Shown here piece by piece: positions 1 to 64,000 of a stretch of 64,000 nucleotides of DNA. How positions within the stretch are numbered: the first letter of the stretch is position 1; every line of letters begins with the position of its first letter. The stretch spans positions 62,001 through 126,000 of IMG/VR virus record IMGVR_UViG_3300044960_000113. One strand, written 5' to 3'. Below the pieces are notes generated by a model. The model was not told where the DNA came from, did not search any database, and was given only the letters and a program-made list of their open reading frames with translations. The translations under genes were made by a program, and so were the position numbers. This DNA comes from a virus.

Positions 1-570
1 TAAAATTGAAATAACAGCATTCTTAATATCAATTGGGTTATAACCTAAAATTTTACATGCATAACCAGTTCCAACACCTTGAGCACCATTAATTAAAATT
101 GTTGGAAGAATAGGAATATAATATTTAGGTTCAATTCTAACACCATCTTCTTCTTGATATTTAAGAATAATGTCATCTTCTTTTCTAAATAATTTTCTAA
201 AATTTTCAGAAAATTTTGTAAAAACATAACGAGGTGATGCTGATTCTGGACTTAATCTTGACCCAAATTGTCCAGATGGTTCAAATAAATTCATGTTATT
301 TGAACCTGGATAATTTTGAGCCATACCAATGACTGTCGTTTCAAGAGATGCAGTTCCATGATGATATACTGAAACAGCTGCAATATGTGCTGCAATTCGT
401 TCTACTTGGATTTCAGGTGCATTTTCACCTCTATCTAAAAATCCATAAATTGATTTTCTTTGAGAAGGTTTTAAACCATCACAAACCGATGGTATAGAAC
501 GAACACAATCATATAGTGAAAATTGTTTAAATTCATTATTAATGAAATCTTTAACTCTTAATATTTCCAT
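1..570 (-). CDS. 52: DNA topoisomerase II medium subunit (T4 gp52-like), C-terminus outside window
   Basis: DNA breakage-reunion (GyrA/ParC-like) subunit of a T4-type type II topoisomerase. The gene starts at 570 and runs off the left edge, so only the first 190 residues are seen. They include the DGLKPSQRK segment (about 31-39) and the active-site tyrosine in ASPRY at residue 115; T4 gp52 uses Tyr116. An AAAGG ribosome site lies 7 bases before the ATG. It directly follows the large-subunit gene in the same direction, so the two were probably co-transcribed to make one enzyme for fork movement and DNA decatenation. Confidence 0.93.
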   Translation of the reverse strand, partial: MEILRVKDFINNEFKQFSLYDCVRSIPSVCDGLKPSQRKSIYGFLDRGENAPEIQVERIAAHIAAVSVYHHGTASLETTVIGMAQNYPGSNNMNLFEPSGQFGSRLSPESASPRYVFTKFSENFRKLFRKEDDIILKYQEEDGVRIEPKYYIPILPTILINGAQGVGTGYACKILGYNPIDIKNAVISIL

Positions 571-610
571 AATTAAACCTTTATTTTTTTAAGAGAATTA
601 TATTACAAAA

Positions 611-2521
611 TTAAGCTATATTTAGCCATTTTTTCCTATCATCTGCTCTTTGTTTATTAAATGCTAAATCTATAGCATCTGAATCAGATTCATCATCTAT
701 TGACATTTGAACAATATGTTTATCCATATGTTCTAAATATTCGCTAAATTCTTTTGATGTAGATGTACCTAATCCTTTATAATATTTCATTTTATGTTTA
801 ACGTTTGAATTATTAGATAACCAATGGTGATATTCTTCTTCATTATAAAACCATTTTTCCTCTTTCTTCTTACCTTCTATCCATATTTTAATAAGCGGCG
901 TTTTAAAAAATCCTATAACACCCATTTTAAATAATTCTGGCCAAAATGTATAAAATAAGTTTTGAAGAAGTCCTTTAATATGTGAACCATCTAAATCAGC
1001 ATCTGTTGTTGCTAAAATTTTACCAAATCGTAATTGTGCAATTGATGTAACTGGTTCACCAATTTTTAGTCCAGTAATAGTTAATATCTTCTTTATTTCT
1101 TCATTTTCTAAAATTTTTTTTATGTCTTCTTTTGACGTTAAATCACTAACATTAAGTGGTTTACCTTTAAGTGGAAATGACGCAATATATGGATTTTTAC
1201 CACGACCAGACTGAATTGCTGCTGCAGCAGAATCACCTTCACATAATAAAAGAACGCATTTATGTCTATCCCGTTTTTCTAAAGCATCAGAAAATTTTTC
1301 AATTCTTCGAGGATCTGTTTTATCAACTTCTTTATTTAATTTTCTTAACTCAGCCATTTGCTGTGCATGAGCTTTAGCATTAATCCAATCCAATACAGAT
1401 TGAATGATGTGAGATTGAGATAACTTTTTGATTAATTTTTCTGAAACTTCACATTTATCACGAAGATCCTTTGGTAATTCACTAATCAATTTTTCTTTTG
1501 TTTGTGAATCATATTTAGGATTAATGATCGTTGCGTCAACAAAAAGAATAATATGTTGTCTAATTTCTGATGGTTTAACATCTATTTTAAATTTTTTCTT
1601 AAAAAGTGTTCTAAGTTTTTCTGCTATGTCTAATGCAATAAAATCAACATGTGAACCACCAACAGTTGTTTCAGATCCATTAACGAATGATACATGTTGG
1701 AATCCATCATCAGAATGTGCTATACCTATTTTCCATCCAGACGAAAGTTCCTCATATTCATATTCATCTGAATACATTTCAATATAATCTTTAAATGAAT
1801 GTATATGTATACGTTCACCATTAAGATATACTTTAAGGTTTGGATTACATGCTGCAACATCTACAACACGTTTAAGAATTTTGGAATAATTTCCATCATC
1901 TAATGTACATCCTAAACGTTCATAGTCTGGAAGAAATGTTATTTTTGTGTGTGGTTTATCACCATCTCTTACTTTAGGATCTTTTTTTATGTGATTATTT
2001 TCAGAAAAATCTTGACGGAAAAAATGCTTACCATCACATGTTTCAACCCTAAATTCTTTAGAAAAGATATTGACTAATGATGCACCAACACCATTAGTAC
2101 CAACCCATGTGCGATCATCACTATCATCAAAATTAGAACCAGCTTTAAGCTCAGAAAACACCAAAGTTGGAACATACATATTATGTTCCTTATGTATTTC
2201 TACAGGAATTCCGCCATTATCATATACTGAAATTTTACCAGATGATTTATCAATTTCTACTTTGATAACATCAAGTTTTGAACCTTTTCTTTTGCTTTCA
2301 TCAACAGAATTAGAAATAATTTCATCAAATAATTTTTGAAGACCTGGATTCCATGTTACTTCCTTTTTTTCCATCTTCTTTGTTTTTTCGTTATAAATCC
2401 ACGTTTCTGCTGTGTGTGGCTGAGTTGAACCAATATACATTCCTGGGCGAAGTAATACGTGTTCAATATCAGTTAGTTTTTTGAATTTTTCTTCGATTGT
2501 TTTTTCTGTTTTTTTGTTCAT
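611..2521 (-). CDS. 39: DNA topoisomerase II large subunit (gp39+gp60 equivalent, unsplit)
   Basis: ATPase and TOPRIM subunit of the phage type II topoisomerase, 636 aa. Seen in order: GHKL ATP-binding motifs (NSVDES near residue 71, DNGGIP near 102, GTNGVGASL near 142), a transducer region, then TOPRIM motifs LLLCEGDSAAAA (near 425) and DADLDGSH (near 520). In T4 the same protein is divided between genes 39 and 60, whereas here it is one continuous frame. A TATAAT promoter lies 30 bases upstream. Its partner subunit follows immediately downstream. Confidence 0.95.
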   Translation of the reverse strand: MNKKTEKTIEEKFKKLTDIEHVLLRPGMYIGSTQPHTAETWIYNEKTKKMEKKEVTWNPGLQKLFDEIISNSVDESKRKGSKLDVIKVEIDKSSGKISVYDNGGIPVEIHKEHNMYVPTLVFSELKAGSNFDDSDDRTWVGTNGVGASLVNIFSKEFRVETCDGKHFFRQDFSENNHIKKDPKVRDGDKPHTKITFLPDYERLGCTLDDGNYSKILKRVVDVAACNPNLKVYLNGERIHIHSFKDYIEMYSDEYEYEELSSGWKIGIAHSDDGFQHVSFVNGSETTVGGSHVDFIALDIAEKLRTLFKKKFKIDVKPSEIRQHIILFVDATIINPKYDSQTKEKLISELPKDLRDKCEVSEKLIKKLSQSHIIQSVLDWINAKAHAQQMAELRKLNKEVDKTDPRRIEKFSDALEKRDRHKCVLLLCEGDSAAAAIQSGRGKNPYIASFPLKGKPLNVSDLTSKEDIKKILENEEIKKILTITGLKIGEPVTSIAQLRFGKILATTDADLDGSHIKGLLQNLFYTFWPELFKMGVIGFFKTPLIKIWIEGKKKEEKWFYNEEEYHHWLSNNSNVKHKMKYYKGLGTSTSKEFSEYLEHMDKHIVQMSIDDESDSDAIDLAFNKQRADDRKKWLNIA

Positions 2522-2550
2522 AAATTTCCTCTATATAATATGTGATGAAT

Positions 2551-2579
2551 ATTATATACTAATTTTATAGTAAATTAAA
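2551..2579 (-). promoter_or_regulatory. Early-type promoter for the topoisomerase operon
   Basis: On the minus strand: -35 TTTAAT, 17-base spacer, -10 TATAAT. The -10 is perfect and the -35 is weaker than in the other early promoters of this window. Confidence 0.55.
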
Positions 2580-2612
2580 TTGATAAATCCTAAATTGATT
2601 TATTAAAAGAAT

Positions 2613-3338
2613 TTAATTCATAAACATACCACCATTAACATGGATAGTAGTTCCTGTTATATATCCCGAATTTTCACTTGCTAAAAATAAAGCAGCATTT
2701 GCGACATCTTCGGGTTGGCCTATTCGTTGAATTGGAAGTTTTTTTATGTCTTCTTCATTATTTGGTAAATTTTTAGTCATGTCTGTTTCTATTAATCCTG
2801 GAGCTATACAATTAACTGTGATATTATACCGCCCTAATTCGCTTGCCAATCCATGTGTTAAACCAATTAATCCAGCCTTTGATGCCATATAATTAGAATG
2901 ACCAACTTGACTTCTAAAAGCAGATACAGATGATATATTAATTATTCTTCCATATTTTTGTTTCATCATTTCTATAGCAACAAACTTTGTTAACTTAAAA
3001 ATGCTTTTTAAATTAGTATTAATGACAGCATCCCAATCATCATCAGACATTCTAAATAATATTTTATCTCTAGTTATTCCTGCATTATTAATTAATACAG
3101 AAATTGGTGATTTTATACTATTTATGACTTCTTTATATGTATCATATTTTGTAACATCTAATGTAATACCATATCCACCATAATCTTTTAAAAATTTAGA
3201 TATATTGTTTGCTCCTTCTTCTGTTGTTGATGTCCCATAAACCGTATAATTATTTTTAGCAAAGAGAATAGCGATTGCCTTACCAATACCACGTGAAGCT
3301 CCTGTTATTAATACTGTCTTTTTTGAAATACTATCCAT
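2613..3338 (-). CDS. fabG: Short-chain dehydrogenase, FabG-like 3-oxoacyl-ACP reductase
   Basis: NADP-dependent SDR fold reductase, 241 aa, the normal FabG length. Visible: the nucleotide loop TGASRGIG at 12-19, NNAG at 84-87, catalytic Asn109, Ser137, Tyr150 and Lys154, and a C-terminal TG-IHVNGG. The sequence resembles FabG closely enough that reduction of a 3-oxoacyl-ACP is the best guess, but SDRs are broad and a sugar or polyketide-like substrate is possible. A ketoacyl synthase gene lies far away at 60.8-62.0 kb. No acyl carrier protein gene was seen in the window. Confidence 0.88.
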   Translation of the reverse strand: MDSISKKTVLITGASRGIGKAIAILFAKNNYTVYGTSTTEEGANNISKFLKDYGGYGITLDVTKYDTYKEVINSIKSPISVLINNAGITRDKILFRMSDDDWDAVINTNLKSIFKLTKFVAIEMMKQKYGRIINISSVSAFRSQVGHSNYMASKAGLIGLTHGLASELGRYNITVNCIAPGLIETDMTKNLPNNEEDIKKLPIQRIGQPEDVANAALFLASENSGYITGTTIHVNGGMFMN

Positions 3339-3419
3339 TTGATTTAAAATTCATTATTTTATCTTTTATATTTTAAATAAATAAACATACATTATTCATA
3401 TTTTTTTTCTATTTATATT

Positions 3420-5099
3420 ATGGCAAATGTTATTCTTTTAGGCGACTGCGCAGGTTTAGATTTTGTAGATAAACAATTTGAATTTAGATATTTTATAAAA
3501 AATTCTGCTTTACTTAGATTGAGTCATTTTTTAAGACGTTATGGTCATACAGTATTCCAAGTTCACCATTTTACATCATTTACATCTGACGAACTTATTA
3601 AATTATTAACACCACATTTAACAGATAATACTAAAATATTAGGGCTATCATCATCTTTTATTTCTGCTGTAAAAATACTAAATAAAAACACAATTGGACA
3701 ATATTTAGGAACAAATATTATACCACTTTTTAAGAAAAGTGATTTAGATAGAATAATAAACTTGTTGTCTTTTGTAAAATTAAATTATCCACATATAAAA
3801 ATTGTTATTGGTGGACATAATATTTTTAAGCAAAGATTTAATAAAAATAAAGAAATTGAAAGATTATCATTAGATATTTTAAACAAGTATGTTGATTATT
3901 TTATACAAGGTGAAGGTGAAGCCGCATTATTAAAAATAATAAATAATGAACATATTAATGTTTTAAACATAAATGGTTTTAATATAATAAATGGTAATTC
4001 TTTTAAGAATAATGATTTTTCTGAAATAGCAAATGCACCAATTGAAAAAATAGACGGTATATCATTTGGTGAATCATTATCGACAGAATTGGGACATGGT
4101 TGTATTTTTGATTGTGAGTTTTGTTCAGGTCGAATAACAGGGAAAAACAAAGATGATTTTATGCGGTCATATGAAAGTTTATATACCGAATTAACATACA
4201 ATTATAAAACATTTGGAACAAAATTTTATCTATTTTTAGATGATATTATTAATGATAATTCAACAAAATTAGAATGGTTAATAAAAATACGAAAAGAAAC
4301 AAATATCGATATAACATGGACATGTTATACAAGATTAGATCTAATTAAATCACCAGAAGAAGCACAGATGTTTTTAGATGCTGGATGCTTAGGAGTATAT
4401 TTTGGCATTGAATCTATAAATGAAGAGACTGGACCTTCAATTGGTAAGATTACAAATAGAGAAAAAGTAATTTCACAGTTGAAAATGTGCAGACAAGTAT
4501 GGGGTGATAATATTTTAATTAAAGCATCATTTATTGCTGGTTTACCAAAAGAAACACAAACAGATTTTGTTAATAACTTAAATTATATTATTAATACAAC
4601 TGAAGGACAATATTTGATAGACAGAATTTCCATTACACCATTATTTATTCATACATATAAAAAAGGTAAATTTACGAAACAACGAAATTATCCTTTTGCT
4701 CAATATAAATTAGACGAATATATTGACGAAAATTATATAGGAATTCAAAATTGGGTTAGTCCATGGGGTACTCGTGAACAATTTTTTAATTTAATTGGTC
4801 AGGTTTCTTCTAAAATTCCCGAACAAGTTAATATGGCTCATCCATTTTATTTTCCTATGTATGAAACATTAGGATTAAATATTAGACAGATGATTAAATC
4901 TGTTAGGAATAGAACATTTACTCATGCTATAACATCAATGCAGTTATTACCATTAATACATAATAAGATTAAAGAATATAAACAGCATATGTTTACAATC
5001 ACAAATGACGATGTTGAAAAATATCATTTAAAATTTTGGGAAACATTTCCAATAATTAAAAAAGATGATAGAAAATATTTTGAATTAATACAAATATAA
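3420..5099 (+). CDS. B12-binding-type radical SAM protein
   Basis: 559 aa. The first ~200 residues look like the Rossmann-type cobalamin-binding domain common before radical SAM cores (LGLSSS, IVIGGHN, FIQGEGE). The radical SAM cluster motif CxxxCxxC is Cys228, Cys232, Cys235 in HGCIFDCEFC. The core continues with a DD-I strand, a YFGIES motif and AGLPKET. The cluster would bind a [4Fe-4S] and cleave S-adenosylmethionine; the substrate is unknown. It is the only plus-strand gene in the first 26 kb, and lies head to head with the FabG-like gene. A weak late-promoter-like TTTAAATA sits about 41 bases before the ATG. Confidence 0.85.
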   Translation: MANVILLGDCAGLDFVDKQFEFRYFIKNSALLRLSHFLRRYGHTVFQVHHFTSFTSDELIKLLTPHLTDNTKILGLSSSFISAVKILNKNTIGQYLGTNIIPLFKKSDLDRIINLLSFVKLNYPHIKIVIGGHNIFKQRFNKNKEIERLSLDILNKYVDYFIQGEGEAALLKIINNEHINVLNINGFNIINGNSFKNNDFSEIANAPIEKIDGISFGESLSTELGHGCIFDCEFCSGRITGKNKDDFMRSYESLYTELTYNYKTFGTKFYLFLDDIINDNSTKLEWLIKIRKETNIDITWTCYTRLDLIKSPEEAQMFLDAGCLGVYFGIESINEETGPSIGKITNREKVISQLKMCRQVWGDNILIKASFIAGLPKETQTDFVNNLNYIINTTEGQYLIDRISITPLFIHTYKKGKFTKQRNYPFAQYKLDEYIDENYIGIQNWVSPWGTREQFFNLIGQVSSKIPEQVNMAHPFYFPMYETLGLNIRQMIKSVRNRTFTHAITSMQLLPLIHNKIKEYKQHMFTITNDDVEKYHLKFWETFPIIKKDDRKYFELIQI

Positions 5100-5102
5100 A
5101 AA

Positions 5103-5318
5103 TTATAAATTTTCTCCATTAAATATTTCATCTTGGCATCGTTGACACCAACCAGATATTTCATATTCCTTTTTTGATAATTCATCTTTAAATGTTGTTA
5201 TTGGTTGTTTACAATCAATACAAATTTCATTTTCATGCGCTTCTTGTATAGTAATTCCTAAAAAATAATTATCAAACTTATCTATAATTTCTTGTAATTC
5301 ATTATTTCTCGACGTCAT
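5103..5318 (-). CDS. Small CxxC zinc-finger protein
   Basis: 71 aa from the ATG at 5318, chosen because an AGGAG site lies 7 bases upstream; a longer in-frame start at 5348 has no such support. Two Cys pairs (CIDCKQ and CQRCQ) are spaced like a treble-clef or DksA-type zinc finger. It follows the UDG-like gene with almost no gap. Function unknown. Confidence 0.7.
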   Translation of the reverse strand: MTSRNNELQEIIDKFDNYFLGITIQEAHENEICIDCKQPITTFKDELSKKEYEISGWCQRCQDEIFNGENL

Positions 5319-5320
5319 TT

Positions 5321-5974
5321 TTATTCTCCTAAAAACATTTGTTTCCATTTATTATATTTAAGATCCGAATATGCTCTAAGAAGATATGCTGGATGCCATA
5401 TATTTCTATATTTAATGTTCTTTTCTCTAGAAGAAAAATAATAAACTATTCTTGAATATTCATTATATGAACCAAGAAAAATAATTTTAACATTTGGAAA
5501 TATATCAATAAAAAATTCTAATTCTGTTATTATATCTCCAAATTTCATATCATGATTTTTATAAACATTTGTGAAATATGGATATATTTTAATGTCAAAT
5601 AAAAGTTTATGTAATAATTTTGATGATGGACCTATAAGCCATGACGTTTCATATTTAGAAAGATGTTGATAAAAATGACCTGGTTTAAAACCACAAACAA
5701 TATGTGATAAATCAGAAAATAAATTACCCCTTGGCGGGGTAAATTCGTTATAATAATTTAATTTTGAATAGACGTATCTATTGTATTCTTTTACTATTTC
5801 TCTTTCGTCTGTTGTAAATCCTGGATATTGGATATATTTTTCATTTGTTGTTTCAGAAACAACAAACGTATTCTTGCACCTTGCAATCCCGTGCCATTCT
5901 TCTTCTTTGATTTTTCCGAGATTATATTCTTTTTGGTAATAAATTTGTTCATTTTTTATTTCTTTTATTTGCAT
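5321..5974 (-). CDS. Uracil-DNA-glycosylase-superfamily-like protein
   Basis: 217 aa. It has a GFKPG motif in place of the usual GxxPG, a following segment ending YPYFTNVYK (compare the TNV strand of family 4 enzymes), and a C-terminal WHPAYLLR motif with His near 194. This is the three-motif pattern of the UDG superfamily, probably closest to family 4/5-like members. It would remove a base from DNA. In a phage that appears to use hydroxymethylcytosine, the substrate may not be uracil. Assignment rests on motifs only. Confidence 0.6.
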   Translation of the reverse strand: MQIKEIKNEQIYYQKEYNLGKIKEEEWHGIARCKNTFVVSETTNEKYIQYPGFTTDEREIVKEYNRYVYSKLNYYNEFTPPRGNLFSDLSHIVCGFKPGHFYQHLSKYETSWLIGPSSKLLHKLLFDIKIYPYFTNVYKNHDMKFGDIITELEFFIDIFPNVKIIFLGSYNEYSRIVYYFSSREKNIKYRNIWHPAYLLRAYSDLKYNKWKQMFLGE

Positions 5975-6171
5975 TTTTTATCGTCGATTTGCCAATCTTT
6001 AGAAAGTTGAGTTACATTACCAGTAAAAACAGCTTCTTCTGTAAAATCTGAAATTTCAGCTAATGCCTCTTCAAGAGTATTACCAATAGCATAAACTTTT
6101 TCTTGTTGTGGTTTAGAATTCTTTTTTGCGCTTTTAATAAATGCATCAAATTCAAATAACATTTTAGTCAT
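5965..6171 (-). CDS. Small conserved-looking acidic protein
   Basis: 68 aa, not recognised. AGAGGAAA lies just before the ATG and the 3' end overlaps the UDG-like gene by 10 bases, so it belongs to the same operon. The middle (GNTLEEALAEI) resembles small phage proteins with a helical EALAE segment. Confidence 0.6.
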   Translation of the reverse strand: MTKMLFEFDAFIKSAKKNSKPQQEKVYAIGNTLEEALAEISDFTEEAVFTGNVTQLSKDWQIDDKKCK

Positions 6172-6185
6172 AATGGTTTCCTCTA

Positions 6186-6779
6186 TTATTTCTCCATGTT
6201 ATCAATAATCTGTTTAATTACTGCTATAGTGTTAATAATACTTAAATTATTTTTGTTTTTCTTAAGTGCTTTATTTAACCTATCTTTTGTAATCAAATGT
6301 GGAGTTTTCTTGATAATTTCAGCAATTAAAGCATCAGCTTGACTTCCTTTTTCATTATTACATTTTACACACATAATCTGAGAATTATCAAAATGATCTG
6401 AACCACCTAATGCTCTTGGTATCTTGTGGTCCCACGTAAGAAGAACCTCTTTACCATTAGCCAATGTTGCATATGGTGCTAAGTAAAAAGCACCAGTAAT
6501 ATCATATCTTGCACGCTCAATATGAAAGTGAGAAAGTTCTGCTGAACAACATACACATTTATGCTTTCCATTTAAAATCAGTGTAAGTCGTTTTGACGAT
6601 GTCGTGATTTTTGAACCATAAACAGTATATGATTTTGAAATAATTTTTAATCCATCTTCTTTATTAATATATTCTTTTATTCTAAAATAGGATGATGTGT
6701 AACATCCGTCCCTATCCCACCATTTAGTATTATTGTACTGTTTAACGGTAGGAAAATTATTAAGATTGAGTTGATGCAT
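6186..6779 (-). CDS. HNH endonuclease
   Basis: 197 aa. A CCxC-type first zinc pair (KHKCVCC), then TWDHKIPRALGGSDH and a CVKCNNEKGS pair form the HNH/zinc core (about 83-143). Free-standing HNH genes in T4-like phages are usually homing endonucleases, or nucleases linked to packaging or host DNA breakdown. Nothing nearby decides which. It heads the operon containing the UDG-like gene, with an early promoter about 77 bases upstream. Confidence 0.8.
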   Translation of the reverse strand: MHQLNLNNFPTVKQYNNTKWWDRDGCYTSSYFRIKEYINKEDGLKIISKSYTVYGSKITTSSKRLTLILNGKHKCVCCSAELSHFHIERARYDITGAFYLAPYATLANGKEVLLTWDHKIPRALGGSDHFDNSQIMCVKCNNEKGSQADALIAEIIKKTPHLITKDRLNKALKKNKNNLSIINTIAVIKQIIDNMEK

Positions 6780-6855
6780 TTTATAATTATTAATTGTTAA
6801 AGACTTTAACAGTTCAACTATTAATGTTGGGAATTTTCTTAACTATCATATGAAT

Positions 6856-6884
6856 ATTATATCAAATCTTTAGAAAAAAATACA
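6856..6884 (-). promoter_or_regulatory. Early-type promoter upstream of HNH operon
   Basis: Minus strand: -35 TGTATT, 17-base spacer, -10 TATAAT preceded by TTGA. Confidence 0.55.
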
Positions 6885-6890
6885 CACATT

Positions 6891-7018
6891 TTAATAGACA
6901 TTTAGATCAATATGTTTATACACTATGATCTGATCGGGCTATCCTGGTGCATCTGGTATGCATTTTAACCTAAGTGATTGATTTATATAAAATCTAAGTT
7001 GTTGATTTTAAATGAAAA
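6891..7018. repeat. Spacer with degenerate copy of the hairpin repeat and TTGATTT motifs
   Basis: No gene seen. Segments (ATCTGATCGGGC, TGGTGCATCTGGTATGCAT) resemble the 3' part of the two long spacer repeats at 7611 and 8886, and two GTTGATTT/GATTGATTT motifs follow. This may be a diverged third copy. Confidence 0.35.
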
Positions 7019-7045
7019 TTGGGTGATACTCTGAGTATCACCCCA
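7019..7045 (-). terminator. Rho-independent-like terminator after the Lys/Ala-rich gene
   Basis: GGGTGATACT and AGTATCACCC form a 10-bp stem with a 3-base loop, followed on the minus strand by a T-rich stretch (AATTTTCATTT). Confidence 0.7.
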
Positions 7046-7068
7046 ATCAAAGTTTTACATCAACATTT

Positions 7069-7503
7069 TTACTGCATTTTGATGATTGTAACAGGGCCAG
7101 GTTTGCGATAAGCTTTCAGCTTTTTCACACCAATTAGAGGTTCATTTTTTAATTTGGCTAGTTCAGCCTTAAGAGCTTCACGTTTTGCCTTTTTTTCTGC
7201 CCTGATAGCAGCACGTTCGGCTTTTTCTTTTGCTAGAGCCTCTTTCTTTTCGGCTCGAGCTTTTGCTTTTGCTTCTTTTGCGGCTGCCCGTTCAGCTTTT
7301 TTAGCAGCACGTTCAGCAGCTTTTGCTTCTTTCTTTTCGGCTCTAGCTTTCGCTTTTGCCTCTTTTGCAATTTTTCGTTCTTCGGCTTTTTCGGCTTTAA
7401 CTGCTTCGCGGAGAGCTTTGATTTCGGCTCGTGCACGTTTCACAGTCTCAATAGCGGTTTTCATTTCAGCTTTCACTTTTTCCATTTTTTCAGTAGCTTT
7501 CAT
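7069..7503 (-). CDS. Lys/Ala/Glu-rich coiled-coil, histone-H1-like protein
   Basis: 144 aa. Residues ~25-120 are an almost pure K/A/E/R heptad-like stretch with repeated AKARAEKKEA units, followed by a short C-terminal tail with prolines. GGAG lies 7 bases before the ATG, and the gene has its own early promoter and terminator. Composition resembles bacterial histone-H1-like or TolA-like proteins, so DNA or RNA coating is a guess. Base composition is GC-richer than its neighbours because of Ala codons. No enzymatic motif. Confidence 0.75.
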   Translation of the reverse strand: MKATEKMEKVKAEMKTAIETVKRARAEIKALREAVKAEKAEERKIAKEAKAKARAEKKEAKAAERAAKKAERAAAKEAKAKARAEKKEALAKEKAERAAIRAEKKAKREALKAELAKLKNEPLIGVKKLKAYRKPGPVTIIKMQ

Positions 7504-7557
7504 CTGTAATCTCCATGTTGTTAAAAAAATTAATCTGATTTATTCAGATTATGAGAA

Positions 7558-7586
7558 ATTATAACATATTTCTATTAAAAAGTATA
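7558..7586 (-). promoter_or_regulatory. Early-type promoter for the Lys/Ala-rich gene
   Basis: Minus strand: -35 TATACT, 17-base spacer ending TATGT, -10 TATAAT. Confidence 0.65.
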
Positions 7587-7610
7587 CATTTTTAAAAAAT
7601 TATATGATTT

Positions 7611-7768
7611 TAATAACGTATTGATTTATATAAGATATTTTATATGTTATTGATTTTATTACAAAAACCTGGGTGAACCAGAAGTTAATCATGTATAATC
7701 TATATTATAGAAACTGATCGGTTCACCCAGATGCATCCAGATAACATATTTCTATAAGTTATTGATTT
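7611..7768. repeat. Long spacer repeat, copy 1
   Basis: About 157 bases nearly matching 8886-9042. Contains TTATTGATTT motifs at both ends and an inverted repeat, TGGGTGAACC ... GGTTCACCC, around an AT-rich loop. Lies between two genes, holds no frame of its own, and lacks any obvious transposase. Confidence 0.85.
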
Positions 7769-7827
7769 CTTTATATTTTATTAAAATGTAAGTTATTGAT
7801 TTTATTATAAATTTTAAAAATCAATAA

Positions 7828-8793
7828 TTACATAGTAATGATATAAAGAGCAAGTTTTTCCCAATCTTTTATTGCTGCCCTAATCTTTACAACTGAGATC
7901 AACGTACGAAGATTTAGTTCTTTACATTCAGATGCATGCTTTTCTAGAAAATTTAATGCATCTTTTTTAATATTAAACGAAAATTCTTGCATAAATTCTT
8001 CACTACAAATAATTTTTTCCATTCTCTTAATCTTTTGTTTATCTGTCATATGAAGATCTACACAAATACTTCTTGATCTAATTGCCTGATCAATCTTCAT
8101 AAGAGGCTGATTACTGATAAAAATTACACTACCAGTAAACCTAAAGGAACGAGGTAACCCATCATCTTTAATAGGTTCAGCATTCCAATTGATCCATCTT
8201 TCATCATATGAATCAAGAGCGCTTTTTAAAATCATTAGAGCTGTTGTATCTTTCAATACGTTATCACAGTCATCGAAGATAACCAACTTATTACGGTTTT
8301 CAAAAAGTGTACGATACAATCCTTTTGCAGTTGAAAAACCTTTGACAACCGTATAGTCACCCTTTTTCATCCAAACTTCTTCGTCTGTTTCATCATCAGT
8401 TGTATTAGTTAAAAAGTCACGAGTATCTTTAAGACCCGAATTCTTAAGTGTTTGTATAACAGTAAACGTTTTGCCTAATCCTCCTTCACCAGTAATAATC
8501 ATGCTAGGAATGTTTTTATTAGCAATCATTGTTACAAGATTTTCAACGAAAGAAAATCTTTCATTGATATCAAAATGCTCAAAATGAGCTTCTTTAATGT
8601 TTTTATATTGAAGATCTACATTTGAAAATTCGATTGTATTTACGCCTAATTTCTTAGCTTTATTAGAACGACCACTTAGAATTGCTTCTTCAACATACTG
8701 TTTAGAAGCAGATGAAACAAGTTTTACACCTTGAAAAGTTGCAATCCATTTATTAGTTGAAGTATCAAATTCTACTTTTGCTGTCCTAGTCAT
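7828..8793 (-). CDS. AAA-type ATPase
   Basis: 321 aa. An N-terminal ~85-residue domain, then Walker A GEGGLGKT (~103-110), Walker B LVIFDDCD (~171), a sensor-like SVIFISNQ (~227) and an arginine-rich AIRSRS segment typical of AAA modules. The family is known from other phages with unknown target; a DNA-processing or protein-remodelling role is likely. It stands alone between the two long spacer repeats, with its own early promoter. Confidence 0.75.
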   Translation of the reverse strand: MTRTAKVEFDTSTNKWIATFQGVKLVSSASKQYVEEAILSGRSNKAKKLGVNTIEFSNVDLQYKNIKEAHFEHFDINERFSFVENLVTMIANKNIPSMIITGEGGLGKTFTVIQTLKNSGLKDTRDFLTNTTDDETDEEVWMKKGDYTVVKGFSTAKGLYRTLFENRNKLVIFDDCDNVLKDTTALMILKSALDSYDERWINWNAEPIKDDGLPRSFRFTGSVIFISNQPLMKIDQAIRSRSICVDLHMTDKQKIKRMEKIICSEEFMQEFSFNIKKDALNFLEKHASECKELNLRTLISVVKIRAAIKDWEKLALYIITM

Positions 8794-8831
8794 CTGAATT
8801 TCACCTTTGTTAATAAAAAATTATGTGTGTA

Positions 8832-8860
8832 ATTTTATAATAGTTTTTTAGAAATGTAAA
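8832..8860 (-). promoter_or_regulatory. Early-type promoter for the AAA ATPase gene
   Basis: Minus strand: -35 TTTACA, 17-base spacer, -10 TAAAAT. Confidence 0.55.
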
Positions 8861-8885
8861 TATATTGGTAAAATAAAATAGTTTC

Positions 8886-9042
8886 TAATAATGTATTGAT
8901 TTATATAGATATTTTATATGTTATTGATTTTATTACAAAAACCCGGGTGGACCAGAAGTTAATCATGTATAAATCATATTACAGAAACTGATCGGTTCAC
9001 CCAGATGCATCCAGATAACATATTTCTATAAGTTATTGATTT
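8886..9042. repeat. Long spacer repeat, copy 2
   Basis: Near-identical to 7611-7768. The left arm of the hairpin is GGGTGGACC here versus GGGTGAACC in copy 1, while the right arm GGTTCACCC is unchanged, so one pair is weakened. Flanked by TTATTGATTT motifs. No coding frame seen in 8861-9171. Confidence 0.85.
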
Positions 9043-9119
9043 AATTAATATCTATGTTATTGATAATATTATACTTTTAATTTTTCTAAATATAATCTAT
9101 ATCTCTATATAAAAACAAC

Positions 9120-9141
9120 AATAGGGTCAATTTGACCCTAT
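9120..9141 (-). terminator. Terminator hairpin after the winged-helix gene
   Basis: AATAGGGTCAA and TTGACCCTATT form an 11-bp perfect stem, followed by T-rich sequence on the minus strand. Confidence 0.7.
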
Positions 9142-9171
9142 TGCCTTTAAGTTACGAAATATGTTCACATA

Positions 9172-9741
9172 TTAAGCAACCTTTTCAGTCACCCGTTTAA
9201 CAATACGGTAACCCTGTTTGGTGCTCTCAATGTTGAGAGTTTTATCTTTACGAAGTTCAGAAATCATAACGCCAACTGAACCTGGTGTTGCACCGATTTT
9301 TTGTGCAATAACTTCTTTATTTACATAAGTATCAGAAGCTCCAGCATCATTAAGCATAGAAAGAAGCATTTCAAACTTCTCTGATTTTTTACTTTTACGT
9401 GGTTGTTGATTTACTTTAACAACTTTTGAAGTTGATTTGACTTTAGCTGAAGTGTTAATATCTGAAACATTGTTCATATTTATTTCTCCTTTTTCATAAA
9501 AAATTGGAACAGGTTTAAATTCTGGATCAATAGTAGGACGAATAGCATTCACAACAATTTGACGAAGTGCACGCTGTCCATCTTCTAATTTTGCAGCTGG
9601 CTCAAAGCCAAGTTCTTGAAGTTCTTTGTTGACATAATCGATATCGTTAAATTTTTTATTCCCACTAAAATGATACATAGCACGTATGTAAGAGTTAGTA
9701 GGAACATTCTTTTCAGCAAGTTTCTTAAGAACTTCAGTCAT
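9172..9741 (-). CDS. Winged-helix protein, putative regulator
   Basis: 189 aa. An N-terminal helical domain, a basic Lys-rich linker (~105-125), then a C-terminal segment (EVIAQKIGATPGSVGVMISELRKD) with helix-turn-helix spacing and a wing ending QGYRIVK. That layout suggests DNA binding and a transcription role. It has its own promoter and terminator and lies in the repeat-rich part of the window, so it is a candidate reader of the TTATTGATTT motif, but nothing proves this. Confidence 0.6.
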   Translation of the reverse strand: MTEVLKKLAEKNVPTNSYIRAMYHFSGNKKFNDIDYVNKELQELGFEPAAKLEDGQRALRQIVVNAIRPTIDPEFKPVPIFYEKGEINMNNVSDINTSAKVKSTSKVVKVNQQPRKSKKSEKFEMLLSMLNDAGASDTYVNKEVIAQKIGATPGSVGVMISELRKDKTLNIESTKQGYRIVKRVTEKVA

Positions 9742-9776
9742 CTCTTTACTCCTTTGTGATCATCACCATAAAAAAT

Positions 9777-9805
9777 ATTATATCTAGTTTCTAGTTAAAA
9801 GTAAA
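9777..9805 (-). promoter_or_regulatory. Early-type promoter for the winged-helix gene
   Basis: Minus strand: -35 TTTACT, 17-base spacer, -10 TATAAT. Confidence 0.7.
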
Positions 9806-9859
9806 TAGAAATCTAAAAATATTTTTTATTAAAAATCAATAAGATAGGAAATAATTGTT

Positions 9860-10369
9860 TTATTTGACAATTTCTTTTACATTACCAGTGAAAGTTAGTG
9901 TCTTGCAAGTTTTGCAAAACCATTGTTTGGTGTTATTTGAAATTTGATTATGTTTTCGTTGACTGAGGAAAAATTTTTTCCCATGACATTTGCAACTATA
10001 TTCATAACGTCTGCAGGTGTATTTTTGTTTAACTAAAGAAACATCATACGAATGAGTACGTTTACCATCGCCACCGAGTTTGATGAAAACAGATTTGAAA
10101 TGATTACCATGACCCTTTCCAATATTACCATACAATTTGTAAGAGACCAGGTGAGCAATTTCATGTTTGATGGTATTATGAAACTTGTCAGAATTCATTT
10201 CTGCAAGAACAGCATTGAATTCGACGGAATTTTTATAGTAATATGCCCTACCACCACGAGTTCCACGATAGATAAAATTGACTTCGGGTGTAGTCATCTG
10301 AATACCAAACAGTTGATTGGCATGTTCAACCGTTTTTTTGACTTCTGAAATAATTTCACTAGGAGACAT
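9860..10369 (-). CDS. SprT-like zinc metallopeptidase
   Basis: 169 aa. The catalytic zinc motif HExxH is His69-Glu70 ... His73 in KHEIAHLV, and a C-terminal zinc ribbon has C(K)C and CKTC pairs, as in SprT/Spartan proteins. These proteases act on DNA-bound proteins or DNA-protein crosslinks in their cellular relatives. It has its own early promoter (10409). Length is typical of the bacterial SprT family. Confidence 0.82.
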   Translation of the reverse strand: MSPSEIISEVKKTVEHANQLFGIQMTTPEVNFIYRGTRGGRAYYYKNSVEFNAVLAEMNSDKFHNTIKHEIAHLVSYKLYGNIGKGHGNHFKSVFIKLGGDGKRTHSYDVSLVKQKYTCRRYEYSCKCHGKKFFLSQRKHNQISNNTKQWFCKTCKTLTFTGNVKEIVK

Positions 10370-10408
10370 ATTCTAGTTGTTCCTTCTTAATTAACTGAAT
10401 ATGGTAAT

Positions 10409-10437
10409 ATTATACACTAATACCTAGGAAAAGTAAA
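10409..10437 (-). promoter_or_regulatory. Early-type promoter for the SprT-like gene
   Basis: Minus strand: -35 TTTACT, 17-base spacer, -10 TATAAT. Confidence 0.7.
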
Positions 10438-10491
10438 CAGTTTAAAATAACTATATAAATCAATAACTTATATACTATATATTCTAAGTTA

Positions 10492-10701
10492 TTAATCCAT
10501 AATGATAATTTTATGAGCCCTATAGAAATGATATTCGGCAACTTTTTTGGCACCTTCTTTGGTTTCAGCTAAAACTCGCCATTCTTCCCAGCGTGGTTCG
10601 CGATGAATAACATTGTCCACTGCAGCTCGTTTTACTTTACATTTAAACATTCTAATAGGACGTTCAATTTGGGGGTTCTGAATTGTACCTGAAATTGACA
10701 T
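10492..10701 (-). CDS. Small unknown protein
   Basis: 69 aa, not recognised. Basic, with paired Trp (WEEWRVLAETKEGA). Translationally coupled to the gene at 10708 with a 6-base gap and in an operon running down from the deaminase. Confidence 0.55.
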   Translation of the reverse strand: MSISGTIQNPQIERPIRMFKCKVKRAAVDNVIHREPRWEEWRVLAETKEGAKKVAEYHFYRAHKIIIMD

Positions 10702-10707
10702 ATTTAA

Positions 10708-10941
10708 TTAACCTTCTACTTTTAGCCATTTACCATCAGGCTGTTTTTTGTATCGTTGACCATATCCTGTGCCTAGACGTCCAACACCATATTTTTTCCA
10801 AGATGCTGGTGTCATTTTAGCCCAAGACCAAGGGTTCATTTTCGTTTTCCCATCAATCATTTCATCTGTAAACATATCACCAAAATCATCGTATTCATCG
10901 AGATATCCAACCCAATATACTACTGCTTTTTCATCTGACAT
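10708..10941 (-). CDS. Small unknown protein
   Basis: 77 aa, not recognised. AAGGAA lies upstream of the ATG. The first half is acidic (DEYDDFGDMF) and the second half basic and Gly-rich. Member of the deaminase operon. Confidence 0.55.
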   Translation of the reverse strand: MSDEKAVVYWVGYLDEYDDFGDMFTDEMIDGKTKMNPWSWAKMTPASWKKYGVGRLGTGYGQRYKKQPDGKWLKVEG

Positions 10942-10952
10942 AATATTATTCC

Positions 10953-11147
10953 TTATTCAAAAATCCAACCTTTTTTAGAATCATAAAACCAAGCTCCCAT
11001 GCAAATACCACTATTTTTTGTTTGTGCAACTAATCCACTAGAAACTGGAAGAACTAGTAAATCTTTTTCTTTTGCGATTTTTCCCCATTCATCCAAAGAA
11101 GTAACTTGTTTACTTCCATCCGGTCCAAAATTAATTGAGTTTTTCAT
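10953..11147 (-). CDS. Small unknown protein overlapping the deaminase gene
   Basis: 64 aa from the ATG at 11147. GGAGG 9 bases upstream decides this start over a longer in-frame one. It overlaps the 3' end of the deaminase gene by 17 bases. Not recognised. Confidence 0.55.
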   Translation of the reverse strand: MKNSINFGPDGSKQVTSLDEWGKIAKEKDLLVLPVSSGLVAQTKNSGICMGAWFYDSKKGWIFE

Positions 11148-11544
11148 ACGCAAGACCTCCATCAGTTGAATAAAAAATTTCTTTGATACCAAAATCTTTT
11201 ACTGCTTGCATACACCCCTTACACGGTCGAGCATTTCCAATCTTGCCAGTTTTTTGAAGCCGATACACAAACAATTTCGCATTGGTAAAATCTTCAATTT
11301 GGTTCTTTGCGCGTACTATAGCATCGATTTCAGCATGAATAGAATGTTTGCAAGTATCATCATTAAACCGAAATGCATTATACTTCTTTTGCAGCGGATG
11401 AGATTTGTTCTCATCATTTACACCAACAGCAACTACACTTTTGTTAACAATTATAGCTGCACCAATCTTAAACTTTGAATGGTTAGACGTTTTCGATACA
11501 GCTTTTGCAACATCAAAATATCGCAAATCTCTATCAGAGAACAT
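11131..11544 (-). CDS. Cytidine/deoxycytidylate-deaminase-family protein
   Basis: 137 aa from ATG 11544, which has AGGA 5 bases upstream; ATG 11550 and a TTG at 11559 are in frame but sit too near that site. Zinc-dependent deaminase motifs are H70-A-E72 and PCKGC (107-111). In phages this family usually converts dCMP to dUMP, or deaminates related nucleotides. In this genome it could keep plain dCMP out of DNA or feed dTMP synthesis. An early promoter lies 34 bases upstream. Confidence 0.8.
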   Translation of the reverse strand: MFSDRDLRYFDVAKAVSKTSNHSKFKIGAAIIVNKSVVAVGVNDENKSHPLQKKYNAFRFNDDTCKHSIHAEIDAIVRAKNQIEDFTNAKLFVYRLQKTGKIGNARPCKGCMQAVKDFGIKEIFYSTDGGLAYEKLN

Positions 11545-11578
11545 AGTCATCCTATTCAATCATCGATTTGATAGGATA

Positions 11579-11607
11579 ATTATAACATAGTTTTTAGAAT
11601 ATGTAAA
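11579..11607 (-). promoter_or_regulatory. Early-type promoter for the deaminase operon
   Basis: Minus strand: -35 TTTACA, 17-base spacer ending TATGT, -10 TATAAT. Confidence 0.7.
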
Positions 11608-11621
11608 CTATTTGATTTTAT

Positions 11622-11666
11622 TTAATGAAATCAATAACTTGTAACCCACTGAGATTTAACTCTATT
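11622..11666. repeat. 45-base direct repeat, copy 1
   Basis: Identical to 16391-16435. On the minus strand it encodes the residues NRVKSQWVTSY followed by TGA, the same C-terminal end as the decayed HAD gene. Confidence 0.9.
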
Positions 11667-11702
11667 TTTATCACATATTTCAAGAGTATCAGTTTTGGTC
11701 AT
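11631..11702 (-). pseudogene. 23-codon frame carrying the copied tail of the HAD gene
   Basis: ATG at 11702, stop TGA at 11631. The last eleven residues are identical to the end of the pseudogene at 16400-16981 through the 45-base repeat. The first twelve are unrelated. It sits between the deaminase and methyltransferase genes. Probably a recombination scar rather than a real gene. Confidence 0.4.
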
Positions 11703-11710
11703 TTTCTAAA

Positions 11711-12742
11711 TTATATTTCTTTTAAAATTTCGTTAAGTGGTTTCATTTGAGATAGCAATTTAGGATTTGGTTTACCACCAATATATCCACCAGTATTTAT
11801 CCATGTATTAGTTTTGATAGGACCAGATTCTAAATAGTCTTTTTGTTTGATTGTTAGTAAATCGTTTCCATATTGTACGACTAATAATGCATTATCTCCC
11901 CATTTTTTGTTTGCACTTAATCGTTCACCACACCACACTAATAATTTTCCATTTACCTCTATAAATTTTTTACCTTTTATAATTGGATTAAATGGTTTAA
12001 TTATGTTAATTAAATCATCATTTGTAAAAGAGATAGTTTTTTCAACCTTAACTTTTTCAACCTTAACTTTTTCAACCTTAAGTTTTGGAAGTTTGGGCGG
12101 TTTTTCAAGAACTTCTGTAATTTCTACAGTATCTGTTATTTTTCTATTAAAGGTTTTTTCAACTACAGATTTATCACCTATTTCAGGAGTATCAGTCTTA
12201 GGCCATTCTCCAAGTTCTTTAACTGGTAATAATGGAAGATTTGATGTTGGTTGTTCAGCTCTACTAAAACTCATATCATACTCTAATGCTGAATAACAAA
12301 CATGGTTAATATGATGCAGTACTTGGTTTTTTTCTAGTCCTAGTTTATCGGCATATGGATTATAGTTGTTTAATGCTAAACCTTGTGGATGTGCTTCTGA
12401 AATTTTAAACCATTTCTCTATTTCTTCTTCACCACTCCAAAATTTTGGATTAGGCAGTCCATCTACTAGATAACCAAGTCGATGCTGAAGTACCCAATGA
12501 TTATCATCAATCAGTTCAATAGAGAATAACATATTATCAAGGATATGTTTCTCATCATGACCGGCTTGGAGTAATCTAGCTTTGATCTCAACAAGGAAAT
12601 TGCCATCACCTGCGGCAGGTTCTAGCCATGTTAGATTAGGATTGAACCAGATTTCAGGTGGAAGCTTGTCCAGCATCTCATGAATTAAAGATGCTGGAGT
12701 GAAGACTTCACCAGATTGTTTAATGCGAGATCTAGATTTCAA
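11711..12742 (-). CDS. Adenine-specific DNA methyltransferase-like protein
   Basis: 343 aa. The N-terminus carries the GEVFTP motif and SAM-binding motif LEPAAGDGNFL (~40-50) of gamma-type N6-adenine methyltransferases. I do not see the catalytic NPPY; the nearest is NNYNPYAD (~130), which may be a degraded form. A tandem KVEKVKVEKVKVEK linker (~225-240) leads to a separate C-terminal domain. It starts with TTG at 12742, overlapping the upstream stop TGA, so translation is coupled to the helicase-methyltransferase. The two products may work as one complex. Confidence 0.68.
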   Translation of the reverse strand: MKSRSRIKQSGEVFTPASLIHEMLDKLPPEIWFNPNLTWLEPAAGDGNFLVEIKARLLQAGHDEKHILDNMLFSIELIDDNHWVLQHRLGYLVDGLPNPKFWSGEEEIEKWFKISEAHPQGLALNNYNPYADKLGLEKNQVLHHINHVCYSALEYDMSFSRAEQPTSNLPLLPVKELGEWPKTDTPEIGDKSVVEKTFNRKITDTVEITEVLEKPPKLPKLKVEKVKVEKVKVEKTISFTNDDLINIIKPFNPIIKGKKFIEVNGKLLVWCGERLSANKKWGDNALLVVQYGNDLLTIKQKDYLESGPIKTNTWINTGGYIGGKPNPKLLSQMKPLNEILKEI

Positions 12743-15700
12743 TCTTTTATAGTACTTTCTATTAAATCAATTTCTTCTTGTGTTAAATTAAAATATTCAT
12801 ATAATTCTTGATCTGTCCATGATTTAGAAATATCAACATATGGAATATGATAACAGAAAAAATCTGTAGCAAAACCCCCTGATCTATTATTAACATTTAA
12901 AAATTTAATTAATTTAGAATTTAAATAATTTATTAAATTATTTCCCTCTTTTTCATTTTTAACTTCTATAGCATGAGAATGCCAACATGTTCCGCGTGTT
13001 CCTTCATCATAAATGGGATTAAATTCACCACAATTTGAAAATAATACTTTAGTTAAAGTTAAATCTTTAGGTTCTTTTTCAGCCCATGATAATTGTTGGG
13101 CATTAGTGTTAAATATTGGATATTTAAATTTGTCATTTTTTATTTTTGATGCATAATAAATTTTACTTTGAGAAATTTTAAAATATTTTTTATTTTCTAA
13201 TGTTTTATTTTGAATACTAAAATATTCATCTTTAATAATATTATTGTATATAGATGGAATATTTTTATTAATGTTAACATGTCTTTTAGTATTATTAATA
13301 ATAAATTCAGTATTTTTATAATTATTATTATTTTCTAACAACCACCAACATATATCAACGCCAACATTAAAAATATCTTTAGATAAAATATTAACTGATT
13401 TAAGATTTTTTGTTAAAAATAATTTTTTTGTTTTTTCACATTTTATCCATGTTGTTGGTGTTACTAAACATAAAGTTCCATCTTGTTTAAGATATGGAAG
13501 AAGTTTGTGAATAAATTTTTTCCATAAAGAATGTGTTTTATTTCCACCACTTTGATTGCCTTGATATGGAGGATTCCCAATAATAATATCAAATTTCATA
13601 TCTTTCAAATTGTCCCATTTAATAACATTAAACCCAAGTCTTTCGAGGTGGTCAATAAAAAAATTAAAATATTCTAAACATACAATTTCCGCATTAGGAA
13701 ATTCCCGTTTTAACACTATTGGTAATGCACCATTTAATGCATTTACTACACCAATGTTAATTTTACCTTTTGTATATTTATTCTTCGGAATTGCTTTAAC
13801 AATGTCTTCAGCTAAATCAAAACTCATATATACTAAACCTAATTTTTGTTTGTTTGTCGTGTTTTCAAAAATTTCTTCATATAAAATTTTTAATGATGAT
13901 AAACTTGGTTCTAATTTACCATCTTCAGGTTGTAATAGATAAGAATACGCTTCTTTTCGAACGTTTAAATATTCTGTCAGTATCGATTCAAATTTTTTAT
14001 TTTTCTTAATTTCTGTTATAACAACGTCCATAACCTCTTCTGAAAACATTTCTTTAATAGCGTTATTACTTAAAACTTTAATGACATCAAAATTATTAGT
14101 AGTAAATGATACCCATTGAGCTTCTTTCATAATCGCTTGAATAAGCTCTTCAATTTGTTCAATTCTATTAGTTTCTTGTTTATTATTTTTATTTTTTAAT
14201 AAATTGGCTAGATATATGTTTTTTACTTTCGATCCGTTTTTATTAGTTAAAGATATATTTTTAAACTTAGTTTTAAATTTAAAATTATTAATATCAATAT
14301 TTTTCCATGTATTTTTTAAATCGAATTTTGAAATGCATTCATATAGGTTATTAGATGATAATTTATTTTTTATTGAAGATTTATAATAATCTTGAACTGA
14401 AGATAATATTTCTTCAGTTGTATATGTTTTATTATTGCCATTAATATCATATTCCGTAAGTGGAATACAATCTAACATTCCGACTGTAGAACAAGATTTA
14501 TCTAATTCTGATGTTTTTTTGGACATCAGTCCCATAACAATCATAAGATCGTTGCCAGGCACCAATGAATAAAGTTTTACTTCATCTTTTCCTGGATATA
14601 GACGAATCAGTCTACCCAAAAGTTGTTCAAATCCACTAATGTCGGAAATTTTATCCATTAGCACGATATGTCCTAATGGAGGAATATCAGTTCCTACTAT
14701 AAATTTCCCGCATGTCAAGATAATAACTTGTTTATACTCTTTTAAAAGAGTTTCAACATATTCATTGATTGTTATGTTTCGTTTTTTAGCATTTTTTTCT
14801 ATTGCGTAACTATCAATAAAATGTACGCCTTTTACGTTTTCATTTAATAATTTAGCTAAAGCTGGTATATATTCACCAGCACTATCACCATTTTGACCTT
14901 GTGGTAAAACCCACATGCCACACTTTTTAGAAACTGTACTTAGTTGTGGATCATTGATAATGCTTAATGGGTTTTTCTTTTTACTCAAAGAACTTGTATA
15001 AAGTCTATTTGGAAGTTCTATTATTTCATATTGTAAAACAAAATTTAAGTTTTCTCTCGCAAATAATTTTCTAGGATCAAATCCTTCTTCTGAAGAATAA
15101 ATACTGGCGATTCTATCACTTATTGAACTAAATGGTGTATTAAATACTTCTATCCTAATTTTTGGGAGTTTAGTGTGTTCGCGATATTTTAAACCCCAAA
15201 GAAGAGATCTTGACACAATTTCATCATTATTATAATAATGATAAACTTTATATGGTGTGGCCGTTAAATCGAGTATTTTTTTTGGTTTTATTTCACTAAG
15301 TACCTTTTTAGTAAAAGGCGCTTCATATTGAGAATGCCTTTCATCTATAATCCATAGATCAATATTATTAACGAGAAATTTATATTTGCTTCGTAGTGTA
15401 ATTATTTCATTTTGAATTTCAGAATTTTCTGAATATCTAACATCTTGAACAGTTAAGACAATAAAAATTAATTCTCCTGCTAGTTTTCTTTTAATAAGCT
15501 CTTTTACATTATATTTTTTAAATTCTTTTGAGTCAATATATGTTATTTTGCGGTTTCGATTATAACCAAAGTGGTAATTTTCGATATTTTCTTCAAAACT
15601 TTTTTTAGTATCAGAAATAGGAGTAGTAACTAATACAAAACCACCTTCTTTGATGTGACGTGCTGCCACTTCTATAGCAATCATTGTTTTTCCTCTGCCA

Positions 15701-16260
15701 GTATACGCAGAAAATAAACAGCGATGTTTATTATTTAGGTACACATTAAGAATATCTGATATATCTTTTTCCTGCATCCATCGCCACTGTGGATTAATTT
15801 TAGTACAATAGTCTTTAGTTAAACCTAACATATGTTTAAAAATATTAATGAGATCGGGTAAATCTCTATCCTTATTAAATTTTAAAAGTGCTTCACCGTT
15901 AGTATTTTCTTCCTGATATTTCGTATAGTTTGCACTAAAAGAAATTAAACCTTTTTTATGTCTTTTATTAATTTCTTTTCGAAGATCATTATCATAATTT
16001 TTCTTTTTATCAGAAACATCAAAAACAATTATAGCATTAGCTACTAAATCTTCACTTAATGAAGATTTACTACCTTTATATCTCAACTCAAATGCTTTAC
16101 TGGGAGTAACTCCAGAATAAGATTCGGCAGTAAATTCGCCAAGTTTATTATTACTAGTAATATATATACAACCTTGCCCAGGAACAAGGCAACCATTATT
16201 TAATGGGGTTTTTGATAAATGAAATATTTCAGCTTTAGAACCATCAATTTTTACACTCAT
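12739..16260 (-). CDS. Large helicase-methyltransferase fusion protein
   Basis: 1173 aa. The first half is a superfamily 2 helicase: Walker A TGRGKT near residue 190, DERH box near 305, LTATP motif III, and a GRLIRLYPG motif VI. The second half has a methyltransferase-like domain with NPPYQG (near 900) but a weak SAM motif I (IGVVNALNGALP). The architecture recalls restriction-modification and phage anti-restriction proteins (type ISP, DarB-like), though much smaller than P1 DarB. No PD-(D/E)xK nuclease motif was found. GGAG precedes the ATG and an early promoter lies 34 bases upstream. Confidence 0.78.
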   Translation of the reverse strand: MSVKIDGSKAEIFHLSKTPLNNGCLVPGQGCIYITSNNKLGEFTAESYSGVTPSKAFELRYKGSKSSLSEDLVANAIIVFDVSDKKKNYDNDLRKEINKRHKKGLISFSANYTKYQEENTNGEALLKFNKDRDLPDLINIFKHMLGLTKDYCTKINPQWRWMQEKDISDILNVYLNNKHRCLFSAYTGRGKTMIAIEVAARHIKEGGFVLVTTPISDTKKSFEENIENYHFGYNRNRKITYIDSKEFKKYNVKELIKRKLAGELIFIVLTVQDVRYSENSEIQNEIITLRSKYKFLVNNIDLWIIDERHSQYEAPFTKKVLSEIKPKKILDLTATPYKVYHYYNNDEIVSRSLLWGLKYREHTKLPKIRIEVFNTPFSSISDRIASIYSSEEGFDPRKLFARENLNFVLQYEIIELPNRLYTSSLSKKKNPLSIINDPQLSTVSKKCGMWVLPQGQNGDSAGEYIPALAKLLNENVKGVHFIDSYAIEKNAKKRNITINEYVETLLKEYKQVIILTCGKFIVGTDIPPLGHIVLMDKISDISGFEQLLGRLIRLYPGKDEVKLYSLVPGNDLMIVMGLMSKKTSELDKSCSTVGMLDCIPLTEYDINGNNKTYTTEEILSSVQDYYKSSIKNKLSSNNLYECISKFDLKNTWKNIDINNFKFKTKFKNISLTNKNGSKVKNIYLANLLKNKNNKQETNRIEQIEELIQAIMKEAQWVSFTTNNFDVIKVLSNNAIKEMFSEEVMDVVITEIKKNKKFESILTEYLNVRKEAYSYLLQPEDGKLEPSLSSLKILYEEIFENTTNKQKLGLVYMSFDLAEDIVKAIPKNKYTKGKINIGVVNALNGALPIVLKREFPNAEIVCLEYFNFFIDHLERLGFNVIKWDNLKDMKFDIIIGNPPYQGNQSGGNKTHSLWKKFIHKLLPYLKQDGTLCLVTPTTWIKCEKTKKLFLTKNLKSVNILSKDIFNVGVDICWWLLENNNNYKNTEFIINNTKRHVNINKNIPSIYNNIIKDEYFSIQNKTLENKKYFKISQSKIYYASKIKNDKFKYPIFNTNAQQLSWAEKEPKDLTLTKVLFSNCGEFNPIYDEGTRGTCWHSHAIEVKNEKEGNNLINYLNSKLIKFLNVNNRSGGFATDFFCYHIPYVDISKSWTDQELYEYFNLTQEEIDLIESTIKD

Positions 16261-16293
16261 TTTCTACTTCTCCATAATTAATTATTAAATGAT

Positions 16294-16322
16294 ATTATAC
16301 TATACTTTTATTAAAATGTATA
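16294..16322 (-). promoter_or_regulatory. Early-type promoter for the helicase-methyltransferase operon
   Basis: Minus strand: -35 TATACA, 17-base spacer, -10 TATAAT. Confidence 0.65.
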
Positions 16323-16390
16323 TATTTTTCTAATAGATGATTAAATTATTGATTTATATAGATATTATCTAAGTTATTGATTTATATAGA

Positions 16391-16435
16391 TTAATGAAAT
16401 CAATAACTTGTAACCCACTGAGATTTAACTCTATT
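16391..16435. repeat. 45-base direct repeat, copy 2
   Basis: Identical to 11622-11666. Here it covers the 3' end of the decayed HAD gene and its stop codon. TTATTGATTTATATA motifs lie just outside it at 16345-16390. Confidence 0.9.
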
Positions 16436-16981
16436 ATTTAATAGGTTCTCAAATGTTTTGTCGTTAATCTCATAATTAAACACTTTAAGAACTTGTAAAA
16501 AATTTCTATAATTAAATCCATCATAAGAGTCGACCTGTACAATTCTATCAATGTCTGCCTAGCTGAAGAAATTAGTGTTATTTAAACTATCATCAATTGC
16601 GACCCATTCAGTCATTTCTAGATGGTCATCTAACCACAATTTAATTTCATGATATCGTTGTGATGAAAAATTTACAGGTGTTGTTCAATCTTCATGGATG
16701 TTATATTTTCCGATATTTAATCCATTTAACTTAAAAAAATTAATCATCTCATCTATATTATAATGTTTCGCCTATGATGTCGACAATACGAATTTAGGTT
16801 TAATTTTTTCTATAATATAATTAAACATAGCCACAGCACAAGGGTCAAAAAATTTATAATGACCTTGATGCATTGGATCAGATTTACATCTTAAAGCTGA
16901 TCTATTCCCAGGTAAAAATTTAGCCCTACCTGAAATAAGTGGACCATCAATATCTAAAAAGATTATTTTAGTACTTTCCAT
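16400..16981 (-). pseudogene. Decayed HAD-domain gene with three in-frame stops at Trp positions
   Basis: Reading one frame from ATG 16981 to TGA 16400 gives 193 codons. It begins FLDIDGPL, a HAD phosphatase signature, and continues through VLSTS, TPVNF..R, and a WVAIDDS motif, fitting the HAD domain found with RNA-repair proteins. TAG at 16772-16774, TGA at 16685-16687 and TAG at 16559-16561 interrupt it. Each is one G-to-A change from TGG, and STSW is the expected family residue at the first. There are no frameshifts. The N-terminal 69-residue piece could still be made. Confidence 0.75.
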
Positions 16982-17303
16982 TTTTTAATATTTCTAATGC
17001 TTTAGAACATATTAAGTCATGTCCATATTTTTTATTATGAAAATAAGATAATGGTATTATTATGGATCTTTCAAATGATATAAATTTTCTAACAGATAGG
17101 TATAAAATTAATTTATTAAATTTTTTATCATATTTTTTACTTAAAGTGTAAATTTTACCATGATAATTTTTATTATCATCATATTTAATTTCATCAATAA
17201 CACCATATTTCATTCCAATCCATGAGCGTCTTCTAACAGGATATAATAAAATATGTCCTGGATGAATAAAATTTCCAAACATATCACGTGGCGTATTTGT
17301 CAT
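16968..17303 (-). CDS. Small unknown protein
   Basis: 111 aa, not recognised. Begins with HPGHILLYPVRRRSWIG, a beta-rich start suggestive of an SH3-like barrel. The last 14 bases overlap the start of the HAD pseudogene. Last intact gene of the long modification operon that runs down from 25.2 kb. Confidence 0.6.
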   Translation of the reverse strand: MTNTPRDMFGNFIHPGHILLYPVRRRSWIGMKYGVIDEIKYDDNKNYHGKIYTLSKKYDKKFNKLILYLSVRKFISFERSIIIPLSYFHNKKYGHDLICSKALEILKNGKY

Positions 17304-17304
17304 T

Positions 17305-17556
17305 TTATAATTCCTTCAATGAAATTATATTTGATATTTTAAATGAACGCCATTCTTTTTTGTCTAAATCGTATACTGATAAAATCTCTAAATTTTCTTT
17401 CTTTTTTCTTTTATTTTCTTCATTAGAGTTATTTTTTGGTAATAAATCTGGTTTAAGAGTACAACGCATTTTTCGAATATCACCATTAATTTTTTTAAAT
17501 TCTATTTCACATTCTTTTTCTAACAATGTTTGTTTGACTATACATCTAGTGTACAT
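17305..17556 (-). CDS. Small unknown basic protein
   Basis: 83 aa, not recognised. AAGGA lies 7 bases before the ATG and one base separates it from the next gene. Lys-rich centre (NEENKRKKKENLE). Confidence 0.55.
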   Translation of the reverse strand: MYTRCIVKQTLLEKECEIEFKKINGDIRKMRCTLKPDLLPKNNSNEENKRKKKENLEILSVYDLDKKEWRSFKISNIISLKEL

Positions 17557-17560
17557 AATT

Positions 17561-18169
17561 TTATCCTTTCATTTTAAAAATAGAATTTTTTATCATAGAC
17601 ATTGCCATATCTATATCTGTTCCAGGAACAATCAGATCATATTCATGTTCTTGGATCCATTTTATTTCTTCAGTAAATACAGATTTTAATCGATTAATTA
17701 TTTGACAAAAAACTTTATTTTTATCATCATTTTTATTTAATTCAGATATAAACCTTTCAATCAATCTGTTCATACGTATACTTTTTGGTGTATATACAAA
17801 AATTTTTAACATTTTTAATTCATTATTTTTACAATATTGTTTATATAAAGTAACTCCATTAGGTTCAACAATTATTGCACCAGGTTTATCATAACTAACT
17901 TTATTCAAAATCTCATCATTTGTTGTTCCATAATATGTTCCATTATAATTAACAACTTCAACAAAATTGTTATTATTCATTTGTGACTTAAATTGTTCTG
18001 TTGTTAAAAAGTAATAGTCTTTGCCTTCAATTTCACCAACTCTAGGTTGTCTAGTTGTATATGAAATTATTTTATTGACAACACCAAATTTTACTAATGA
18101 ATCTAGTAAATATGATTTACCAGCAGCTGACTCACCAGTTATTGTTATAAAAATCAAATTATTTTTCAT
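17561..18169 (-). CDS. gmk: Guanylate-kinase-like nucleotide kinase
   Basis: 202 aa. P-loop GESAAGKS at about 11-18, then TTRQPRVGEIEGKDYYF (38-54), the guanylate-kinase GMP-binding signature. It transfers phosphate from ATP to an NMP. In a genome with modified bases, it may act on a normal dGMP pool or a modified nucleotide. Overlaps the nucleotidyltransferase gene by 11 bases. Length matches bacterial Gmk. Confidence 0.85.
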   Translation of the reverse strand: MKNNLIFITITGESAAGKSYLLDSLVKFGVVNKIISYTTRQPRVGEIEGKDYYFLTTEQFKSQMNNNNFVEVVNYNGTYYGTTNDEILNKVSYDKPGAIIVEPNGVTLYKQYCKNNELKMLKIFVYTPKSIRMNRLIERFISELNKNDDKNKVFCQIINRLKSVFTEEIKWIQEHEYDLIVPGTDIDMAMSMIKNSIFKMKG

Positions 18170-18941
18170 TTATTATTTCCTCAATAATTTTAATTTCTTC
18201 TTGTGTGTTATAACTTAATTGTGGATAATCTGTTACTATTGCACGTGCTGGAAAACCTATATTATAAAAATAATGAATAATATATAAAAATGTCATCTCT
18301 CCAGAATCTGTTATATATCGTCCATTTTTATAATATGCTGCATTTAATACATCTAATGAATTTTCTAAACATGTTTTACAACATAGAAATATACATTGGT
18401 CATGAAAACCACTCAAATGTTTTTCACCACGTTTAGAAAAATCAACACTTATACAATTCATATCATTATCAGTTAAAAATGTTACATATGGATTATCTTC
18501 TTTAACAACTGGCACTAACATAGGTTTAATATCATAAAGTTTATCAAATGAAATACATTCTTCAAAAATATAATTATTTGAAATATATGCATCACCCCAC
18601 AATATAAAAAATTTTTCAGTTAATTCTTCTTTTAAATTTTTAATTTCTTTTATTGCTTCCATCACTGCATGTCCATCACCTTTTCCAGAATCAATAGCAA
18701 TTACACGTATTTCACTATTATATTTTGGATTACAACCAATATAATTTCCAACAAATAAATCGAATTTATCAACGTTTTTCTTATTTGAAACAACATAAAT
18801 ACGTCTAAAAATACCATTAATTTTATTTAATGTATTTTCTAAATTTGGAGTTCCATTTATATTAATAAGTGCTTTAGGTATGGAAATATTACCCATTCTG
18901 GTTCCATTGCCTGCAGCAATTATAAGTAAATCATAATCCAT
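18159..18941 (-). CDS. Sugar-nucleotide (NTP) transferase
   Basis: 260 aa. The N-terminus has the nucleotidyltransferase signature AAGNGTRMG ... PKAL (9-26) of GlmU/RmlA/GalU-like enzymes, and WGDAYIS near 125 gives the metal-binding Asp. It would join a sugar phosphate to a nucleotide to give an NDP-sugar. Between the kinase and CofD/HAD genes and near a BGT-like glycosyltransferase, it plausibly supplies the donor for DNA glycosylation; the sugar is unknown. Confidence 0.8.
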   Translation of the reverse strand: MDYDLLIIAAGNGTRMGNISIPKALININGTPNLENTLNKINGIFRRIYVVSNKKNVDKFDLFVGNYIGCNPKYNSEIRVIAIDSGKGDGHAVMEAIKEIKNLKEELTEKFFILWGDAYISNNYIFEECISFDKLYDIKPMLVPVVKEDNPYVTFLTDNDMNCISVDFSKRGEKHLSGFHDQCIFLCCKTCLENSLDVLNAAYYKNGRYITDSGEMTFLYIIHYFYNIGFPARAIVTDYPQLSYNTQEEIKIIEEIINEK

Positions 18942-18942
18942 A

Positions 18943-20826
18943 TTAATTATTTTTATCTAATGTTAATAATAAAGTTTTTAGAAAAATTAGTGTTTCTCGT
19001 GGATTTTTTACTTGTAAAAAATCAACATTTTTACTATGTGCTATAGCATAATCATTTCCGCCAGACATACCTTCATCACCCACATAAACAATTTTTGTAT
19101 TATCATCCATATCTTTAATAATATCATTTAATGCTTTTAATTTAGCATCACTACCTTTAGAAATATCTATAGTTGTTCTACCTGTTGGTCTTACATAATA
19201 ATTTGAACCAAGTTTCATCTGAAGTAATATAGAAAGTGGCTTTCTATATTCATTTTCTATAGGTTTAATTGATATTGTTGCATTATTTCTATTTTGAATT
19301 TTATTAATTTCAAATCCTAATTCTTCTAATATTGTCAAAATATCATTAATTTCTTTTTCTGAAAATGTTGATGGTGTGTGTACACAATTAATATATTTTT
19401 TATTAACTTCATCATATTTTATTGGGATATACTCTAGTAAATATTTGTTTATTCCACCATCAGCATATAATGTAATATTGTTAAATAACACACTATAATT
19501 TTGACTTAATACTTTATTAAAAAATTGTGATGATATAATAGATTTATCAATTGTGTTTGAAGATATTTTTTTAAAAGTTAAATTTATAGATTTTTCAGAA
19601 TTTCCCGTTATAATGTTTATATTTTTATTAAATTTTGTCAATGTCCATAATAATAATTTATTTGTTTGTGATTCTATATAATATTCATTATTCCGTCCTA
19701 CTAATGTATCATCGTAATCAAATGCATATGTATGTGAATTTAAATATTTTTTATAATATGAATGCATAATTGCCCATGCTAAACTTTCTGGGTGATGTTT
19801 TTTATCGTTTTTATTTTCAGATAATGTATATACAGAATAATTAATAGATGATTTATCATCTTTTGATATATTATTGACTGACATTTCATCTGATGCATTT
19901 TTATTGAAAATAAAATGGACATTTTTAATATTAATATATTCTGAAATGATTTTTATCATTTCATATGAATTAACACCACTCATATCTTTATCTTGTATAT
20001 TATTAATAATGCAAAATATTTTATTTGATTTGAATGCATTTGATGATTCAAATGTTTTTTCAAAATCTACACTAATATATGTTGGAATTAATGAAGACCA
20101 TTGTGTTCCAGACGATAGAACAATAATGTCAGCATTCTGAATTGCATTTTTTGCACGTTGAGTTAAATGAGGTAATCTTATAATACCACCAGTATCAACA
20201 AGTCTAATATGATCTATTTTATCTTTTGGATTGTTCCAATTTACTATATCACCTTCATCTAATATGATATGACCGGATTTTGTAATTGCTTGAAGAAATA
20301 AACTTTCATCAGAACTTGGAATTACAGCATCTTCTTCAATTTTCAATAATTTTGCCATTTCTATTCCAGCTGCTTCCATAGAATAATTGTGTTTGGCAGC
20401 CAATCCAGCATAAATTATATTAGATATTGAAAAATCTGAATATGTTATTTGACGTGATTTTGGATATAAAAAATATGTTTTAATTGCGTCAAAAGCAACA
20501 TCTTTGAATTCATCATTATTTTCTAATTTATTTAATTCATGAATACAGTATTGTTCTGCATCTTCAGCTGAACAATCAAATCTAATATCCATGAATTTAT
20601 AGAGTTGCGTTTCACCATATAATAATTTATGACGTAATGTTTGATTTTTACGTAAATCAGATGGGCCTAAAATTTTACCATCCATAACTTGTCTAACTGC
20701 ACCTGTTGATTTACCATTATCATATAAGTTTGTAATTACATTAATTTCTAAATTATTAAATAAATTATTTAAACCTGTTTGAAGTGCTATAGAACCTGTT
20801 CCACCAGAAAAAATAACTAATTTCAT
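18943..20826 (-). CDS. CofD/YvcK-like domain fused to a HAD phosphatase
   Basis: 627 aa. Residues 1-~340 carry the CofD/YvcK signature: FSGGTGS at 6-12, NLYDNGKSTG (33-42) and GPSDLRKNQ (54-62). CofD transfers 2-phospholactate groups, and YvcK binds UDP-sugars. Residues ~360-627 form a HAD type II phosphatase or sugar-phosphate mutase-like domain (DYDDTL, TGNS, GDEGMSGGND). I know of no cellular protein with this fusion. Spaced one base from the NTP transferase and 15 from the BGT-like gene, it probably works in the same sugar pathway. Confidence 0.78.
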   Translation of the reverse strand: MKLVIFSGGTGSIALQTGLNNLFNNLEINVITNLYDNGKSTGAVRQVMDGKILGPSDLRKNQTLRHKLLYGETQLYKFMDIRFDCSAEDAEQYCIHELNKLENNDEFKDVAFDAIKTYFLYPKSRQITYSDFSISNIIYAGLAAKHNYSMEAAGIEMAKLLKIEEDAVIPSSDESLFLQAITKSGHIILDEGDIVNWNNPKDKIDHIRLVDTGGIIRLPHLTQRAKNAIQNADIIVLSSGTQWSSLIPTYISVDFEKTFESSNAFKSNKIFCIINNIQDKDMSGVNSYEMIKIISEYINIKNVHFIFNKNASDEMSVNNISKDDKSSINYSVYTLSENKNDKKHHPESLAWAIMHSYYKKYLNSHTYAFDYDDTLVGRNNEYYIESQTNKLLLWTLTKFNKNINIITGNSEKSINLTFKKISSNTIDKSIISSQFFNKVLSQNYSVLFNNITLYADGGINKYLLEYIPIKYDEVNKKYINCVHTPSTFSEKEINDILTILEELGFEINKIQNRNNATISIKPIENEYRKPLSILLQMKLGSNYYVRPTGRTTIDISKGSDAKLKALNDIIKDMDDNTKIVYVGDEGMSGGNDYAIAHSKNVDFLQVKNPRETLIFLKTLLLTLDKNN

Positions 20827-20841
20827 ATAATTAATTCCTTT

Positions 20842-21975
20842 TTATATATTTTTAATTAATAAATTGATAAAATCAGTACAATATTTTTTAGCATCAAAAT
20901 TAATTGCTTTAAATTGCGCATCAATAATATCTTTCCTTGCACTATTATCATTTATAAGAAGTCTTAATTTATTTTCAGCATCTTCTCTAGAGCTCACATA
21001 TAAAAAATCTATTAAATCTTTATCGTTTTTATAAAATCTTTTTTCTTTATCTAGATCTGAATCGATAAATGTTATACATTGTGCAACTACTGATTCAGAT
21101 GCTCTTTGTGCCATATCAGATATTTCTTCATACCATGGATCTCCTATAACAATATGAGACATAGCACTATTCATCTTTTCTAACATTTTATCATATTTGA
21201 CGACACCTGTAAAATTTGGTGTTCTTAAATTACTTATCAAATTAGGATTAAAATCTTTAAGTTCTATTTTTCCAAACATTTCTACAATAATATCTTCAGG
21301 CCATCCAAAATAATATTTTATCATTTTTTTAATTCTTTTACCACCTCTCATTGTTCCACCATATGAAAGATGAACTGTTGGTGCTTCATTAAATGGTTTT
21401 GGTGTATTTAAAAATGGAAATAATTCAAATGGATAATGTTTTATTCCGCGAATATTAGAAACTTCATATTTACCAAATGAATTTTTAACCTTTTCTGTAT
21501 TAAATGGTTGACAAATATAAAAAATATCATCACGCGTTATTTCTATATCTTTTTTATTATATTTTTTACCCCATTCTTTTTTTTCTACAGAATGCCAAAT
21601 TTGTTTTAATGTTAATTCTGGATCACATAAAATATAAAATATTGGACCTTTAAAATTGTTTATTATATGATAATTTGCTATTTGATATTCATCTTCAGTA
21701 CCACCAAAAAAATTAACATTCCCGTTTAATATACACAATGCATCTAATGATAAATTATTAATTTTATCTTTAAATTCTAAAGTATCAACAATTAAAACGT
21801 TTTCAATCGGTTTTTCTGGCTCATTTTTAATGCGTTTAGATAATGCAATAACTTGAGCACCGCCATTGATCATCATTTTTATTAATGATATAGTTTCTCC
21901 AGTACCACCACTTGTTCCTTGATTATCAAAAGAAATACGTGCACCTAATTTAATTACACCTAATTTTATTGACAT
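20842..21975 (-). CDS. T4 beta-glucosyltransferase-like DNA glycosyltransferase
   Basis: 377 aa, against 351 for T4 BGT. Collinear matches to T4 BGT as I recall it: SGGTGETISLI (Glu27 for T4 Glu22), LNGNVNFFGG (compare NSSINFFGG), the YILCDPEL segment with Asp118 for catalytic Asp100, YGGTMRGG (compare YGGSFRSG), FTGVVKYDKM and IVIGDPWY. T4 BGT glucosylates 5-hydroxymethylcytosine in duplex DNA. A dCMP hydroxymethylase lies in the same operon, so the pathway is consistent. The sugar may differ from glucose. Confidence 0.8.
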   Translation of the reverse strand: MSIKLGVIKLGARISFDNQGTSGGTGETISLIKMMINGGAQVIALSKRIKNEPEKPIENVLIVDTLEFKDKINNLSLDALCILNGNVNFFGGTEDEYQIANYHIINNFKGPIFYILCDPELTLKQIWHSVEKKEWGKKYNKKDIEITRDDIFYICQPFNTEKVKNSFGKYEVSNIRGIKHYPFELFPFLNTPKPFNEAPTVHLSYGGTMRGGKRIKKMIKYYFGWPEDIIVEMFGKIELKDFNPNLISNLRTPNFTGVVKYDKMLEKMNSAMSHIVIGDPWYEEISDMAQRASESVVAQCITFIDSDLDKEKRFYKNDKDLIDFLYVSSREDAENKLRLLINDNSARKDIIDAQFKAINFDAKKYCTDFINLLIKNI

Positions 21976-22493
21976 AATGCCTCTTTCAAAATATCTTTTG
22001 GATCTTTATAATATCCATTATTGTTAATATCAATAATTTTTTTATTTTTAATTTTTGATCTGTTAAATGCAAATTTAAATAACTCTTGTTCTTCTGTTTT
22101 TCTTTTAAAATTAAAACTTTTACCATCATCTTTTAGAAATGAAAAATCTGATGTTGTTAAAAGAATAAGTTTTATATTATCTATTTTATAAATAGAATAA
22201 TCTTGTTCCATATCAAATACATAATTTCCAGAATATCCACGATATAATGGTGAATAGACACATTCACCTAAATGAAATCTATTAAAAATAATTGGAATAT
22301 TATGTTTTTCTGATAACAATTTAAATCCATATTCAAATGATGTTTTTTGATATTTAAATAAATCATTATCATAAATAGCAATTTTTTGTGGTTTCGTATA
22401 ATGTATTACAAAATGAAAACCCAAATGTTGAATTATTTGATTTATTAATGTATCTTTTCCTAATCTGTCTATTCCTTCTATTATGAATTTCAT
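21966..22493 (-). CDS. Thymidylate-kinase-like deoxynucleotide kinase
   Basis: 175 aa. P-loop GIDRLGKDT at 7-15, then NRFHLGE (~92-98), like the DRY/NRF motif of dTMP kinases and phage dNMP kinases. It probably phosphorylates a dNMP. Between the hydroxymethylase and glycosyltransferase genes, hydroxymethyl-dCMP is an attractive substrate, the job T4 gp1 does. Overlaps the BGT-like gene by 10 bases. Confidence 0.75.
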   Translation of the reverse strand: MKFIIEGIDRLGKDTLINQIIQHLGFHFVIHYTKPQKIAIYDNDLFKYQKTSFEYGFKLLSEKHNIPIIFNRFHLGECVYSPLYRGYSGNYVFDMEQDYSIYKIDNIKLILLTTSDFSFLKDDGKSFNFKRKTEEQELFKFAFNRSKIKNKKIIDINNNGYYKDPKDILKEALCQ

Positions 22494-22503
22494 ATTTTTA
22501 AAA

Positions 22504-22797
22504 TTATTCCCATATTATTATATTATTTGAATTTGCCAATTCAGCTAAAATTTCACCATGACATAATTTAGGTGAACACCAACAACCAAGCTTTTTATTT
22601 TTTAATTCTGATATTTGACTTAATAATTCTTTATTTGATAATATCCAATTTTTATATTTAGCCACAACTTCTTCACGAGTTCCATCTTTTCCTATTTCAA
22701 ATGGGTTACCCCATTTAGATGGTCTACCAACATAAACATCATATTCTGATTTTTTACAATGAACAACATATTTTTTATATGGTCTTTTATTCATCAT
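22504..22797 (-). CDS. DUF4326-like protein
   Basis: 97 aa. Matches a small family remembered as DUF4326 by YVGRPSKWGNPF near the start and LGCWCSPKLCHGEIL near the end. Conserved Cys and His suggest metal binding or a thiol enzyme. Function unknown; common in phages. It overlaps the helicase gene by 11 bases. Confidence 0.75.
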   Translation of the reverse strand: MMNKRPYKKYVVHCKKSEYDVYVGRPSKWGNPFEIGKDGTREEVVAKYKNWILSNKELLSQISELKNKKLGCWCSPKLCHGEILAELANSNNIIIWE

Positions 22798-24511
22798 TAT
22801 TTAAGAAACTTTTTTGCATTGTTAAAAATTCTTTTTGCCAGATATTGTTTTTAGAACGCCATAATCTAGATATATTACTATCTATCATATACGTAATTGC
22901 ATAATCTTCTTTAGATCTTACACTTCTACCAGAACCTTGAACTAATCTTTTTATTGTCATTAATTCATATATTTCTGGATAATTTTCCATAATATATTTA
23001 ATTCGTTTATCTCCTAATGATGCAAATGGTGCCTTAACAAATATTTGAAATCTAGAATGATCATCTGGTAAATCTATTCCTTCAAACATAGATGGAGATA
23101 ATAATATTGATGGACTATCATAATTTTTAAACATTTCTAAAATTTTTTCTAATTTTTCTCCTCTAATATGTTCAAATACTTTAACATTATTTTTTCTTAA
23201 AAATTTAGATAATCTTTCAGATACAACAAAACTTGGGCACAATACTATCCCTTTATCAGAACTATGAAATTTAACTATTTCTAAAACAGTTTTGTCTATT
23301 TTTGATAAAACTGTTTCATCTTTCATTGAATTATAATTTAATGATTGTGGTTTGTAAAAAACAATTTTTTTATTTTCTTTTGGAAATGTTGGTTCAACAT
23401 GTATAAATTTGGTTTTATTTTTATTTAAATTTAATGTTTTTATTAAAAAATGATCTGATATTGTTGCAGACATAAAAATATTAAAATCTGAAAATCTCAA
23501 TGTTTTTTCAAACATATCACCAACAAAAATTGGTTTAATAGAAAATTCATTTTCACCATTTTCTTTAATTAATTGTGGGACATGTTCATAACCATATTTT
23601 AATAAATCATCAATCTTACAACCTAATCCAAAATATTTTTTATGTAATCTTGAAAATTGTGTATATTTGTTAATATTTTTTATATTCATTTCCATCTCAG
23701 ATTTACACTGTTCTGCAATTAATTTATATGCATTATATAATGGTAACATATATGCCATATATGTTTTTTCATTTAAAAGGCCATCTTTTAAATCTGTTGT
23801 TATACGTTTAATTGTGTTATAAACATCTGTTTTACCAAGTTTAAGATGATTAGTAATTTCTTCGGTTATTTTATTAAAATGTTTTTCAGAAATATAAATC
23901 GCATTATGTTCTGTAAATATATCATTGATTGTATGAGCCTCATCCCACACAGTTACACATCTTTTAGATAAAACATCTGCATACATTCTATCAACAAAAT
24001 AATAACTATAATTTGTGATTAAATGTTTAACAGTATTTCGTTTATTTTTTACATCTAAATATTCACATTTATAGCATTTTTGTACAGCATTTGCCATTAC
24101 GTCATCTATAGTATTATTTTGCAGTACTCCAAACATACATTCTTCTGCTGTATAAAAATCATCAGAATTTTTTGATACAGAATTTAATGCGTCACATGGA
24201 TATTGACTTGCACCTTTCAGTTGTGCAAAATTATGATTTCCAGAAAATGTTTTATAATATTGTTTAGCTAAAGCATTATTATGTACTAGAATTATAGATG
24301 ATAAATCACTTTTTTGAATTTTTCCGATACATTCAGCAGTAACAGCACCAATTAATGATTTACCTGTTCCAGTTGGTGCACATAAAATAATATCGTTATA
24401 TCTTTCATCAAGAATGGATATTAAGATATTATTAATAGTTTCAACTTGATTATCTCGTGGAAAAAAATTTAATGATGCATATGCATCATTGATTAATTGT
24501 TCATATTTCAT
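22787..24511 (-). CDS. XPD/DinG-like Fe-S superfamily 2 helicase
   Basis: 574 aa. Walker A CAPTGTGKS (~44), DEAH box VWDEAH (~190) and a QGSGRSVRS motif VI (~520). Four cysteines between motifs I and II (near 104, 124, 140, 143) match the Fe-S cluster domain of XPD/DinG helicases. These unwind DNA 5' to 3' in repair or replication. Overlaps the hydroxymethylase stop by 4 bases, so it is co-expressed with the modification genes. Confidence 0.85.
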   Translation of the reverse strand: MKYEQLINDAYASLNFFPRDNQVETINNILISILDERYNDIILCAPTGTGKSLIGAVTAECIGKIQKSDLSSIILVHNNALAKQYYKTFSGNHNFAQLKGASQYPCDALNSVSKNSDDFYTAEECMFGVLQNNTIDDVMANAVQKCYKCEYLDVKNKRNTVKHLITNYSYYFVDRMYADVLSKRCVTVWDEAHTINDIFTEHNAIYISEKHFNKITEEITNHLKLGKTDVYNTIKRITTDLKDGLLNEKTYMAYMLPLYNAYKLIAEQCKSEMEMNIKNINKYTQFSRLHKKYFGLGCKIDDLLKYGYEHVPQLIKENGENEFSIKPIFVGDMFEKTLRFSDFNIFMSATISDHFLIKTLNLNKNKTKFIHVEPTFPKENKKIVFYKPQSLNYNSMKDETVLSKIDKTVLEIVKFHSSDKGIVLCPSFVVSERLSKFLRKNNVKVFEHIRGEKLEKILEMFKNYDSPSILLSPSMFEGIDLPDDHSRFQIFVKAPFASLGDKRIKYIMENYPEIYELMTIKRLVQGSGRSVRSKEDYAITYMIDSNISRLWRSKNNIWQKEFLTMQKSFLNNDE

Positions 24512-25173
24512 TTTATTAAATTAAAATGTCTTTCGTAAACGTGAAGTGATCCAACTGTCCAATATATATTACCCATTTTTACCAATAATTTAGAATTATT
24601 TAAATCATTTACCAATTTTTCTAAAACATATTTTTGCCATCCATAATCATTTTTATATCCAAATACGACATCTTGTGATCTCATTCTAACATGTGCATGA
24701 AGTTTATTGTCTCTAATGAAATATTGGACAGCATCAGTACACATAAAATCTGACATACCATTATAATTATAATCTATCCACATTGATGGACGAGTGTAAA
24801 TCATCTCAGCTCGTCTCGTTGATTCACCATTTTTAATGAGTTCATTTTTTACATTTTCATATTGATTATAGTTTTCTTTAGAAAAAATACACCAACCATA
24901 ATTTGAGTTTATTTTTCCTTCTTTTGAAGCAACCTGTTGCCAAACTTGTGGAGGACCACCTGGAATATCTTTAATATATAGAGATTGAGATTCGTACCAG
25001 CTTATTTCTCTTTTTAGATAATCTTCGTTAACTGTTCCAAAAATAGCTGGTTCATCTGCTATAAAACTTTCTGCTAATAATTCTACTGTTTTTACACCAG
25101 TTTTGTCTATTACAAAATCTTTATTTTTTAATTTTTCAATAAATTTTTTTCTTATATCATATACTTTTTGCAT
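24508..25173 (-). CDS. 42: Deoxycytidylate 5-hydroxymethylase (T4 gp42-like)
   Basis: 221 aa. Converts dCMP to 5-hydroxymethyl-dCMP with methylenetetrahydrofolate. Strikingly collinear with T4 gp42: KDFVIDKTGVKT, INSNYGW, YTRPSM, catalytic Cys145 in SDFMCT (T4 Cys148), RSQDVVFG, and Asp176 in KNDYGWQ (T4 Asp179), the residue that favours dCMP over the dUMP of thymidylate synthase. T4 gp42 is about 25 residues longer. Its presence is the strongest sign that this phage carries modified cytosine. Confidence 0.95.
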   Translation of the reverse strand: MQKVYDIRKKFIEKLKNKDFVIDKTGVKTVELLAESFIADEPAIFGTVNEDYLKREISWYESQSLYIKDIPGGPPQVWQQVASKEGKINSNYGWCIFSKENYNQYENVKNELIKNGESTRRAEMIYTRPSMWIDYNYNGMSDFMCTDAVQYFIRDNKLHAHVRMRSQDVVFGYKNDYGWQKYVLEKLVNDLNNSKLLVKMGNIYWTVGSLHVYERHFNLIK

Positions 25174-25187
25174 TAAAAATATCCTTA

Positions 25188-25646
25188 TTACAAAGTATTT
25201 ACATTAATTAAATCCACTGTTAAATTTATATCTTTATTAATGAATGTTAAATTAGGAACAACATCATCAACTAAAACACAAGTTGTATTTTTAAAATTAA
25301 ATTGGCAAAAATCTAAAAATAAACGATGTTTACCCCACACACACACACATGATAATTCTTGAAGTTCCCATTTGCAACCAGTAAATTTAACAATATCTTT
25401 TAAAATTTCTTCTTGTGTTGGAATATTACCAATATTTACATCAAGTGCACGCTGTATTGGGTCTTTAAGACTAGATATAAATTCTTGTCTGTCTTTTTCA
25501 TTCCAGATAGCAAATGAAAAAATAGATATATTTTCAACAAAATTATTTTTTAATAATTTCTTGATCTTAGAAACATTGCACAATCTTTGATCATGCCAAC
25601 TATTAATAATAGTTTCTTCAAGATCTAAAAACCAATGAGAGTCCAT
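25188..25646 (-). CDS. HAD-like small protein
   Basis: 152 aa. Begins WFLDLEETIINSW, a variant of the HAD DxDxT motif, and ends with LVDDVVPN, like the late HAD acidic motif. The nucleophile position is Asp but the second acid is Glu, so activity is uncertain. First gene of the modification operon, with an early promoter upstream. Confidence 0.5.
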   Translation of the reverse strand: MDSHWFLDLEETIINSWHDQRLCNVSKIKKLLKNNFVENISIFSFAIWNEKDRQEFISSLKDPIQRALDVNIGNIPTQEEILKDIVKFTGCKWELQELSCVCVWGKHRLFLDFCQFNFKNTTCVLVDDVVPNLTFINKDINLTVDLINVNTL

Positions 25647-25677
25647 AATGAGACCATTTTTTATTTTAAGATAATAT

Positions 25678-25706
25678 ATTATCTCATATTTTATAAAAAA
25701 AGTAAA
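25678..25706 (-). promoter_or_regulatory. Early-type promoter for the DNA-modification operon
   Basis: Minus strand: -35 TTTACT, 17-base spacer, -10 GATAAT. It lies between the HAD-like gene and the end of the nucleotidyltransferase-fold gene, so it would drive the whole run down to 16.4 kb. Confidence 0.6.
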
Positions 25707-25709
25707 TAC

Positions 25710-26642
25710 TTATTTTTTATGAAAAGATGAAATTTCAGGTGGTAATTTTATATTTGTTCCTTTGAATGAATCTGCTACATCTTTAAATATTTTATCTTGA
25801 ATATTTTTAGGAAATGTTTTTTTGATTAATTCTATAACTTTTTCAGCAGATGTTACATCTTTTTCCGTATAACCTTTACCAAATAAATGTTCTACTGCTT
25901 TATTTGGATCATTTATTAAATCTAATTTATCACTAAATTTAATATCTTTATATTTAGGATCAATTTTAATTAATTCTTGTTTTAATTCATTTGGTGTTAC
26001 TTCTATCATATTTTTTAATCTAGCTGTTCCTTTTTTATTCATTGGAGCTATTTTAAATACTCGTCTAATTCCACCGGTTGGATTCCATGCTCTGCTTGCT
26101 CTAGCTATAACATTTCCATTATCATCAGTTACAACTAAATCTTCATCTTTAATTTGTTTATATCGAGATGCTGCCATTAATAATTGACCACGGATTGCTC
26201 CTTTATATTTTGATTCTTTTCCTTCATCACTATAAAAATGGAATCTTGCCCAATCTACATCCGGAACAAACATTAAATCAACTTGAACTTTTTTATTATT
26301 TGATACAGGGACAGCATATGAACCAACTCTTATTCCAGGTTGTAATTGACCTTCATTATTAAATGCTTTCATCATTTTTTTATGAACTTCTTGCATAAAT
26401 TCTGGTGATTTCATATCTATAGCAATATCTATATCACCTGAATCTTTTTTATAACCTAATAAAGTTAATTCTGTTGTTCCTAAAACTTGTTTTTTTAGAT
26501 TATCTAAATCTATTTTTAATATATCTGAAACCTTTTTAAGTGCAATTTCAATATCTGATTTTGAAGCACGAGAAGTACCCCATTTTTTAGTAACTTTACC
26601 ATTTTCAAATAATATTTTTGATAAAAAAGATTTAAAGTTCAT
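25710..26642 (-). CDS. Polymerase-beta-like nucleotidyltransferase-fold protein
   Basis: 310 aa. The GS-like motif is loose (LGTTELTLLG), followed by GDIDIAID (~73-80) and VQVDLMFV (~125), the three-acid layout of minimal nucleotidyltransferases. The N-terminus MNFKSFLSKILFE resembles leader segments of several T4-like structural or secreted proteins. Related genes occur in phages; the transferred group is unknown. It lies head to head with the first fibre gene. Confidence 0.6.
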   Translation of the reverse strand: MNFKSFLSKILFENGKVTKKWGTSRASKSDIEIALKKVSDILKIDLDNLKKQVLGTTELTLLGYKKDSGDIDIAIDMKSPEFMQEVHKKMMKAFNNEGQLQPGIRVGSYAVPVSNNKKVQVDLMFVPDVDWARFHFYSDEGKESKYKGAIRGQLLMAASRYKQIKDEDLVVTDDNGNVIARASRAWNPTGGIRRVFKIAPMNKKGTARLKNMIEVTPNELKQELIKIDPKYKDIKFSDKLDLINDPNKAVEHLFGKGYTEKDVTSAEKVIELIKKTFPKNIQDKIFKDVADSFKGTNIKLPPEISSFHKK

Positions 26643-26684
26643 TGTTATAAAAATAAATAAAATTATATTCTATTTATTAAATTA

Positions 26685-26692
26685 TATAAATA
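26685..26692 (+). promoter_or_regulatory. T4-like late promoter TATAAATA
   Basis: Exact TATAAATA ending 41 bases before the ATG at 26734. The same spacing is seen at 28956. Confidence 0.75.
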
Positions 26693-26733
26693 ATATATGT
26701 ATTAAACGATAATATCATTTTAGGAAAAAATAT

Positions 26734-27264
26734 ATGAGTACCGTTAATCAATCAAAAAGATATTTAGGAAATCGTTCAGTTTATTTTGGTCCAGATCTAC
26801 CTGAAACAGATTTAGAAGATGGATTTTTATTCTATAAAACTGGAACAAACGCTGGATTGTATATTTATAAAAATTCAACATGGGAATTAACTTCAGTTAC
26901 AAATATTACTAATCTTACTGGGACAATTAACGATCTTGCTGGAGTATTAAATATATCTAAAGGTGGAACTGGTGCAACTAATGCTTCAGCAGCTTTAACA
27001 AATTTGGGCGGTGTCACATTAGCACAAGTTCAAACAGAGATTCAAACCACAAATATAAATTCTCTTGCTGGAGTATTAAATATATCTAAAGGTGGAACTG
27101 GTGCAACTAATGCTTCAGCAGCTTTAACAAATTTGGGCGGTGTCACATTAGCACAAGTTCAAGCAGAGATTCAAACCGTAAATAGAAATTCTCAAGGAAA
27201 TAAAACAGTGTCAACATCAACACCTGTTGGTGGTTCTGATGGAGATATTTGGTATCAATATTAA
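26734..27264 (+). CDS. Short tail-fibre protein with two 43-residue repeats
   Basis: 176 aa. The N-terminal module (FLFYKTGTNAGLYIYKNSTW) recurs in the proteins at 29005 and 41547. Two near-identical 43-residue units (LAGVLNISKGGTGATNAS) follow; ISKGGTGATNA is the classic phage tail-fibre shaft motif. It ends GGSDGDIWYQ, like a fibre tip or assembly joint. Late promoter upstream. Confidence 0.8.
   Translation: MSTVNQSKRYLGNRSVYFGPDLPETDLEDGFLFYKTGTNAGLYIYKNSTWELTSVTNITNLTGTINDLAGVLNISKGGTGATNASAALTNLGGVTLAQVQTEIQTTNINSLAGVLNISKGGTGATNASAALTNLGGVTLAQVQAEIQTVNRNSQGNKTVSTSTPVGGSDGDIWYQY
26935..27177. repeat. Tandem 129-base repeat inside the fibre gene
   Basis: Two copies starting at 26935 and 27064, nearly identical in DNA, encode the KGGTGATNA shaft unit. 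The near identity suggests recent duplication or gene conversion. Confidence 0.85.
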
Positions 27265-27266
27265 TT

Positions 27267-28115
27267 ATGACAACAAAAACATATGTAAAATCTGGCGGAA
27301 TATGGAGACCATCTAAAGAAATTTATGTTAAATATGGTGGTACATGGAGAACAATTGAAAAAGCGTGGCATAAAACAGCTGGTGTGTGGCAATTAGTTCA
27401 TAATAGAATTATTCAATTAAATTTGATAATATCTTCTAATACTAAAAATTATAATGTAAAAACGGCTGCTGAAGCATTGTATGGTGGACCAATTAATAGC
27501 CCAGCAATTATAACATTAACAGTAAATCCAGGAGTAATAGTTGGAAGTGTTGTAACATATACTGGTTTAAATCAAAATCAAAGAAGCCATATAGCTGGAC
27601 CAGCATTAAGTTCTGGTACGTTTTTACCAGGATCAGTTTTAAATATTTATAATTATGGATATATAGTTGGCGCAGGTGGTCAAGGTGGAACATATGCAAC
27701 TCCAACATCACCATACCAGGCTGGATTTCAAGGCGGAAATGCTATAGAAACAACTTTACCTACAAATATTTATAATTATGGAATAATTGCTGGTGGAGGT
27801 GGTGGTGGTGCTGGCGGTGATGGTGCTGGTCATAATAGTATTGGAGGAGGTGGTGGTGCTGGTGACACACCAGGTATAGGTGGATTTGGATATGGTGGAT
27901 TTTCATCATTTGGGCAATCTGGCACCTTACTTTATGGCGGTGTTGGAACACACGATCCAATTTATATATCAACTGGTGGTAATTTGGGTCAAGCAGGAAT
28001 TTATGGTGGTGGTTTTAATAGTACTGGTATAACAGGAGCTCCCGGATATTATATAGTTGGAAATTCTTATGTAACATGGGTAGTACCTGGGGATAGACGT
28101 GGATTAGTATCATAA
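27267..28115 (+). CDS. Glycine-rich tail-fibre adhesin (gp38-like)
   Basis: 282 aa from the ATG at 27267, two bases after the previous stop; an in-frame TTG 18 bases earlier is less likely. The N-terminus has repeated YVK-GG-WR units. The C-terminal half alternates IYNYGxIxGxGG with poly-Gly runs (near 180-200) typical of the polyglycine helices in T2/S16-type gp38 receptor-binding tips. Likely the host-range determinant of this fibre. Confidence 0.72.
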   Translation: MTTKTYVKSGGIWRPSKEIYVKYGGTWRTIEKAWHKTAGVWQLVHNRIIQLNLIISSNTKNYNVKTAAEALYGGPINSPAIITLTVNPGVIVGSVVTYTGLNQNQRSHIAGPALSSGTFLPGSVLNIYNYGYIVGAGGQGGTYATPTSPYQAGFQGGNAIETTLPTNIYNYGIIAGGGGGGAGGDGAGHNSIGGGGGAGDTPGIGGFGYGGFSSFGQSGTLLYGGVGTHDPIYISTGGNLGQAGIYGGGFNSTGITGAPGYYIVGNSYVTWVVPGDRRGLVS

Positions 28116-28132
28116 TAAATGGAGAATAAAAT

Positions 28133-28930
28133 ATGAGCATAATATTAACATGGAATAATATTGGAACATTTAAAAAGAATAATGATAATAATGTTTATAC
28201 TTTTTATAAAAAACCAGAATTATCATTTAATTATGATGTTCTATTATATGAACCAGAATTTTTAAATTCGTTTTTAATTTATAACAATGAACAAATTAAT
28301 CTCACAGATCAACAAATATTAGAAATAGAAAATTTTGTAACAAATTATGATTTGACATTAAAACATTGTATTAATGAATTTGGTGTTTATGTCGGTCAAC
28401 ATCCCGATTTAGGTAATTTTACTATAGTGCCTTCAGCACCTCCAACATCTGAAAATTGGGTATATATAAATGATACATGGGTATATGTACATGGTGTTGA
28501 TGCAACTGGTCACTATATGGGTAATGTCCCAGCACAATTATGTCATACTATAGCAACATCTGCACCATCAGGATTTTTGACATTATGGGATGATACCAAT
28601 AAAGTATGGTTAGATGAAAGAACAGAAGAACAAAAACGTATAGATAATTTAAGAGCTATTAATGCTCAAAGGGATATTGCTTTATCAAACGGTTTTATGT
28701 ATAATGGAAATATATTTCATTGTGATCCAATATTTCAATTACAAGTACAAGCATACTTATTAGCATGGAGAGAGGGTATTCTTTCAGACACGTCTACTGT
28801 TCCTATTAGACGTAAAGATAATGTTATTATACAAATGACAAAAACTGAAGTTTTAGATTTGGCTACTGCATTAATGGCCCATGTTCAAGGAGTTTATATG
28901 CAATCTTGGGCAGCAAAAGATGCTTTATAA
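28133..28930 (+). CDS. Tail-fibre assembly or accessory protein
   Basis: 265 aa. The C-terminal ~100 residues (RIDNLRAINAQRDIALSNGF, QLQVQAYLLAW) match the DUF4376-type domain found in phage fibre-assembly proteins. The central part has repeated WVYINDTW motifs. GGAG precedes the ATG. Located between two fibre genes, which supports the role. Confidence 0.68.
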   Translation: MSIILTWNNIGTFKKNNDNNVYTFYKKPELSFNYDVLLYEPEFLNSFLIYNNEQINLTDQQILEIENFVTNYDLTLKHCINEFGVYVGQHPDLGNFTIVPSAPPTSENWVYINDTWVYVHGVDATGHYMGNVPAQLCHTIATSAPSGFLTLWDDTNKVWLDERTEEQKRIDNLRAINAQRDIALSNGFMYNGNIFHCDPIFQLQVQAYLLAWREGILSDTSTVPIRRKDNVIIQMTKTEVLDLATALMAHVQGVYMQSWAAKDAL

Positions 28931-28955
28931 AAAATAACATGTTTATATTAAAAAT

Positions 28956-28963
28956 TATAAATA
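28956..28963 (+). promoter_or_regulatory. T4-like late promoter TATAAATA
   Basis: Exact TATAAATA ending 41 bases before the ATG at 29005, the same geometry as at 26685. Confidence 0.75.
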
Positions 28964-29004
28964 TACTTAATAACATACCTAACAATATTGAGGAGATAAT
29001 CTAA

Positions 29005-32000
29005 ATGTTAATAGACGGCGTAAATTTAGTAGAAGGATCAAAAATAGTAAATCTTACAGTTGATTCTGGATCTACTTTTCCTTCATCACCATCATTAGGT
29101 GAATTATTTTATAAAACCACTGATAACAAATTATATGTATATGATGGATCATCATGGGTTGTAACTGGTGTTGATCCGGCATATCCTTCAAATGAAATAG
29201 TATTTGGAACAGGAACATCTATATCAAGTGATCCAAAATTTACATATGATCCTACAACTGGTCAATTATCATTAACGCAGGATACATTAAATACTCCAGG
29301 AGGAGTAGATATATCTGGTATGCAACCTAGTGGATCAGGTAATGGTGGTCCAGTAACAATAAAAGGTGGAGATGCTAATTCAAATGGTAATGGTGGCAAT
29401 TTAACTTTATCAGGTGGTGCGGCAGGTCAATCATCAGGAAATTTTGGAGGTTATGTTTATATTACTAGTGGGACAGGTGACAATGGTGGAAATGGCGGTA
29501 TGAGTGGTTCTATCGATATCAGAACCTCTGATGGAGACTCAAATAATGGTTCTAGTGGTAATATTCAACTTACTACTGGTAATGCATATGGTATAGGAAT
29601 CCCTGGAAATATAGAACTATGGTTAGGAAGTACAGAAAATGGATCGATGGGTGGTCAATTTATAGTTCATGCTGGTGATGGTTTAACCGGTGGAGACATA
29701 ATTTTAAATTCTGGCGGATGTAGTGTTGATAATGGTAATGGCGGTAACATCACTATTGAAGCTCAATATGGTTCAGGATCTGGAAATGGTGGAGATATAT
29801 TTATACTAGGTGGTAGAAGTGGTGATGTTGGTGGTATAGGTGGTTCTATTAATATTAATGCCGGTTCTGGCGATGATTATGGTGGAGGTGTTGGAAATGG
29901 TGGAAGTGTACTAATTACTAGTGGAAATGGTGGTACAATTTCAGGTAATGCCGGATATATATCAATAACAGCTGGTTCTGGTGTAAATGATAACGGTTAT
30001 GGTGGAGATATACTAATAACAGCTGGTAGTGGTGGACCAGTTACTGGCATGGGTGGAACTATTCAAATTACATCTGGACCATCAAATGAAGGACCATCAG
30101 GTGTTGGTAAAATATTATTTTATACTGGTAGTAATAATTCAGCACAAGTTGAAAGCGATGGAATGTATGGTGTATGGAAATTTGAAGTAAACCCATATGT
30201 TAATAATCCATCAGTAACTGATAATAATCAATTAATAACAAATGGTTATGCTGATTCGACATATGTTAATGTTTCTGGTGATTCAATGGATTCAGCAGCA
30301 AACTTAATATTCTCTGGTGGTGGTGAAGTCAAAGGTTTACCAACAACACCATCTAGTGCAACAGCAGCAGCTTCTAAAGCATATGTTGATAACTTGGTTT
30401 CTTCATCAACAACATGGAGAGATCCAGTTGAATGCCCAAGCTTTATCGATATTGTTTCTGCAATTCCTGGCTCACCAGTTACCCATGGATCATATATTAA
30501 ATATGGTGGAACACAAAATGAAACATGGGGTACATTAACCAATGTTGTTAACAATGACATATTAGAATATACTGGTACAGATTGGGTAAGATTGGGGTCA
30601 TTAACAGCGGGTGATAGATTTTTAGTTGCTGTTGAACGTGGCCCAATGGGTTCAGGTGCATATGCTGCAGACATGAGAGCTAAAGATTTAGTTGAATATG
30701 TTGGTGGTGCTGCTAATTTAGCTTCAAGTTGGATTAAACCTTATAATACAAACGTTCAGGGAGTATTGTTTAGTACAACCAAAACTGGATCTTCAGCAAC
30801 TGGTTTAGCAAATAATGGAACAGTTTATAATGCAACAATTAAAGTAAATACTACATCATATTCAATTACTGTGACTGGTTCAGCAGCACAAACATTTACT
30901 AATTTGATATCTGAAATTAATGCTGATTTAACTGGCGCAACAGCATCTATTGTTGACGGACATATTCATATTACTGGTGCAAATTCAACTGATACAATAT
31001 TAATTAGTAATGGTTCACCAAATAATTTATGGTCAGCATTAACAGATTTTACTGAAATTCGTGGTACTGTCACAAATGGAACAACTGTTTTAGTACATAA
31101 TCCAAGTTGTTATGAATTTGGACATACATACTTATATACATTAACAAATCATGATTGGACAGAAATTGCTGGTCCAGGTTCAATTAGTGCTGGTGTTGGT
31201 TTAGAATATGATGGTAATGTGCTTAATATTAACTTAGGTGCTGGTATTAAAGAACTTCCAACAGACGAAGTTGGTCTAGATTTATATCCTAGTTCAGGAT
31301 TAATGTTAACAACAGATGGTACTAATCCATCAACAAGTACTAATGCACAATTATCATTAACAAAAACAGGTGTTTCATCTGGTACATATAAATCTGTAAC
31401 AGTAGATGTGTATGGTCGTGTAACAGCAGGTTCTAATCCAACAACATTAGCTGGTTATGGAATAACTGATGCACAACCACTTGATGATGACTTAACAGCA
31501 ATAGCTGGATTAACTGGAACTGGTATTGCACGCAGAACTGGAACAAATACTTGGTCAGTTGGTTCATCAGTTAATTTAGCAAGTGAAGTAACTGGTAATT
31601 TACCAGTTGTAAATTTAAATTCTGGAACAAATGCATCTTCTTCAACGTATTGGAGAGGAGATGGAACATGGGTTAACCCACTTAATAATCCAACATTTAC
31701 AGGTATTACTAGAGTATCTGTTACAACAGGTATATCAGCTGCTGGTTCAACACAAGGTACTGCTACAGCATTAACAACGCAGGTTAATGTTGTGACTTCT
31801 ATAACTGGTGGATCAGCTGATGGTGTTAAACTACCAACTGCTGTTGCTGGAATGGTCATAACTATAATAAATGCACATGCATCAGCAACATTAAAAGTAT
31901 ATCCTGACACTGGTGGAGTAATTGATTCATTATCTACTAATGCTGCATTTCCATTAGGAGCAGGAGCAAAATTACAATTTGTGGCAACATCAAGTACACA

Positions 32001-32031
32001 ATGGTATACTTTAACCGCTGTTTATGCGTAA
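29005..32031 (+). CDS. Long tail-fibre protein
   Basis: 1008 aa. N-terminal fibre module (LGELFYKTTDNKLYVYDGSSW), then ~250 residues of Gly/Ser/Asn-rich units such as GNGGNITI and GNGGDIFI that suggest a beta-helix, a K-AYVDNLVSS joint, and a C-terminal region (AGYGITDAQPLDDDLTAIAGLTGTG) typical of phage fibres. Virion surface protein. GAGGAG precedes the ATG. Confidence 0.85.
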   Translation: MLIDGVNLVEGSKIVNLTVDSGSTFPSSPSLGELFYKTTDNKLYVYDGSSWVVTGVDPAYPSNEIVFGTGTSISSDPKFTYDPTTGQLSLTQDTLNTPGGVDISGMQPSGSGNGGPVTIKGGDANSNGNGGNLTLSGGAAGQSSGNFGGYVYITSGTGDNGGNGGMSGSIDIRTSDGDSNNGSSGNIQLTTGNAYGIGIPGNIELWLGSTENGSMGGQFIVHAGDGLTGGDIILNSGGCSVDNGNGGNITIEAQYGSGSGNGGDIFILGGRSGDVGGIGGSININAGSGDDYGGGVGNGGSVLITSGNGGTISGNAGYISITAGSGVNDNGYGGDILITAGSGGPVTGMGGTIQITSGPSNEGPSGVGKILFYTGSNNSAQVESDGMYGVWKFEVNPYVNNPSVTDNNQLITNGYADSTYVNVSGDSMDSAANLIFSGGGEVKGLPTTPSSATAAASKAYVDNLVSSSTTWRDPVECPSFIDIVSAIPGSPVTHGSYIKYGGTQNETWGTLTNVVNNDILEYTGTDWVRLGSLTAGDRFLVAVERGPMGSGAYAADMRAKDLVEYVGGAANLASSWIKPYNTNVQGVLFSTTKTGSSATGLANNGTVYNATIKVNTTSYSITVTGSAAQTFTNLISEINADLTGATASIVDGHIHITGANSTDTILISNGSPNNLWSALTDFTEIRGTVTNGTTVLVHNPSCYEFGHTYLYTLTNHDWTEIAGPGSISAGVGLEYDGNVLNINLGAGIKELPTDEVGLDLYPSSGLMLTTDGTNPSTSTNAQLSLTKTGVSSGTYKSVTVDVYGRVTAGSNPTTLAGYGITDAQPLDDDLTAIAGLTGTGIARRTGTNTWSVGSSVNLASEVTGNLPVVNLNSGTNASSSTYWRGDGTWVNPLNNPTFTGITRVSVTTGISAAGSTQGTATALTTQVNVVTSITGGSADGVKLPTAVAGMVITIINAHASATLKVYPDTGGVIDSLSTNAAFPLGAGAKLQFVATSSTQWYTLTAVYA

Positions 32032-32053
32032 TTGTATATAAGGAGATAATAAT

Positions 32054-33034
32054 ATGACTTACGCAAGAGGTTCAAAAGTATTACCATCAGATTATGATAA
32101 TTTTACAGGTGGTCAAGATCCAACTGTAGCATTTGCATCATCTGCAGCAGCAACAAATAAAGCTTCTGCTTTATTTGGTGTTGGTTATGGAGATAGGGGA
32201 TATGGACAAACTGGTATATCAATATCAGCCAAATCATCTGGAACTAAAGTATTAGCAAGTGATTGGGCAAATTTAAGAAGTATGATTAATATATGTGCGT
32301 TACATCAAGGAACAGCTACAACACTTTTACCACCAGCACCATCAACAGGTAATTCTTTAGTAGCACATGAACAAGATGCACCATCTTTAAATGCATATGA
32401 TTATCAAGACATGTTAGCTAATATTGATGCTAATAGATTCAATACAAATAATGGTGCATCGATGACATTAACAGCAAATGCATTAACAATTACGCGTTCA
32501 ACAACATGGTCAACAAATATATATTGTAGTGCAATTTATAATTTTGTAACAGAAGATCAAGCTAGATATTTTTTTAATTCTGGTGGTGAAATACGTGTTA
32601 CACTAAGTCAAACAACACAATCTAATTCTCAATCTATAAATTGGGGTACAGTATTTTCAAATATAGGAACAGTAGCAATAAAAGCAAATACAACAACAAG
32701 AAGTGGAACAATTGGTATACCACAAAATTCTGGTTATTATCAACAAATATTAAATACATATGTGATGGTTTTTAATGGAACTAATATAGGAACAGGAGCA
32801 TATTCTTCAAATGATGTCTATATATATACATATGGTCTTGATTCACCTGGACCAAATGGAGGAAAAGGTTATAGAGTTTTGGTACAAATAAATTTACAAG
32901 ATCAACATACAGGTCCATCTGACATTGTTAATGTTGGTACAACAGCAACATTTGGATTCTTAAAAGCTACATCTCCATTAAGTGGAATTGTGACACCAAC
33001 AGTTACTCAGAATGTACCGTGGACTGTATTTTAA
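32054..33034 (+). CDS. Tail-fibre or virion surface protein
   Basis: 326 aa. Rich in Ser/Thr/Asn with no enzyme motif; starts TYARGSKVLPSDYDNF. AAGGAG lies 8 bases before the ATG and 22 bases separate it from the long fibre gene, so it is in the same late operon. The 3' end overlaps the convergent gene by 4 bases. Confidence 0.65.
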   Translation: MTYARGSKVLPSDYDNFTGGQDPTVAFASSAAATNKASALFGVGYGDRGYGQTGISISAKSSGTKVLASDWANLRSMINICALHQGTATTLLPPAPSTGNSLVAHEQDAPSLNAYDYQDMLANIDANRFNTNNGASMTLTANALTITRSTTWSTNIYCSAIYNFVTEDQARYFFNSGGEIRVTLSQTTQSNSQSINWGTVFSNIGTVAIKANTTTRSGTIGIPQNSGYYQQILNTYVMVFNGTNIGTGAYSSNDVYIYTYGLDSPGPNGGKGYRVLVQINLQDQHTGPSDIVNVGTTATFGFLKATSPLSGIVTPTVTQNVPWTVF

Positions 33035-33441
33035 TTGATTAAATATTGTTTATTTGTATAAACTGAAAATTCTTCAGTTATTGCCCATTTTTTAGTTTTT
33101 ATTATATCAAATAATATTGTTGGATCTTTTTTCTTTGTTATAAAAAGTGTTATTAATTTATTAGTTTTACCAATATTTTTTATTTCTATAAGATCTAATG
33201 TATTTATTCTAATTATATGTGCATCTTTTTTATTTGACAATATTAACCTATTATTATCATCAATTATTATTTTCCATTCATTAATAGACGTTTCACCTAA
33301 AAGTATACTTTTAGCTATAGGGTCAAAAGGTATTTCGAAACTTTTAATGTTTTCACGGTTTAAATCACATATTTTATTGGGCCCAATCTGTAATATTTCA
33401 AATGTTATTTCATCATAATGACAATAAAATTTTTTATCCAC
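33031..33441 (-). CDS. Unknown protein downstream of SpoVR
   Basis: 136 aa, not recognised. GTG start at 33441 overlaps the end of the SpoVR gene by 8 bases, implying translational coupling and a possible link to the kinase triad. Confidence 0.55.
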   Translation of the reverse strand: MDKKFYCHYDEITFEILQIGPNKICDLNRENIKSFEIPFDPIAKSILLGETSINEWKIIIDDNNRLILSNKKDAHIIRINTLDLIEIKNIGKTNKLITLFITKKKDPTILFDIIKTKKWAITEEFSVYTNKQYLIN

Positions 33442-34906
33442 GATCTAATTTAACCTCATATCCCCATAATTGTTTAAGATAATTTAATGTTTTTCCTGTA
33501 TAATCTTCATTAAGTGGTCTGCCTCTAAATGGAAAATATTTTAAATATAATGTTCTATCACCGATTTTATCATGACCAACAATTTGAATGTTTGGTACAT
33601 AATTAATTCTATTATATGACTCAGATAAATGATTTCTTATTCTTTCATAACCAATTTCATCATGAATTTCTTCTACAAAAAATGCATCGCCTTTTTCATC
33701 ATATTCAATTTCAAATAATTTAAAATCTCTTATAACTTTTGGTGATAACCACTGTTGAATAAATGAATCATCTTTATAATTAGATGCTGCATCTTTAACA
33801 ACATCTTGCCATCTTTGTCCTATTATATTTGGGAACCATTTTTTATCTTCTTCTGTTGGTGATTCACATATTCTTTTTAAATCTCTAAATATAGCAAAAC
33901 CTAATGCATATGGATTTAATCCAGAATACCAAGGTTTCCAATATTCTGGTTGATATATAACATTAGTGTGTGAAATTAAAAAACTTTGCATTGTACCATC
34001 ATCGATTAAACCTTTTTCATAAAGTCTATTGACAATATAATAATGTGTAAATGAAGCAAATCCTTCATTTAAAGTTTTTGTGCTGCCTTGAGGGTAAAAA
34101 TATTGTGATATTTTTCTAACAATACGAATTATTTCTCGTTCCCATGGTTTTAAATTTGGTGCATTTTTTTCTATATAATATAGAATATTTTCTTGTGGTT
34201 CAATTTCTTTAGGATCAATTTTTGAAGTTTTTGAATCATTTTTTTCAATACCATGAATAGTTTTATTTATTACATCGTCATAATATTGAATTTCTTTATC
34301 ATATTTTATTTTTTCTTGCATTAGACGTTCTTCTTCATTTAATCTCTTTTTAGAACGTCTCACGTATGCATCAACACCATGATCACGTAATGAATGACAT
34401 GCATCTAATAATTTTTCAACTTCAGAAATTCCATATTTTTCTTCACATGATGCTATATATTTTTTAGCAAATTCCATATAATCTATAATATATTCAGCAT
34501 TAGTAAAAGTTTTAAACATATAATTATTTTTAAAAACAAAATTATGTCCAAATGCTGCATGAGCTATAACCAACATTTGCATAGTTGCATCATTTTCTTC
34601 CATTAAATAATTAATACATGGGTTAGAATTTATAACCATCTCATATGCAAGCCCCATATTTCCCTTTTTATATTGATTCCAGTTTTTAACAAAATCTTTA
34701 CCAAATGACCAATGATTATAATTGACGGGCAAACCTATAGATGAATATGCATCTAGCATCATTTCAGCAGAAACAATTTCTAGTTGATTTGGGTAATATG
34801 TCAACTCCATTTCTTTTGTTGCTATTTTTTCGCATTCATCATAAATTTTTTTGATTAATGAAATATTCCAATCTTCACCAGATTTAAATAATAATTTTTT
34901 TGGCAT
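33434..34906 (-). CDS. SpoVR-family protein (YcgB-like)
   Basis: 490 aa. Matches SpoVR/YcgB as remembered: NWSFGKDF-type motif (HWSFGKDF ~72), ELAYEMVINSNPC-like LAYEMVINSNPCI (~96), HAAFGHN (~122), and GFASFTHYYI (~280). The family has no firmly assigned activity; in E. coli and many proteobacteria its gene travels with yeaG and yeaH. All three are here in a row. Confidence 0.92.
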   Translation of the reverse strand: MPKKLLFKSGEDWNISLIKKIYDECEKIATKEMELTYYPNQLEIVSAEMMLDAYSSIGLPVNYNHWSFGKDFVKNWNQYKKGNMGLAYEMVINSNPCINYLMEENDATMQMLVIAHAAFGHNFVFKNNYMFKTFTNAEYIIDYMEFAKKYIASCEEKYGISEVEKLLDACHSLRDHGVDAYVRRSKKRLNEEERLMQEKIKYDKEIQYYDDVINKTIHGIEKNDSKTSKIDPKEIEPQENILYYIEKNAPNLKPWEREIIRIVRKISQYFYPQGSTKTLNEGFASFTHYYIVNRLYEKGLIDDGTMQSFLISHTNVIYQPEYWKPWYSGLNPYALGFAIFRDLKRICESPTEEDKKWFPNIIGQRWQDVVKDAASNYKDDSFIQQWLSPKVIRDFKLFEIEYDEKGDAFFVEEIHDEIGYERIRNHLSESYNRINYVPNIQIVGHDKIGDRTLYLKYFPFRGRPLNEDYTGKTLNYLKQLWGYEVKLDRG

Positions 34907-34941
34907 TTTTATAAAATTGTATGTAATTTAATTATATATAT

Positions 34942-36249
34942 TTAATTATTTATTTTTTTTTTAAAGAATTTTCTAAATACTTCATAAATTTGAGATTCAT
35001 CATCAATATATTCTGCATTAAAATTTTTTGTTGTATGTAATAAATTTTTATATGCATCCCAAAGAGGATGATTTCCTGCTATTATAGAAATGTATCTATT
35101 ATTTCTAATTTCTAGATATGAAAAATGTTGTATTTTTGGTAATAATTTATTTTTGATTATATGGATACATTCAGCATTATCTTCATGTATATTGTCTCCG
35201 TCAGATGTTTGACAAATATAAATATTTGTTTCTGCTGGGTTATATCGTTTTGATATAATATCATCTACTAATTTAAGTGCAGATGATACGATAGTTCCTC
35301 CACTTTCACGTGTTGTAAAAAATGTATGTTCATCAACTTCATGTGCAGTATCAGTATGACATATATAAACAATGTCTGGGTTTTCATATTTTCTATGCAC
35401 AAATACATAAAATAGAGTAAAGAATTTTCTAGAAATTGTTTTTTCTCTTTCACCCATAGAACCGGAATTGTCCATGATAAAAAATATTACAGCCTTTGAT
35501 TTTTTCTTTGGTTTATAATCATTAACACGAAAACGAAGATCTATTGTATCTAAGAAAGGGATAGATTTAATCTTCTTCGTATATCCCGTGATTTTCTTTT
35601 CTAATTCTGATATTTTTTTGAGATCATTTTCATCTAAATTATCTTTAGTTTTTATATCATCAATTTCATCTTGTGCTTTTTTAAGCAATTTTTTCCATTT
35701 ACTTTTCAATGCAATTCTTCTTAATTTAGATTGTGTTATTGATCTAATAATAGATAACCTATTAGGTGGACCAACATTAGTAAATCCAGCATGTGTTGGA
35801 ATTATTTCAACTATCTGTGTTTGTTGTTTATCTTCTATATTTGGTAACTCTAAATCTTCAAAAAAATAATTTAAAAATTCATCACGTGAAACATTAACAA
35901 TAAAATCATCTTCACTATTACCCTGTCCAGCAGAAGGACCATTACCTATTCCATTTTCTTTTCTATCTTTTAAAATATCAAATTCATCGCCACGGATATA
36001 TTTATAATTACCACTTAATATAACAGGTCCATGAAAAATTGATTTATCATATATAAATCTTGGTTCTTCTATCGTATTTTGAGATATAATTACATTATTA
36101 TTACTATCTAAATCACCAACTTTTTTGCCAATTATATCAATTGTTTTTTTATTAATAAATGACTTAATTCTTCTTAAAAATCTCTGTTTATTTCCAGAAG
36201 ATCTTTTTTTAGCAACATTTCGTCTATCAATAATTGTAAATGTTGACAT
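34942..36249 (-). CDS. YeaH/YhbH-family (DUF444) vWA protein
   Basis: 435 aa. The DUF444 start FTIIDRRN, a central basic coiled coil, and a vWA MIDAS motif FIMDNSGSMGE (~250-260) define the family. Partner of the PrkA/YeaG kinase in stress and nitrogen-starvation responses of enterobacteria. Seven bases separate it from the prkA-like stop. Confidence 0.92.
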   Translation of the reverse strand: MSTFTIIDRRNVAKKRSSGNKQRFLRRIKSFINKKTIDIIGKKVGDLDSNNNVIISQNTIEEPRFIYDKSIFHGPVILSGNYKYIRGDEFDILKDRKENGIGNGPSAGQGNSEDDFIVNVSRDEFLNYFFEDLELPNIEDKQQTQIVEIIPTHAGFTNVGPPNRLSIIRSITQSKLRRIALKSKWKKLLKKAQDEIDDIKTKDNLDENDLKKISELEKKITGYTKKIKSIPFLDTIDLRFRVNDYKPKKKSKAVIFFIMDNSGSMGEREKTISRKFFTLFYVFVHRKYENPDIVYICHTDTAHEVDEHTFFTTRESGGTIVSSALKLVDDIISKRYNPAETNIYICQTSDGDNIHEDNAECIHIIKNKLLPKIQHFSYLEIRNNRYISIIAGNHPLWDAYKNLLHTTKNFNAEYIDDESQIYEVFRKFFKKKINN

Positions 36250-36256
36250 TTATTTC

Positions 36257-38221
36257 CTATGAAGTACTCTTTTTAATACGTTGATACCATTCAACAAGTA
36301 ATTTTATTTGTCTTTTTGTATATCCACGTGTCATCATACGTTTAACAAAATCATCATGTTTCTTTTGGTCTTCAGATGAACTTTTTGGACCAAAACTAAT
36401 AACTGGCATAATATCTTCAGTTGCCGAAAACATCTTTTGCTCAATTACAGTTTTTATTTTTTCAAAACTATTCCATCTTGGGAATTCACCTTTATTATTT
36501 GCTTTATGTCTTAACACAAAATTGACAATTTCATGTCTAAAATCTTTTGGATTTGAAATTTGTGCCGGTTTTTCAATTTTGTTTAATTCATCGTCTAATG
36601 CTTTGCGATCATACATTTCATGTGTTTCTGGGTGTCTAAAATCAGTATCTGATATCCATGCATCTGCATACATAACATATTTTTCAAATATGTTTTGACC
36701 ATAATCAGAATATGATTCTAAAAATGCAACACGTAATTCTTTTTCTAAATATTCTACATATTTTGGTATCAATAAACTTTTTATAAAATCTATATAAGTA
36801 TTTTGTATATCTTTTGGCAAATGTTCTTGTTCAATAGAATTTTCTAACACATAAAATAAATGAACAGGGTTTGCTGCAGTTTCTTCTGGATCCATATCAA
36901 ATGTTTTAGATAAAACCTTAAAAGCAAATCTTGTTGACATACCAGTCATACCTTCATTTACACCTACTTTTTCTTTTGCATCATCTTTGTATTCTTGTAA
37001 AGGTTTTGCTTTTGGATCAGTGTCCTTAATATTTTCACCATCATAAACTCTCATTTTTGACCAAATAGAAGAATTTTCTGGTTCAACAAGTCTAGTAAGA
37101 ACAGAAAATCTTGCTAAAATTTGTAATGTATCTGGTGCACATGGTGCTTTTTCTAATGCAGAATTATGAAGTAATTTTTCATAAATTTTTACTTCTTCAG
37201 TAACACGTAAACAATATGGTACTTTAATTATAAAGACTCTATCTAAAAATGCTTCATTTGTTTTATCATTTCTAAATTTTTGCCATTCTGATTCATTTGA
37301 ATGCGCAAAAATGATACCTTGGAAAGGAAGTCCAGAAATTGCCTCTGTTCCATTATAAGAATGAGATTGAGTTGCTTCTAAAAGTGGATTCAACGTTTTA
37401 ATATCAGCTTTAAACATTTCAGCAAAATTGACAACTCCACGATTACCACGACATAAACCACCAGAATAACTATATGCGTATGGATGATTAGATGGATAAT
37501 CTTCTAATTTTCTAATATCAATTTTTCCAACTAATGCTGAAATATCTTGATTATTTGGATCTCCTGGTTCAATTTTAGAAATACAAATTTGATGATCTTT
37601 GCTTGGATAAATTTTTTCTACTGTGAATTTTGATATATCACCACCGAATTCTTTTAACTTTTCATTTACCCATGGAGATGGACGAGTAATAATTACTCTA
37701 GATGGAATATTATATTCATTTTCTAGAAATTTTTTAGCTTCTTGATTATTAAATAAACTTAAAGGATCATCAAACACAGGCGATAGTTCATCTTCTGCAC
37801 GTAAAACATATACTGGTTGTGTTTCCATTAATTCTTCAATTCTATCAACAAGTGATGATTTACCTCCACCAACAGGTCCTAAGAAATAAAGAATTTGTTT
37901 ACTTTCTTCCAATCCTTGAGCATAATGTTTTAAGAACGATACTAAATTTTCTATGGTTTCTTCCATTCCATAAAAGTCTGAAAATGCAGGATAAATACGG
38001 ATTTTACGATTTAAAAAAATTCTTCCTAATCTTGGATCTTCAGATGTATCTATTATTTTTGGTTCGCCTATTGCTTTTAATAAACGTTCTGCTGGAGATG
38101 AATATACAGATGGATCTGATTTACATAAATTTAAATATTCTTCTAATGATAATATATTATTAGAAAACATATTATCAAATCGTTGTTTTGATATTTTTGT
38201 TAATGAATCAAACAAACTCAT
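36257..38221 (-). CDS. prkA: PrkA/YeaG-type AAA serine protein kinase
   Basis: 654 aa, close to E. coli YeaG (644). Walker A GPVGGGKSS (~109-117), the PrkA core (IYPAFSDFYGMEE, HAYSYSGGLCRGN-like YAYSYSGGLCRGN ~245, GIIFAHSNESEW ~300), and a C-terminal PrkA domain. PrkA proteins have been described both as Ser kinases and as AAA proteases. First gene of the prkA-yeaH-spoVR run, so all three are probably expressed together. Confidence 0.94.
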   Translation of the reverse strand: MSLFDSLTKISKQRFDNMFSNNILSLEEYLNLCKSDPSVYSSPAERLLKAIGEPKIIDTSEDPRLGRIFLNRKIRIYPAFSDFYGMEETIENLVSFLKHYAQGLEESKQILYFLGPVGGGKSSLVDRIEELMETQPVYVLRAEDELSPVFDDPLSLFNNQEAKKFLENEYNIPSRVIITRPSPWVNEKLKEFGGDISKFTVEKIYPSKDHQICISKIEPGDPNNQDISALVGKIDIRKLEDYPSNHPYAYSYSGGLCRGNRGVVNFAEMFKADIKTLNPLLEATQSHSYNGTEAISGLPFQGIIFAHSNESEWQKFRNDKTNEAFLDRVFIIKVPYCLRVTEEVKIYEKLLHNSALEKAPCAPDTLQILARFSVLTRLVEPENSSIWSKMRVYDGENIKDTDPKAKPLQEYKDDAKEKVGVNEGMTGMSTRFAFKVLSKTFDMDPEETAANPVHLFYVLENSIEQEHLPKDIQNTYIDFIKSLLIPKYVEYLEKELRVAFLESYSDYGQNIFEKYVMYADAWISDTDFRHPETHEMYDRKALDDELNKIEKPAQISNPKDFRHEIVNFVLRHKANNKGEFPRWNSFEKIKTVIEQKMFSATEDIMPVISFGPKSSSEDQKKHDDFVKRMMTRGYTKRQIKLLVEWYQRIKKSTS

Positions 38222-38264
38222 ATTATTCCTTTCACGATTATATTAATTCTATTTATTTAATTGT

Positions 38265-38792
38265 TTATCTTTTATAATATAAAAAACTATATGAATATTC
38301 ATTATTTTCATCTTGTGGAAAATTAGTAACTGACATTAAAGTCCATGATTCATCAATTTTTGGAAAATATGAATCACCCTCAATATTACAATGAACTTTT
38401 GTTATAAACATTTCATTAGTAAATGAATGGTTAATAGCTTGTTCATAAACCTTTTGACCGCCAATTATAAAAATTTTAATGTTTGGTTTATTTTTTATAA
38501 TATCGAACCCATAAAATAATGCATCATCATATGATTTCAAAAATAATATTGATTCATTATATTGTTTATTGTATTTGATTATATTAGATGTTAATACAAA
38601 ATTAATTCTATTTGATAATGGTTTTTCATTAAGTGATTCAAATGTTTTTGATCCCATAACAACAATATTGCCAGTTGTCATGTATTTAAAATTTCGTATA
38701 TCTGTCTTTTGGTGCCAGGGAATTTTATTATTTTTACCGATAACACCATTGTCAGAAACAGCGGCAATTATTGCTACGTTATTCTCTATCAT
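38265..38792 (-). CDS. frd: Dihydrofolate reductase
   Basis: 175 aa. DHFR hallmarks: AAVSDNGVIGKNNKIPWH (10-27), the DIRNFK acid (~31), GNIVVMGSKTFESL (~41) and FIIGGQKVYEQA (~113). Regenerates tetrahydrofolate, needed by the dCMP hydroxymethylase and thymidylate synthesis. Phage T4 carries the same function as frd. Overlaps the bactofilin-like gene by 14 bases. Confidence 0.93.
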   Translation of the reverse strand: MIENNVAIIAAVSDNGVIGKNNKIPWHQKTDIRNFKYMTTGNIVVMGSKTFESLNEKPLSNRINFVLTSNIIKYNKQYNESILFLKSYDDALFYGFDIIKNKPNIKIFIIGGQKVYEQAINHSFTNEMFITKVHCNIEGDSYFPKIDESWTLMSVTNFPQDENNEYSYSFLYYKR

Positions 38793-39216
38793 TATATAAA
38801 TATCCTATTATTTTTCCATTTGTTTCAACAGTAAGTGTTTTATAATTAATAGTATGTGCTAATATTTCACCACTATTTTTTATTAATAATGATTGATATG
38901 CATGAACTTTCATGGCTTCTATTTTACCTTCAACAATAATATGATCAGCAGATACTTCTGTTACATTATTTTCGTATATATTAGTATCTACACTTTCTTG
39001 TAAATCATTTGTTTTTTTGGATATTATTCCATCTTTGCCTATATATATTGTAGAATTATTTCCTTTTTCACATCGTATTGATCCAAATACTTGACTGTTA
39101 ATAAAAACACTTTTACCAGCTTCAGCGGTGATATCACCATCAATAATAATTCCATCAATAATGGAATTAAATTGCGTATTTTTTGGTTTAATTTTGTTGA
39201 ACATCTTCAGGTTCAT
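38779..39216 (-). CDS. Bactofilin-like beta-helical protein
   Basis: 145 aa. Short beta-turn repeats (IIDGIIIDGDITAEAGKS, GSIRCEKGN, VEGKIEAMKVHA, GEILAHTI) fit the polymer-forming bactofilin fold. AGGAG sits 6 bases before the ATG at 39216, which overlaps the end of the membrane-protein gene. Bactofilins form membrane-associated filaments in bacteria, and the upstream membrane protein could be its anchor. Confidence 0.65.
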   Translation of the reverse strand: MNLKMFNKIKPKNTQFNSIIDGIIIDGDITAEAGKSVFINSQVFGSIRCEKGNNSTIYIGKDGIISKKTNDLQESVDTNIYENNVTEVSADHIIVEGKIEAMKVHAYQSLLIKNSGEILAHTINYKTLTVETNGKIIGYLYNDRE

Positions 39217-39670
39217 ATATTGCTCCTGGATTTAATATAATAATAGGACTTTGTTTTGGTAATTCATTTATATTATAAATTCCATTTTCATTAGTATGAA
39301 TAACATCTTTAAAAAATAATTTTAAATCTTTAATTTTAATCCATTTTGGAAATTTTGTATTCTTGAATATACATGCTATTTCTTCAGATTTGGAACTGAT
39401 ATCTTTATCATCAAACACAAAAATAAGTAATTTATCATTAACTTGATGTTCGTGTTTTATGTGTTCATTATTTTTTATGATATTTATTTTTAAACGATTA
39501 AATAATATTGCTAAAAAAATACCAAGGAAGAAAAATGAAGAAAATGAGATTATAAAAGATACAACAATAGAATAAACTATCCCGTATCCTGACGATGAAA
39601 AATCAAGTGCTAATAAAAGCCAAACTATTAAAAATAAAATATCTAAAATTAATCCTAAAAACATAGACAT
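39188..39670 (-). CDS. Two-helix inner-membrane protein
   Basis: 160 aa. Two hydrophobic segments at about 4-25 and 32-57 followed by a ~100-residue soluble tail. AGGAG 5 bases upstream of the ATG. Not recognised. Coupled to the bactofilin-like gene by a 29-base overlap. Confidence 0.65.
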   Translation of the reverse strand: MSMFLGLILDILFLIVWLLLALDFSSSGYGIVYSIVVSFIISFSSFFFLGIFLAILFNRLKINIIKNNEHIKHEHQVNDKLLIFVFDDKDISSKSEEIACIFKNTKFPKWIKIKDLKLFFKDVIHTNENGIYNINELPKQSPIIILNPGAIYEPEDVQQN

Positions 39671-39753
39671 AGTAACTCCTTTTATAGAAAGAATATTATC
39701 TCGTATATATTATAAGAAAATGCATTTCGATATAAAAATTATTGTATTTGTAA

Positions 39754-40125
39754 TGCTTTAAATTTATTTAGACGATCAATTTTGGATAATTTTTTCATTT
39801 ATTTCTTTAGATTCTATTCTGTATCATTTTATTAATGCATTATTTGCATTAATTTTATTTTCTTTAAATTCTAATTCAAATAGTTTATTATATTTATATT
39901 ACGTTTAAACGTTTCTAATAAACCTTTTTCATTTTCATCCTTAATATAATAGATATACAAAGCTTGTTGTTGTTTTAATTGTTTTATATTTTCAGCATGT
40001 GCATAATGTTCAACAATTATTATAAATGTTCCAATAATTAAATTAATAAATGTTAAAAATATTCCTATTATTTTTATATATAAATGTTTAACACTTTCTT
40101 CAAAATTATCATCTCTATATTTCAT
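39754..40125 (-). pseudogene. Possible frameshifted membrane/coiled-coil gene
   Basis: The intact reading frame is 39871-40125 (84 aa): one membrane helix (~17-42) and a Gln/Lys-rich periplasmic-like helix, the shape of an inner-membrane spanin. The frame ends at a TAG, but a shifted frame continues with KLFELEFKENKINANNALIK, a plausible continuation of the coiled coil, before more stops. Either a small intact protein or a gene broken by a one- or two-base slip. Confidence 0.4.
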
Positions 40126-40190
40126 AAATCATTTTTCCACATTAAACATATATATATTAATTTTTATAATTATATTTTTGATATAATATT

Positions 40191-40760
40191 TTATTTATTC
40201 TGAACATTTTGTAAAGGTTTAAAATTCTTTGTGTTCATTTTTTCATGTATTTGTTCAAATGATACCGGATAATAATTCCAATTATCTACACCTACATCTA
40301 ATGATAATGAATTTTGATCGTCTTGTAATGTTCCATGACTATGACCATATAAATGATATGAACCAAAATGTGACTTATCCCAAACTCTCATAGCGTAATG
40401 ACATAAAACAATTTGTTGAATATCATTAGATTTTTTAATATTGACATAAACATTTTTTATATCACTTATACTTTCAAATCGACTTTTTAGAAGATTTGAT
40501 TTACGAATAATTTTATCATGATTGCCTAAAATTAAATGAATTTTTCCATTTAATTTTTTAAGAATGTTATACAATTTATCTTCTTGAGTAAATCCAACGT
40601 CACCTAAATGATAAATAGTATCTCGTTTTGTAACAATAGAATTCCAATTATCAATAAGAATTTGATCCATTTCTTGTGTAGATGTAAATGGTCTATTACA
40701 ATATTTAATAATATTAAAATGTGAGAAATGTGTATCTGAAGTAAAAAATATGTTCGTCAT
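40191..40760 (-). CDS. Calcineurin-like metallophosphoesterase
   Basis: 189 aa. All metal-binding motifs are visible: SDTHFSH (8-14), HLGDVGF (~53), LGNHDK (~79), LCHYAM (~121) and GHSHG (~140). Typical of YfcE-like phage phosphoesterases that act on nucleotides or phosphodiesters. Substrate unknown. Confidence 0.88.
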   Translation of the reverse strand: MTNIFFTSDTHFSHFNIIKYCNRPFTSTQEMDQILIDNWNSIVTKRDTIYHLGDVGFTQEDKLYNILKKLNGKIHLILGNHDKIIRKSNLLKSRFESISDIKNVYVNIKKSNDIQQIVLCHYAMRVWDKSHFGSYHLYGHSHGTLQDDQNSLSLDVGVDNWNYYPVSFEQIHEKMNTKNFKPLQNVQNK

Positions 40761-40772
40761 TTTTAAATGAAA

Positions 40773-40800
40773 ATGGTCTGAGATTTAATTAAAACCTCAG
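40773..40800 (-). terminator. Terminator-like hairpin after HNH gene
   Basis: TCTGAG and CTCAGA arms around an AT-rich loop with a nearby ATTTTCATTTAAAA run. Only six strong pairs, so weak. Confidence 0.4.
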
Positions 40801-40813
40801 ATCTAAATACCTC

Positions 40814-41392
40814 TCATTTATTCGCTAACATCCTTGAATGTTTTGGTAAAAATTGTTTTAAAAATTCCATTTGATCTGCTAATATTTTTCTATTTGCTAG
40901 AATCAAATGTTCTGCTCTATTTGGAACGTATGGAACATATAATAATTCCAAATTTGTTTGTTCAAGAGTTTTTGACCCTTTTCTGTGATTGCATGGTTTA
41001 CATGCGGTAACAACGTTAGTCCAAATATCTTTACCACCTAATGATTTTGGAATAATATGATCGCGTGTTAATTTTTCTGTCGGAAACATATTTCCACAGT
41101 ATGCACAAATGTTTTGGTCACGTCTAAATAATGTTTTATTTGAAAGAACAGGTGTTTTAGATAACCATTTTTCAGATTTAGCACGTGTACCTTTCACAGC
41201 AATAATGCTTGATGTTGTAATAGTAGATATTTTGCCAGTAATTCTACTTTTACCACCATAAAAAGTAAATGTAATTTCACCCATTTTCCAGGCAACAAGA
41301 TTCTTTGCTTCATATGTTACAGCATCTTGCCATGTAACCCATTTATTTGGGGTTCCATTAGAATCCAAAGATAAAATTAATGGTGTGCTCAT
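40814..41392 (-). CDS. HNH endonuclease
   Basis: 192 aa. The C-terminal core CAYCGNMFPTEKLTRDHIIP (~98-117), then a CKPCNHRKGS pair, is a standard HNH/zinc motif. AGGA precedes the ATG. May be a free-standing homing nuclease. Divergent from the small fibre gene at 41547. Confidence 0.85.
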   Translation of the reverse strand: MSTPLILSLDSNGTPNKWVTWQDAVTYEAKNLVAWKMGEITFTFYGGKSRITGKISTITTSSIIAVKGTRAKSEKWLSKTPVLSNKTLFRRDQNICAYCGNMFPTEKLTRDHIIPKSLGGKDIWTNVVTACKPCNHRKGSKTLEQTNLELLYVPYVPNRAEHLILANRKILADQMEFLKQFLPKHSRMLANK

Positions 41393-41495
41393 TTATTTTT
41401 TCCTATTTTCTAAATATTAATTTATATATTTATTACTTATCCTAAATAGTTTTATTTGAATATACTATATTATATCATATTTTTAATGAAAAATA

Positions 41496-41503
41496 AATAA
41501 ATA
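41496..41503 (+). promoter_or_regulatory. Late-promoter variant AATAAATA
   Basis: One mismatch to TATAAATA at the same distance (43 bases) from the fibre-module ATG as in the other late promoters. Confidence 0.4.
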
Positions 41504-41546
41504 AACAATAATATATTTTTCATAATTATATAGGAAAAATCTTAAA

Positions 41547-41942
41547 ATGAAAATTTATGGCGGTGAAATAGCAGAAGGTTCAAGTATTTTAAATTTAACA
41601 GTTGCAAATGGAACATCATTTCCATCTAATCCAAATGCTGCAGAATTATTTTATAGAACAGATGAAAATAAACTTTATGTCCATAATGGAACAACATGGG
41701 TTGAATTATCTACAACTGGTGCAGGAACATCATATAAACACATTCAATCTTCGGCAAGTACAACATGGACAATAGAGCATAACCTCAATACTATAGATAT
41801 TTTATTTAATATCTATGTAGATATAGGTGAAAATGTGTATAAGCCAATTATACCTAATGATTTCAGTTTTACTGATAATAATACTATTACATTAACGTTT
41901 TCAATTGCATGTTCAGGATATGCAATTATTAAAAAGATATAA
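41547..41942 (+). CDS. Small fibre-module protein
   Basis: 131 aa. N-terminal half matches the start of the long fibre (EGSSILNLTVANGTSFPSNP, AELFYRTDENKLYVHNGTTW). The C-terminal half (SSASTTWTIEHNLNT) resembles fibre C-terminal domains that read 'WTIxHNL'. Probably a virion decoration or fibre-like protein. Four bases from the next gene. Confidence 0.7.
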   Translation: MKIYGGEIAEGSSILNLTVANGTSFPSNPNAAELFYRTDENKLYVHNGTTWVELSTTGAGTSYKHIQSSASTTWTIEHNLNTIDILFNIYVDIGENVYKPIIPNDFSFTDNNTITLTFSIACSGYAIIKKI

Positions 41943-41944
41943 AA

Positions 41945-42373
41945 ATGATTTTATTAATGGGTGAATGCGGTTCTGGTAAAACCACTTTAGCAAATGAATT
42001 AGTGAAACATATTCAATATTCCTGTGTAATTGATTCGGATGTTATTAGGTCATCAATTTATAATTTTGGATATGATGATGATGGAAGACGAAAAAATATG
42101 AGGTTGTGTCTTCAACTCGGTCGATTATATGAAAATTTAGGAATTACACCAATTGTTGCACTTCAAGCACCTTTTAAAGATATACGAGACGAACTGTTAA
42201 CAAAAAACGATTTTAAAATTTTAGTCATAAATAATAATAATCAGAAAAAAATAGAAAATGAAAAAAGAAATGATTGGATTACACCAGTTAGTAATTGGTC
42301 AGATGCAGATTTAACAGTTTATTTTAATGAAGAAGATTGCATTAGCAAAATTTTATCACGTATTATTTGGTAA
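41945..42373 (+). CDS. Adenylylsulfate-kinase-like small P-loop kinase
   Basis: 142 aa. P-loop GECGSGKTT (7-15), then IDSDVIRSSI (~31-40), GRRKNMRLCLQLGRLYENLG (~49-68) and VALQAP, which follow the CysC (APS kinase) pattern DGDxVR ... RxENxRR ... GVxVxxAxxxP. Shorter than CysC (~200 aa). It may make PAPS or phosphorylate another small molecule. A sulfotransferase gene is at 56.4 kb. Confidence 0.6.
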   Translation: MILLMGECGSGKTTLANELVKHIQYSCVIDSDVIRSSIYNFGYDDDGRRKNMRLCLQLGRLYENLGITPIVALQAPFKDIRDELLTKNDFKILVINNNNQKKIENEKRNDWITPVSNWSDADLTVYFNEEDCISKILSRIIW

Positions 42374-42629
42374 TATCCCACTTAATTTCTGGATAATCTT
42401 TTTCAGTAACCCATTCCTTTTTTAAACCAATTAAATATAAAAATTGGTTAAACATCATCTTGATTTTTGCCGCAATTCCTGTTTGTGTGAAAAAATACCA
42501 ATCAGTTTTAATATTTAACCAAAATAATTCTAATGGAGAATTACCAAGTCGTTCAAGTTCTTCAAAATCATCCAATGTTGGATGAATATCTAAATTGTCA
42601 TTGATGATTTGTTTTTTATCTGTATTCAT
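42363..42629 (-). CDS. Small unknown protein
   Basis: 88 aa from ATG 42629; a TTG 21 bases earlier is also in frame and neither has a strong ribosome site. Trp- and Phe-rich middle (ELFWLNIKTDWYFFTQ). Its own early promoter lies upstream. Overlaps the kinase end by 11 bases tail to tail. Confidence 0.5.
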   Translation of the reverse strand: MNTDKKQIINDNLDIHPTLDDFEELERLGNSPLELFWLNIKTDWYFFTQTGIAAKIKMMFNQFLYLIGLKKEWVTEKDYPEIKWDITK

Positions 42630-42668
42630 AACATATCTGTAACAACTCAATAATCCATAATTATGAAT

Positions 42669-42697
42669 ATTATAACATAAATTCTATAATTTGTAAA
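42669..42697 (-). promoter_or_regulatory. Early-type promoter
   Basis: Minus strand: -35 TTTACA, 17-base spacer ending TATGT, -10 TATAAT, driving the gene at 42363. Confidence 0.7.
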
Positions 42698-42716
42698 CAG
42701 TTATTTTAAATATAAA

Positions 42717-43271
42717 TTAAGCAGTTTTTTGTGCAGTTTCTGCTTTTTTTGCTGCTAATGTTGTTTTAAGCTTATTCATCTGCATTTGCAAATTATAAGA
42801 AATTTTCTTTAATTCATCGACAATTTTTTGTTTTTCCTTTTTAACGTTTTCATCTTTTGATGGTTTTTCAAGAAGTTCTAATTTTTTTAAATTATTAGTA
42901 TATAATGTCTTATATGATGCATGATTTTTAAAGAAATTTTTAAGATGTTTTTCAGCTTTATCAGTATTTGGATTTCCTTTTTCACCTAATGCGCTTAAAA
43001 AAATATAAAATTTACTATCATCACCTAAAACATCATGAGCTGCTCTTTCGTCACTATCAGATAAAGAATTTAATCCCGTAATTATTGATGCTAATTCCTC
43101 TTTATTTAATGGATTTTGGCCACTAAAAGGATTTTTATCATTTTCAACAGCATCATTAATTTTTACAATAATTGGTTGTAAGAATTTACCAATATCTTCA
43201 CATAATTTAATAGATTCAGTTAATGTTCTTATTTCTTTTATTTCTTCTAATTCATTCAATAATGAAAACAT
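42717..43271 (-). CDS. Unknown helical protein
   Basis: 184 aa, not recognised. Mostly helical, with a Lys-rich coiled-coil C-terminus ending AAKKAETAQKTA. Preceded by AAGGA and by three overlapping TATAAATA boxes, so it is a candidate late (virion or scaffold) protein. Confidence 0.55.
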   Translation of the reverse strand: MFSLLNELEEIKEIRTLTESIKLCEDIGKFLQPIIVKINDAVENDKNPFSGQNPLNKEELASIITGLNSLSDSDERAAHDVLGDDSKFYIFLSALGEKGNPNTDKAEKHLKNFFKNHASYKTLYTNNLKKLELLEKPSKDENVKKEKQKIVDELKKISYNLQMQMNKLKTTLAAKKAETAQKTA

Positions 43272-43303
43272 TTTAATCCTTTCTGATTTTAAAATTGTTT
43301 ATA

Positions 43304-43323
43304 TATTTATATTTATATTTATA
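43304..43323 (-). promoter_or_regulatory. Cluster of overlapping TATAAATA late-promoter boxes
   Basis: On the minus strand the octamer occurs three times, at 43304, 43310 and 43316, giving 32-44 bases to the start at 43271. Confidence 0.6.
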
Positions 43324-45460
43324 AAATATGTTTGGTTTTATTATAATTGTCTTTAATGAATTCAACAAGTTCTTCCAAACGAATAGGTCTAGATACAAGG
43401 TAACCCTGATAATTGTGACATCCTATTTCTTTAAGTTTATCTAACTGTTCATATGTTTCTACTCCTTCAGCAGTAACAGAAATATTCATACGACCAGCTA
43501 AATCTTTTACCATAGTTATAATATTTTGTGACTTATCACTTATTAATATATTATCAACAAAAGATTTATCTATTTTCAAAATATCTATTTTAAATTTTGC
43601 TAGATAGTGTAAACTTGAATAACCTGTTCCAAAATCATCTAAAGCTATTTTTATTCCACTATTTTTAATTTTTTCAATATTATTAGATGCTGAATCAATA
43701 TTATTGATAAGCATTGATTCTGTTATTTCTATACATAGTTTTGTTGGGTCAATGTTTTCTTTTATTATTTTATTTTTTAATTTTGTAACAGTTTCTTCAT
43801 TTAAATCCTTTGCAGAAAAATTCATAGAAAAATATAAATTAGATATATCTACTTTATCTTGAATTAATTTTATATCTCTTATACATCTATCTATAACAAA
43901 ATTTGTTAATTTATGAATCATTCCAGCATCTTCAACAATATGAATAAATAAATTCGGTGTTATAATAGCATTATTTCTTCTATCTTCCCATCTTAATAAG
44001 GCCTCTACACCAACAATTTTATTAGTACTTATTGAAATAATAGGTTGATAAAATAAATGAAGTTCATCATACCCTAGAGCACGTCTAATACCATTTTCTA
44101 TCTTAACTCTATATTCAACTCTAGCATCTATTTCTTCTTTATAAAATTGAAAATTATTTCTACCAGATTCTTTAGCATAATACATTGCTGCATCTGCACA
44201 TTCTAATAATTCATTTATATTTGTTGAATCATCTGGATAAACGCTTATTCCTATAGATGCTGATATATTAATTTTTTTAGTTCCACCATTTAATTCTATA
44301 GGATTTTCTAAACTATTTAGAATTTTAATTGCTATACGCTCTACATATTTAATATCACATATATTATGTATTACTATAACAAACTCATCACCACCTAATC
44401 TAATAATAAGATCATTTTCTCTTACTGTTGATTTTAATATTTTAGCTACATTTTTTAATAAAATATCTCCAGTTGAATGACCATATGTATCATTGATTAA
44501 TTTAAATCTATCTAGATCTAAATAAAATAATGCTATTTTTTTATTATTAGATCTAGCTTCAGCAAATAGATCATTTATTTTTACATTTAATAATTCCCTA
44601 TTTCCTAGTCCTGTCAAAACATCATGATGTGCTAAAAAATTTATTTTTTCTTCTTTTATTTTTAATTCTGTTATATCTGAAAATTCACCAATATAACCAA
44701 TTATTTCATTATTATCATCTTTGACTGTTGATATTATAAGATGTTCTGGGTATATTTCACCAGTCTTTTTCTTATTCCATATTTCACCTTTCCACGTACC
44801 AGTATTTAAAATTGAATTCCACATATTTTTATAAAAATCTGGATTATGAATTCCTGATGATAATATATTAGGTTTTTTACCTAAAACTTCATCTATTGAA
44901 TATCCTGTTATATTACTAAACATCTGATTTACAAATGTTATTTTAATATCGTCATCACATATCATTATTCCATGAGAACTATATTTAAGTGCTGCCAATG
45001 CATAATTAATTTGTTTTTCTTGTTTAAATACTTTTTCCGATAAAAGTTTATAATTTGTTATGTTTTTGCCTGTTCCACGGTATCCATTAAAAATACCTAA
45101 ATCATCTATAATTGGAACACCATTTAATTCAAACCAATATGTTCTATTATATTTGTCTTTAAAAGAATATATAAATCCGTGAAACGGTAATCTTTTATTT
45201 ATTTTATCTTTATATTCATTTAACACATTTATATCTTCAAATCCAAAAGATTCTATTTCACATATTTTTTTGCCTAAAAAATCCTCTTTATCAAAACCAG
45301 TAATAAGAAAAAATTTATCAGATAGATAAGTAAAAACAAGATTTTCATCTTGTTCCCAATACCAATCACAAGAAATGTCTAATAATTCTTGATTTTTTAT
45401 ATATAATTTTAGTATTTCATCTTCAACTATTTTTGAAGATGTGCATATTTCTTCTGACAT
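43319..45460 (-). CDS. PAS-PAS-GGDEF-EAL cyclic-di-GMP protein
   Basis: 713 aa, soluble (no membrane segment). Two PAS domains (~25-140 and ~150-270), GGDEF domain with intact R-L-GGDEF at 354-360 and an RxxD inhibitory site at 347-350, then an EAL domain with E486-A-L-RW, NFSAKDL, EITES, DDFGTGYSS and AEGVE, so both synthesis and breakdown of c-di-GMP look chemically possible. A host-derived signalling enzyme is very unusual in a phage. TATAAATA sits 26 bases upstream. Its gene would shift host biofilm/motility state if active. Confidence 0.93.
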   Translation of the reverse strand: MSEEICTSSKIVEDEILKLYIKNQELLDISCDWYWEQDENLVFTYLSDKFFLITGFDKEDFLGKKICEIESFGFEDINVLNEYKDKINKRLPFHGFIYSFKDKYNRTYWFELNGVPIIDDLGIFNGYRGTGKNITNYKLLSEKVFKQEKQINYALAALKYSSHGIMICDDDIKITFVNQMFSNITGYSIDEVLGKKPNILSSGIHNPDFYKNMWNSILNTGTWKGEIWNKKKTGEIYPEHLIISTVKDDNNEIIGYIGEFSDITELKIKEEKINFLAHHDVLTGLGNRELLNVKINDLFAEARSNNKKIALFYLDLDRFKLINDTYGHSTGDILLKNVAKILKSTVRENDLIIRLGGDEFVIVIHNICDIKYVERIAIKILNSLENPIELNGGTKKINISASIGISVYPDDSTNINELLECADAAMYYAKESGRNNFQFYKEEIDARVEYRVKIENGIRRALGYDELHLFYQPIISISTNKIVGVEALLRWEDRRNNAIITPNLFIHIVEDAGMIHKLTNFVIDRCIRDIKLIQDKVDISNLYFSMNFSAKDLNEETVTKLKNKIIKENIDPTKLCIEITESMLINNIDSASNNIEKIKNSGIKIALDDFGTGYSSLHYLAKFKIDILKIDKSFVDNILISDKSQNIITMVKDLAGRMNISVTAEGVETYEQLDKLKEIGCHNYQGYLVSRPIRLEELVEFIKDNYNKTKHIL

Positions 45461-45486
45461 GTTAATATTATGTTGTTATTAATATA

Positions 45487-45494
45487 TATTTATA
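45487..45494 (-). promoter_or_regulatory. TATAAATA box before the c-di-GMP gene
   Basis: Exact octamer on the minus strand 26 bases from the ATG at 45460; closer than at the fibre genes, so less certain. Confidence 0.4.
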
Positions 45495-45502
45495 TAAAAT
45501 AA

Positions 45503-45531
45503 TGGGATAACTTTTTAAAAGTTATCCCATC
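45503..45531 (-). terminator. Terminator hairpin after the 111-aa gene
   Basis: ATGGGATAACTTTT and a matching AAAAGTTATCCCAT give a perfect 14-bp stem, followed by TATTTTAT on the minus strand. Confidence 0.75.
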
Positions 45532-45558
45532 ATAACAAATATATATAAAATATTAAAT

Positions 45559-45894
45559 TTACATATGTGTTGATAATGATAATCCACTTGTATGTTCAAG
45601 AAATGCATCTTGAAGTTGTTTCGAAATATCAGTATTTACACTACATATTGTGCTAATTTGAATAGAAATTGTTCCATCCATATTCGTAAACATAAATGGA
45701 ACCAACGTCAAACCAATTCTACCACTACCATCTCCACCAATTTCAATACGTCTTACTTTTTCGATTTTTATAAAATATTTTTCATCATCTTTAATATTGT
45801 TTAACATAGATGATAAATAGCGTAAATTATTGTCATCAATGCGACCAATGATTTCTTCTCCATTTACAAGCTTTAATGCTATAATATTATTCAT
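45559..45894 (-). CDS. Small LSm-like phage protein
   Basis: 111 aa. Starts with IALKLVNGEEIIGRI, the Sm1-type strand pattern of LSm/Hfq-like barrels, followed by strands with FMFTNMDG. Small LSm-like proteins are common in cyanophages and T4-like phages, function unknown. Fold suggestion only. Confidence 0.5.
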   Translation of the reverse strand: MNNIIALKLVNGEEIIGRIDDNNLRYLSSMLNNIKDDEKYFIKIEKVRRIEIGGDGSGRIGLTLVPFMFTNMDGTISIQISTICSVNTDISKQLQDAFLEHTSGLSLSTHM

Positions 45895-45920
45895 ATATTT
45901 TTCTCCATGTGTTATAAAAA

Positions 45921-46214
45921 TTATCTTTTCCTTTTTTTACTTCTTTCATTTGTGTCTTTTGAAATATCAAAAAAATCTATACTACGTTTGGAAACCCACT
46001 TAATAAATTTTTCTATTTCCGGGTGTTCTCTTAATCTTTCCCATGTATGATAATAATTTAACAATTCGCGTTCTGTAAATGTTGAATGAATTTTTTGGTG
46101 ACATATTTTATGGATTTTTTCAGCATCTTTACCCTTAAATGTTTTTGGGATCAAATGGTGTTGATCAATATTTATTTCACCCAACTCACGATGACATAAT
46201 GGACATTTATTCAT
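45921..46214 (-). CDS. Small HNH endonuclease
   Basis: 97 aa. CPLCHRE zinc pair (4-10), then DQHHLIPKTFKG (~17-28) and ICHQKIH (~38), a compact HNH motif. Adjacent to the intein-split RNA ligase. A mobile-element role is possible but the gene is not inside the intein. Confidence 0.75.
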   Translation of the reverse strand: MNKCPLCHRELGEINIDQHHLIPKTFKGKDAEKIHKICHQKIHSTFTERELLNYYHTWERLREHPEIEKFIKWVSKRSIDFFDISKDTNERSKKRKR

Positions 46215-46234
46215 TAATTTTTAAACATCTGATT

Positions 46235-46942
46235 TTAATTGAATTCAGTTCCACCTTTACGTGTTAAATAATCTTCACTAACACTCTTAAGAATAACTCT
46301 TCCTAATTGCGGGTGATTTCTTTCATTTTTAGGTTTAACAACAACACCTTCACGAATATGTTTAGCTTTTCCGGATACTGTTTCTTTTCCAACAGTATAT
46401 TTCATAACAGTATCTTTTGAATATGGGCCAACAAATAATATTGGAACCATTTCTAATTTTAATTTATCTTTCATTTCTGTTAATGTTTCAAAATCAGTAA
46501 ATTTAATATTTTGTCTATATCCCCTAGCAATATCAAAAATTCTAAATGAAATTTTTTCTCCATATGTCAAATCTTGGACTCCCGGACCATATATTTCACC
46601 CAATATATGAATAGGTTCTTCAAGTTCCACGTTTTTAAACGTGTTTAATACAATATCAATTATTCCCATACTTCTCAACGTTCTAATATAAATATTATCC
46701 TTGTTTTTTTCATTATTTTTAAAACACAAACCTTTACTTCCGAGACCTTTGCTATATACAAGGATACGGCCATCAATCATATCATCAGTTCCATCTTTTT
46801 CAGGAACAAAAGTAATACCACAAAACGAATTATGGACTAATATATTATTAGCAAAAAAATTATTAACATTATTAACTTCTATATCATAACGCATTGAAGT
46901 ATTTTCAATTTTTTTGATAGATTTAATTTTAACCGTTTTCAT
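46235..46942 (-). CDS. RNA ligase C-terminal half with intein C-fragment
   Basis: 235 aa. Residues 1-38 are an IntC: block F-like MRYDIEVNNVNNFFANNI then LVHN followed by the +1 Ser. Residues 39-235 continue an RNA ligase of the DraRnl (Rnl5/DRB0094) type: SFCGITF after the nucleotidyl motif, ILGEIYG (motif III), REGVVVKP (motif IV) and RVILKSVS (motif V). Trans-splicing with the product at 47101-47919 would restore a 369-aa ligase. Restored enzyme would seal RNA nicks. Confidence 0.88.
   Translation of the reverse strand: MKTVKIKSIKKIENTSMRYDIEVNNVNNFFANNILVHNSFCGITFVPEKDGTDDMIDGRILVYSKGLGSKGLCFKNNEKNKDNIYIRTLRSMGIIDIVLNTFKNVELEEPIHILGEIYGPGVQDLTYGEKISFRIFDIARGYRQNIKFTDFETLTEMKDKLKLEMVPILFVGPYSKDTVMKYTVGKETVSGKAKHIREGVVVKPKNERNHPQLGRVILKSVSEDYLTRKGGTEFN
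46829..46942 (-). other. Split-intein C-fragment (IntC), 38 residues
   Basis: Ends in LVHN before Ser, the conserved His-Asn/Ser junction. It starts at its own ATG with a weak GGAAAT upstream. Length (38) is typical of natural IntC pieces. Confidence 0.85.
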
Positions 46943-46950
46943 TTTATTTC

Positions 46951-47100
46951 CTATAATAAAAAATTAATAATTCTATTTTTAACATTATCAAAATTCTTTC
47001 TTATGTCATTTTCCCATAGTACTGAAACATTATATCCTTGTTGTTCTGCTAAATTAATTTTTATTTTATCTCTATTCCAAATGTCTTTAACTTTCGCATT
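46951..47100 (-). pseudogene. Remnant of a Vsr-like homing endonuclease
   Basis: Directly after the IntN stop codon, and in the same frame, 49 codons run open to a TAG at 46951 with no start codon. They read AKVKDIWNRDKIKINLAEQ, GYNVSVLWENDIRKN. GY-V-(V/I)(L/I)WE-D is the C-terminal signature of Vsr/EDxHD endonucleases that sit between the halves of fractured intein genes. The nuclease's N-terminal part is gone. Confidence 0.7.
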
Positions 47101-47919
47101 TTAAGAATATAATAAAAATTCATCATTTTCTGTCAAGAATTTAACTTCTCTATAACAATTTAATTTAGGTAACCAAACTAAATGATTTTCTGTTAATTTA
47201 ATAATCTGTCCATCTTCAGTTTCAATTTCATACCATTGTTTATCATTTGGGAATATAGAATGTCCATTAATTTTTTCATAAACAACTTCATTAGTAGTTA
47301 TATCAAAAGCTTTTACGTGACAAAATATCTTTTTATCGCAAACCTGCCCAATTTTAATAGGACCAAATTCTAATGTATCAATTATTGTATCATAATCAGC
47401 ACAGCCATGAATTTTTTCTGTAACTACAACATCTTCACCATCTTCAAAAACATCTGGCCACGCTTTAATATTTTCAATGTCATAATTTACTGTCAAACGC
47501 GTACCTGCATTAAATACTTCTCCTGCCATATGAACAGGAATTGGCGGTTCATACTTAACAATGCCCAATTCCTCAGCAACATCAACTCCTTCTACATGTA
47601 AATCTGAATTATTCAATGCACTCACTGGAATAACAATACCAAGTGACAACTCACCCCTAAGCTTTATTGCTTTAACTCTATCACCTTTTGATCCAGCAAG
47701 CATTCCTTTATTTTCTTTTTCATTCCAAAATCCATATTTTTTCAAAATCCATTCTGGAACGATAGCAGCTTCTGGAATATATACAACAAGATCACCAGTT
47801 TTATATTGACCTTTTTTTACCACACAATGATAATCATCAACTTTAGCTAATTCTAAAGCATCAGCATTTGGATGTGGCAATATTTCTATTTTACGTACTT
47901 TAACAGAAAAAGTACTCAT
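47101..47919 (-). CDS. RNA ligase N-terminal half with intein N-fragment
   Basis: 272 aa. Residues 1-172 are the N-terminal OB-like domain and the start of the adenylation domain of a DraRnl-type RNA ligase, ending at the nucleotidyl motif VTEKIHG (Lys169). Residue 173 is Cys, the first intein residue. The 100-residue IntN has block A-like DYDTIIDTLEFG and block B-like TEDGQIIKLTENHLVW. The ligase is inactive unless trans-spliced, because motif I and motifs III-V are on different chains. Confidence 0.9.
   Translation of the reverse strand: MSTFSVKVRKIEILPHPNADALELAKVDDYHCVVKKGQYKTGDLVVYIPEAAIVPEWILKKYGFWNEKENKGMLAGSKGDRVKAIKLRGELSLGIVIPVSALNNSDLHVEGVDVAEELGIVKYEPPIPVHMAGEVFNAGTRLTVNYDIENIKAWPDVFEDGEDVVVTEKIHGCADYDTIIDTLEFGPIKIGQVCDKKIFCHVKAFDITTNEVVYEKINGHSIFPNDKQWYEIETEDGQIIKLTENHLVWLPKLNCYREVKFLTENDEFLLYS
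47104..47403 (-). other. Split-intein N-fragment (IntN), 100 residues
   Basis: Starts with Cys at codon 173 of the host gene, exactly after the ligase catalytic KIHG, and ends at the stop codon. Insertion in a catalytic motif is the usual choice of inteins because precise loss is favoured. Confidence 0.87.
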
Positions 47920-47967
47920 ATATAACTACTCCTAATTATATATATGTTCAATATTTAATTTTAGAAG

Positions 47968-48207
47968 TTACTTCTTTTCATTCAATATTTGTGGCTGTTT
48001 TTCATTTGATTGTTCTTTATTATCTTTTTTTGAAGCTTCAATTTCATCATTTTTAAATTTAAAATAATGACCTATCACCATTATAGCTAAAGTAATATAT
48101 CCTAAAGCAACTAATGGTTGTGGTCTATTTGGATCATGTAACAACATTGCACTTGACATAACAAGTGCCGCAATAATAATAGACCAATCTTTTATTTTAA
48201 TGTTCAT
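47968..48207 (-). CDS. Small two-helix membrane protein
   Basis: 79 aa. Two hydrophobic helices (~8-23 and ~33-49) and a charged tail (KKDNKEQSNEK). Own early promoter (48229). Not recognised; a superinfection or lysis-timing role is possible but unproven. Confidence 0.65.
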   Translation of the reverse strand: MNIKIKDWSIIIAALVMSSAMLLHDPNRPQPLVALGYITLAIMVIGHYFKFKNDEIEASKKDNKEQSNEKQPQILNEKK

Positions 48208-48228
48208 ATATAGTTCCTATTGTGTAAT

Positions 48229-48257
48229 ATTATATATCATTTTTGTCAAATTGTAAA
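48229..48257 (-). promoter_or_regulatory. Early-type promoter
   Basis: Minus strand: -35 TTTACA, 17-base spacer, -10 TATAAT. It overlaps the last codons of the GNAT-like gene. Confidence 0.7.
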
Positions 48258-48998
48258 TATATTTTTACTATCTATATTTTTATTGATTGCTATTAATCTA
48301 ATATCTTGTTTTTTATAGTTACGAGGCATACGTATATGCCAAATTGGTAATGAAGATTCTATATTCTCAGTATCATCATTCCAATATACTGCTGAAATCT
48401 TTTTAATATTATTAATATCAATTGCACAAATATTATATTTTTTATTTTTAATAAAATTTGTCCACAAATTTTTAGCATCTTTTGTTTGTTTATGGTCTGA
48501 TATAAGAATAAGATTATCATGATTTATTATAGCATCATAAAGTTTGGAACCTAATCCTTTACCTCTATATTCATTATGAATATATGACATAACAACTTGC
48601 CATATATCTAACTTTCGTTTCTTTTTTTCTATTATAACATAACCTTTAATAAAACTTGGGCATTTTAGAATATTTTTCTTTTCTTTTTCTATATTTTTTA
48701 ATTTATCATATTGTTGTTTTTCTTTTTTTGTTAATTCTTTAAAATGCCTTTTAATTTTTAAAATTCGAAGTTTATTTTTACCACCATAATATTCAAAATT
48801 AATTACGTCACGTTTTTCATTTTTGTTCCAAAGTAAATAAATTTTCTCATTTTTTGATTTATCTAGACGCGATAATGTTAGATTTCCTATTTTATATAAA
48901 TCTGTCAAATATATTTTTTTTTCAAACATGTGTTTTGCAATATATTGCACGGTTGGTCTGACATAATATTGTGTAATTTCTTTATCTAAAAGAATCAT
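48246..48998 (-). CDS. GNAT-like acetyltransferase
   Basis: 250 aa. VMSYIHNEYRGKGLGSKLYDAI (~137-158) contains the acetyl-CoA loop R-G-K-G-L-G of GNAT enzymes; LILISDHKQTKDAKNLWTNF is the usual following helix. N-terminal ~120 residues are Lys-rich and unassigned. Overlaps the next gene by 4 bases. Confidence 0.68.
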   Translation of the reverse strand: MILLDKEITQYYVRPTVQYIAKHMFEKKIYLTDLYKIGNLTLSRLDKSKNEKIYLLWNKNEKRDVINFEYYGGKNKLRILKIKRHFKELTKKEKQQYDKLKNIEKEKKNILKCPSFIKGYVIIEKKKRKLDIWQVVMSYIHNEYRGKGLGSKLYDAIINHDNLILISDHKQTKDAKNLWTNFIKNKKYNICAIDINNIKKISAVYWNDDTENIESSLPIWHIRMPRNYKKQDIRLIAINKNIDSKNIFTI

Positions 48999-49285
48999 AA
49001 AAATTCACTCTTTATATTTTTAAGTATTTTTTTATCTATTATTGAAATATTTTTTATAAATACGTCTATTTTTTCTTTACCATGAATTTGACAAAGGTTT
49101 TTAATAATATCTTTAATGTCAGAATATACAACATCTTTAGTTGTTTTTTTAATAAAATATCTATTTTCTAAAATATATCGATGTAATCTAAATTCACAAT
49201 ATATCGAAGAAAATATGGAAGCAGCTTGAAACTCATCACTCATATAATCTACATCAAATATTATAGCGAATTCTTTTTCTTTCAT
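48995..49285 (-). CDS. Small unknown protein
   Basis: 96 aa, not recognised. Overlaps both neighbours by 4 bases (ATGA type), so part of one tightly coupled operon of 48.2-49.9 kb. Confidence 0.55.
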   Translation of the reverse strand: MKEKEFAIIFDVDYMSDEFQAASIFSSIYCEFRLHRYILENRYFIKKTTKDVVYSDIKDIIKNLCQIHGKEKIDVFIKNISIIDKKILKNIKSEFL

Positions 49286-49524
49286 TTAATAAATGACATC
49301 ACAGTTCTAATAACATTAATTGCTTCTTCTAATAATTTCTTTCTTTCTATACTACTTGCTTCTTTTTCTATTTCATACATTGTTTCAATATTTTTTAAAA
49401 TATTTTCATATTCAACCTCTGTTAATTTTCCATTATCATAGTATTGTTTTGCCGATACAGCCATTTTTGTTATTTTTGAAACAAACTTATCATCAGATGA
49501 TAAAAATTTTGAAATATCTGTCAT
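49282..49524 (-). CDS. Small helical protein
   Basis: 80 aa, helical, not recognised. Coupled to the gene at 48995 by a 4-base overlap. Confidence 0.55.
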   Translation of the reverse strand: MTDISKFLSSDDKFVSKITKMAVSAKQYYDNGKLTEVEYENILKNIETMYEIEKEASSIERKKLLEEAINVIRTVMSFIK

Positions 49525-49529
49525 TTAAA

Positions 49530-49919
49530 TTATCTCCTTTTTGCAATAGCCTGTATTGTTCTATCAATAGAAGCTGTTAAAAATTCTCCTTGTAATTTAC
49601 AATATTCTAAATTAAATGATTTAGACAATTCAACATCTTTTTTAAACTTATCAACGCTATCTTTTAGCTTTATTATTATATTATATAATTCTTCATTATT
49701 ATTTTGATATTTCGAATATTTTTCTAAAAATCGTAAATTCAAATATAAACTATTTAAAGAGTATAATAAATTATTTTTATCAGAACATGAATTAGAAATA
49801 TCATCTGCTATAACAGAAAGTGTAATAACATGTTCATATTCTACTGGATCATAATTTATAGATATATGTGAACAACCAGATAAAAATGCTAATGATATGA
49901 TAAAAAATATTTTTTTCAT
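49530..49919 (-). CDS. Lipoprotein
   Basis: 129 aa. Signal peptide MKKIFFIISLAFLSGCSH with lipobox LSGC, so Cys16 would be lipid-modified. Remainder helical. Gram-negative phages use such lipoproteins as outer-membrane spanins or exclusion factors. Not assigned further. Confidence 0.75.
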   Translation of the reverse strand: MKKIFFIISLAFLSGCSHISINYDPVEYEHVITLSVIADDISNSCSDKNNLLYSLNSLYLNLRFLEKYSKYQNNNEELYNIIIKLKDSVDKFKKDVELSKSFNLEYCKLQGEFLTASIDRTIQAIAKRR

Positions 49920-49971
49920 TTTACTAATCCTATATATTAATCTTAAATATATTTATTATATTTAAAACAAT

Positions 49972-50002
49972 AACCCTTAGAATTTATTAAATTCTAAGGG
50001 TT
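49972..50002 (-). terminator. Terminator hairpin after the Hsp20 gene
   Basis: AACCCTTAGAATTTA pairs with TAAATTCTAAGGGTT; a run of T/A follows on the minus strand. Long, near-perfect stem. Confidence 0.75.
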
Positions 50003-50033
50003 AAAAAAATTACACTATATTTATTTTTTAATT

Positions 50034-50498
50034 TTATTTAATAGCTATTTTTTTAATGTGTGATTCTTTTTCTGGCTTAACTAAAGTAATAGTTAAAACA
50101 CCATCATTAAATTCGCATTCTTCAATATCTACACCATCATGAACAGTAAACAATGTTTTAAATTGTCTTTGGCTAAATCCACGAAAAACATATTGTTTAT
50201 TTTCATCCTTTTGTTCTTTATTTTTTTGACCTCTAACGACTAAAACATTTTTATCCAACTCAACAGACAATTCATCTTTTTTAAATCCGGCAATAGCGAA
50301 TTCTAATTGCCATTTATTATCACCCAATTTAATATAGTTATATGGTGGATATGAAGGAACATTTACATGAAAATTATCATCAAACAACTTATCCATTATA
50401 GAAAAAACATCATCAAACCCAATCGTTCTTGGAAAGAGTGGACCAAATATATCAGTATGTTTTTGAGGTAATTGATCTTTTAAAACATTTAGAACCAT
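50034..50498 (-). CDS. Small heat-shock protein (Hsp20/IbpA-like)
   Basis: 154 aa. Alpha-crystallin domain features: PPYNYIKLGDNKWQLEFAIAGFKKDELSVEL (first strands), RGFSQRQFKTLFTV, and GVLTITLVKP (the conserved GVL motif). An ATP-independent holdase of host or virion proteins. AGGAGG precedes the ATG. Small heat-shock genes occur in some T4-like cyanophages. Confidence 0.93.
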   Translation of the reverse strand: MVLNVLKDQLPQKHTDIFGPLFPRTIGFDDVFSIMDKLFDDNFHVNVPSYPPYNYIKLGDNKWQLEFAIAGFKKDELSVELDKNVLVVRGQKNKEQKDENKQYVFRGFSQRQFKTLFTVHDGVDIEECEFNDGVLTITLVKPEKESHIKKIAIK

Positions 50499-50570
50499 AG
50501 TTTTTCCTCCTTATTAATAAGCAAGTTAATAATATGAGAGATATATTCATAATGAACTATATCTCATAAT

Positions 50571-50578
50571 TATTTATA
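50571..50578 (-). promoter_or_regulatory. TATAAATA box before the Hsp20 gene
   Basis: Exact octamer on the minus strand, 72 bases upstream of the Hsp20 ATG. Confidence 0.4.
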
Positions 50579-50893
50579 TTAAATTTTATGATTTATTTTT
50601 AGATGTTCTAAAAATTCTGTGTATTTTGTATATTCACCAACATCATACATATCACATAATAATTTACACCCATATTTTATATTAGCTATAAAATTTATAT
50701 CTATAGTATAGAAAATTTTATTGTAAAACTGATATGATTTTATAATATCATCAATAGAAACTTTATTATCTTCTATCATTTTAAGAATTAAATCTGGTGC
50801 ATGTTTTTCAACAAATGCACGATTTATTAATGATAATAATTTATTCTTAAATTCAGAAAAATCAGAATTTAAATTATTTTTTTCGTCTGACAT
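50579..50893 (-). CDS. Unknown protein
   Basis: 104 aa, helical, not recognised. Three bases separate it from the next gene upstream. Confidence 0.55.
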   Translation of the reverse strand: MSDEKNNLNSDFSEFKNKLLSLINRAFVEKHAPDLILKMIEDNKVSIDDIIKSYQFYNKIFYTIDINFIANIKYGCKLLCDMYDVGEYTKYTEFLEHLKINHKI

Positions 50894-50895
50894 TT

Positions 50896-51357
50896 TTAAA
50901 AATCAAAAGATGTTTGTTTATATGATTTACTAACAAAATTATCTAATATTTTAATTTCTTCGTTATTATTAGAATTTGAACTTTCATTAAATTCATCATC
51001 TAAATAGTTTTGATCTATAAAATAATTTTCCAAAAAATCTGGTGTATTAATATAAACATTATTTGTATACGTATATACATCATCTTTTTTAGATTTTTCA
51101 AAACTAATTATAATTTTTTCTATTAAATTTTTAATATTTCTCCATTGCTCAGCTGTTGGTACCTGATCAACTGAATTAATAACAAAAATTAAATCATCAT
51201 ATGCATTATTGTCAATAATTAAATCTGATAATAAATCTGATTCTTTTTCAATTATCGAATCTAAATATTCTATAATTTTTCTCCATTGACTAATGTTTGG
51301 CTGAACTTCATTAAATTTAATAAATCCATAAAGCATAATTATAAAAAATTTAATCAT
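50896..51357 (-). CDS. Unknown protein with hydrophobic N-terminus
   Basis: 153 aa. Begins with a hydrophobic stretch (FFIIMLYGFIKF) and has two copies of a P-(T/N)-xQWR-I motif (SQWRKIIEYL, AEQWRNIKNL) suggesting an internal duplication of ~60 residues. Two bases from the nucleotidase gene. Function unknown. Confidence 0.55.
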   Translation of the reverse strand: MIKFFIIMLYGFIKFNEVQPNISQWRKIIEYLDSIIEKESDLLSDLIIDNNAYDDLIFVINSVDQVPTAEQWRNIKNLIEKIIISFEKSKKDDVYTYTNNVYINTPDFLENYFIDQNYLDDEFNESSNSNNNEEIKILDNFVSKSYKQTSFDF

Positions 51358-51359
51358 TT

Positions 51360-51884
51360 TTATTTTTCTCCTACAATAGATAATAATTTTTCAATTGTGT
51401 CATTGGGATTTTTATAAAGAATTCCTATTGAATTACCTTTTTTTACCCAATCATCTATATTTGATTTTCTATCATCTATTAAAATATCACCAGATTTTGC
51501 ATGTTTCCATTTATCATGTGAATATGGACCCAAAACAACTTCAATATTACCAAAATGTTCTTTTACCCATTTTCTTTTATCGTCTTCAGCAAACGGCATA
51601 GTACTTTTTCGTGGTATAGCTGTTAAAATTTTTATATCATAGCCATATTTTTTAGCAATATCTTGAATTTCACCAAATAAATATTCAGCAGATTCCATTT
51701 CTTTTAACTTAGAATAAAAATGTGGATCTTTTTGAATAATTTCCCACATTTCATCGTCATTTTGTTCACTTGGATATTTACCAGTATATTGTTTAACAGC
51801 CTCATTAAAATTAGCAAGAACACCATCTAAATCTAGATATATAATAGGCTTTCTATTTTCTTTATATAATTCTTTTAATTTCAT
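51360..51884 (-). CDS. 5'-nucleotidase-like HAD phosphatase (NT5C type)
   Basis: 174 aa. DLDGVLANF (18-26) is the HAD DxDxT-type motif, and DILIDDRKSNIDDW (~133-146) the late acidic motif, as in 5'(3')-deoxyribonucleotidases. It would remove phosphate from a dNMP. Fits a nucleotide-pool role beside the hydroxymethylase pathway. Confidence 0.82.
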   Translation of the reverse strand: MKLKELYKENRKPIIYLDLDGVLANFNEAVKQYTGKYPSEQNDDEMWEIIQKDPHFYSKLKEMESAEYLFGEIQDIAKKYGYDIKILTAIPRKSTMPFAEDDKRKWVKEHFGNIEVVLGPYSHDKWKHAKSGDILIDDRKSNIDDWVKKGNSIGILYKNPNDTIEKLLSIVGEK

Positions 51885-51889
51885 AAAAT

Positions 51890-52363
51890 TTAAATTAATA
51901 TTTCCGTATCTTTTAATTTTTTAGGGGAATTTTTTGATTTTTCTTCTGTGTTATTTTCTGGTTTAACATAATCATGAGGTGGAATAATTTCAGGAAACTT
52001 GTCTGCGGCAACAAAATCAAAAAATACATCTATTAATTTACAACCAACAAATCTATTATCACATTCTTTCATGACTGATATTATTGCATCAGCTCTGCTA
52101 TTTTCACTCAATACTACCCAAAATCCATCTTCTCCAATCGCTATAGCTCCCCAACCAGGTCTACCACTTTTAAGTAATAATATACACTCTTTATTTGTTA
52201 TTTTTTTACATTCATTTAAAGCACTTTCAACTGCATCATTTACTGATTTGGCAGAATGTATTCTTCCTATTTTTTTATCTTCAACTTGAACAACAATAGC
52301 AGATGCAGAATAACATATAGAAGAAATCATAATAAGTAACAAAAATGTAATGATCTTTTCCAT
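51890..52363 (-). CDS. Secreted DUF4189-like protein
   Basis: 157 aa. Signal peptide to about residue 19-20 (ITFLLLIMISSICYSASA). The mature part resembles DUF4189: paired cysteines (ECKKITNKEC, ECDNRFVGC) and a WGAIAIG/FWVVLSENS pattern. Probably exported to the periplasm. Role unknown. Confidence 0.65.
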   Translation of the reverse strand: MEKIITFLLLIMISSICYSASAIVVQVEDKKIGRIHSAKSVNDAVESALNECKKITNKECILLLKSGRPGWGAIAIGEDGFWVVLSENSRADAIISVMKECDNRFVGCKLIDVFFDFVAADKFPEIIPPHDYVKPENNTEEKSKNSPKKLKDTEILI

Positions 52364-52503
52364 TTGTTTTTCTTCCTATTAATACATAGCTAAATTATAT
52401 ATTAAAATTATATTTTTATGTTATTATGTAAAATGTTAGTAATTAATAATAAATTTTTCTTATATATTAATATTTATTAAAATTCTTTCACAAAAATAAT
52501 ATA

Positions 52504-52530
52504 ATGGGTGTATTCTTAGAATACACCCAT
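52504..52530 (-). terminator. Terminator hairpin
   Basis: ATGGGTGTATTCT / AGAATACACCCAT, a near-perfect 12-13 bp stem, AT-rich after it on the minus strand; downstream of the gene at 52563. Confidence 0.72.
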
Positions 52531-52562
52531 ATATTTTATAATTAAATTATATATTAATATAA

Positions 52563-52748
52563 TTAAAGTACAGCTGATGCTAGATAACCATGTGATTTCC
52601 AGTAGATTTTTGTTTTGCCGTTTTTTGTTTGTTCTACTGAACGAATGGTAACACGACTATCTCGTTCACGTTTTGTAGTTTTACCAAGACGTGTGACACG
52701 TGTGCCAGCTGGAATTGTTACCTTACGACCTTCTTTCAAAATTACCAT
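52563..52748 (-). CDS. Small basic beta-rich protein
   Basis: 61 aa from ATG 52748, chosen because AAAGGAG lies 7 bases upstream; a start 57 bases earlier lacks one. Basic, with V-I-P-A-G-T-R-V-T turn. Could bind nucleic acid. Own terminator. Not recognised. Confidence 0.6.
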   Translation of the reverse strand: MVILKEGRKVTIPAGTRVTRLGKTTKRERDSRVTIRSVEQTKNGKTKIYWKSHGYLASAVL

Positions 52749-52881
52749 ATAATTACTCCTTTCGTTTATATTATAAACAAATTTACGCAATTTACTATAC
52801 AACAACTTTTACTATGTCAAAGTCAACATATAAAATACTAATGTTTGCGCACCATTAGTGTTAAAAATTGTTATTTTTTAA

Positions 52882-53040
52882 TCAATGTGGGTTATTTTTT
52901 ATATCATCATCAATAAGTGACGATATAATTGATGTTATATTAGAATCACGATTGATTACATAATTTATTAAATCACATAAAAGAAAAACACAAACTGCAA
53001 TAAATGAAATTAGTAAAAAAATAAGAATACTAGCTATCAT
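52882..53040 (-). CDS. Small membrane protein
   Basis: 52 aa. ATG at 53040 overlaps the previous stop (ATGA). One strong hydrophobic helix (IASILIFLLISFIAVCVFLL) followed by an acidic tail. The rest of the 52749-53036 gap shows no gene. Confidence 0.6.
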   Translation of the reverse strand: MIASILIFLLISFIAVCVFLLCDLINYVINRDSNITSIISSLIDDDIKNNPH

Positions 53041-53234
53041 TTAACTATTTCTCCATAAGATTCGGATATATTAAAATATCCAATAATATGACCACGAGAA
53101 TTTGTTGCATTATAAACATTTTCATCATATGGGTCAATTTTAATTATACCATTATATTTTTCTATGACAGTTTTTTTCCATTCACCTAAATTTGTGAAGT
53201 TATTTTTTATATTAAATAACTCATTAACGTTCAT
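53037..53234 (-). CDS. Small unknown protein
   Basis: 65 aa, not recognised. GAGGAAAAG lies 3-4 bases before the ATG. Coupled to the small membrane protein. Confidence 0.55.
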   Translation of the reverse strand: MNVNELFNIKNNFTNLGEWKKTVIEKYNGIIKIDPYDENVYNATNSRGHIIGYFNISESYGEIVK

Positions 53235-53323
53235 TTACTTTTCCTCTTTTATATACCTTTTCTATATTAAAAATATTATAACATATTTTTTATTTTTTTT
53301 AACAAAAAATATCCTATTTTTAT

Positions 53324-53731
53324 TTATAACATCCTTCCAAAAGTTATGTGAAATGGATAGTTACCAATAAATCCTAATTCTTTTCTTATTTCTTCTAATT
53401 TTTTAGATCTAACTGGTAATACCCAAAATTTCCAATGTTGCTCAACATTTACAGAATATTCAAAATCTATCTTTTGTCTATCATATTTTTTCCAAAATTT
53501 TCTAAATTCTGGTTTAACGGCTTTTCTACCATCTAAAATTGTAATATGTGGTTTCCATGCAGTTGGTTGTAGTCTTAAACCAAATCTTTTAAATACTAAA
53601 TATCTATAAAATGCTGCTAGACCATAATCAACTTCACAAATTAACCACCATTCTTCTTCTCGTCGTGTCTTTTTAATTTCTGGGCGTTTAGGATTATAAA
53701 TCATCATTCCTTTATATTTTACCCAAGTCAT
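53324..53731 (-). CDS. 2H phosphoesterase (2'-5' RNA ligase/CPDase-like)
   Basis: 135 aa from ATG 53731, set by AGGAG 6 bases upstream. Two HxT motifs are spaced as in the LigT/CPDase family: PHITILDG and FHITFGR (near the C-terminus). The family opens or joins 2',5'- or cyclic RNA phosphate ends. It is next to a tRNA and the Ro-like gene, and the phage also has an RNA ligase, so RNA-end processing is likely. Confidence 0.75.
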   Translation of the reverse strand: MTWVKYKGMMIYNPKRPEIKKTRREEEWWLICEVDYGLAAFYRYLVFKRFGLRLQPTAWKPHITILDGRKAVKPEFRKFWKKYDRQKIDFEYSVNVEQHWKFWVLPVRSKKLEEIRKELGFIGNYPFHITFGRML

Positions 53732-53746
53732 AACAATTCTCCTATA

Positions 53747-53821
53747 TGGTGCCCCCAACTAGAATTGCACTAGTAACTGCGGGTTACGAATCCGCTATTA
53801 TGCTAATTTAACTATAAGGGC
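53747..53821 (-). tRNA. tRNA-like gene, anticodon CGU (Thr), unusual loops
   Basis: 75 bases fold into a full cloverleaf with exact standard arm lengths and encoded CCA: acceptor GCCCTTA/TGGGGGC, D-stem GTTA/TAAT, anticodon stem GCGGA/CCCGC (one A-C mismatch) with loop TTCGTAA, and T-stem ACTAG/CTAGT. T-loop TGCAATT lacks the usual TTC, and the D-loop lacks GG. It may be a real but divergent tRNA-Thr, or a tRNA mimic. Confidence 0.7.
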
Positions 53822-53837
53822 ATAATTTTAAAGTGAA

Positions 53838-53866
53838 ATTATACAATATTTATAACTAAAAATAAA
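53838..53866 (-). promoter_or_regulatory. Early-type promoter for the CGU tRNA-like gene
   Basis: Minus strand: -35 TTTATT, 17-base spacer, -10 TATAAT; predicted start about 10 bases before the RNA 5' end. Confidence 0.65.
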
Positions 53867-53872
53867 TAGAAA

Positions 53873-53893
53873 TGGGGTAACCAGGTTACCCCA
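53873..53893 (-). terminator. Terminator hairpin after the Ro-like gene
   Basis: TGGGGTAAC / GTTACCCCA, perfect 9-bp stem with 3-base loop, followed by TTTCTATTTATTTTT on the minus strand. Confidence 0.75.
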
Positions 53894-53914
53894 ATATTTT
53901 GATATAAGATCTTC

Positions 53915-55375
53915 TTAAACAGTAATAGCTTTATATCTATCACTATTAAGAACTTCTAACATCATTTCATATGCATCTAATATTTTTCCAGACATTAAAT
54001 TTTTGAAAATGCTTGGGCTACAACCCGAAACGTTTAAGAATCCACGATCATCCATACACATTGGAAATTGTTTGTTTCTTGATGCAACGTTCCAAAATAC
54101 TAGAAGTGGCATTTCATAACCTTTTTCATCCCATTCTTTTTTGATAACATTAAACAATGTATCGCTATTATTATAAGCACAAGCATCAAATTCCATATCT
54201 GAAATAACATAAATCTTTTTAATCATATCTTCAGATTTAATGTTGTTTTTAATTGCAACATTAAGAATAGTATCAAATACTTTCTTAATGTCGGTATTCA
54301 TATCCCATTTTGCACGAGATAAATTTTGGTATTTTTCATAAATATCACGACCCTTAACTTCCTGAAGTTGTGGATTCAATGAAAATGTTAAAAACTTATT
54401 ATGGAATGGTCCAGTGTTTCGTTCTGCTGTATAAATACCAAGAGAAATAGAAACATGCAATGGTAAACCTGACATTGAACCTGAAACGTCACACACACAA
54501 ATACTATTCTCGCCCTTAGCAATATAGTCAGGTTGATTGTTCCACATAGTGTCAAGAGTTTTACGCTCTGATTCAGTAATCATGATATTTGAACAATTAC
54601 GAACAATTTCATATGGGAATTGAGTCGATGCGTTAATTTTTGTTTCACCATTATTGACTTTATTTAAATATTCAATATAACGAACATTATCATGTCTAAT
54701 GAATGCTTTACGATATTTAAGATTTGCTTGTGATGGAACATGTTCATAAACAACTTTATCCCATTGATTAGATGATAAAGTACGTTCTAACACATCAATT
54801 TTTTTACGAAGTAATGAAAGACCACGACGATATGTTTTTGGTGAAATTCCAAAAGCTTCACGAGTTTTACGTGCAAGTTCTCTCGATTTTGGTGATGATG
54901 TGTTTTCTGATTTTAACCATTTAGCTAAAATAGATGGTTTATCACTTTCTAAATCTTTGATAAATTGTTCACGCATCAATTTTAATGCGTCACTTTCAAC
55001 ACTAGTACCAACTAACGCATATAAGTCATCCCATCTTCCATATTCTGGAATAAGATGAAGATTTCTACGAACTGTGTGTGGAGCAATATTAGCTAGATCG
55101 CGTAAAAACACTCTAAATGTTTCACGCTCACCTTGTCCACCACGAACATCGCGGAAATAAAATAAGGTTTTGACTGTTAGTAATGGATCTTCATTATAAG
55201 CATCTAAGAAAAGATCGTGTGCATTTTCAGCACCTCTTCCGGTTCTAAGTGCACCAGCTTGGCTAAATAAATCTAAAACTCGTGAATTTGTAGATTTATT
55301 TGAAATTGCACCATTTTCTGTGAATGCAGTTTTATTGAAATGATTTTCTAAAGCTTGAGCGATTGTGACTGTCAT
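53915..55375 (-). CDS. Ro60/TROVE-like vWA protein (DUF2828 type)
   Basis: 486 aa from ATG 55375, with GGAGG 5 bases upstream. The N-terminal ~280 residues are HEAT-like with TROVE-like segments (LFYFRDVRGGQGER ~71-84, EYGRWDDLYAL ~111-121). The C-terminal vWA domain has an intact MIDAS, D296-x-S298-x-S300 (CDVSGSM). Cellular Ro proteins of this shape bind Y RNAs and misfolded RNAs. The leader carries two structured RNA elements and an upstream transcript encodes tRNA-like RNAs, so an RNA-binding role is favoured. Domain naming is from memory. Confidence 0.82.
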   Translation of the reverse strand: MTVTIAQALENHFNKTAFTENGAISNKSTNSRVLDLFSQAGALRTGRGAENAHDLFLDAYNEDPLLTVKTLFYFRDVRGGQGERETFRVFLRDLANIAPHTVRRNLHLIPEYGRWDDLYALVGTSVESDALKLMREQFIKDLESDKPSILAKWLKSENTSSPKSRELARKTREAFGISPKTYRRGLSLLRKKIDVLERTLSSNQWDKVVYEHVPSQANLKYRKAFIRHDNVRYIEYLNKVNNGETKINASTQFPYEIVRNCSNIMITESERKTLDTMWNNQPDYIAKGENSICVCDVSGSMSGLPLHVSISLGIYTAERNTGPFHNKFLTFSLNPQLQEVKGRDIYEKYQNLSRAKWDMNTDIKKVFDTILNVAIKNNIKSEDMIKKIYVISDMEFDACAYNNSDTLFNVIKKEWDEKGYEMPLLVFWNVASRNKQFPMCMDDRGFLNVSGCSPSIFKNLMSGKILDAYEMMLEVLNSDRYKAITV

Positions 55376-55385
55376 AATGACCTCC

Positions 55386-55427
55386 AAGACATATTGTTTA
55401 AATAAAAAATTTTGCTGTTAATGTCTT
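55386..55427 (-). ncRNA. Leader RNA element A (AGACAT stem) next to the Ro-like start
   Basis: On the minus strand AAGACAT (55427-55421) pairs with ATGTCTT (55392-55386). The 5' arm is followed by TAACAGCAAAATTTTTTAT. The 3' arm touches the GGAGG ribosome site of the Ro-like gene, so protein or RNA binding here could control translation. Confidence 0.6.
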
Positions 55428-55444
55428 TTTTGAGAAGAATTAAC

Positions 55445-55493
55445 TAGACACATTTTAAGGTTATCATCCTCAAATAGTTGCTGTTAGTGTCTA
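55445..55493 (-). ncRNA. Leader RNA element B (AGACAC stem)
   Basis: TAGACAC (55493-55487) pairs with GTGTCTA (55451-55445), then TAACAGCAAC follows the 5' arm as in element A. Compared with A, a T-A pair is replaced by C-G, a compensatory change. An inner AGG/CCT hairpin is present. The predicted transcription start from 55503 falls 3 bases before the 5' arm. Confidence 0.6.
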
Positions 55494-55502
55494 TATTTTT
55501 AT

Positions 55503-55531
55503 ATTATATATAAAGAAGTTTTTAAAGTAAA
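55503..55531 (-). promoter_or_regulatory. Early-type promoter for the Ro-like gene
   Basis: Minus strand: -35 TTTACT, 17-base spacer, -10 TATAAT. Start predicted near 55496, so the mRNA would begin with element B. Confidence 0.7.
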
Positions 55532-55552
55532 AGGTTAAAATATCCTAAATGT

Positions 55553-55738
55553 TTATTCTTCTTCGTCTTTAATTTTGATAGATTTTTTCTTACTTTCCTG
55601 TTCAGCAACTGCCATACCAATAATTAGACGCTTAATTTCACCACGTCGATGTGGGTCAATAATATTATCAAAATAACATTTGTAATGACCTGGAAGACGA
55701 AAGTTTGGCCCGGTAATTTTTTTACGTGGTTCTGACAT
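55553..55738 (-). CDS. Small basic protein upstream of the Ro-like gene
   Basis: 61 aa, not recognised. AGGAG precedes the ATG. Basic start (MSEPRKKITG) and acidic end. Located between the tRNA-like RNA transcript and the Ro-like gene, same strand. Confidence 0.6.
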   Translation of the reverse strand: MSEPRKKITGPNFRLPGHYKCYFDNIIDPHRRGEIKRLIIGMAVAEQESKKKSIKIKDEEE

Positions 55739-55777
55739 TAATTTTCTCCTGCTTATTAAAATTTTATGAAAATATTT

Positions 55778-55951
55778 TTAAATTTTAATTAATTTATTGA
55801 GAAAATTTTCTCTATAAAATCTATTTTGTAATTGTGAAAAGATATTTCTATTTTCTTTTGATAATAAGAGAAAACTAATATTGCGAAGACGATTAAATTC
55901 ATCTTTTAAAGCTAATTCATCCTCTTTAATGTTTTGTCGATTAATTAACAT
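55778..55951 (-). CDS. Small helical protein after the tRNA-like RNAs
   Basis: 57 aa. ATG at 55951 with GAGA 4 bases upstream, just 27 bases after the CCA of the last tRNA-like RNA. Starts MLINRQNIKEDELALKDE. Arg/Asn-rich helix. No match known. Confidence 0.5.
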   Translation of the reverse strand: MLINRQNIKEDELALKDEFNRLRNISFLLLSKENRNIFSQLQNRFYRENFLNKLIKI

Positions 55952-55978
55952 TATCTCTCAATATTTATAAAGTGAAAA

Positions 55979-56053
55979 TGGTTGCGATCGCCGGTTCTGC
56001 CCACGGCTCTCGTGGTTATGAGCCACGCGTGACACTAGTTCACTTCCTCGCAA
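55979..56053 (-). ncRNA. tRNA-like RNA 2, anticodon-position CAU
   Basis: 75 bases ending CCA. Pairs: acceptor TTGCGA/TCGCAA, D-like GTGA/TCAC, a perfect anticodon stem CGTGG/CCACG with loop CTCATAA, and a T-like GCCG/CGGC arm whose loop (TGGGCAGAAC) lacks TTC and is oversized. The acceptor has six pairs and no discriminator base. It starts three bases after tRNA-like RNA 1. More a tRNA mimic than a working tRNA-Met. Confidence 0.6.
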
Positions 56054-56056
56054 TTT

Positions 56057-56151
56057 TGGTAGTCCCCCACGGTTACGATCCGTGCCGTTCCAGCCAATCT
56101 AGCCGGTCTCGCGAGTTTATAAGACTCGCCCGCTCACCAGAGCTGAGGACT
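56057..56151 (-). ncRNA. tRNA-like RNA 1, long variable arm, anticodon-position UAU
   Basis: 95 bases ending ACCA. Acceptor AGTCCTC/GGGGACT, D-arm GCTC/GAGC with a 4-base TGGT loop as in tRNA-Sec, anticodon stem CGAGT/ACTCG with loop CTTATAA, a 5-bp variable arm CCGGC/GCTGG, and T-stem CACGG/CCGTG with loop ATCGTAA, where the usual T54 and A58 are swapped. A class II shape with a UAU anticodon does not match any normal tRNA identity. Confidence 0.62.
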
Positions 56152-56161
56152 ATCTTTTAAC

Positions 56162-56267
56162 AAGACACAAAACCGAAGGATCGGTTCCACTCCTCTCGTT
56201 ATAATCTACGATCGCCGAGATTGTCCAAACGGACACTCCATTATAAAAAATTTGCTGTATGTGTCTT
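56162..56267 (-). ncRNA. Leader RNA element C (AGACACA stem), large GC-rich domain
   Basis: AAGACACA (56267-56260) pairs with TGTGTCTT (56169-56162), an 8-bp stem. TACAGCAAATTTTTTAT follows the 5' arm, almost matching element A. Inside are TGTCC/GGACA, TCTCG/CGAGA and AACCGA/TCGGTT hairpins. Transcription from 56282 would start about 8 bases before the stem, and the two tRNA-like RNAs follow at once. Confidence 0.62.
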
Positions 56268-56281
56268 TTTATTATTTATTA

Positions 56282-56310
56282 ATTATATATCAAATTTTAA
56301 TAAAAGTAAA
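56282..56310 (-). promoter_or_regulatory. Early-type promoter for the tRNA-like RNA transcript
   Basis: Minus strand: -35 TTTACT, 17-base spacer, -10 TATAAT; lies in the first of two ~43-base near-repeats. Confidence 0.7.
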
Positions 56311-56360
56311 CAAAAATATCCTAAAAATTAAATATTTTGTTATATGAATTTTTATTTAAA

Positions 56361-56389
56361 ATTATATATTAAATTTTATCAAAAATAAA
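56361..56389 (-). promoter_or_regulatory. Second, upstream copy of the promoter
   Basis: Minus strand: -35 TTTATT, 17-base spacer, -10 TATAAT, part of the second near-repeat (56361-56402), 79 bases from the first. Confidence 0.6.
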
Positions 56390-56407
56390 CAAAAATATCC
56401 TAATTTT

Positions 56408-57253
56408 TTAATCTAATAAAAACGTAGATAAATTAACATTCGGGTTCCACCATTCCGGTAAAAATCTTTTTGCTGGAACACCATTATCTAAAGAATCAAA
56501 AAAATCATTTATATATTGTTTAAGTTCATCACTATTTATTATGAGTGATTCATGGTCAAAATTTTGTTTTTGAAATAATGCGTGTTTAATATTTTCATTT
56601 GGATTGAACATATCCCTTGCTAAAATTTCAAAATCATTTATTGATTGTTCAATATTATCTTCATAACTTAAATTTAAAATTGTTCTATCTTGAAGATGTA
56701 ATTTTAATATATCAAAAATAACAATTCGTTGTAAACACCCATTAACTAAAATTCTATCATCTGGTAAAAACATAAAATTTTTATTTTTATTATTATTATT
56801 TTCTTCTAAAGATAGCGACCATTTTTTAGTTTTAAATCCAACAAGATATGAAGCAACTGATTTAAATATATTTTTACGATTCAAAAAAATAAATTGGTTG
56901 TTTTCATTTTTTAATAAACGTTTTGCAAAATCTGGGCATCTCATAATAAAATCACCGAAAAATTTTAACATAAAAGGTCTTCCAGGTAAATTATTTAACA
57001 ATTTTTCTCTTCTTAAAAATTCTTTATATTTATCTTCATATGTTTTTAAAAGTTTATACATTTTACCATCATGGTGATTTATACATATTGGTATATGTGT
57101 TTTTTGATCTTCTATAACTTCAGTGCCTAAATTTAAAAATTCAAATAAACTTATATAATTTGGTAAATTTTGTTTAATTATTTGATATGTAACAGTTGAT
57201 CCTGATCTAGGATAACAAACTAAAATAATATTTTTATTTTTATCAAACTCCAT
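56408..57253 (-). CDS. Sulfotransferase-like protein
   Basis: 281 aa. CYPRSGSTVTY near residue 13-23 is the 5'-phosphosulfate loop of PAPS-dependent sulfotransferases, and LNRKNIFKSVASYLVG (~122-137) fits the 3'-phosphate-binding R-x7-S motif. It would move sulfate from PAPS to a hydroxyl or amine. Nine bases from the QueC-like gene in the same operon; an APS-kinase-like gene lies at 41.9 kb. Confidence 0.8.
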   Translation of the reverse strand: MEFDKNKNIILVCYPRSGSTVTYQIIKQNLPNYISLFEFLNLGTEVIEDQKTHIPICINHHDGKMYKLLKTYEDKYKEFLRREKLLNNLPGRPFMLKFFGDFIMRCPDFAKRLLKNENNQFIFLNRKNIFKSVASYLVGFKTKKWSLSLEENNNNKNKNFMFLPDDRILVNGCLQRIVIFDILKLHLQDRTILNLSYEDNIEQSINDFEILARDMFNPNENIKHALFQKQNFDHESLIINSDELKQYINDFFDSLDNGVPAKRFLPEWWNPNVNLSTFLLD

Positions 57254-57262
57254 AATTATTTC

Positions 57263-57886
57263 CTATTGCCCCATAATTGGTATTTTATTTAATTTTTTAA
57301 ATGCCCATTTTCTTTCAGAACAAAACCAACATTTATCACAATAACCAACAGTTTGTTCTGTACAAGAATGTGTATATTCTAATAAATATTCTACATTTTC
57401 TCTATAATATATATCAATAATATGATATTTAAAAATATCAATAAATGGTCTAGATATTTTATTTGGCAAAATGTTTCCTTTAATTCTAATAGGTCCGGAA
57501 AAATTTGTATCAAGATTTTCTAATGGTATTGAATTACCAGCTAAAAAAATAAAATCAACTATATTAGATTTAATAATTTTTTCTATTGTTAATGGTACTA
57601 TTTTATAATGGGGTGTTGATTTATCAATATCAATAGCTTCATGTTTTAAATTATTTAATCCCATTTTATCTAATACTCTATTGCTATTGATGATATTGTC
57701 ACCAATAACTTTGTTTATTGTAAATACTGTTAATGGATAATTTGGGAAATATTTTGTTAAGAGATGAAGTAATATTGTACTATCAGTACCACCACTGTGT
57801 AAAATTCCAATAGATTTTATATTATTTGGAATCTCTAATGTTATAGTTCGTTCATCATTGATTGGTCCACACTTTAATTCTATCAT
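57263..57886 (-). CDS. QueC-like PP-loop ATPase
   Basis: 207 aa. PP-loop SGGTDS at about 31-36. The C-terminus has C-x7-C-x2-C-x2-C in SCTEQTVGYCDKCWFCSER, the zinc signature of QueC (7-cyano-7-deazaguanine synthase). Some phages use QueC in 7-deazaguanine DNA modification. No QueD/QueE/transglycosylase seen here, so the substrate is open; other PP-loop enzymes activate carbonyl or thiol groups. Confidence 0.7.
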   Translation of the reverse strand: MIELKCGPINDERTITLEIPNNIKSIGILHSGGTDSTILLHLLTKYFPNYPLTVFTINKVIGDNIINSNRVLDKMGLNNLKHEAIDIDKSTPHYKIVPLTIEKIIKSNIVDFIFLAGNSIPLENLDTNFSGPIRIKGNILPNKISRPFIDIFKYHIIDIYYRENVEYLLEYTHSCTEQTVGYCDKCWFCSERKWAFKKLNKIPIMGQ

Positions 57887-57942
57887 TTTTATTTAAATAT
57901 TTAAAATTTTATTTATATTATATATAGAAAATACATTTTATT

Positions 57943-58015
57943 TGGAGCGGGAGAAGGGATTCGAACCCTCTTCATCAGCTTGGAAGGCTGAGTCCTCTCC
58001 CAGGAGAACTCCCGC
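57943..58015 (-). tRNA. tRNA-Gly (anticodon UCC)
   Basis: 73 bases, acceptor GCGGGAG/CTCCCGC, loop CTTCCAA, canonical TTCGAAT T-loop, T as discriminator and encoded CCA. First-rate canonical tRNA. Confidence 0.93.
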
Positions 58016-58024
58016 ATATATAGT

Positions 58025-58100
58025 TGGAGCGGCTAAGGAGATTCGAACTCCCGACATCTTGCTTGGCAAGCAAGTGCTCTACCAACTGAGCTATAGCCGC
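58025..58100 (-). tRNA. tRNA-Gly (anticodon GCC)
   Basis: 76 bases, acceptor GCGGCTA/TAGCCGC, anticodon loop TTGCCAA, canonical D- and T-loops, encoded CCA. Confidence 0.94.
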
Positions 58101-58112
58101 ATATTTTATTTT

Positions 58113-58188
58113 TGGTGGATGTGACAGGACTCGAACCCGCTACCCCCTGCGTGCAAAGCAGGTGCTCTCCCAGCTGAGCTACACACCC
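58113..58188 (-). tRNA. tRNA-Ala (anticodon UGC)
   Basis: 76 bases, acceptor GGGTGTG/CACATCC (one G-T pair), loop TTTGCAC, T-loop TTCGAGT, encoded CCA. No G3-U70 placed exactly as in E. coli was checked beyond the third pair, which is G-T here, as alanyl-tRNA synthetase needs. Confidence 0.93.
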
Positions 58189-58209
58189 ATAATACTTAAT
58201 TACTCCATT

Positions 58210-58230
58210 TGGATGTCGTAACGACATCCA
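58210..58230 (-). terminator. Hairpin between small genes and tRNA cluster
   Basis: TGGATGTCG / CGACATCCA, perfect 9-bp stem with a TTA/TAA loop; a terminator for the gene at 58291 or a tRNA leader. Confidence 0.55.
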
Positions 58231-58290
58231 TAAAGTTGCTAAGAATTTTTAATTATTTGATATTATTTATAAAAAAATATAGTATAATTA

Positions 58291-58452
58291 TTATATCCAA
58301 TTTACTATATTTTTATAACTAGTTATAAATTTATCATTTAGTAAAGTTTTACATTCAATAAAATTATCATCTAACCAATTTTCAACATAGGCAAAAATAA
58401 TTTTATTATTAATTTCAACTTTTACTAATCCAGTTTTAAATGCATGTTCCAT
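58291..58452 (-). CDS. Small unknown protein
   Basis: 53 aa from ATG 58452, which forms TAATG with the stop of the previous gene; AAGGTGA lies 5 bases before. A longer TTG start is possible. Not recognised. Confidence 0.5.
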   Translation of the reverse strand: MEHAFKTGLVKVEINNKIIFAYVENWLDDNFIECKTLLNDKFITSYKNIVNWI

Positions 58453-58652
58453 TAATTTAATGTCACCTTTTTCCAAACGTCAAAAGCTTTATAAAATTCT
58501 TGATCATTATTAAATTCAATTTTAACAACATCATCATTATGTGTTAAATAATCGTTAATATTCCAAATATCCCAATCATAAATTCCTTCAGAATTAAGAA
58601 GGTTTTGAAATCTATTAAAATATTCCTTTTTAATAACAAGGCCATATGCCAT
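58452..58652 (-). CDS. Small unknown acidic protein
   Basis: 66 aa, not recognised. AAGGAG lies 7 bases before the ATG; coupled to the next gene by TAATG. Confidence 0.55.
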   Translation of the reverse strand: MAYGLVIKKEYFNRFQNLLNSEGIYDWDIWNINDYLTHNDDVVKIEFNNDQEFYKAFDVWKKVTLN

Positions 58653-58730
58653 TTTATTTATCTCCTTTTATTATTTCCAAATAATTTTTATTTGTTATTC
58701 ATCATATAATTTCTTTAGTTTATATTTATT

Positions 58731-59076
58731 TGGTGCCACCACCCGGAGTCGAACCGGGATGACCTAATTAGTCGACGGATTTTAAGCGGTTTTTTCCTAA
58801 CGTTTCCATTAGGCCCGGACTATCTCTTCACCTTTCATTTCTGTTAAGGTGATGGGCGTTCTAAGCTGGTTATTAAGAGGACTCAGAATCATTTTAAATA
58901 AGACTCTACCTCTCCAGTAGTCTCTACACCTTCAAATGATGTATCATTTGCTTGGCTCGCGATCGCCATTTTTAACAGGCTCTCCCGAATTAACCCATTG
59001 TTCACTTTGATATTTCTATCAAAGGCGGACTAGGTCGTTACCTTTCCGTTGCGTCTACCAATTCCGCCATGGTGGC
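58731..59076 (-). tRNA. tRNA-Leu (anticodon UAA) interrupted by a group I intron
   Basis: Exons 59076-59045 and 58786-58731 join to an 88-base class II tRNA with acceptor GCCACCA/TGGTGGC, anticodon stem ACGGA/TCCGT, loop CTTAAAA, a GACTAATTAGGTC variable arm, T-arm CCCGG/CCGGG and encoded CCA. The exon join falls before loop base 32, so the whole loop is in exon 2. This differs from the cyanobacterial site inside the UAA anticodon. Confidence 0.85.
58787..59044 (-). other. Group I self-splicing intron inside tRNA-Leu
   Basis: About 258 bases, GC-richer than its surroundings, ending in G. Core elements: Q-like GAGCCAAGC, R-like GTAGAGACTAC, S-like AGATAGTCC; P7 pairs GACTA (58922-58918) with TAGTC (58822-58818). 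P2 hairpin CTTTGATA/TATCAAAG and P8 CACCTT/AAGGTG are visible. A P1-like hairpin CGGA/TCCG spans the 5' splice site. No nuclease gene inside. The 5' exon would end in A, not the usual U, so the splice site needs testing. Confidence 0.8.
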
Positions 59077-59161
59077 ATATGTATATATTATAAAAATTTT
59101 AAAGAACTATTAATTATAACTTTGTATTTATATTTTATTAAATATAATAATTAATTTCTTT

Positions 59162-59470
59162 CTAATGAATTACTTGTTGATTACTATATAACGTTAATAC
59201 TTCTTCCCAAAATTCTTTCATTTCGGGATTTTTTTCTATTGCTGTTAATAATAGAGGAATCCAATCTACAATTTCATCACTATATGAAATAATTAAATCT
59301 TTAATATGTGTTAAATCTGTCATCTCAAAAAGAATAATTTCTATCTGATCACCATTAATATCATTAATGAAACCTGTAACAATATCACTATCATCATTTT
59401 CAAATACAAGTTGTGCTGGTTTAATACCGTCTGGATCTTCTGCCTTAATTGTATATCGTTGTGTAATCAT
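59162..59470 (-). CDS. Small unknown protein
   Basis: 102 aa, acidic, not recognised; beta-strand-rich first half and a helical tail. Confidence 0.55.
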   Translation of the reverse strand: MITQRYTIKAEDPDGIKPAQLVFENDDSDIVTGFINDINGDQIEIILFEMTDLTHIKDLIISYSDEIVDWIPLLLTAIEKNPEMKEFWEEVLTLYSNQQVIH

Positions 59471-59494
59471 AATTATTTTTTAAAAATAAAACAA

Positions 59495-59701
59495 TTAATT
59501 AAATTCTTTATTAATATAATAATGTAACAATTTATCTTTAATCATTTCTGGAATACAAGAATATCCTTCTTCTAAATAAAATCGCGGTGAATCACCCCAT
59601 GCTCTATTTCTCAAAAAATTGGCAAATGCTAATCTATGACCTTGATTTTCGACATCAAATTGAATTTCAGGACGTGTTTTAAGAATATAAACTCTTTTCA
59701 T
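59495..59701 (-). CDS. Small unknown protein
   Basis: 68 aa, not recognised. AAAGGA upstream; its start overlaps the 3' end of the lipoprotein gene by 23 bases. Confidence 0.55.
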   Translation of the reverse strand: MKRVYILKTRPEIQFDVENQGHRLAFANFLRNRAWGDSPRFYLEEGYSCIPEMIKDKLLHYYINKEFN

Positions 59702-59858
59702 TATGCAGTCCTTTCATAACTAAAGAACGTTCAAAATATTTCTTTTCTTGTTGAATATAATCTTTTTCTATTTTTGTATCTTTATTATTAATTATTAGTA
59801 CACATCCACTTAATAATAATGAAAATAATAAAAATAAAAAAATATTTCGAATAAACAT
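59679..59858 (-). CDS. Small lipoprotein
   Basis: 59 aa. MFIRNIFLFLLFSLLLSGC then a charged helix; lipobox LSGC gives a lipidated Cys19. The size and lipobox suit an outer-membrane spanin, but no inner-membrane partner overlaps it. Confidence 0.7.
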   Translation of the reverse strand: MFIRNIFLFLLFSLLLSGCVLIINNKDTKIEKDYIQQEKKYFERSLVMKGLHNEKSLYS

Positions 59859-59890
59859 TTTATTTATCTAAATTTTAAATTAATGTTGAA

Positions 59891-59919
59891 ATTATATATC
59901 AAATATTAAAAAATGTAAA
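59891..59919 (-). promoter_or_regulatory. Early-type promoter for the lipoprotein gene
   Basis: Minus strand: -35 TTTACA, 17-base spacer, -10 TATAAT. Confidence 0.65.
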
Positions 59920-59925
59920 TAAATC

Positions 59926-60741
59926 CTAGGAAATATTTAAAATTTCATTAGTATAACCAACTCTATACCATTTCATTTTATAATTTTTATTAATACTGTC
60001 TTTAGTATTATACATTATATCTCCAATATCAAGAAAAAGATTAGGATGTTTTGACCAAAAATTTTTAGAATAACCTTTATATGCTATTTTTAATAATCTA
60101 GCCGGTTTATCATTCATATCTCTATATAATTTTATCAACGCATCATAAATTTTATTAGGATAAAAATCTAAAAATTGTGTAGTTATTCTAGATTGAACAT
60201 CAATAATATTTCCATTAATTGTATTAAATGACATTGCACCATAATATGAACGATATACCTTTCTCTCAACAAAGTTTATTATTGATGGAAAGTTTTTTAT
60301 AGACAAGTTTGGCAATGTTTCCCACATCATAAATCTACCATCTTCATTTAAAGTTGCTTTTACACTTGCTGACCATAAAATTTCATTATTTAAAATTAGT
60401 GTATCTGTTCTAATATAATCTCCATTAAAATGAGAGAACCAAAAATATCCAGGTTTAAATTTTACATCATCTATAGATTTCCATATATCACAATCAAAAT
60501 AATCACAATCAATATTGTAAATAGGACGACTAAAAACAGGAAATGTTTGGGGAACAATTCCATGTGGAGCACATAAATATCCTAATGATTCACAAATATA
60601 AAGTCTGTTAAATAACCAATGTTGTTGTTGAAAATGATGATATACATCCAAATCATATAATGGAATTATAGTATTTGGTATTGATTTTTGATAATTTACA
60701 AACTTATTTAGTTCCCATTTACCAGGTGTTAAAAACGGCAT
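59926..60741 (-). CDS. Unknown protein upstream of the lipoprotein
   Basis: 271 aa, not recognised. Aromatic- and Asp-rich; a C-terminal stretch with SFNTINGNIIDVQSRITTQF has the feel of an ATP-grasp 'E/D-V-N-x-R' region, but no other ATP-grasp motif is clear. It follows the ketoacyl synthase gene by 40 bases, so the two may share a pathway. Confidence 0.5.
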   Translation of the reverse strand: MPFLTPGKWELNKFVNYQKSIPNTIIPLYDLDVYHHFQQQHWLFNRLYICESLGYLCAPHGIVPQTFPVFSRPIYNIDCDYFDCDIWKSIDDVKFKPGYFWFSHFNGDYIRTDTLILNNEILWSASVKATLNEDGRFMMWETLPNLSIKNFPSIINFVERKVYRSYYGAMSFNTINGNIIDVQSRITTQFLDFYPNKIYDALIKLYRDMNDKPARLLKIAYKGYSKNFWSKHPNLFLDIGDIMYNTKDSINKNYKMKWYRVGYTNEILNIS

Positions 60742-60781
60742 GTTTATAAAATTTTAATATCATTATATTATAATGATATAT

Positions 60782-61978
60782 TTATAACATGCAATTTTTT
60801 AATAATATAAATCCATTCCTACCACCGAATCCAAATGAATTTTTGAGAGCATATCTAATCTGTTTTTCTTTAGGTTTATGCATTACGAAATCTAGGTTAG
60901 CGTCTAATGGGTCGTTTAAGTTCATCGTATGTGGGATTAATGAATGTTTCATAGCCATAATAGTATATATTAATTCAACAATGTTTGATGAATGAATACA
61001 ATGTCCTATATGTCCTTTATTACTACTTATTGATACACCTGGAAAATATTTTTCCATTAAACTAGCTTCTATATCATCACCAACTGGAGTAGATGTTGCA
61101 TGTGCATTTATATAATCTATTTGTCCATTAAAATTTTTCAAACATCTTTCTAAAGCAATTCTTGAACTTTTCATTTCTTTATCTGGTGCTGTTAAATTAT
61201 TTCCATCATTTTGAAAACCTAAACCAATAATTTCTGCATAAATTTTAGCATTTCTTTTTTCAGCATGTTCTAATGTTTCTATAATTAAACATGCATGTCC
61301 ATTAGCAATCATAAAACCATCTCTATTTTTATCAAATGGTCTAGATATTTCTTTTTTAGATAATGCACCTAAATTTTCAAACCATGTAATATCTAAATAG
61401 TTACAACCATTACTTGATGTTCCAACTATAGTACATTGAAGATTATTTTCACTCATTATCTTCAAAGCATAATCTATACTATAAAAACCCGTTGAACATG
61501 CAGCAGATAATGTTAAAGACTGACCTGTTAAATTATATCTAGTTTGTATACAATTTGAAATAAAATCTGAACTATAATTTAATGCTATGAAAGGATTTAA
61601 TCGCCCAAAGGTATTATTAATATAATCTAAATAATCTAATGCTATATTTCTTGTAGAAGAACTAAAAACAACTGGAACTTCTTTACCGTGAATATTTATG
61701 TTTGCATCTTTAATAGCATGTTCAACAACACCTAAAGCAATTTTAGAATTATTAGTTAATCTTCTTAACTCTTTTTCAGTATATCCATATTTTGTTAAAT
61801 CTGGAACTATTTGTTTTTCTAAAAAACAGAATTTTGTTTTTATGTTTTTATTTTTTAATGAGTCTATATTAGACGTGGATGTTAAGTTTTGATTATTTGT
61901 AATAATATTATTAAAACATTCACTGGGATCAGATCCTAATGAATCATGGATACCAATACCTGTTATTACAAATCTCAT
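60782..61978 (-). CDS. Beta-ketoacyl-ACP synthase (KAS II/FabF-like)
   Basis: 398 aa, like FabF (~412). Active-site Cys161 in SAACSTG, His293 in NAHATSTPVGD, Lys321 and His326 in SSNKGHIGH, and a KNSFGFGGRNG end. Condenses an acyl group with malonyl-ACP. A FabG-like reductase is at 2.6 kb, but no carrier protein was seen. One of the few FAS/PKS-type enzymes I know in a phage window. Confidence 0.9.
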   Translation of the reverse strand: MRFVITGIGIHDSLGSDPSECFNNIITNNQNLTSTSNIDSLKNKNIKTKFCFLEKQIVPDLTKYGYTEKELRRLTNNSKIALGVVEHAIKDANINIHGKEVPVVFSSSTRNIALDYLDYINNTFGRLNPFIALNYSSDFISNCIQTRYNLTGQSLTLSAACSTGFYSIDYALKIMSENNLQCTIVGTSSNGCNYLDITWFENLGALSKKEISRPFDKNRDGFMIANGHACLIIETLEHAEKRNAKIYAEIIGLGFQNDGNNLTAPDKEMKSSRIALERCLKNFNGQIDYINAHATSTPVGDDIEASLMEKYFPGVSISSNKGHIGHCIHSSNIVELIYTIMAMKHSLIPHTMNLNDPLDANLDFVMHKPKEKQIRYALKNSFGFGGRNGFILLKNCML

Positions 61979-61983
61979 TATTT

Positions 61984-62298
61984 TTAAACAGTTTCTGTCG
62001 TTACATAAGTAGTAATATTATGTTGTGCAGTATAAGTATCAATAGCATTTTGTAAATCATTAATTAATGTTTGATTTTGACTTAAAAATTCATTTCTATA
62101 TGACTCATCAGCCCAAATATAAGTAATAGTTGATGTTACATCATCAATGTGATTAGTTTCAACACCTATAAATTTATCTGGTGGTAATTGATTTAATAAA
62201 GAAATCAAATTATTATGTAAATTTGAAATTGTATCACTATTTATTAAACCTGGATCTGTTGGTGATTGTCTTATGATTGTTCTAGTAACTTTAAACAT
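61984..62298 (-). CDS. Small unknown protein
   Basis: 104 aa. GGAG precedes the ATG. Rich in Thr/Asn, no Ser-containing carrier motif, so not an acyl carrier protein. Five bases from the synthase gene. Confidence 0.6.
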   Translation of the reverse strand: MFKVTRTIIRQSPTDPGLINSDTISNLHNNLISLLNQLPPDKFIGVETNHIDDVTSTITYIWADESYRNEFLSQNQTLINDLQNAIDTYTAQHNITTYVTTETV

Positions 62299-62352
62299 AG
62301 TATTTCTCCTTTAAATAAAATAATGTAATAAAATATTTCTACTGTATATTTA

Positions 62353-62754
62353 TTATTTATAATTAAATGTTGACCATAAATCTTTATCTGTTTGTTTTGG
62401 TAATTCTTTTTTATTTGCTTTTGCTAATATCAATAATGCATTAAATACATCCTTAGGAAATCCATTTCTATTTCCTCTATCATCAATAATTAATTTATTA
62501 AAATATGAATCTAATTCAATACTACCCCACGTAAGTTCAATTTTTTCAAAAATACGAGGATATTTATCCTTAATTAAATCAGCGGCATTAAATACTTCTT
62601 CTAAATCATTAGGTGGTTTTTTAAATAATGTCACTGGTTCAATAGGTGTTTCATCAGATGGAATAATTTCTGGAAATTCAGAAGTTGGTATTACCTCATT
62701 ACCCCAAATAAACTCACCCTTTTTTTCAAATATCATATTATTATAGATCTCCAA
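62353..62754 (-). CDS. Unknown acidic protein next to RNase P RNA
   Basis: 133 aa, not recognised. Starts MEIYNNMIFEKKGEFIW; acidic middle and basic C-terminus. Its ATG is 13 bases after the predicted end of the RNase P RNA, so both are on one transcript. Confidence 0.6.
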   Translation of the reverse strand: MEIYNNMIFEKKGEFIWGNEVIPTSEFPEIIPSDETPIEPVTLFKKPPNDLEEVFNAADLIKDKYPRIFEKIELTWGSIELDSYFNKLIIDDRGNRNGFPKDVFNALLILAKANKKELPKQTDKDLWSTFNYK

Positions 62755-62766
62755 TTATATATTATT

Positions 62767-62987
62767 ATTGATTAACCGATAACCAGGATTCTGTCTAGGA
62801 GTATAATTTATCTATGCCACAACCCGATCTCATAGGATGGAACTTACCTCGATCTATTTGTGTTGCACACTCAATCTTTCGATTTATTAATGGTACAAAC
62901 GACTATTAGTCTCCCATTAGTTCCAAGTGTGTCCTGAGTTTCCTCAACGGGTTTTAAAAACCCACCGCTATACTCTAGTTAATCAAT
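62767..62987 (-). ncRNA. rnpB: Miniature RNase P RNA
   Basis: 221 bases against ~377 in E. coli. P1 is a perfect 10-bp helix, ATTGATTAAC with GTTAATCAAT. Conserved blocks: GAGGAAACTCAGGAC (CR-I), GTGCAACA ... GAGGTAAGTTCC, and ACAGAATCCTGG-TTATCGGT (CR-V). The P4 arms CAGGA (62936-62932) and TCCTG (62788-62784) pair and covary with the bacterial CCGGG/CCCGG. P3 GGGTTTT/AAAACCC is present. Peripheral specificity and P16-P17-type helices are missing. Confidence 0.85.
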
Positions 62988-62994
62988 TCATTTG

Positions 62995-63067
62995 CTCCTC
63001 GGCCTGGGTTCGAACCAGGGACACACGGATTAACAGTCCGTCGCTCTACCAGCTGAGCTACCGAGGA
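62995..63067 (-). tRNA. tRNA-Asn (anticodon GUU)
   Basis: 73 bases, acceptor TCCTCGG/CCGAGGA, anticodon loop CTGTTAA, T-loop TTCGAAC, discriminator G. No encoded CCA, unlike the other tRNAs here; 7 bases before the RNase P RNA. Confidence 0.92.
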
Positions 63068-63071
63068 TCTT

Positions 63072-63147
63072 TGGTGCTGCCTGTCGGACTTGAACTGACA
63101 ACCTACTGATTACAAATCAGTTGCTCTACCAATTGAGCTAAGGCAGC
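63072..63147 (-). tRNA. tRNA-Thr (anticodon UGU)
   Basis: 76 bases, acceptor GCTGCCT/AGGCAGC, anticodon loop TTTGTAA, canonical D/T loops, encoded CCA. First gene of the tRNA-tRNA-RNase P transcript. Confidence 0.93.
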
Positions 63148-63184
63148 ATTATATATTTATTAATCTTTATTCTTAACAGAGAAT

Positions 63185-63213
63185 ATTATATCATAGTTTT
63201 ATTAAAAAGTAAA
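63185..63213 (-). promoter_or_regulatory. Early-type promoter for the tRNA/RNase P transcript
   Basis: Minus strand: -35 TTTACT, 17-base spacer ending TATGA, -10 TATAAT. Confidence 0.7.
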
Positions 63214-63222
63214 TACGTTTTA

Positions 63223-63438
63223 CTATGATAACACTTTAGATTTTGTGTAAATATCTTTGAAATCAAATCTAACTTTTTTATATGCTAAAAGATGTCCGTC
63301 TTCTGAAATTGGTAAATTATTATTTTCCATAAAATCCCATAATTCATTGACAGATGAAGAACTTGGATTTTGTATTAGCAACTCTAAAAATTTTACGTAT
63401 CGCGATACGTCAAAACCCATTTTTAATATTGATAACAT
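63223..63438 (-). CDS. rIIB-like domain fragment
   Basis: 71 aa. VKFLELLIQNPSSSSVNELW and ISEDGHLLAYKKVRFDFKDI match the middle of T4 rIIB (FLENLLENPS ... ITEDGYFYAWKVVR). T4 rIIB is 312 aa, and the N-terminal DNA-binding-like and C-terminal parts are absent here. A truncated gene or a domain used alone. The ATG has no strong ribosome site. Confidence 0.65.
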   Translation of the reverse strand: MLSILKMGFDVSRYVKFLELLIQNPSSSSVNELWDFMENNNLPISEDGHLLAYKKVRFDFKDIYTKSKVLS

Positions 63439-63530
63439 TTTTTATTAAAGAACCGTGAATTTCTTTTCCTTTGTAAAAAATTTTATCATCTCTAATTATA
63501 TCCTCTAAATATAGGAAAAACAATGAAAAT

Positions 63531-63559
63531 ATTATATCATAAAATCAATAAAAAGTGTT
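63531..63559 (-). promoter_or_regulatory. Early-type promoter variant before the rIIB-like gene
   Basis: Minus strand: -35 AACACT, 17-base spacer, -10 TATAAT. Confidence 0.45.
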
Positions 63560-63591
63560 AATTATTTTTTATAATATTAATCAATAATATT

Positions 63592-64000
63592 TTATCCACA
63601 TTTACTAGAACCACATTGCATACATTTATGACATCCTTCTTGATATACAACCTTTTCACTTCCACATTCTGTACATTTTGCACCTTCAACTATTTCACCA
63701 TCTTTAATAAATGATGCTAGAAATTTTTTAATCTGGAAAATAAAACTTCCAACATAAACATCTTTAATGCTATCAAGTGTTGCAACAATATTTTTGATTA
63801 ATACTCCATGTCTAAGATTTAAAGAAATCATTCTAGCAATTTTAGAAGCATTATCATTTGATTTAATTTTTTCTAACACTTTATCTATATGCTCTTGTTT
63901 AATATTTTTTCTTTTTGCTAATTCTGTCAATTTATCAATAGCATCTAATGTTATAACATTTTTTTCATGATGATTTGTATGAACAAATAATGCAAATGGT
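63592..64000 (-). CDS. Class II (B12-dependent) ribonucleotide reductase, C-terminal end
   Basis: Open to the right edge in frame, so a longer protein enters from outside the window; the TTG at 63930 is internal, not the start. Visible: PFALFVHTN, SLNLRHG, and a C-terminal zinc ribbon CTECGSEK ... EGCHKCMQCGSSKCG, the tail of NrdJ-type reductases that recharges the active site. Makes deoxyribonucleotides with adenosylcobalamin. Confidence 0.85.
   Translation of the reverse strand, partial: PFALFVHTNHHEKNVITLDAIDKLTELAKRKNIKQEHIDKVLEKIKSNDNASKIARMISLNLRHGVLIKNIVATLDSIKDVYVGSFIFQIKKFLASFIKDGEIVEGAKCTECGSEKVVYQEGCHKCMQCGSSKCG

What the first reader, a model, noticed from the sequence alone, without database searches (positions are those of the whole stretch)
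16400..25706. Operon for hydroxymethylated and glycosylated cytosine DNA with extra sugar enzymes
One promoter drives genes for a gp42-like dCMP hydroxymethylase, a dNMP kinase, a guanylate kinase, a BGT-like glycosyltransferase with both catalytic acids kept, an NTP sugar transferase, and a CofD/YvcK-HAD fusion. T4 takes UDP-glucose from its host. This phage seems to bring its own sugar-activating steps, which hints at a sugar other than glucose or at independence from host pools.
Basis: partly seen in the sequence, partly recalled or inferred. Interest (0 to 1): 0.8.

Follow-up and report, generated by a model that had tools for sequence, protein, structure and literature searches.

The report
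Phage cassette for extra-decorated glucosyl-hydroxymethylcytosine DNA
This large phage carries the T4-type genes that put hydroxymethyl and then glucose on its cytosines, plus a conserved two-gene set (a CofD/GlmR-like protein fused to a sugar-phosphate HAD enzyme, and a sugar nucleotidyltransferase) that always travels with a glycosyltransferase and probably makes or attaches a special sugar for its DNA.

Summary
The genes are real and lie where stated. The window is part of a 184-kb virus record. It encodes a gp42-type dCMP hydroxymethylase with the diagnostic Asp, a T4-type beta-glucosyltransferase (BGT) that keeps every catalytic and UDP-glucose contact residue checked (one Ser is Thr), two nucleotide kinases, a CofD/GlmR-HAD fusion and a GlmU-like nucleotidyltransferase (NTPtr). 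The claimed single promoter is not distinguishable from chance.

The new result is that CofD-HAD plus NTPtr is a module. All 15 viral loci fetched with BGT alone carry it, on the same strand as BGT. It also sits beside an unrelated DNA glycosyltransferase family (TAGT) in two phages, and beside (once fused to) GT2 glycosyltransferases in gut Clostridia MAGs. It has no PHROG hit, and in 50,697 phage records it occurs only in huge phage LR756500.

Most likely it makes a dedicated nucleotide-sugar donor for the neighbouring glycosyltransferase (about 0.45). The main rival is that the CofD domain attaches a sugar-phosphate to the glucose already on DNA (about 0.3). The donor identity and the chemistry of the CofD step are unknown. 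This is a new variant of a known kind.

The parts
24508..25173 (-). dCMP 5-hydroxymethylase, T4 gp42-like (221 aa); active-site Cys in SDFMCT and Asp in KNDYGW
   Evidence: T4 gp42 structures E 8e-87; phrog_160 1e-48; Asp at the TS Asn position, while the phage's separate thymidylate synthase (L007:17250-18158) keeps Asn
22787..24511 (-). DinG-like helicase (574 aa), syntenic in 9 phages with the cassette; role in modification not evident
   Evidence: PF13307 5e-20; synteny
22504..22797 (-). DUF4326 protein (97 aa), role unknown
   Evidence: PF14216 4e-29
21966..22493 (-). dNMP kinase-like P-loop protein (175 aa), candidate hm-dCMP kinase
   Evidence: PF02223 0.0012 (below cut-off), phrog_761 1e-8; conserved in 13 of the de-duplicated loci
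20842..21975 (-). DNA beta-glucosyltransferase, T4 BGT family (377 aa)
   Evidence: PF09198 3.5e-17, phrog_7922 3.5e-42; T4 residues E22, D100, E163, R191, R195, D258, Y261, R269, E272 conserved as E27, D118, E184, R210, R214, D279, Y282, R291, E294
18943..20826 (-). CofD/GlmR-like domain (about 1-360) fused to PMM/alpha-PGM-like HAD domain (about 366-627)
   Evidence: PF01933 5e-21; model pLDDT 90.6, pTM 0.89; Foldseek: GlmR/YvcK 2o2z TMt 0.83, CofD 3c3d 0.67, alpha-PGM 4bnd 0.61-0.64; D36, D57, N275 and HAD D370, D372, T374, K562 invariant in 25 sequences
18159..18941 (-). GlmU/IspD-like nucleotidyltransferase (260 aa)
   Evidence: PF12804 8e-10; model pLDDT 95.1, GlmU TM 0.80, HddC, RmlA, UGP; R15, K23, D117, N245 invariant in 26 sequences
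17561..18169 (-). guanylate kinase-like protein (202 aa)
   Evidence: PF00625 3e-24, phrog_1815 1e-33; present in 10 de-duplicated cassette phages
17305..17556 (-). WYL_2 small protein (83 aa), probably bystander
   Evidence: PF10902 3e-15
25710..26642 (-). 310-aa protein upstream on the same strand, syntenic next to the hydroxymethylase gene in several cassette phages; function unknown
   Evidence: cluster c8 in 6 loci; no Pfam hit

Best explanation
This is a cytosine hypermodification cassette. Step 1: the gp42-like enzyme makes hydroxymethyl-dCMP. Step 2: the kinases raise it to the triphosphate, which is built into DNA. Step 3: the BGT adds a hexose to hydroxymethylcytosine in DNA. Step 4, the new part: CofD-HAD and NTPtr form a separable module that makes a dedicated nucleotide-sugar donor for the neighbouring glycosyltransferase. 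The HAD domain turns a hexose-6-phosphate into a hexose-1-phosphate (or trims a phosphate), the NTPtr couples it to an NTP, and the CofD/GlmR domain performs a further nucleotidyl- or phospho-transfer on that intermediate. Steps 1 and 3 rest on conserved active sites; step 2 and all of step 4 are inferred. My probabilities: steps 1-3 about 0.9; the module acting in this DNA-sugar pathway about 0.85; donor synthesis rather than decoration about 0.45.
For: Active-site conservation of hydroxymethylase and BGT. All 15 loci fetched with BGT alone carry CofD-HAD and NTPtr. Over 15 phages the protein distances of BGT, CofD-HAD and NTPtr correlate at r 0.89-0.95, with at most 1 of 2000 permutations as high. 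Relatives by fold: alpha-PGM/PMM, GlmU/RmlA/UGP, GlmR; GlmR makes UDP-GlcNAc from UTP and GlcNAc-1-P (PMC10128056). The pair follows unrelated glycosyltransferases: BGT; TAGT in L026 (two, flanking) and L027; membrane-type GT2 in Clostridia MAGs. A membrane GT2 extrudes its product while making it (general knowledge), so a soluble module is better placed to make its donor than to decorate its product. Fusions tie the steps: CofD-HAD; HAD-NTPtr in L043; GT2-CofD-HAD in one 1007-aa frame in L018. Precedents: RB69 and Thanatos (PMC6024577, PMC12838424).
Against: Two potential nucleotidyltransferases (NTPtr and a GlmR-like domain) are one too many for simple donor supply. The BGT donor contacts are those of T4, so plain UDP-glucose, which hosts normally have, would suffice. 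The HAD domain is below the PMM family cut-off and lacks one of the PMM cap arginines, so a mutase role is unproven. L028 has CofD-HAD but no NTPtr on its 22.6-kb contig. No substrate was tested.
Confidence: 0.45

Rival explanations
1. Second-layer decoration. BGT adds glucose from host UDP-glucose as in T4. HAD and NTPtr make an NDP-sugar (or NDP-acid, as CofC makes a guanosine-diphospho-lactate), and the CofD domain transfers the sugar-phosphate to a hydroxyl of the glucose on hydroxymethylcytosine, releasing NMP and leaving a phosphodiester-linked second sugar.
For: CofD/FbiA chemistry is exactly this: a hydroxyl attacks the beta-phosphate and GMP leaves (PMC7253369), and CofC/CofD is a nucleotidyltransferase plus transferase pair. 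The BGT pocket is T4-like, so the module's product need not be the BGT donor. No second DNA glycosyltransferase is seen in the operon. Some cassettes insert a SAM methyltransferase between BGT and CofD-HAD (L034, L044, L046), a decoration theme. The guanylate kinase could recycle GMP. Phage SP-15 DNA carries a phosphodiester-linked glucuronolactone (PMC5977210).
Against: The CofD domain is closer to GlmR than to CofD/FbiA by sequence and fold. In Clostridia the partner is a membrane GT2 whose product would be out of reach. FbiA metal-ligand equivalence was not checked on coordinates.
Confidence: 0.3
2. Independence from host pools: the module simply makes UDP-glucose for BGT during infection, so DNA carries ordinary beta-glucosyl-hmC.
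For: Alpha-PGM and UGP-like relatives; BGT contacts as in T4.
Against: 117 of 118 annotated phage records with a BGT match have no detectable CofD-HAD or NTPtr, so T4-type BGT phages do without it. Bacterial genomes keep the same pair with no BGT detected. The residue where GlmU has its sugar-binding Asn is His-Asp-Gln here (alignment, compared), which suggests a different substrate.
Confidence: 0.12
3. The CofD/GlmR domain is a nucleotide-sugar sensor or regulator rather than an enzyme, tuning sugar supply for modification.
For: B. subtilis GlmR binds UDP-GlcNAc and has regulatory interactions (PMC7525490, abstract).
Against: Counterparts of two residues of the GlmR triple mutant (D40, N198) are invariant here, and fusion to HAD and to a glycosyltransferase suggests catalysis.
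Confidence: 0.1

Closest known systems
T4 gp42 / beta-gt pathway (glucosyl-hydroxymethylcytosine)
   Same: dCMP hydroxymethylase with the diagnostic Asp; BGT with the same catalytic and UDP-glucose contact residues; monophosphate kinase; T4-like replication genes (UvsX-, UvsW- and DnaB-type helicase genes)
   Different: Extra CofD-HAD and NTPtr module; no match to PF08761, which I take from memory to be the dCTPase gp56 family, in this 184-kb record
RB69 / Thanatos pentosylated cytosine clusters (RB69 ORF53_52c, TH1_060, TH1_063)
   Same: Phage-encoded sugar activation beside a hydroxymethylase for DNA glycosylation; TH1_063 shown to be a UDP-xylose pyrophosphorylase (PMC12838424, PMC6024577)
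   Different: No CofD/GlmR domain or BGT of this branch is described there; tblastn with the window's CofD-HAD and NTPtr finds only LR756500 in the phage collection
CofC/CofD (FbiD/FbiA) of coenzyme F420 synthesis
   Same: A nucleotidyltransferase plus a CofD-superfamily protein working as a pair; possible phospho-group transfer to a hydroxyl
   Different: CofD domain nearer to GlmR (TMt 0.83 against 0.67); HAD domain fused; linked to glycosyltransferases, no F420 genes seen nearby
GlmR/YvcK accessory uridyltransferase
   Same: Best fold match; D40 and N198 equivalents conserved
   Different: Second Asp (D41) is N37 here; extra HAD domain; far below the NCBIfam subfamily cut-off (74.7 against 196)
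Bacillus phage SP-15 DNA (glucose plus phosphodiester-linked glucuronolactone on DHPU)
   Same: Precedent for a phosphodiester-linked sugar on a phage DNA base, with teichoic-acid-like genes (PMC5977210)
   Different: Modified uracil rather than cytosine; no CofD or BGT described in the passages read

Membership tests
T4-type hmC plus BGT system | dCMP hydroxymethylase: catalytic Cys, and Asp in place of the TS Asn | tested here: met
   SDFMCT and KNDYGW; the phage's own TS has FNIAS
T4-type hmC plus BGT system | BGT catalytic base D100, E22 and UDP-glucose contact residues | tested here: met
   all conserved in the window (S189 is Thr)
T4-type hmC plus BGT system | dCTPase (gp56, PF08761) to remove dCTP | tested here: inconclusive
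   no match in the 184-kb record, which may be incomplete; the control rang only below cut-off
T4-type hmC plus BGT system | Modified cytosine in virion DNA | not testable with these tools
   Uncultured phage; needs LC-MS
CofD family (PF01933) | Pfam score above cut-off | tested here: met
   75.6 against 30 bits
CofD/FbiA enzymes | Metal-binding Asp pair (FbiA D45, D57) | tested here: inconclusive
   D36 and D57 invariant in 25 sequences, but equivalence not verified on coordinates
GlmR/YvcK accessory uridyltransferase | Subfamily score (TIGR01826) above cut-off | tested here: not met
   74.7 against 196 bits
GlmR/YvcK accessory uridyltransferase | D40, D41 and N198 (mutated together lose activity) | tested here: inconclusive
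   D40 equivalent D36 and N198 equivalent N275 invariant; D41 is N37, with Asp or Ala in some relatives
PMM / alpha-PGM HAD phosphomutases | Family score (PF03332) above cut-off | tested here: not met
   16.8 against 22.4 bits for the window; 6 of 25 members match at E up to 0.1
PMM / alpha-PGM HAD phosphomutases | HAD catalytic motifs and fold | tested here: met
   D370, D372, T374 and K562 invariant, GDE..GND near-invariant; PMM/PGM are the top matches by profile and among the best HAD matches by fold
Sugar-1-phosphate nucleotidyltransferases (GlmU, RmlA, HddC, UGP) | Fold and catalytic Arg, Lys and metal-binding Asp | tested here: met
   Model pLDDT 95; GlmU TM 0.80; R15, K23, D117 invariant
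Sugar-1-phosphate nucleotidyltransferases (GlmU, RmlA, HddC, UGP) | A specific equivalog (substrate known) | tested here: not met
   No NCBIfam equivalog near its cut-off

The most novel reading that the evidence does not exclude
The CofD domain is a DNA-acting sugar-phosphate transferase: it adds a hexose-1-phosphate (or another phospho-linked group made by HAD and NTPtr) to the glucose on hydroxymethylcytosine, giving phosphodiester-branched, negatively charged DNA bases. The same module does analogous work beside TAGT-type DNA glycosyltransferases.
Probability: 0.28. Interest if true: 0.85.

Novelty: new variant of a known kind. Interest (0 to 1): 0.62.

Why it matters
Phages are expected to carry DNA sugars beyond those known, but gene markers for them are few. 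A conserved module that follows DNA glycosyltransferases of two unrelated families (BGT and TAGT), and surface-sugar glycosyltransferases in bacteria, gives such a marker and names three proteins to assay. It would bear on evasion of restriction and CRISPR and on type IV enzymes that read glucosylated DNA. It could also assign a chemistry to a CofD/GlmR branch with no known function.

Tried and rejected
(1) Single-sequence search of viral contigs with CofD-HAD found nothing; profile searches were needed. (2) Alternative code for the phage (TAG/TGA as Trp), suggested by the broken HAD_SAK gene: rejected, because TGA and TAG end 35 of 114 long frames. (3) Promoter claim: not above shuffles. (4) Clue from the Acaryochloris plasmid CofD relative (41% identity over the CofD part): its neighbours are not informative. 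(5) Literature: no library paper joins CofD with glucosyltransferase and hydroxymethylcytosine; MetaGPA and the jumbo-phage survey do not mention CofD. (6) PF12851 (TET/JBP) in the TAGT phages: no match, but the control did not ring either, so nothing follows. (7) Viral structure library: only HAD-domain matches, no CofD domain. (8) I first favoured the CofC/CofD-type decoration reading; the GT2 neighbours in Clostridia and the closeness to GlmR moved me to donor synthesis as slightly more likely.

Full report
Observation. The window is positions 62001-126000 of a 184,280-base virus record. The finding's region holds a compact minus-strand gene run. From its 5' end: a 152-aa unknown (25646-25188), a gp42-like hydroxymethylase, a DinG-like helicase, DUF4326, a dNMP-kinase-like protein, BGT, CofD-HAD, an NTP transferase, a guanylate kinase, WYL_2, and an unknown. 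Most neighbouring frames overlap or lie within about 20 bases. The promoter claim cannot be upheld. A same-strand gene at 26642-25710 lies 63 bases upstream and is syntenic in relatives (cluster c8), so the run may start there. The phage has T4-like replication genes: UvsX/RecA-like, UvsW, a DnaB-type helicase and a ribonucleotide reductase with an intein splicing domain. It also has its own thymidylate synthase (L007:17250-18158), a dUTPase and a dCMP deaminase.

Hydroxymethylcytosine. A profile of three cassette hydroxymethylases finds T4 dCMP hydroxymethylase at E 8e-87, far ahead of thymidylate synthases. The position that is Asn in thymidylate synthase and Asp in gp42 is Asp in the window and in all cassette relatives examined. 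The phage's separate thymidylate synthase keeps Asn. The assignment is therefore to dCMP hydroxymethylation.

Glucosylation. The BGT matches Pfam T4-Gluco-transf at 3.5e-17 and PHROG beta-glucosyltransferase at 3.5e-42. T4 residues E22, D100, E163, G188, R191, R195, F213, G214, D258, Y261, R269 and E272 are all kept; only S189 is Thr among the positions I regard as contacts (the list of contacts is from my knowledge of the T4 structures). The donor is thus most likely UDP-glucose or a close relative.

The extra genes form a module. CofD-HAD and NTPtr were sought by profile in IMG/VR and in GTDB genomes. The BGT profile alone returned 15 loci, and every one also carries CofD-HAD and NTPtr. BGT and CofD-HAD are 0 to 1.5 kb apart, or 5.9 kb in LR756500, on the same strand. 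After removing duplicates there are 18 BGT phages with CofD-HAD, 17 of them with NTPtr on the contig; L028 is the exception. The BGT profile comes from module-bearing sequences, so it favours that branch. In the annotated phage collection 118 records have a BGT match but only LR756500 has CofD-HAD or NTPtr. In a tree the module-bearing BGTs lie apart from those of T4, CC31 and Enterococcus VFW. Protein distances of BGT, CofD-HAD and NTPtr correlate at r 0.89-0.95 over 15 phages, so they have been inherited together.

The module is not tied to BGT. In L026 it is flanked by two TAGT glycosyltransferases and in L027 it follows one (PF20691). TAGT is a DNA-glycosyltransferase family unrelated to BGT (established knowledge), and no BGT was detected on these contigs. 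In gut bacterial MAG loci the pair sits beside GT2 glycosyltransferases (Pfam-checked in L013, L014, L015, L018 and L021; the rest by clustering), and in L012 it lies within a larger surface-sugar cluster (GT2, GT8, CTP_transf_3). L017 lies beside housekeeping-looking genes (a truA-like and an rpsI-like frame by eye), so it is probably chromosomal. In L018 GT2, CofD and HAD are one 1007-aa frame, and in L043 the HAD moves from CofD to the NTPtr. The three domains and the glycosyltransferase therefore behave as one pathway. In L034, L044 and L046 a SAM methyltransferase stands between BGT and CofD-HAD.

What the parts look like. The NTPtr model (pLDDT 95) matches GlmU (TM 0.80), HddC, RmlA, UDP-glucose pyrophosphorylase and LicC. 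Catalytic R15, K23 and D117 are invariant in 26 sequences. No known specificity class fits. The CofD-HAD model (pLDDT 90.6) shows a CofD-superfamily domain nearest GlmR/YvcK (TMt 0.83) and further from CofD (0.67) and FbiA (about 0.65). Its HAD domain is nearest an alpha-phosphoglucomutase and phosphomannomutases. GlmR makes UDP-GlcNAc from UTP and GlcNAc-1-phosphate, and loses activity when D40, D41 and N198 are mutated together (PMC10128056). D40 and N198 have invariant counterparts here (D36, N275), while D41 is N37. FbiA transfers a phospho-group to a hydroxyl with release of GMP (PMC7253369). The HAD catalytic residues are invariant.

Mechanism. Two readings fit. In the first, HAD and NTPtr, with some help from the CofD domain, make a special nucleotide sugar for whichever glycosyltransferase is next door. 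This explains the unrelated glycosyltransferases, and especially the membrane GT2 cases, where a soluble enzyme could hardly decorate an extruded product. In the second, the CofD domain is itself the second transferase and adds a sugar-phosphate to the glucose on DNA. This gives every protein one step, accords with the T4-like BGT pocket and the methyltransferase neighbours, and has a product precedent in phage SP-15 DNA (PMC5977210). I put these at about 0.45 and 0.3. Plain UDP-glucose supply (0.12) and a sensor role (0.1) are less likely. Nothing here shows a substrate.

Known or new. Phage-encoded sugar activation for DNA is known in RB69 and Thanatos (PMC6024577, PMC12838424). The CofD/GlmR-HAD plus NTPtr module has no PHROG hit, no CofD-domain match in the viral structure library, and no mention in the papers I could search. 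I rate it a new variant of a known kind. The limits are that the phages are uncultured, many contigs are fragments, the dNMP kinase call is weak, and the FbiA metal-site equivalence was not checked on coordinates.

Noticed in passing
window 16399-16981 (-): HAD_SAK_2-like gene broken by three in-frame stops (TAG, TGA, TAG). The middle one falls on a Trp conserved in three intact phage homologues. The phage uses TGA and TAG as ordinary stops, so this looks like a decayed gene or an assembly error.
   Followed up: partly
window 12739-16260 (-): 1173-aa protein joining a ResIII-type helicase to an Eco57I-type adenine methyltransferase, directly downstream of the cassette; a single-chain restriction-modification-like protein in a phage.
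   Followed up: no
window 33434-38221 (-): SpoVR, DUF444 and PrkA kinase genes side by side with very strong Pfam scores, a bacterial stress triad in a phage.
   Followed up: no
window 43319-45460 (-): Full-length PAS-PAS-GGDEF-EAL c-di-GMP protein (713 aa) in a phage genome.
   Followed up: no
L006 13750-19999 and L007 1-8224 (same genome, outside the window): Long tandem array of paralogues, about 180-300 aa each, most starting MKLQELFLKEEQ.
   Followed up: no
L018 385-3408; L043 3924-6288: Domain fusions: GT2-CofD-HAD in one frame; CofD alone followed by a HAD-NTPtr fusion.
   Followed up: yes
L052 7598-8560: Enterococcus phage VFW has a 'nucleotide sugar synthetase-like protein' near its b-gt, with no Pfam match; possibly another phage-borne sugar step beside a BGT.
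   Followed up: partly
L010 10412-10837 (same genome): A second sugar-nucleotidyltransferase-like frame, only 141 aa long (PF00483 2e-22), probably truncated.
   Followed up: no
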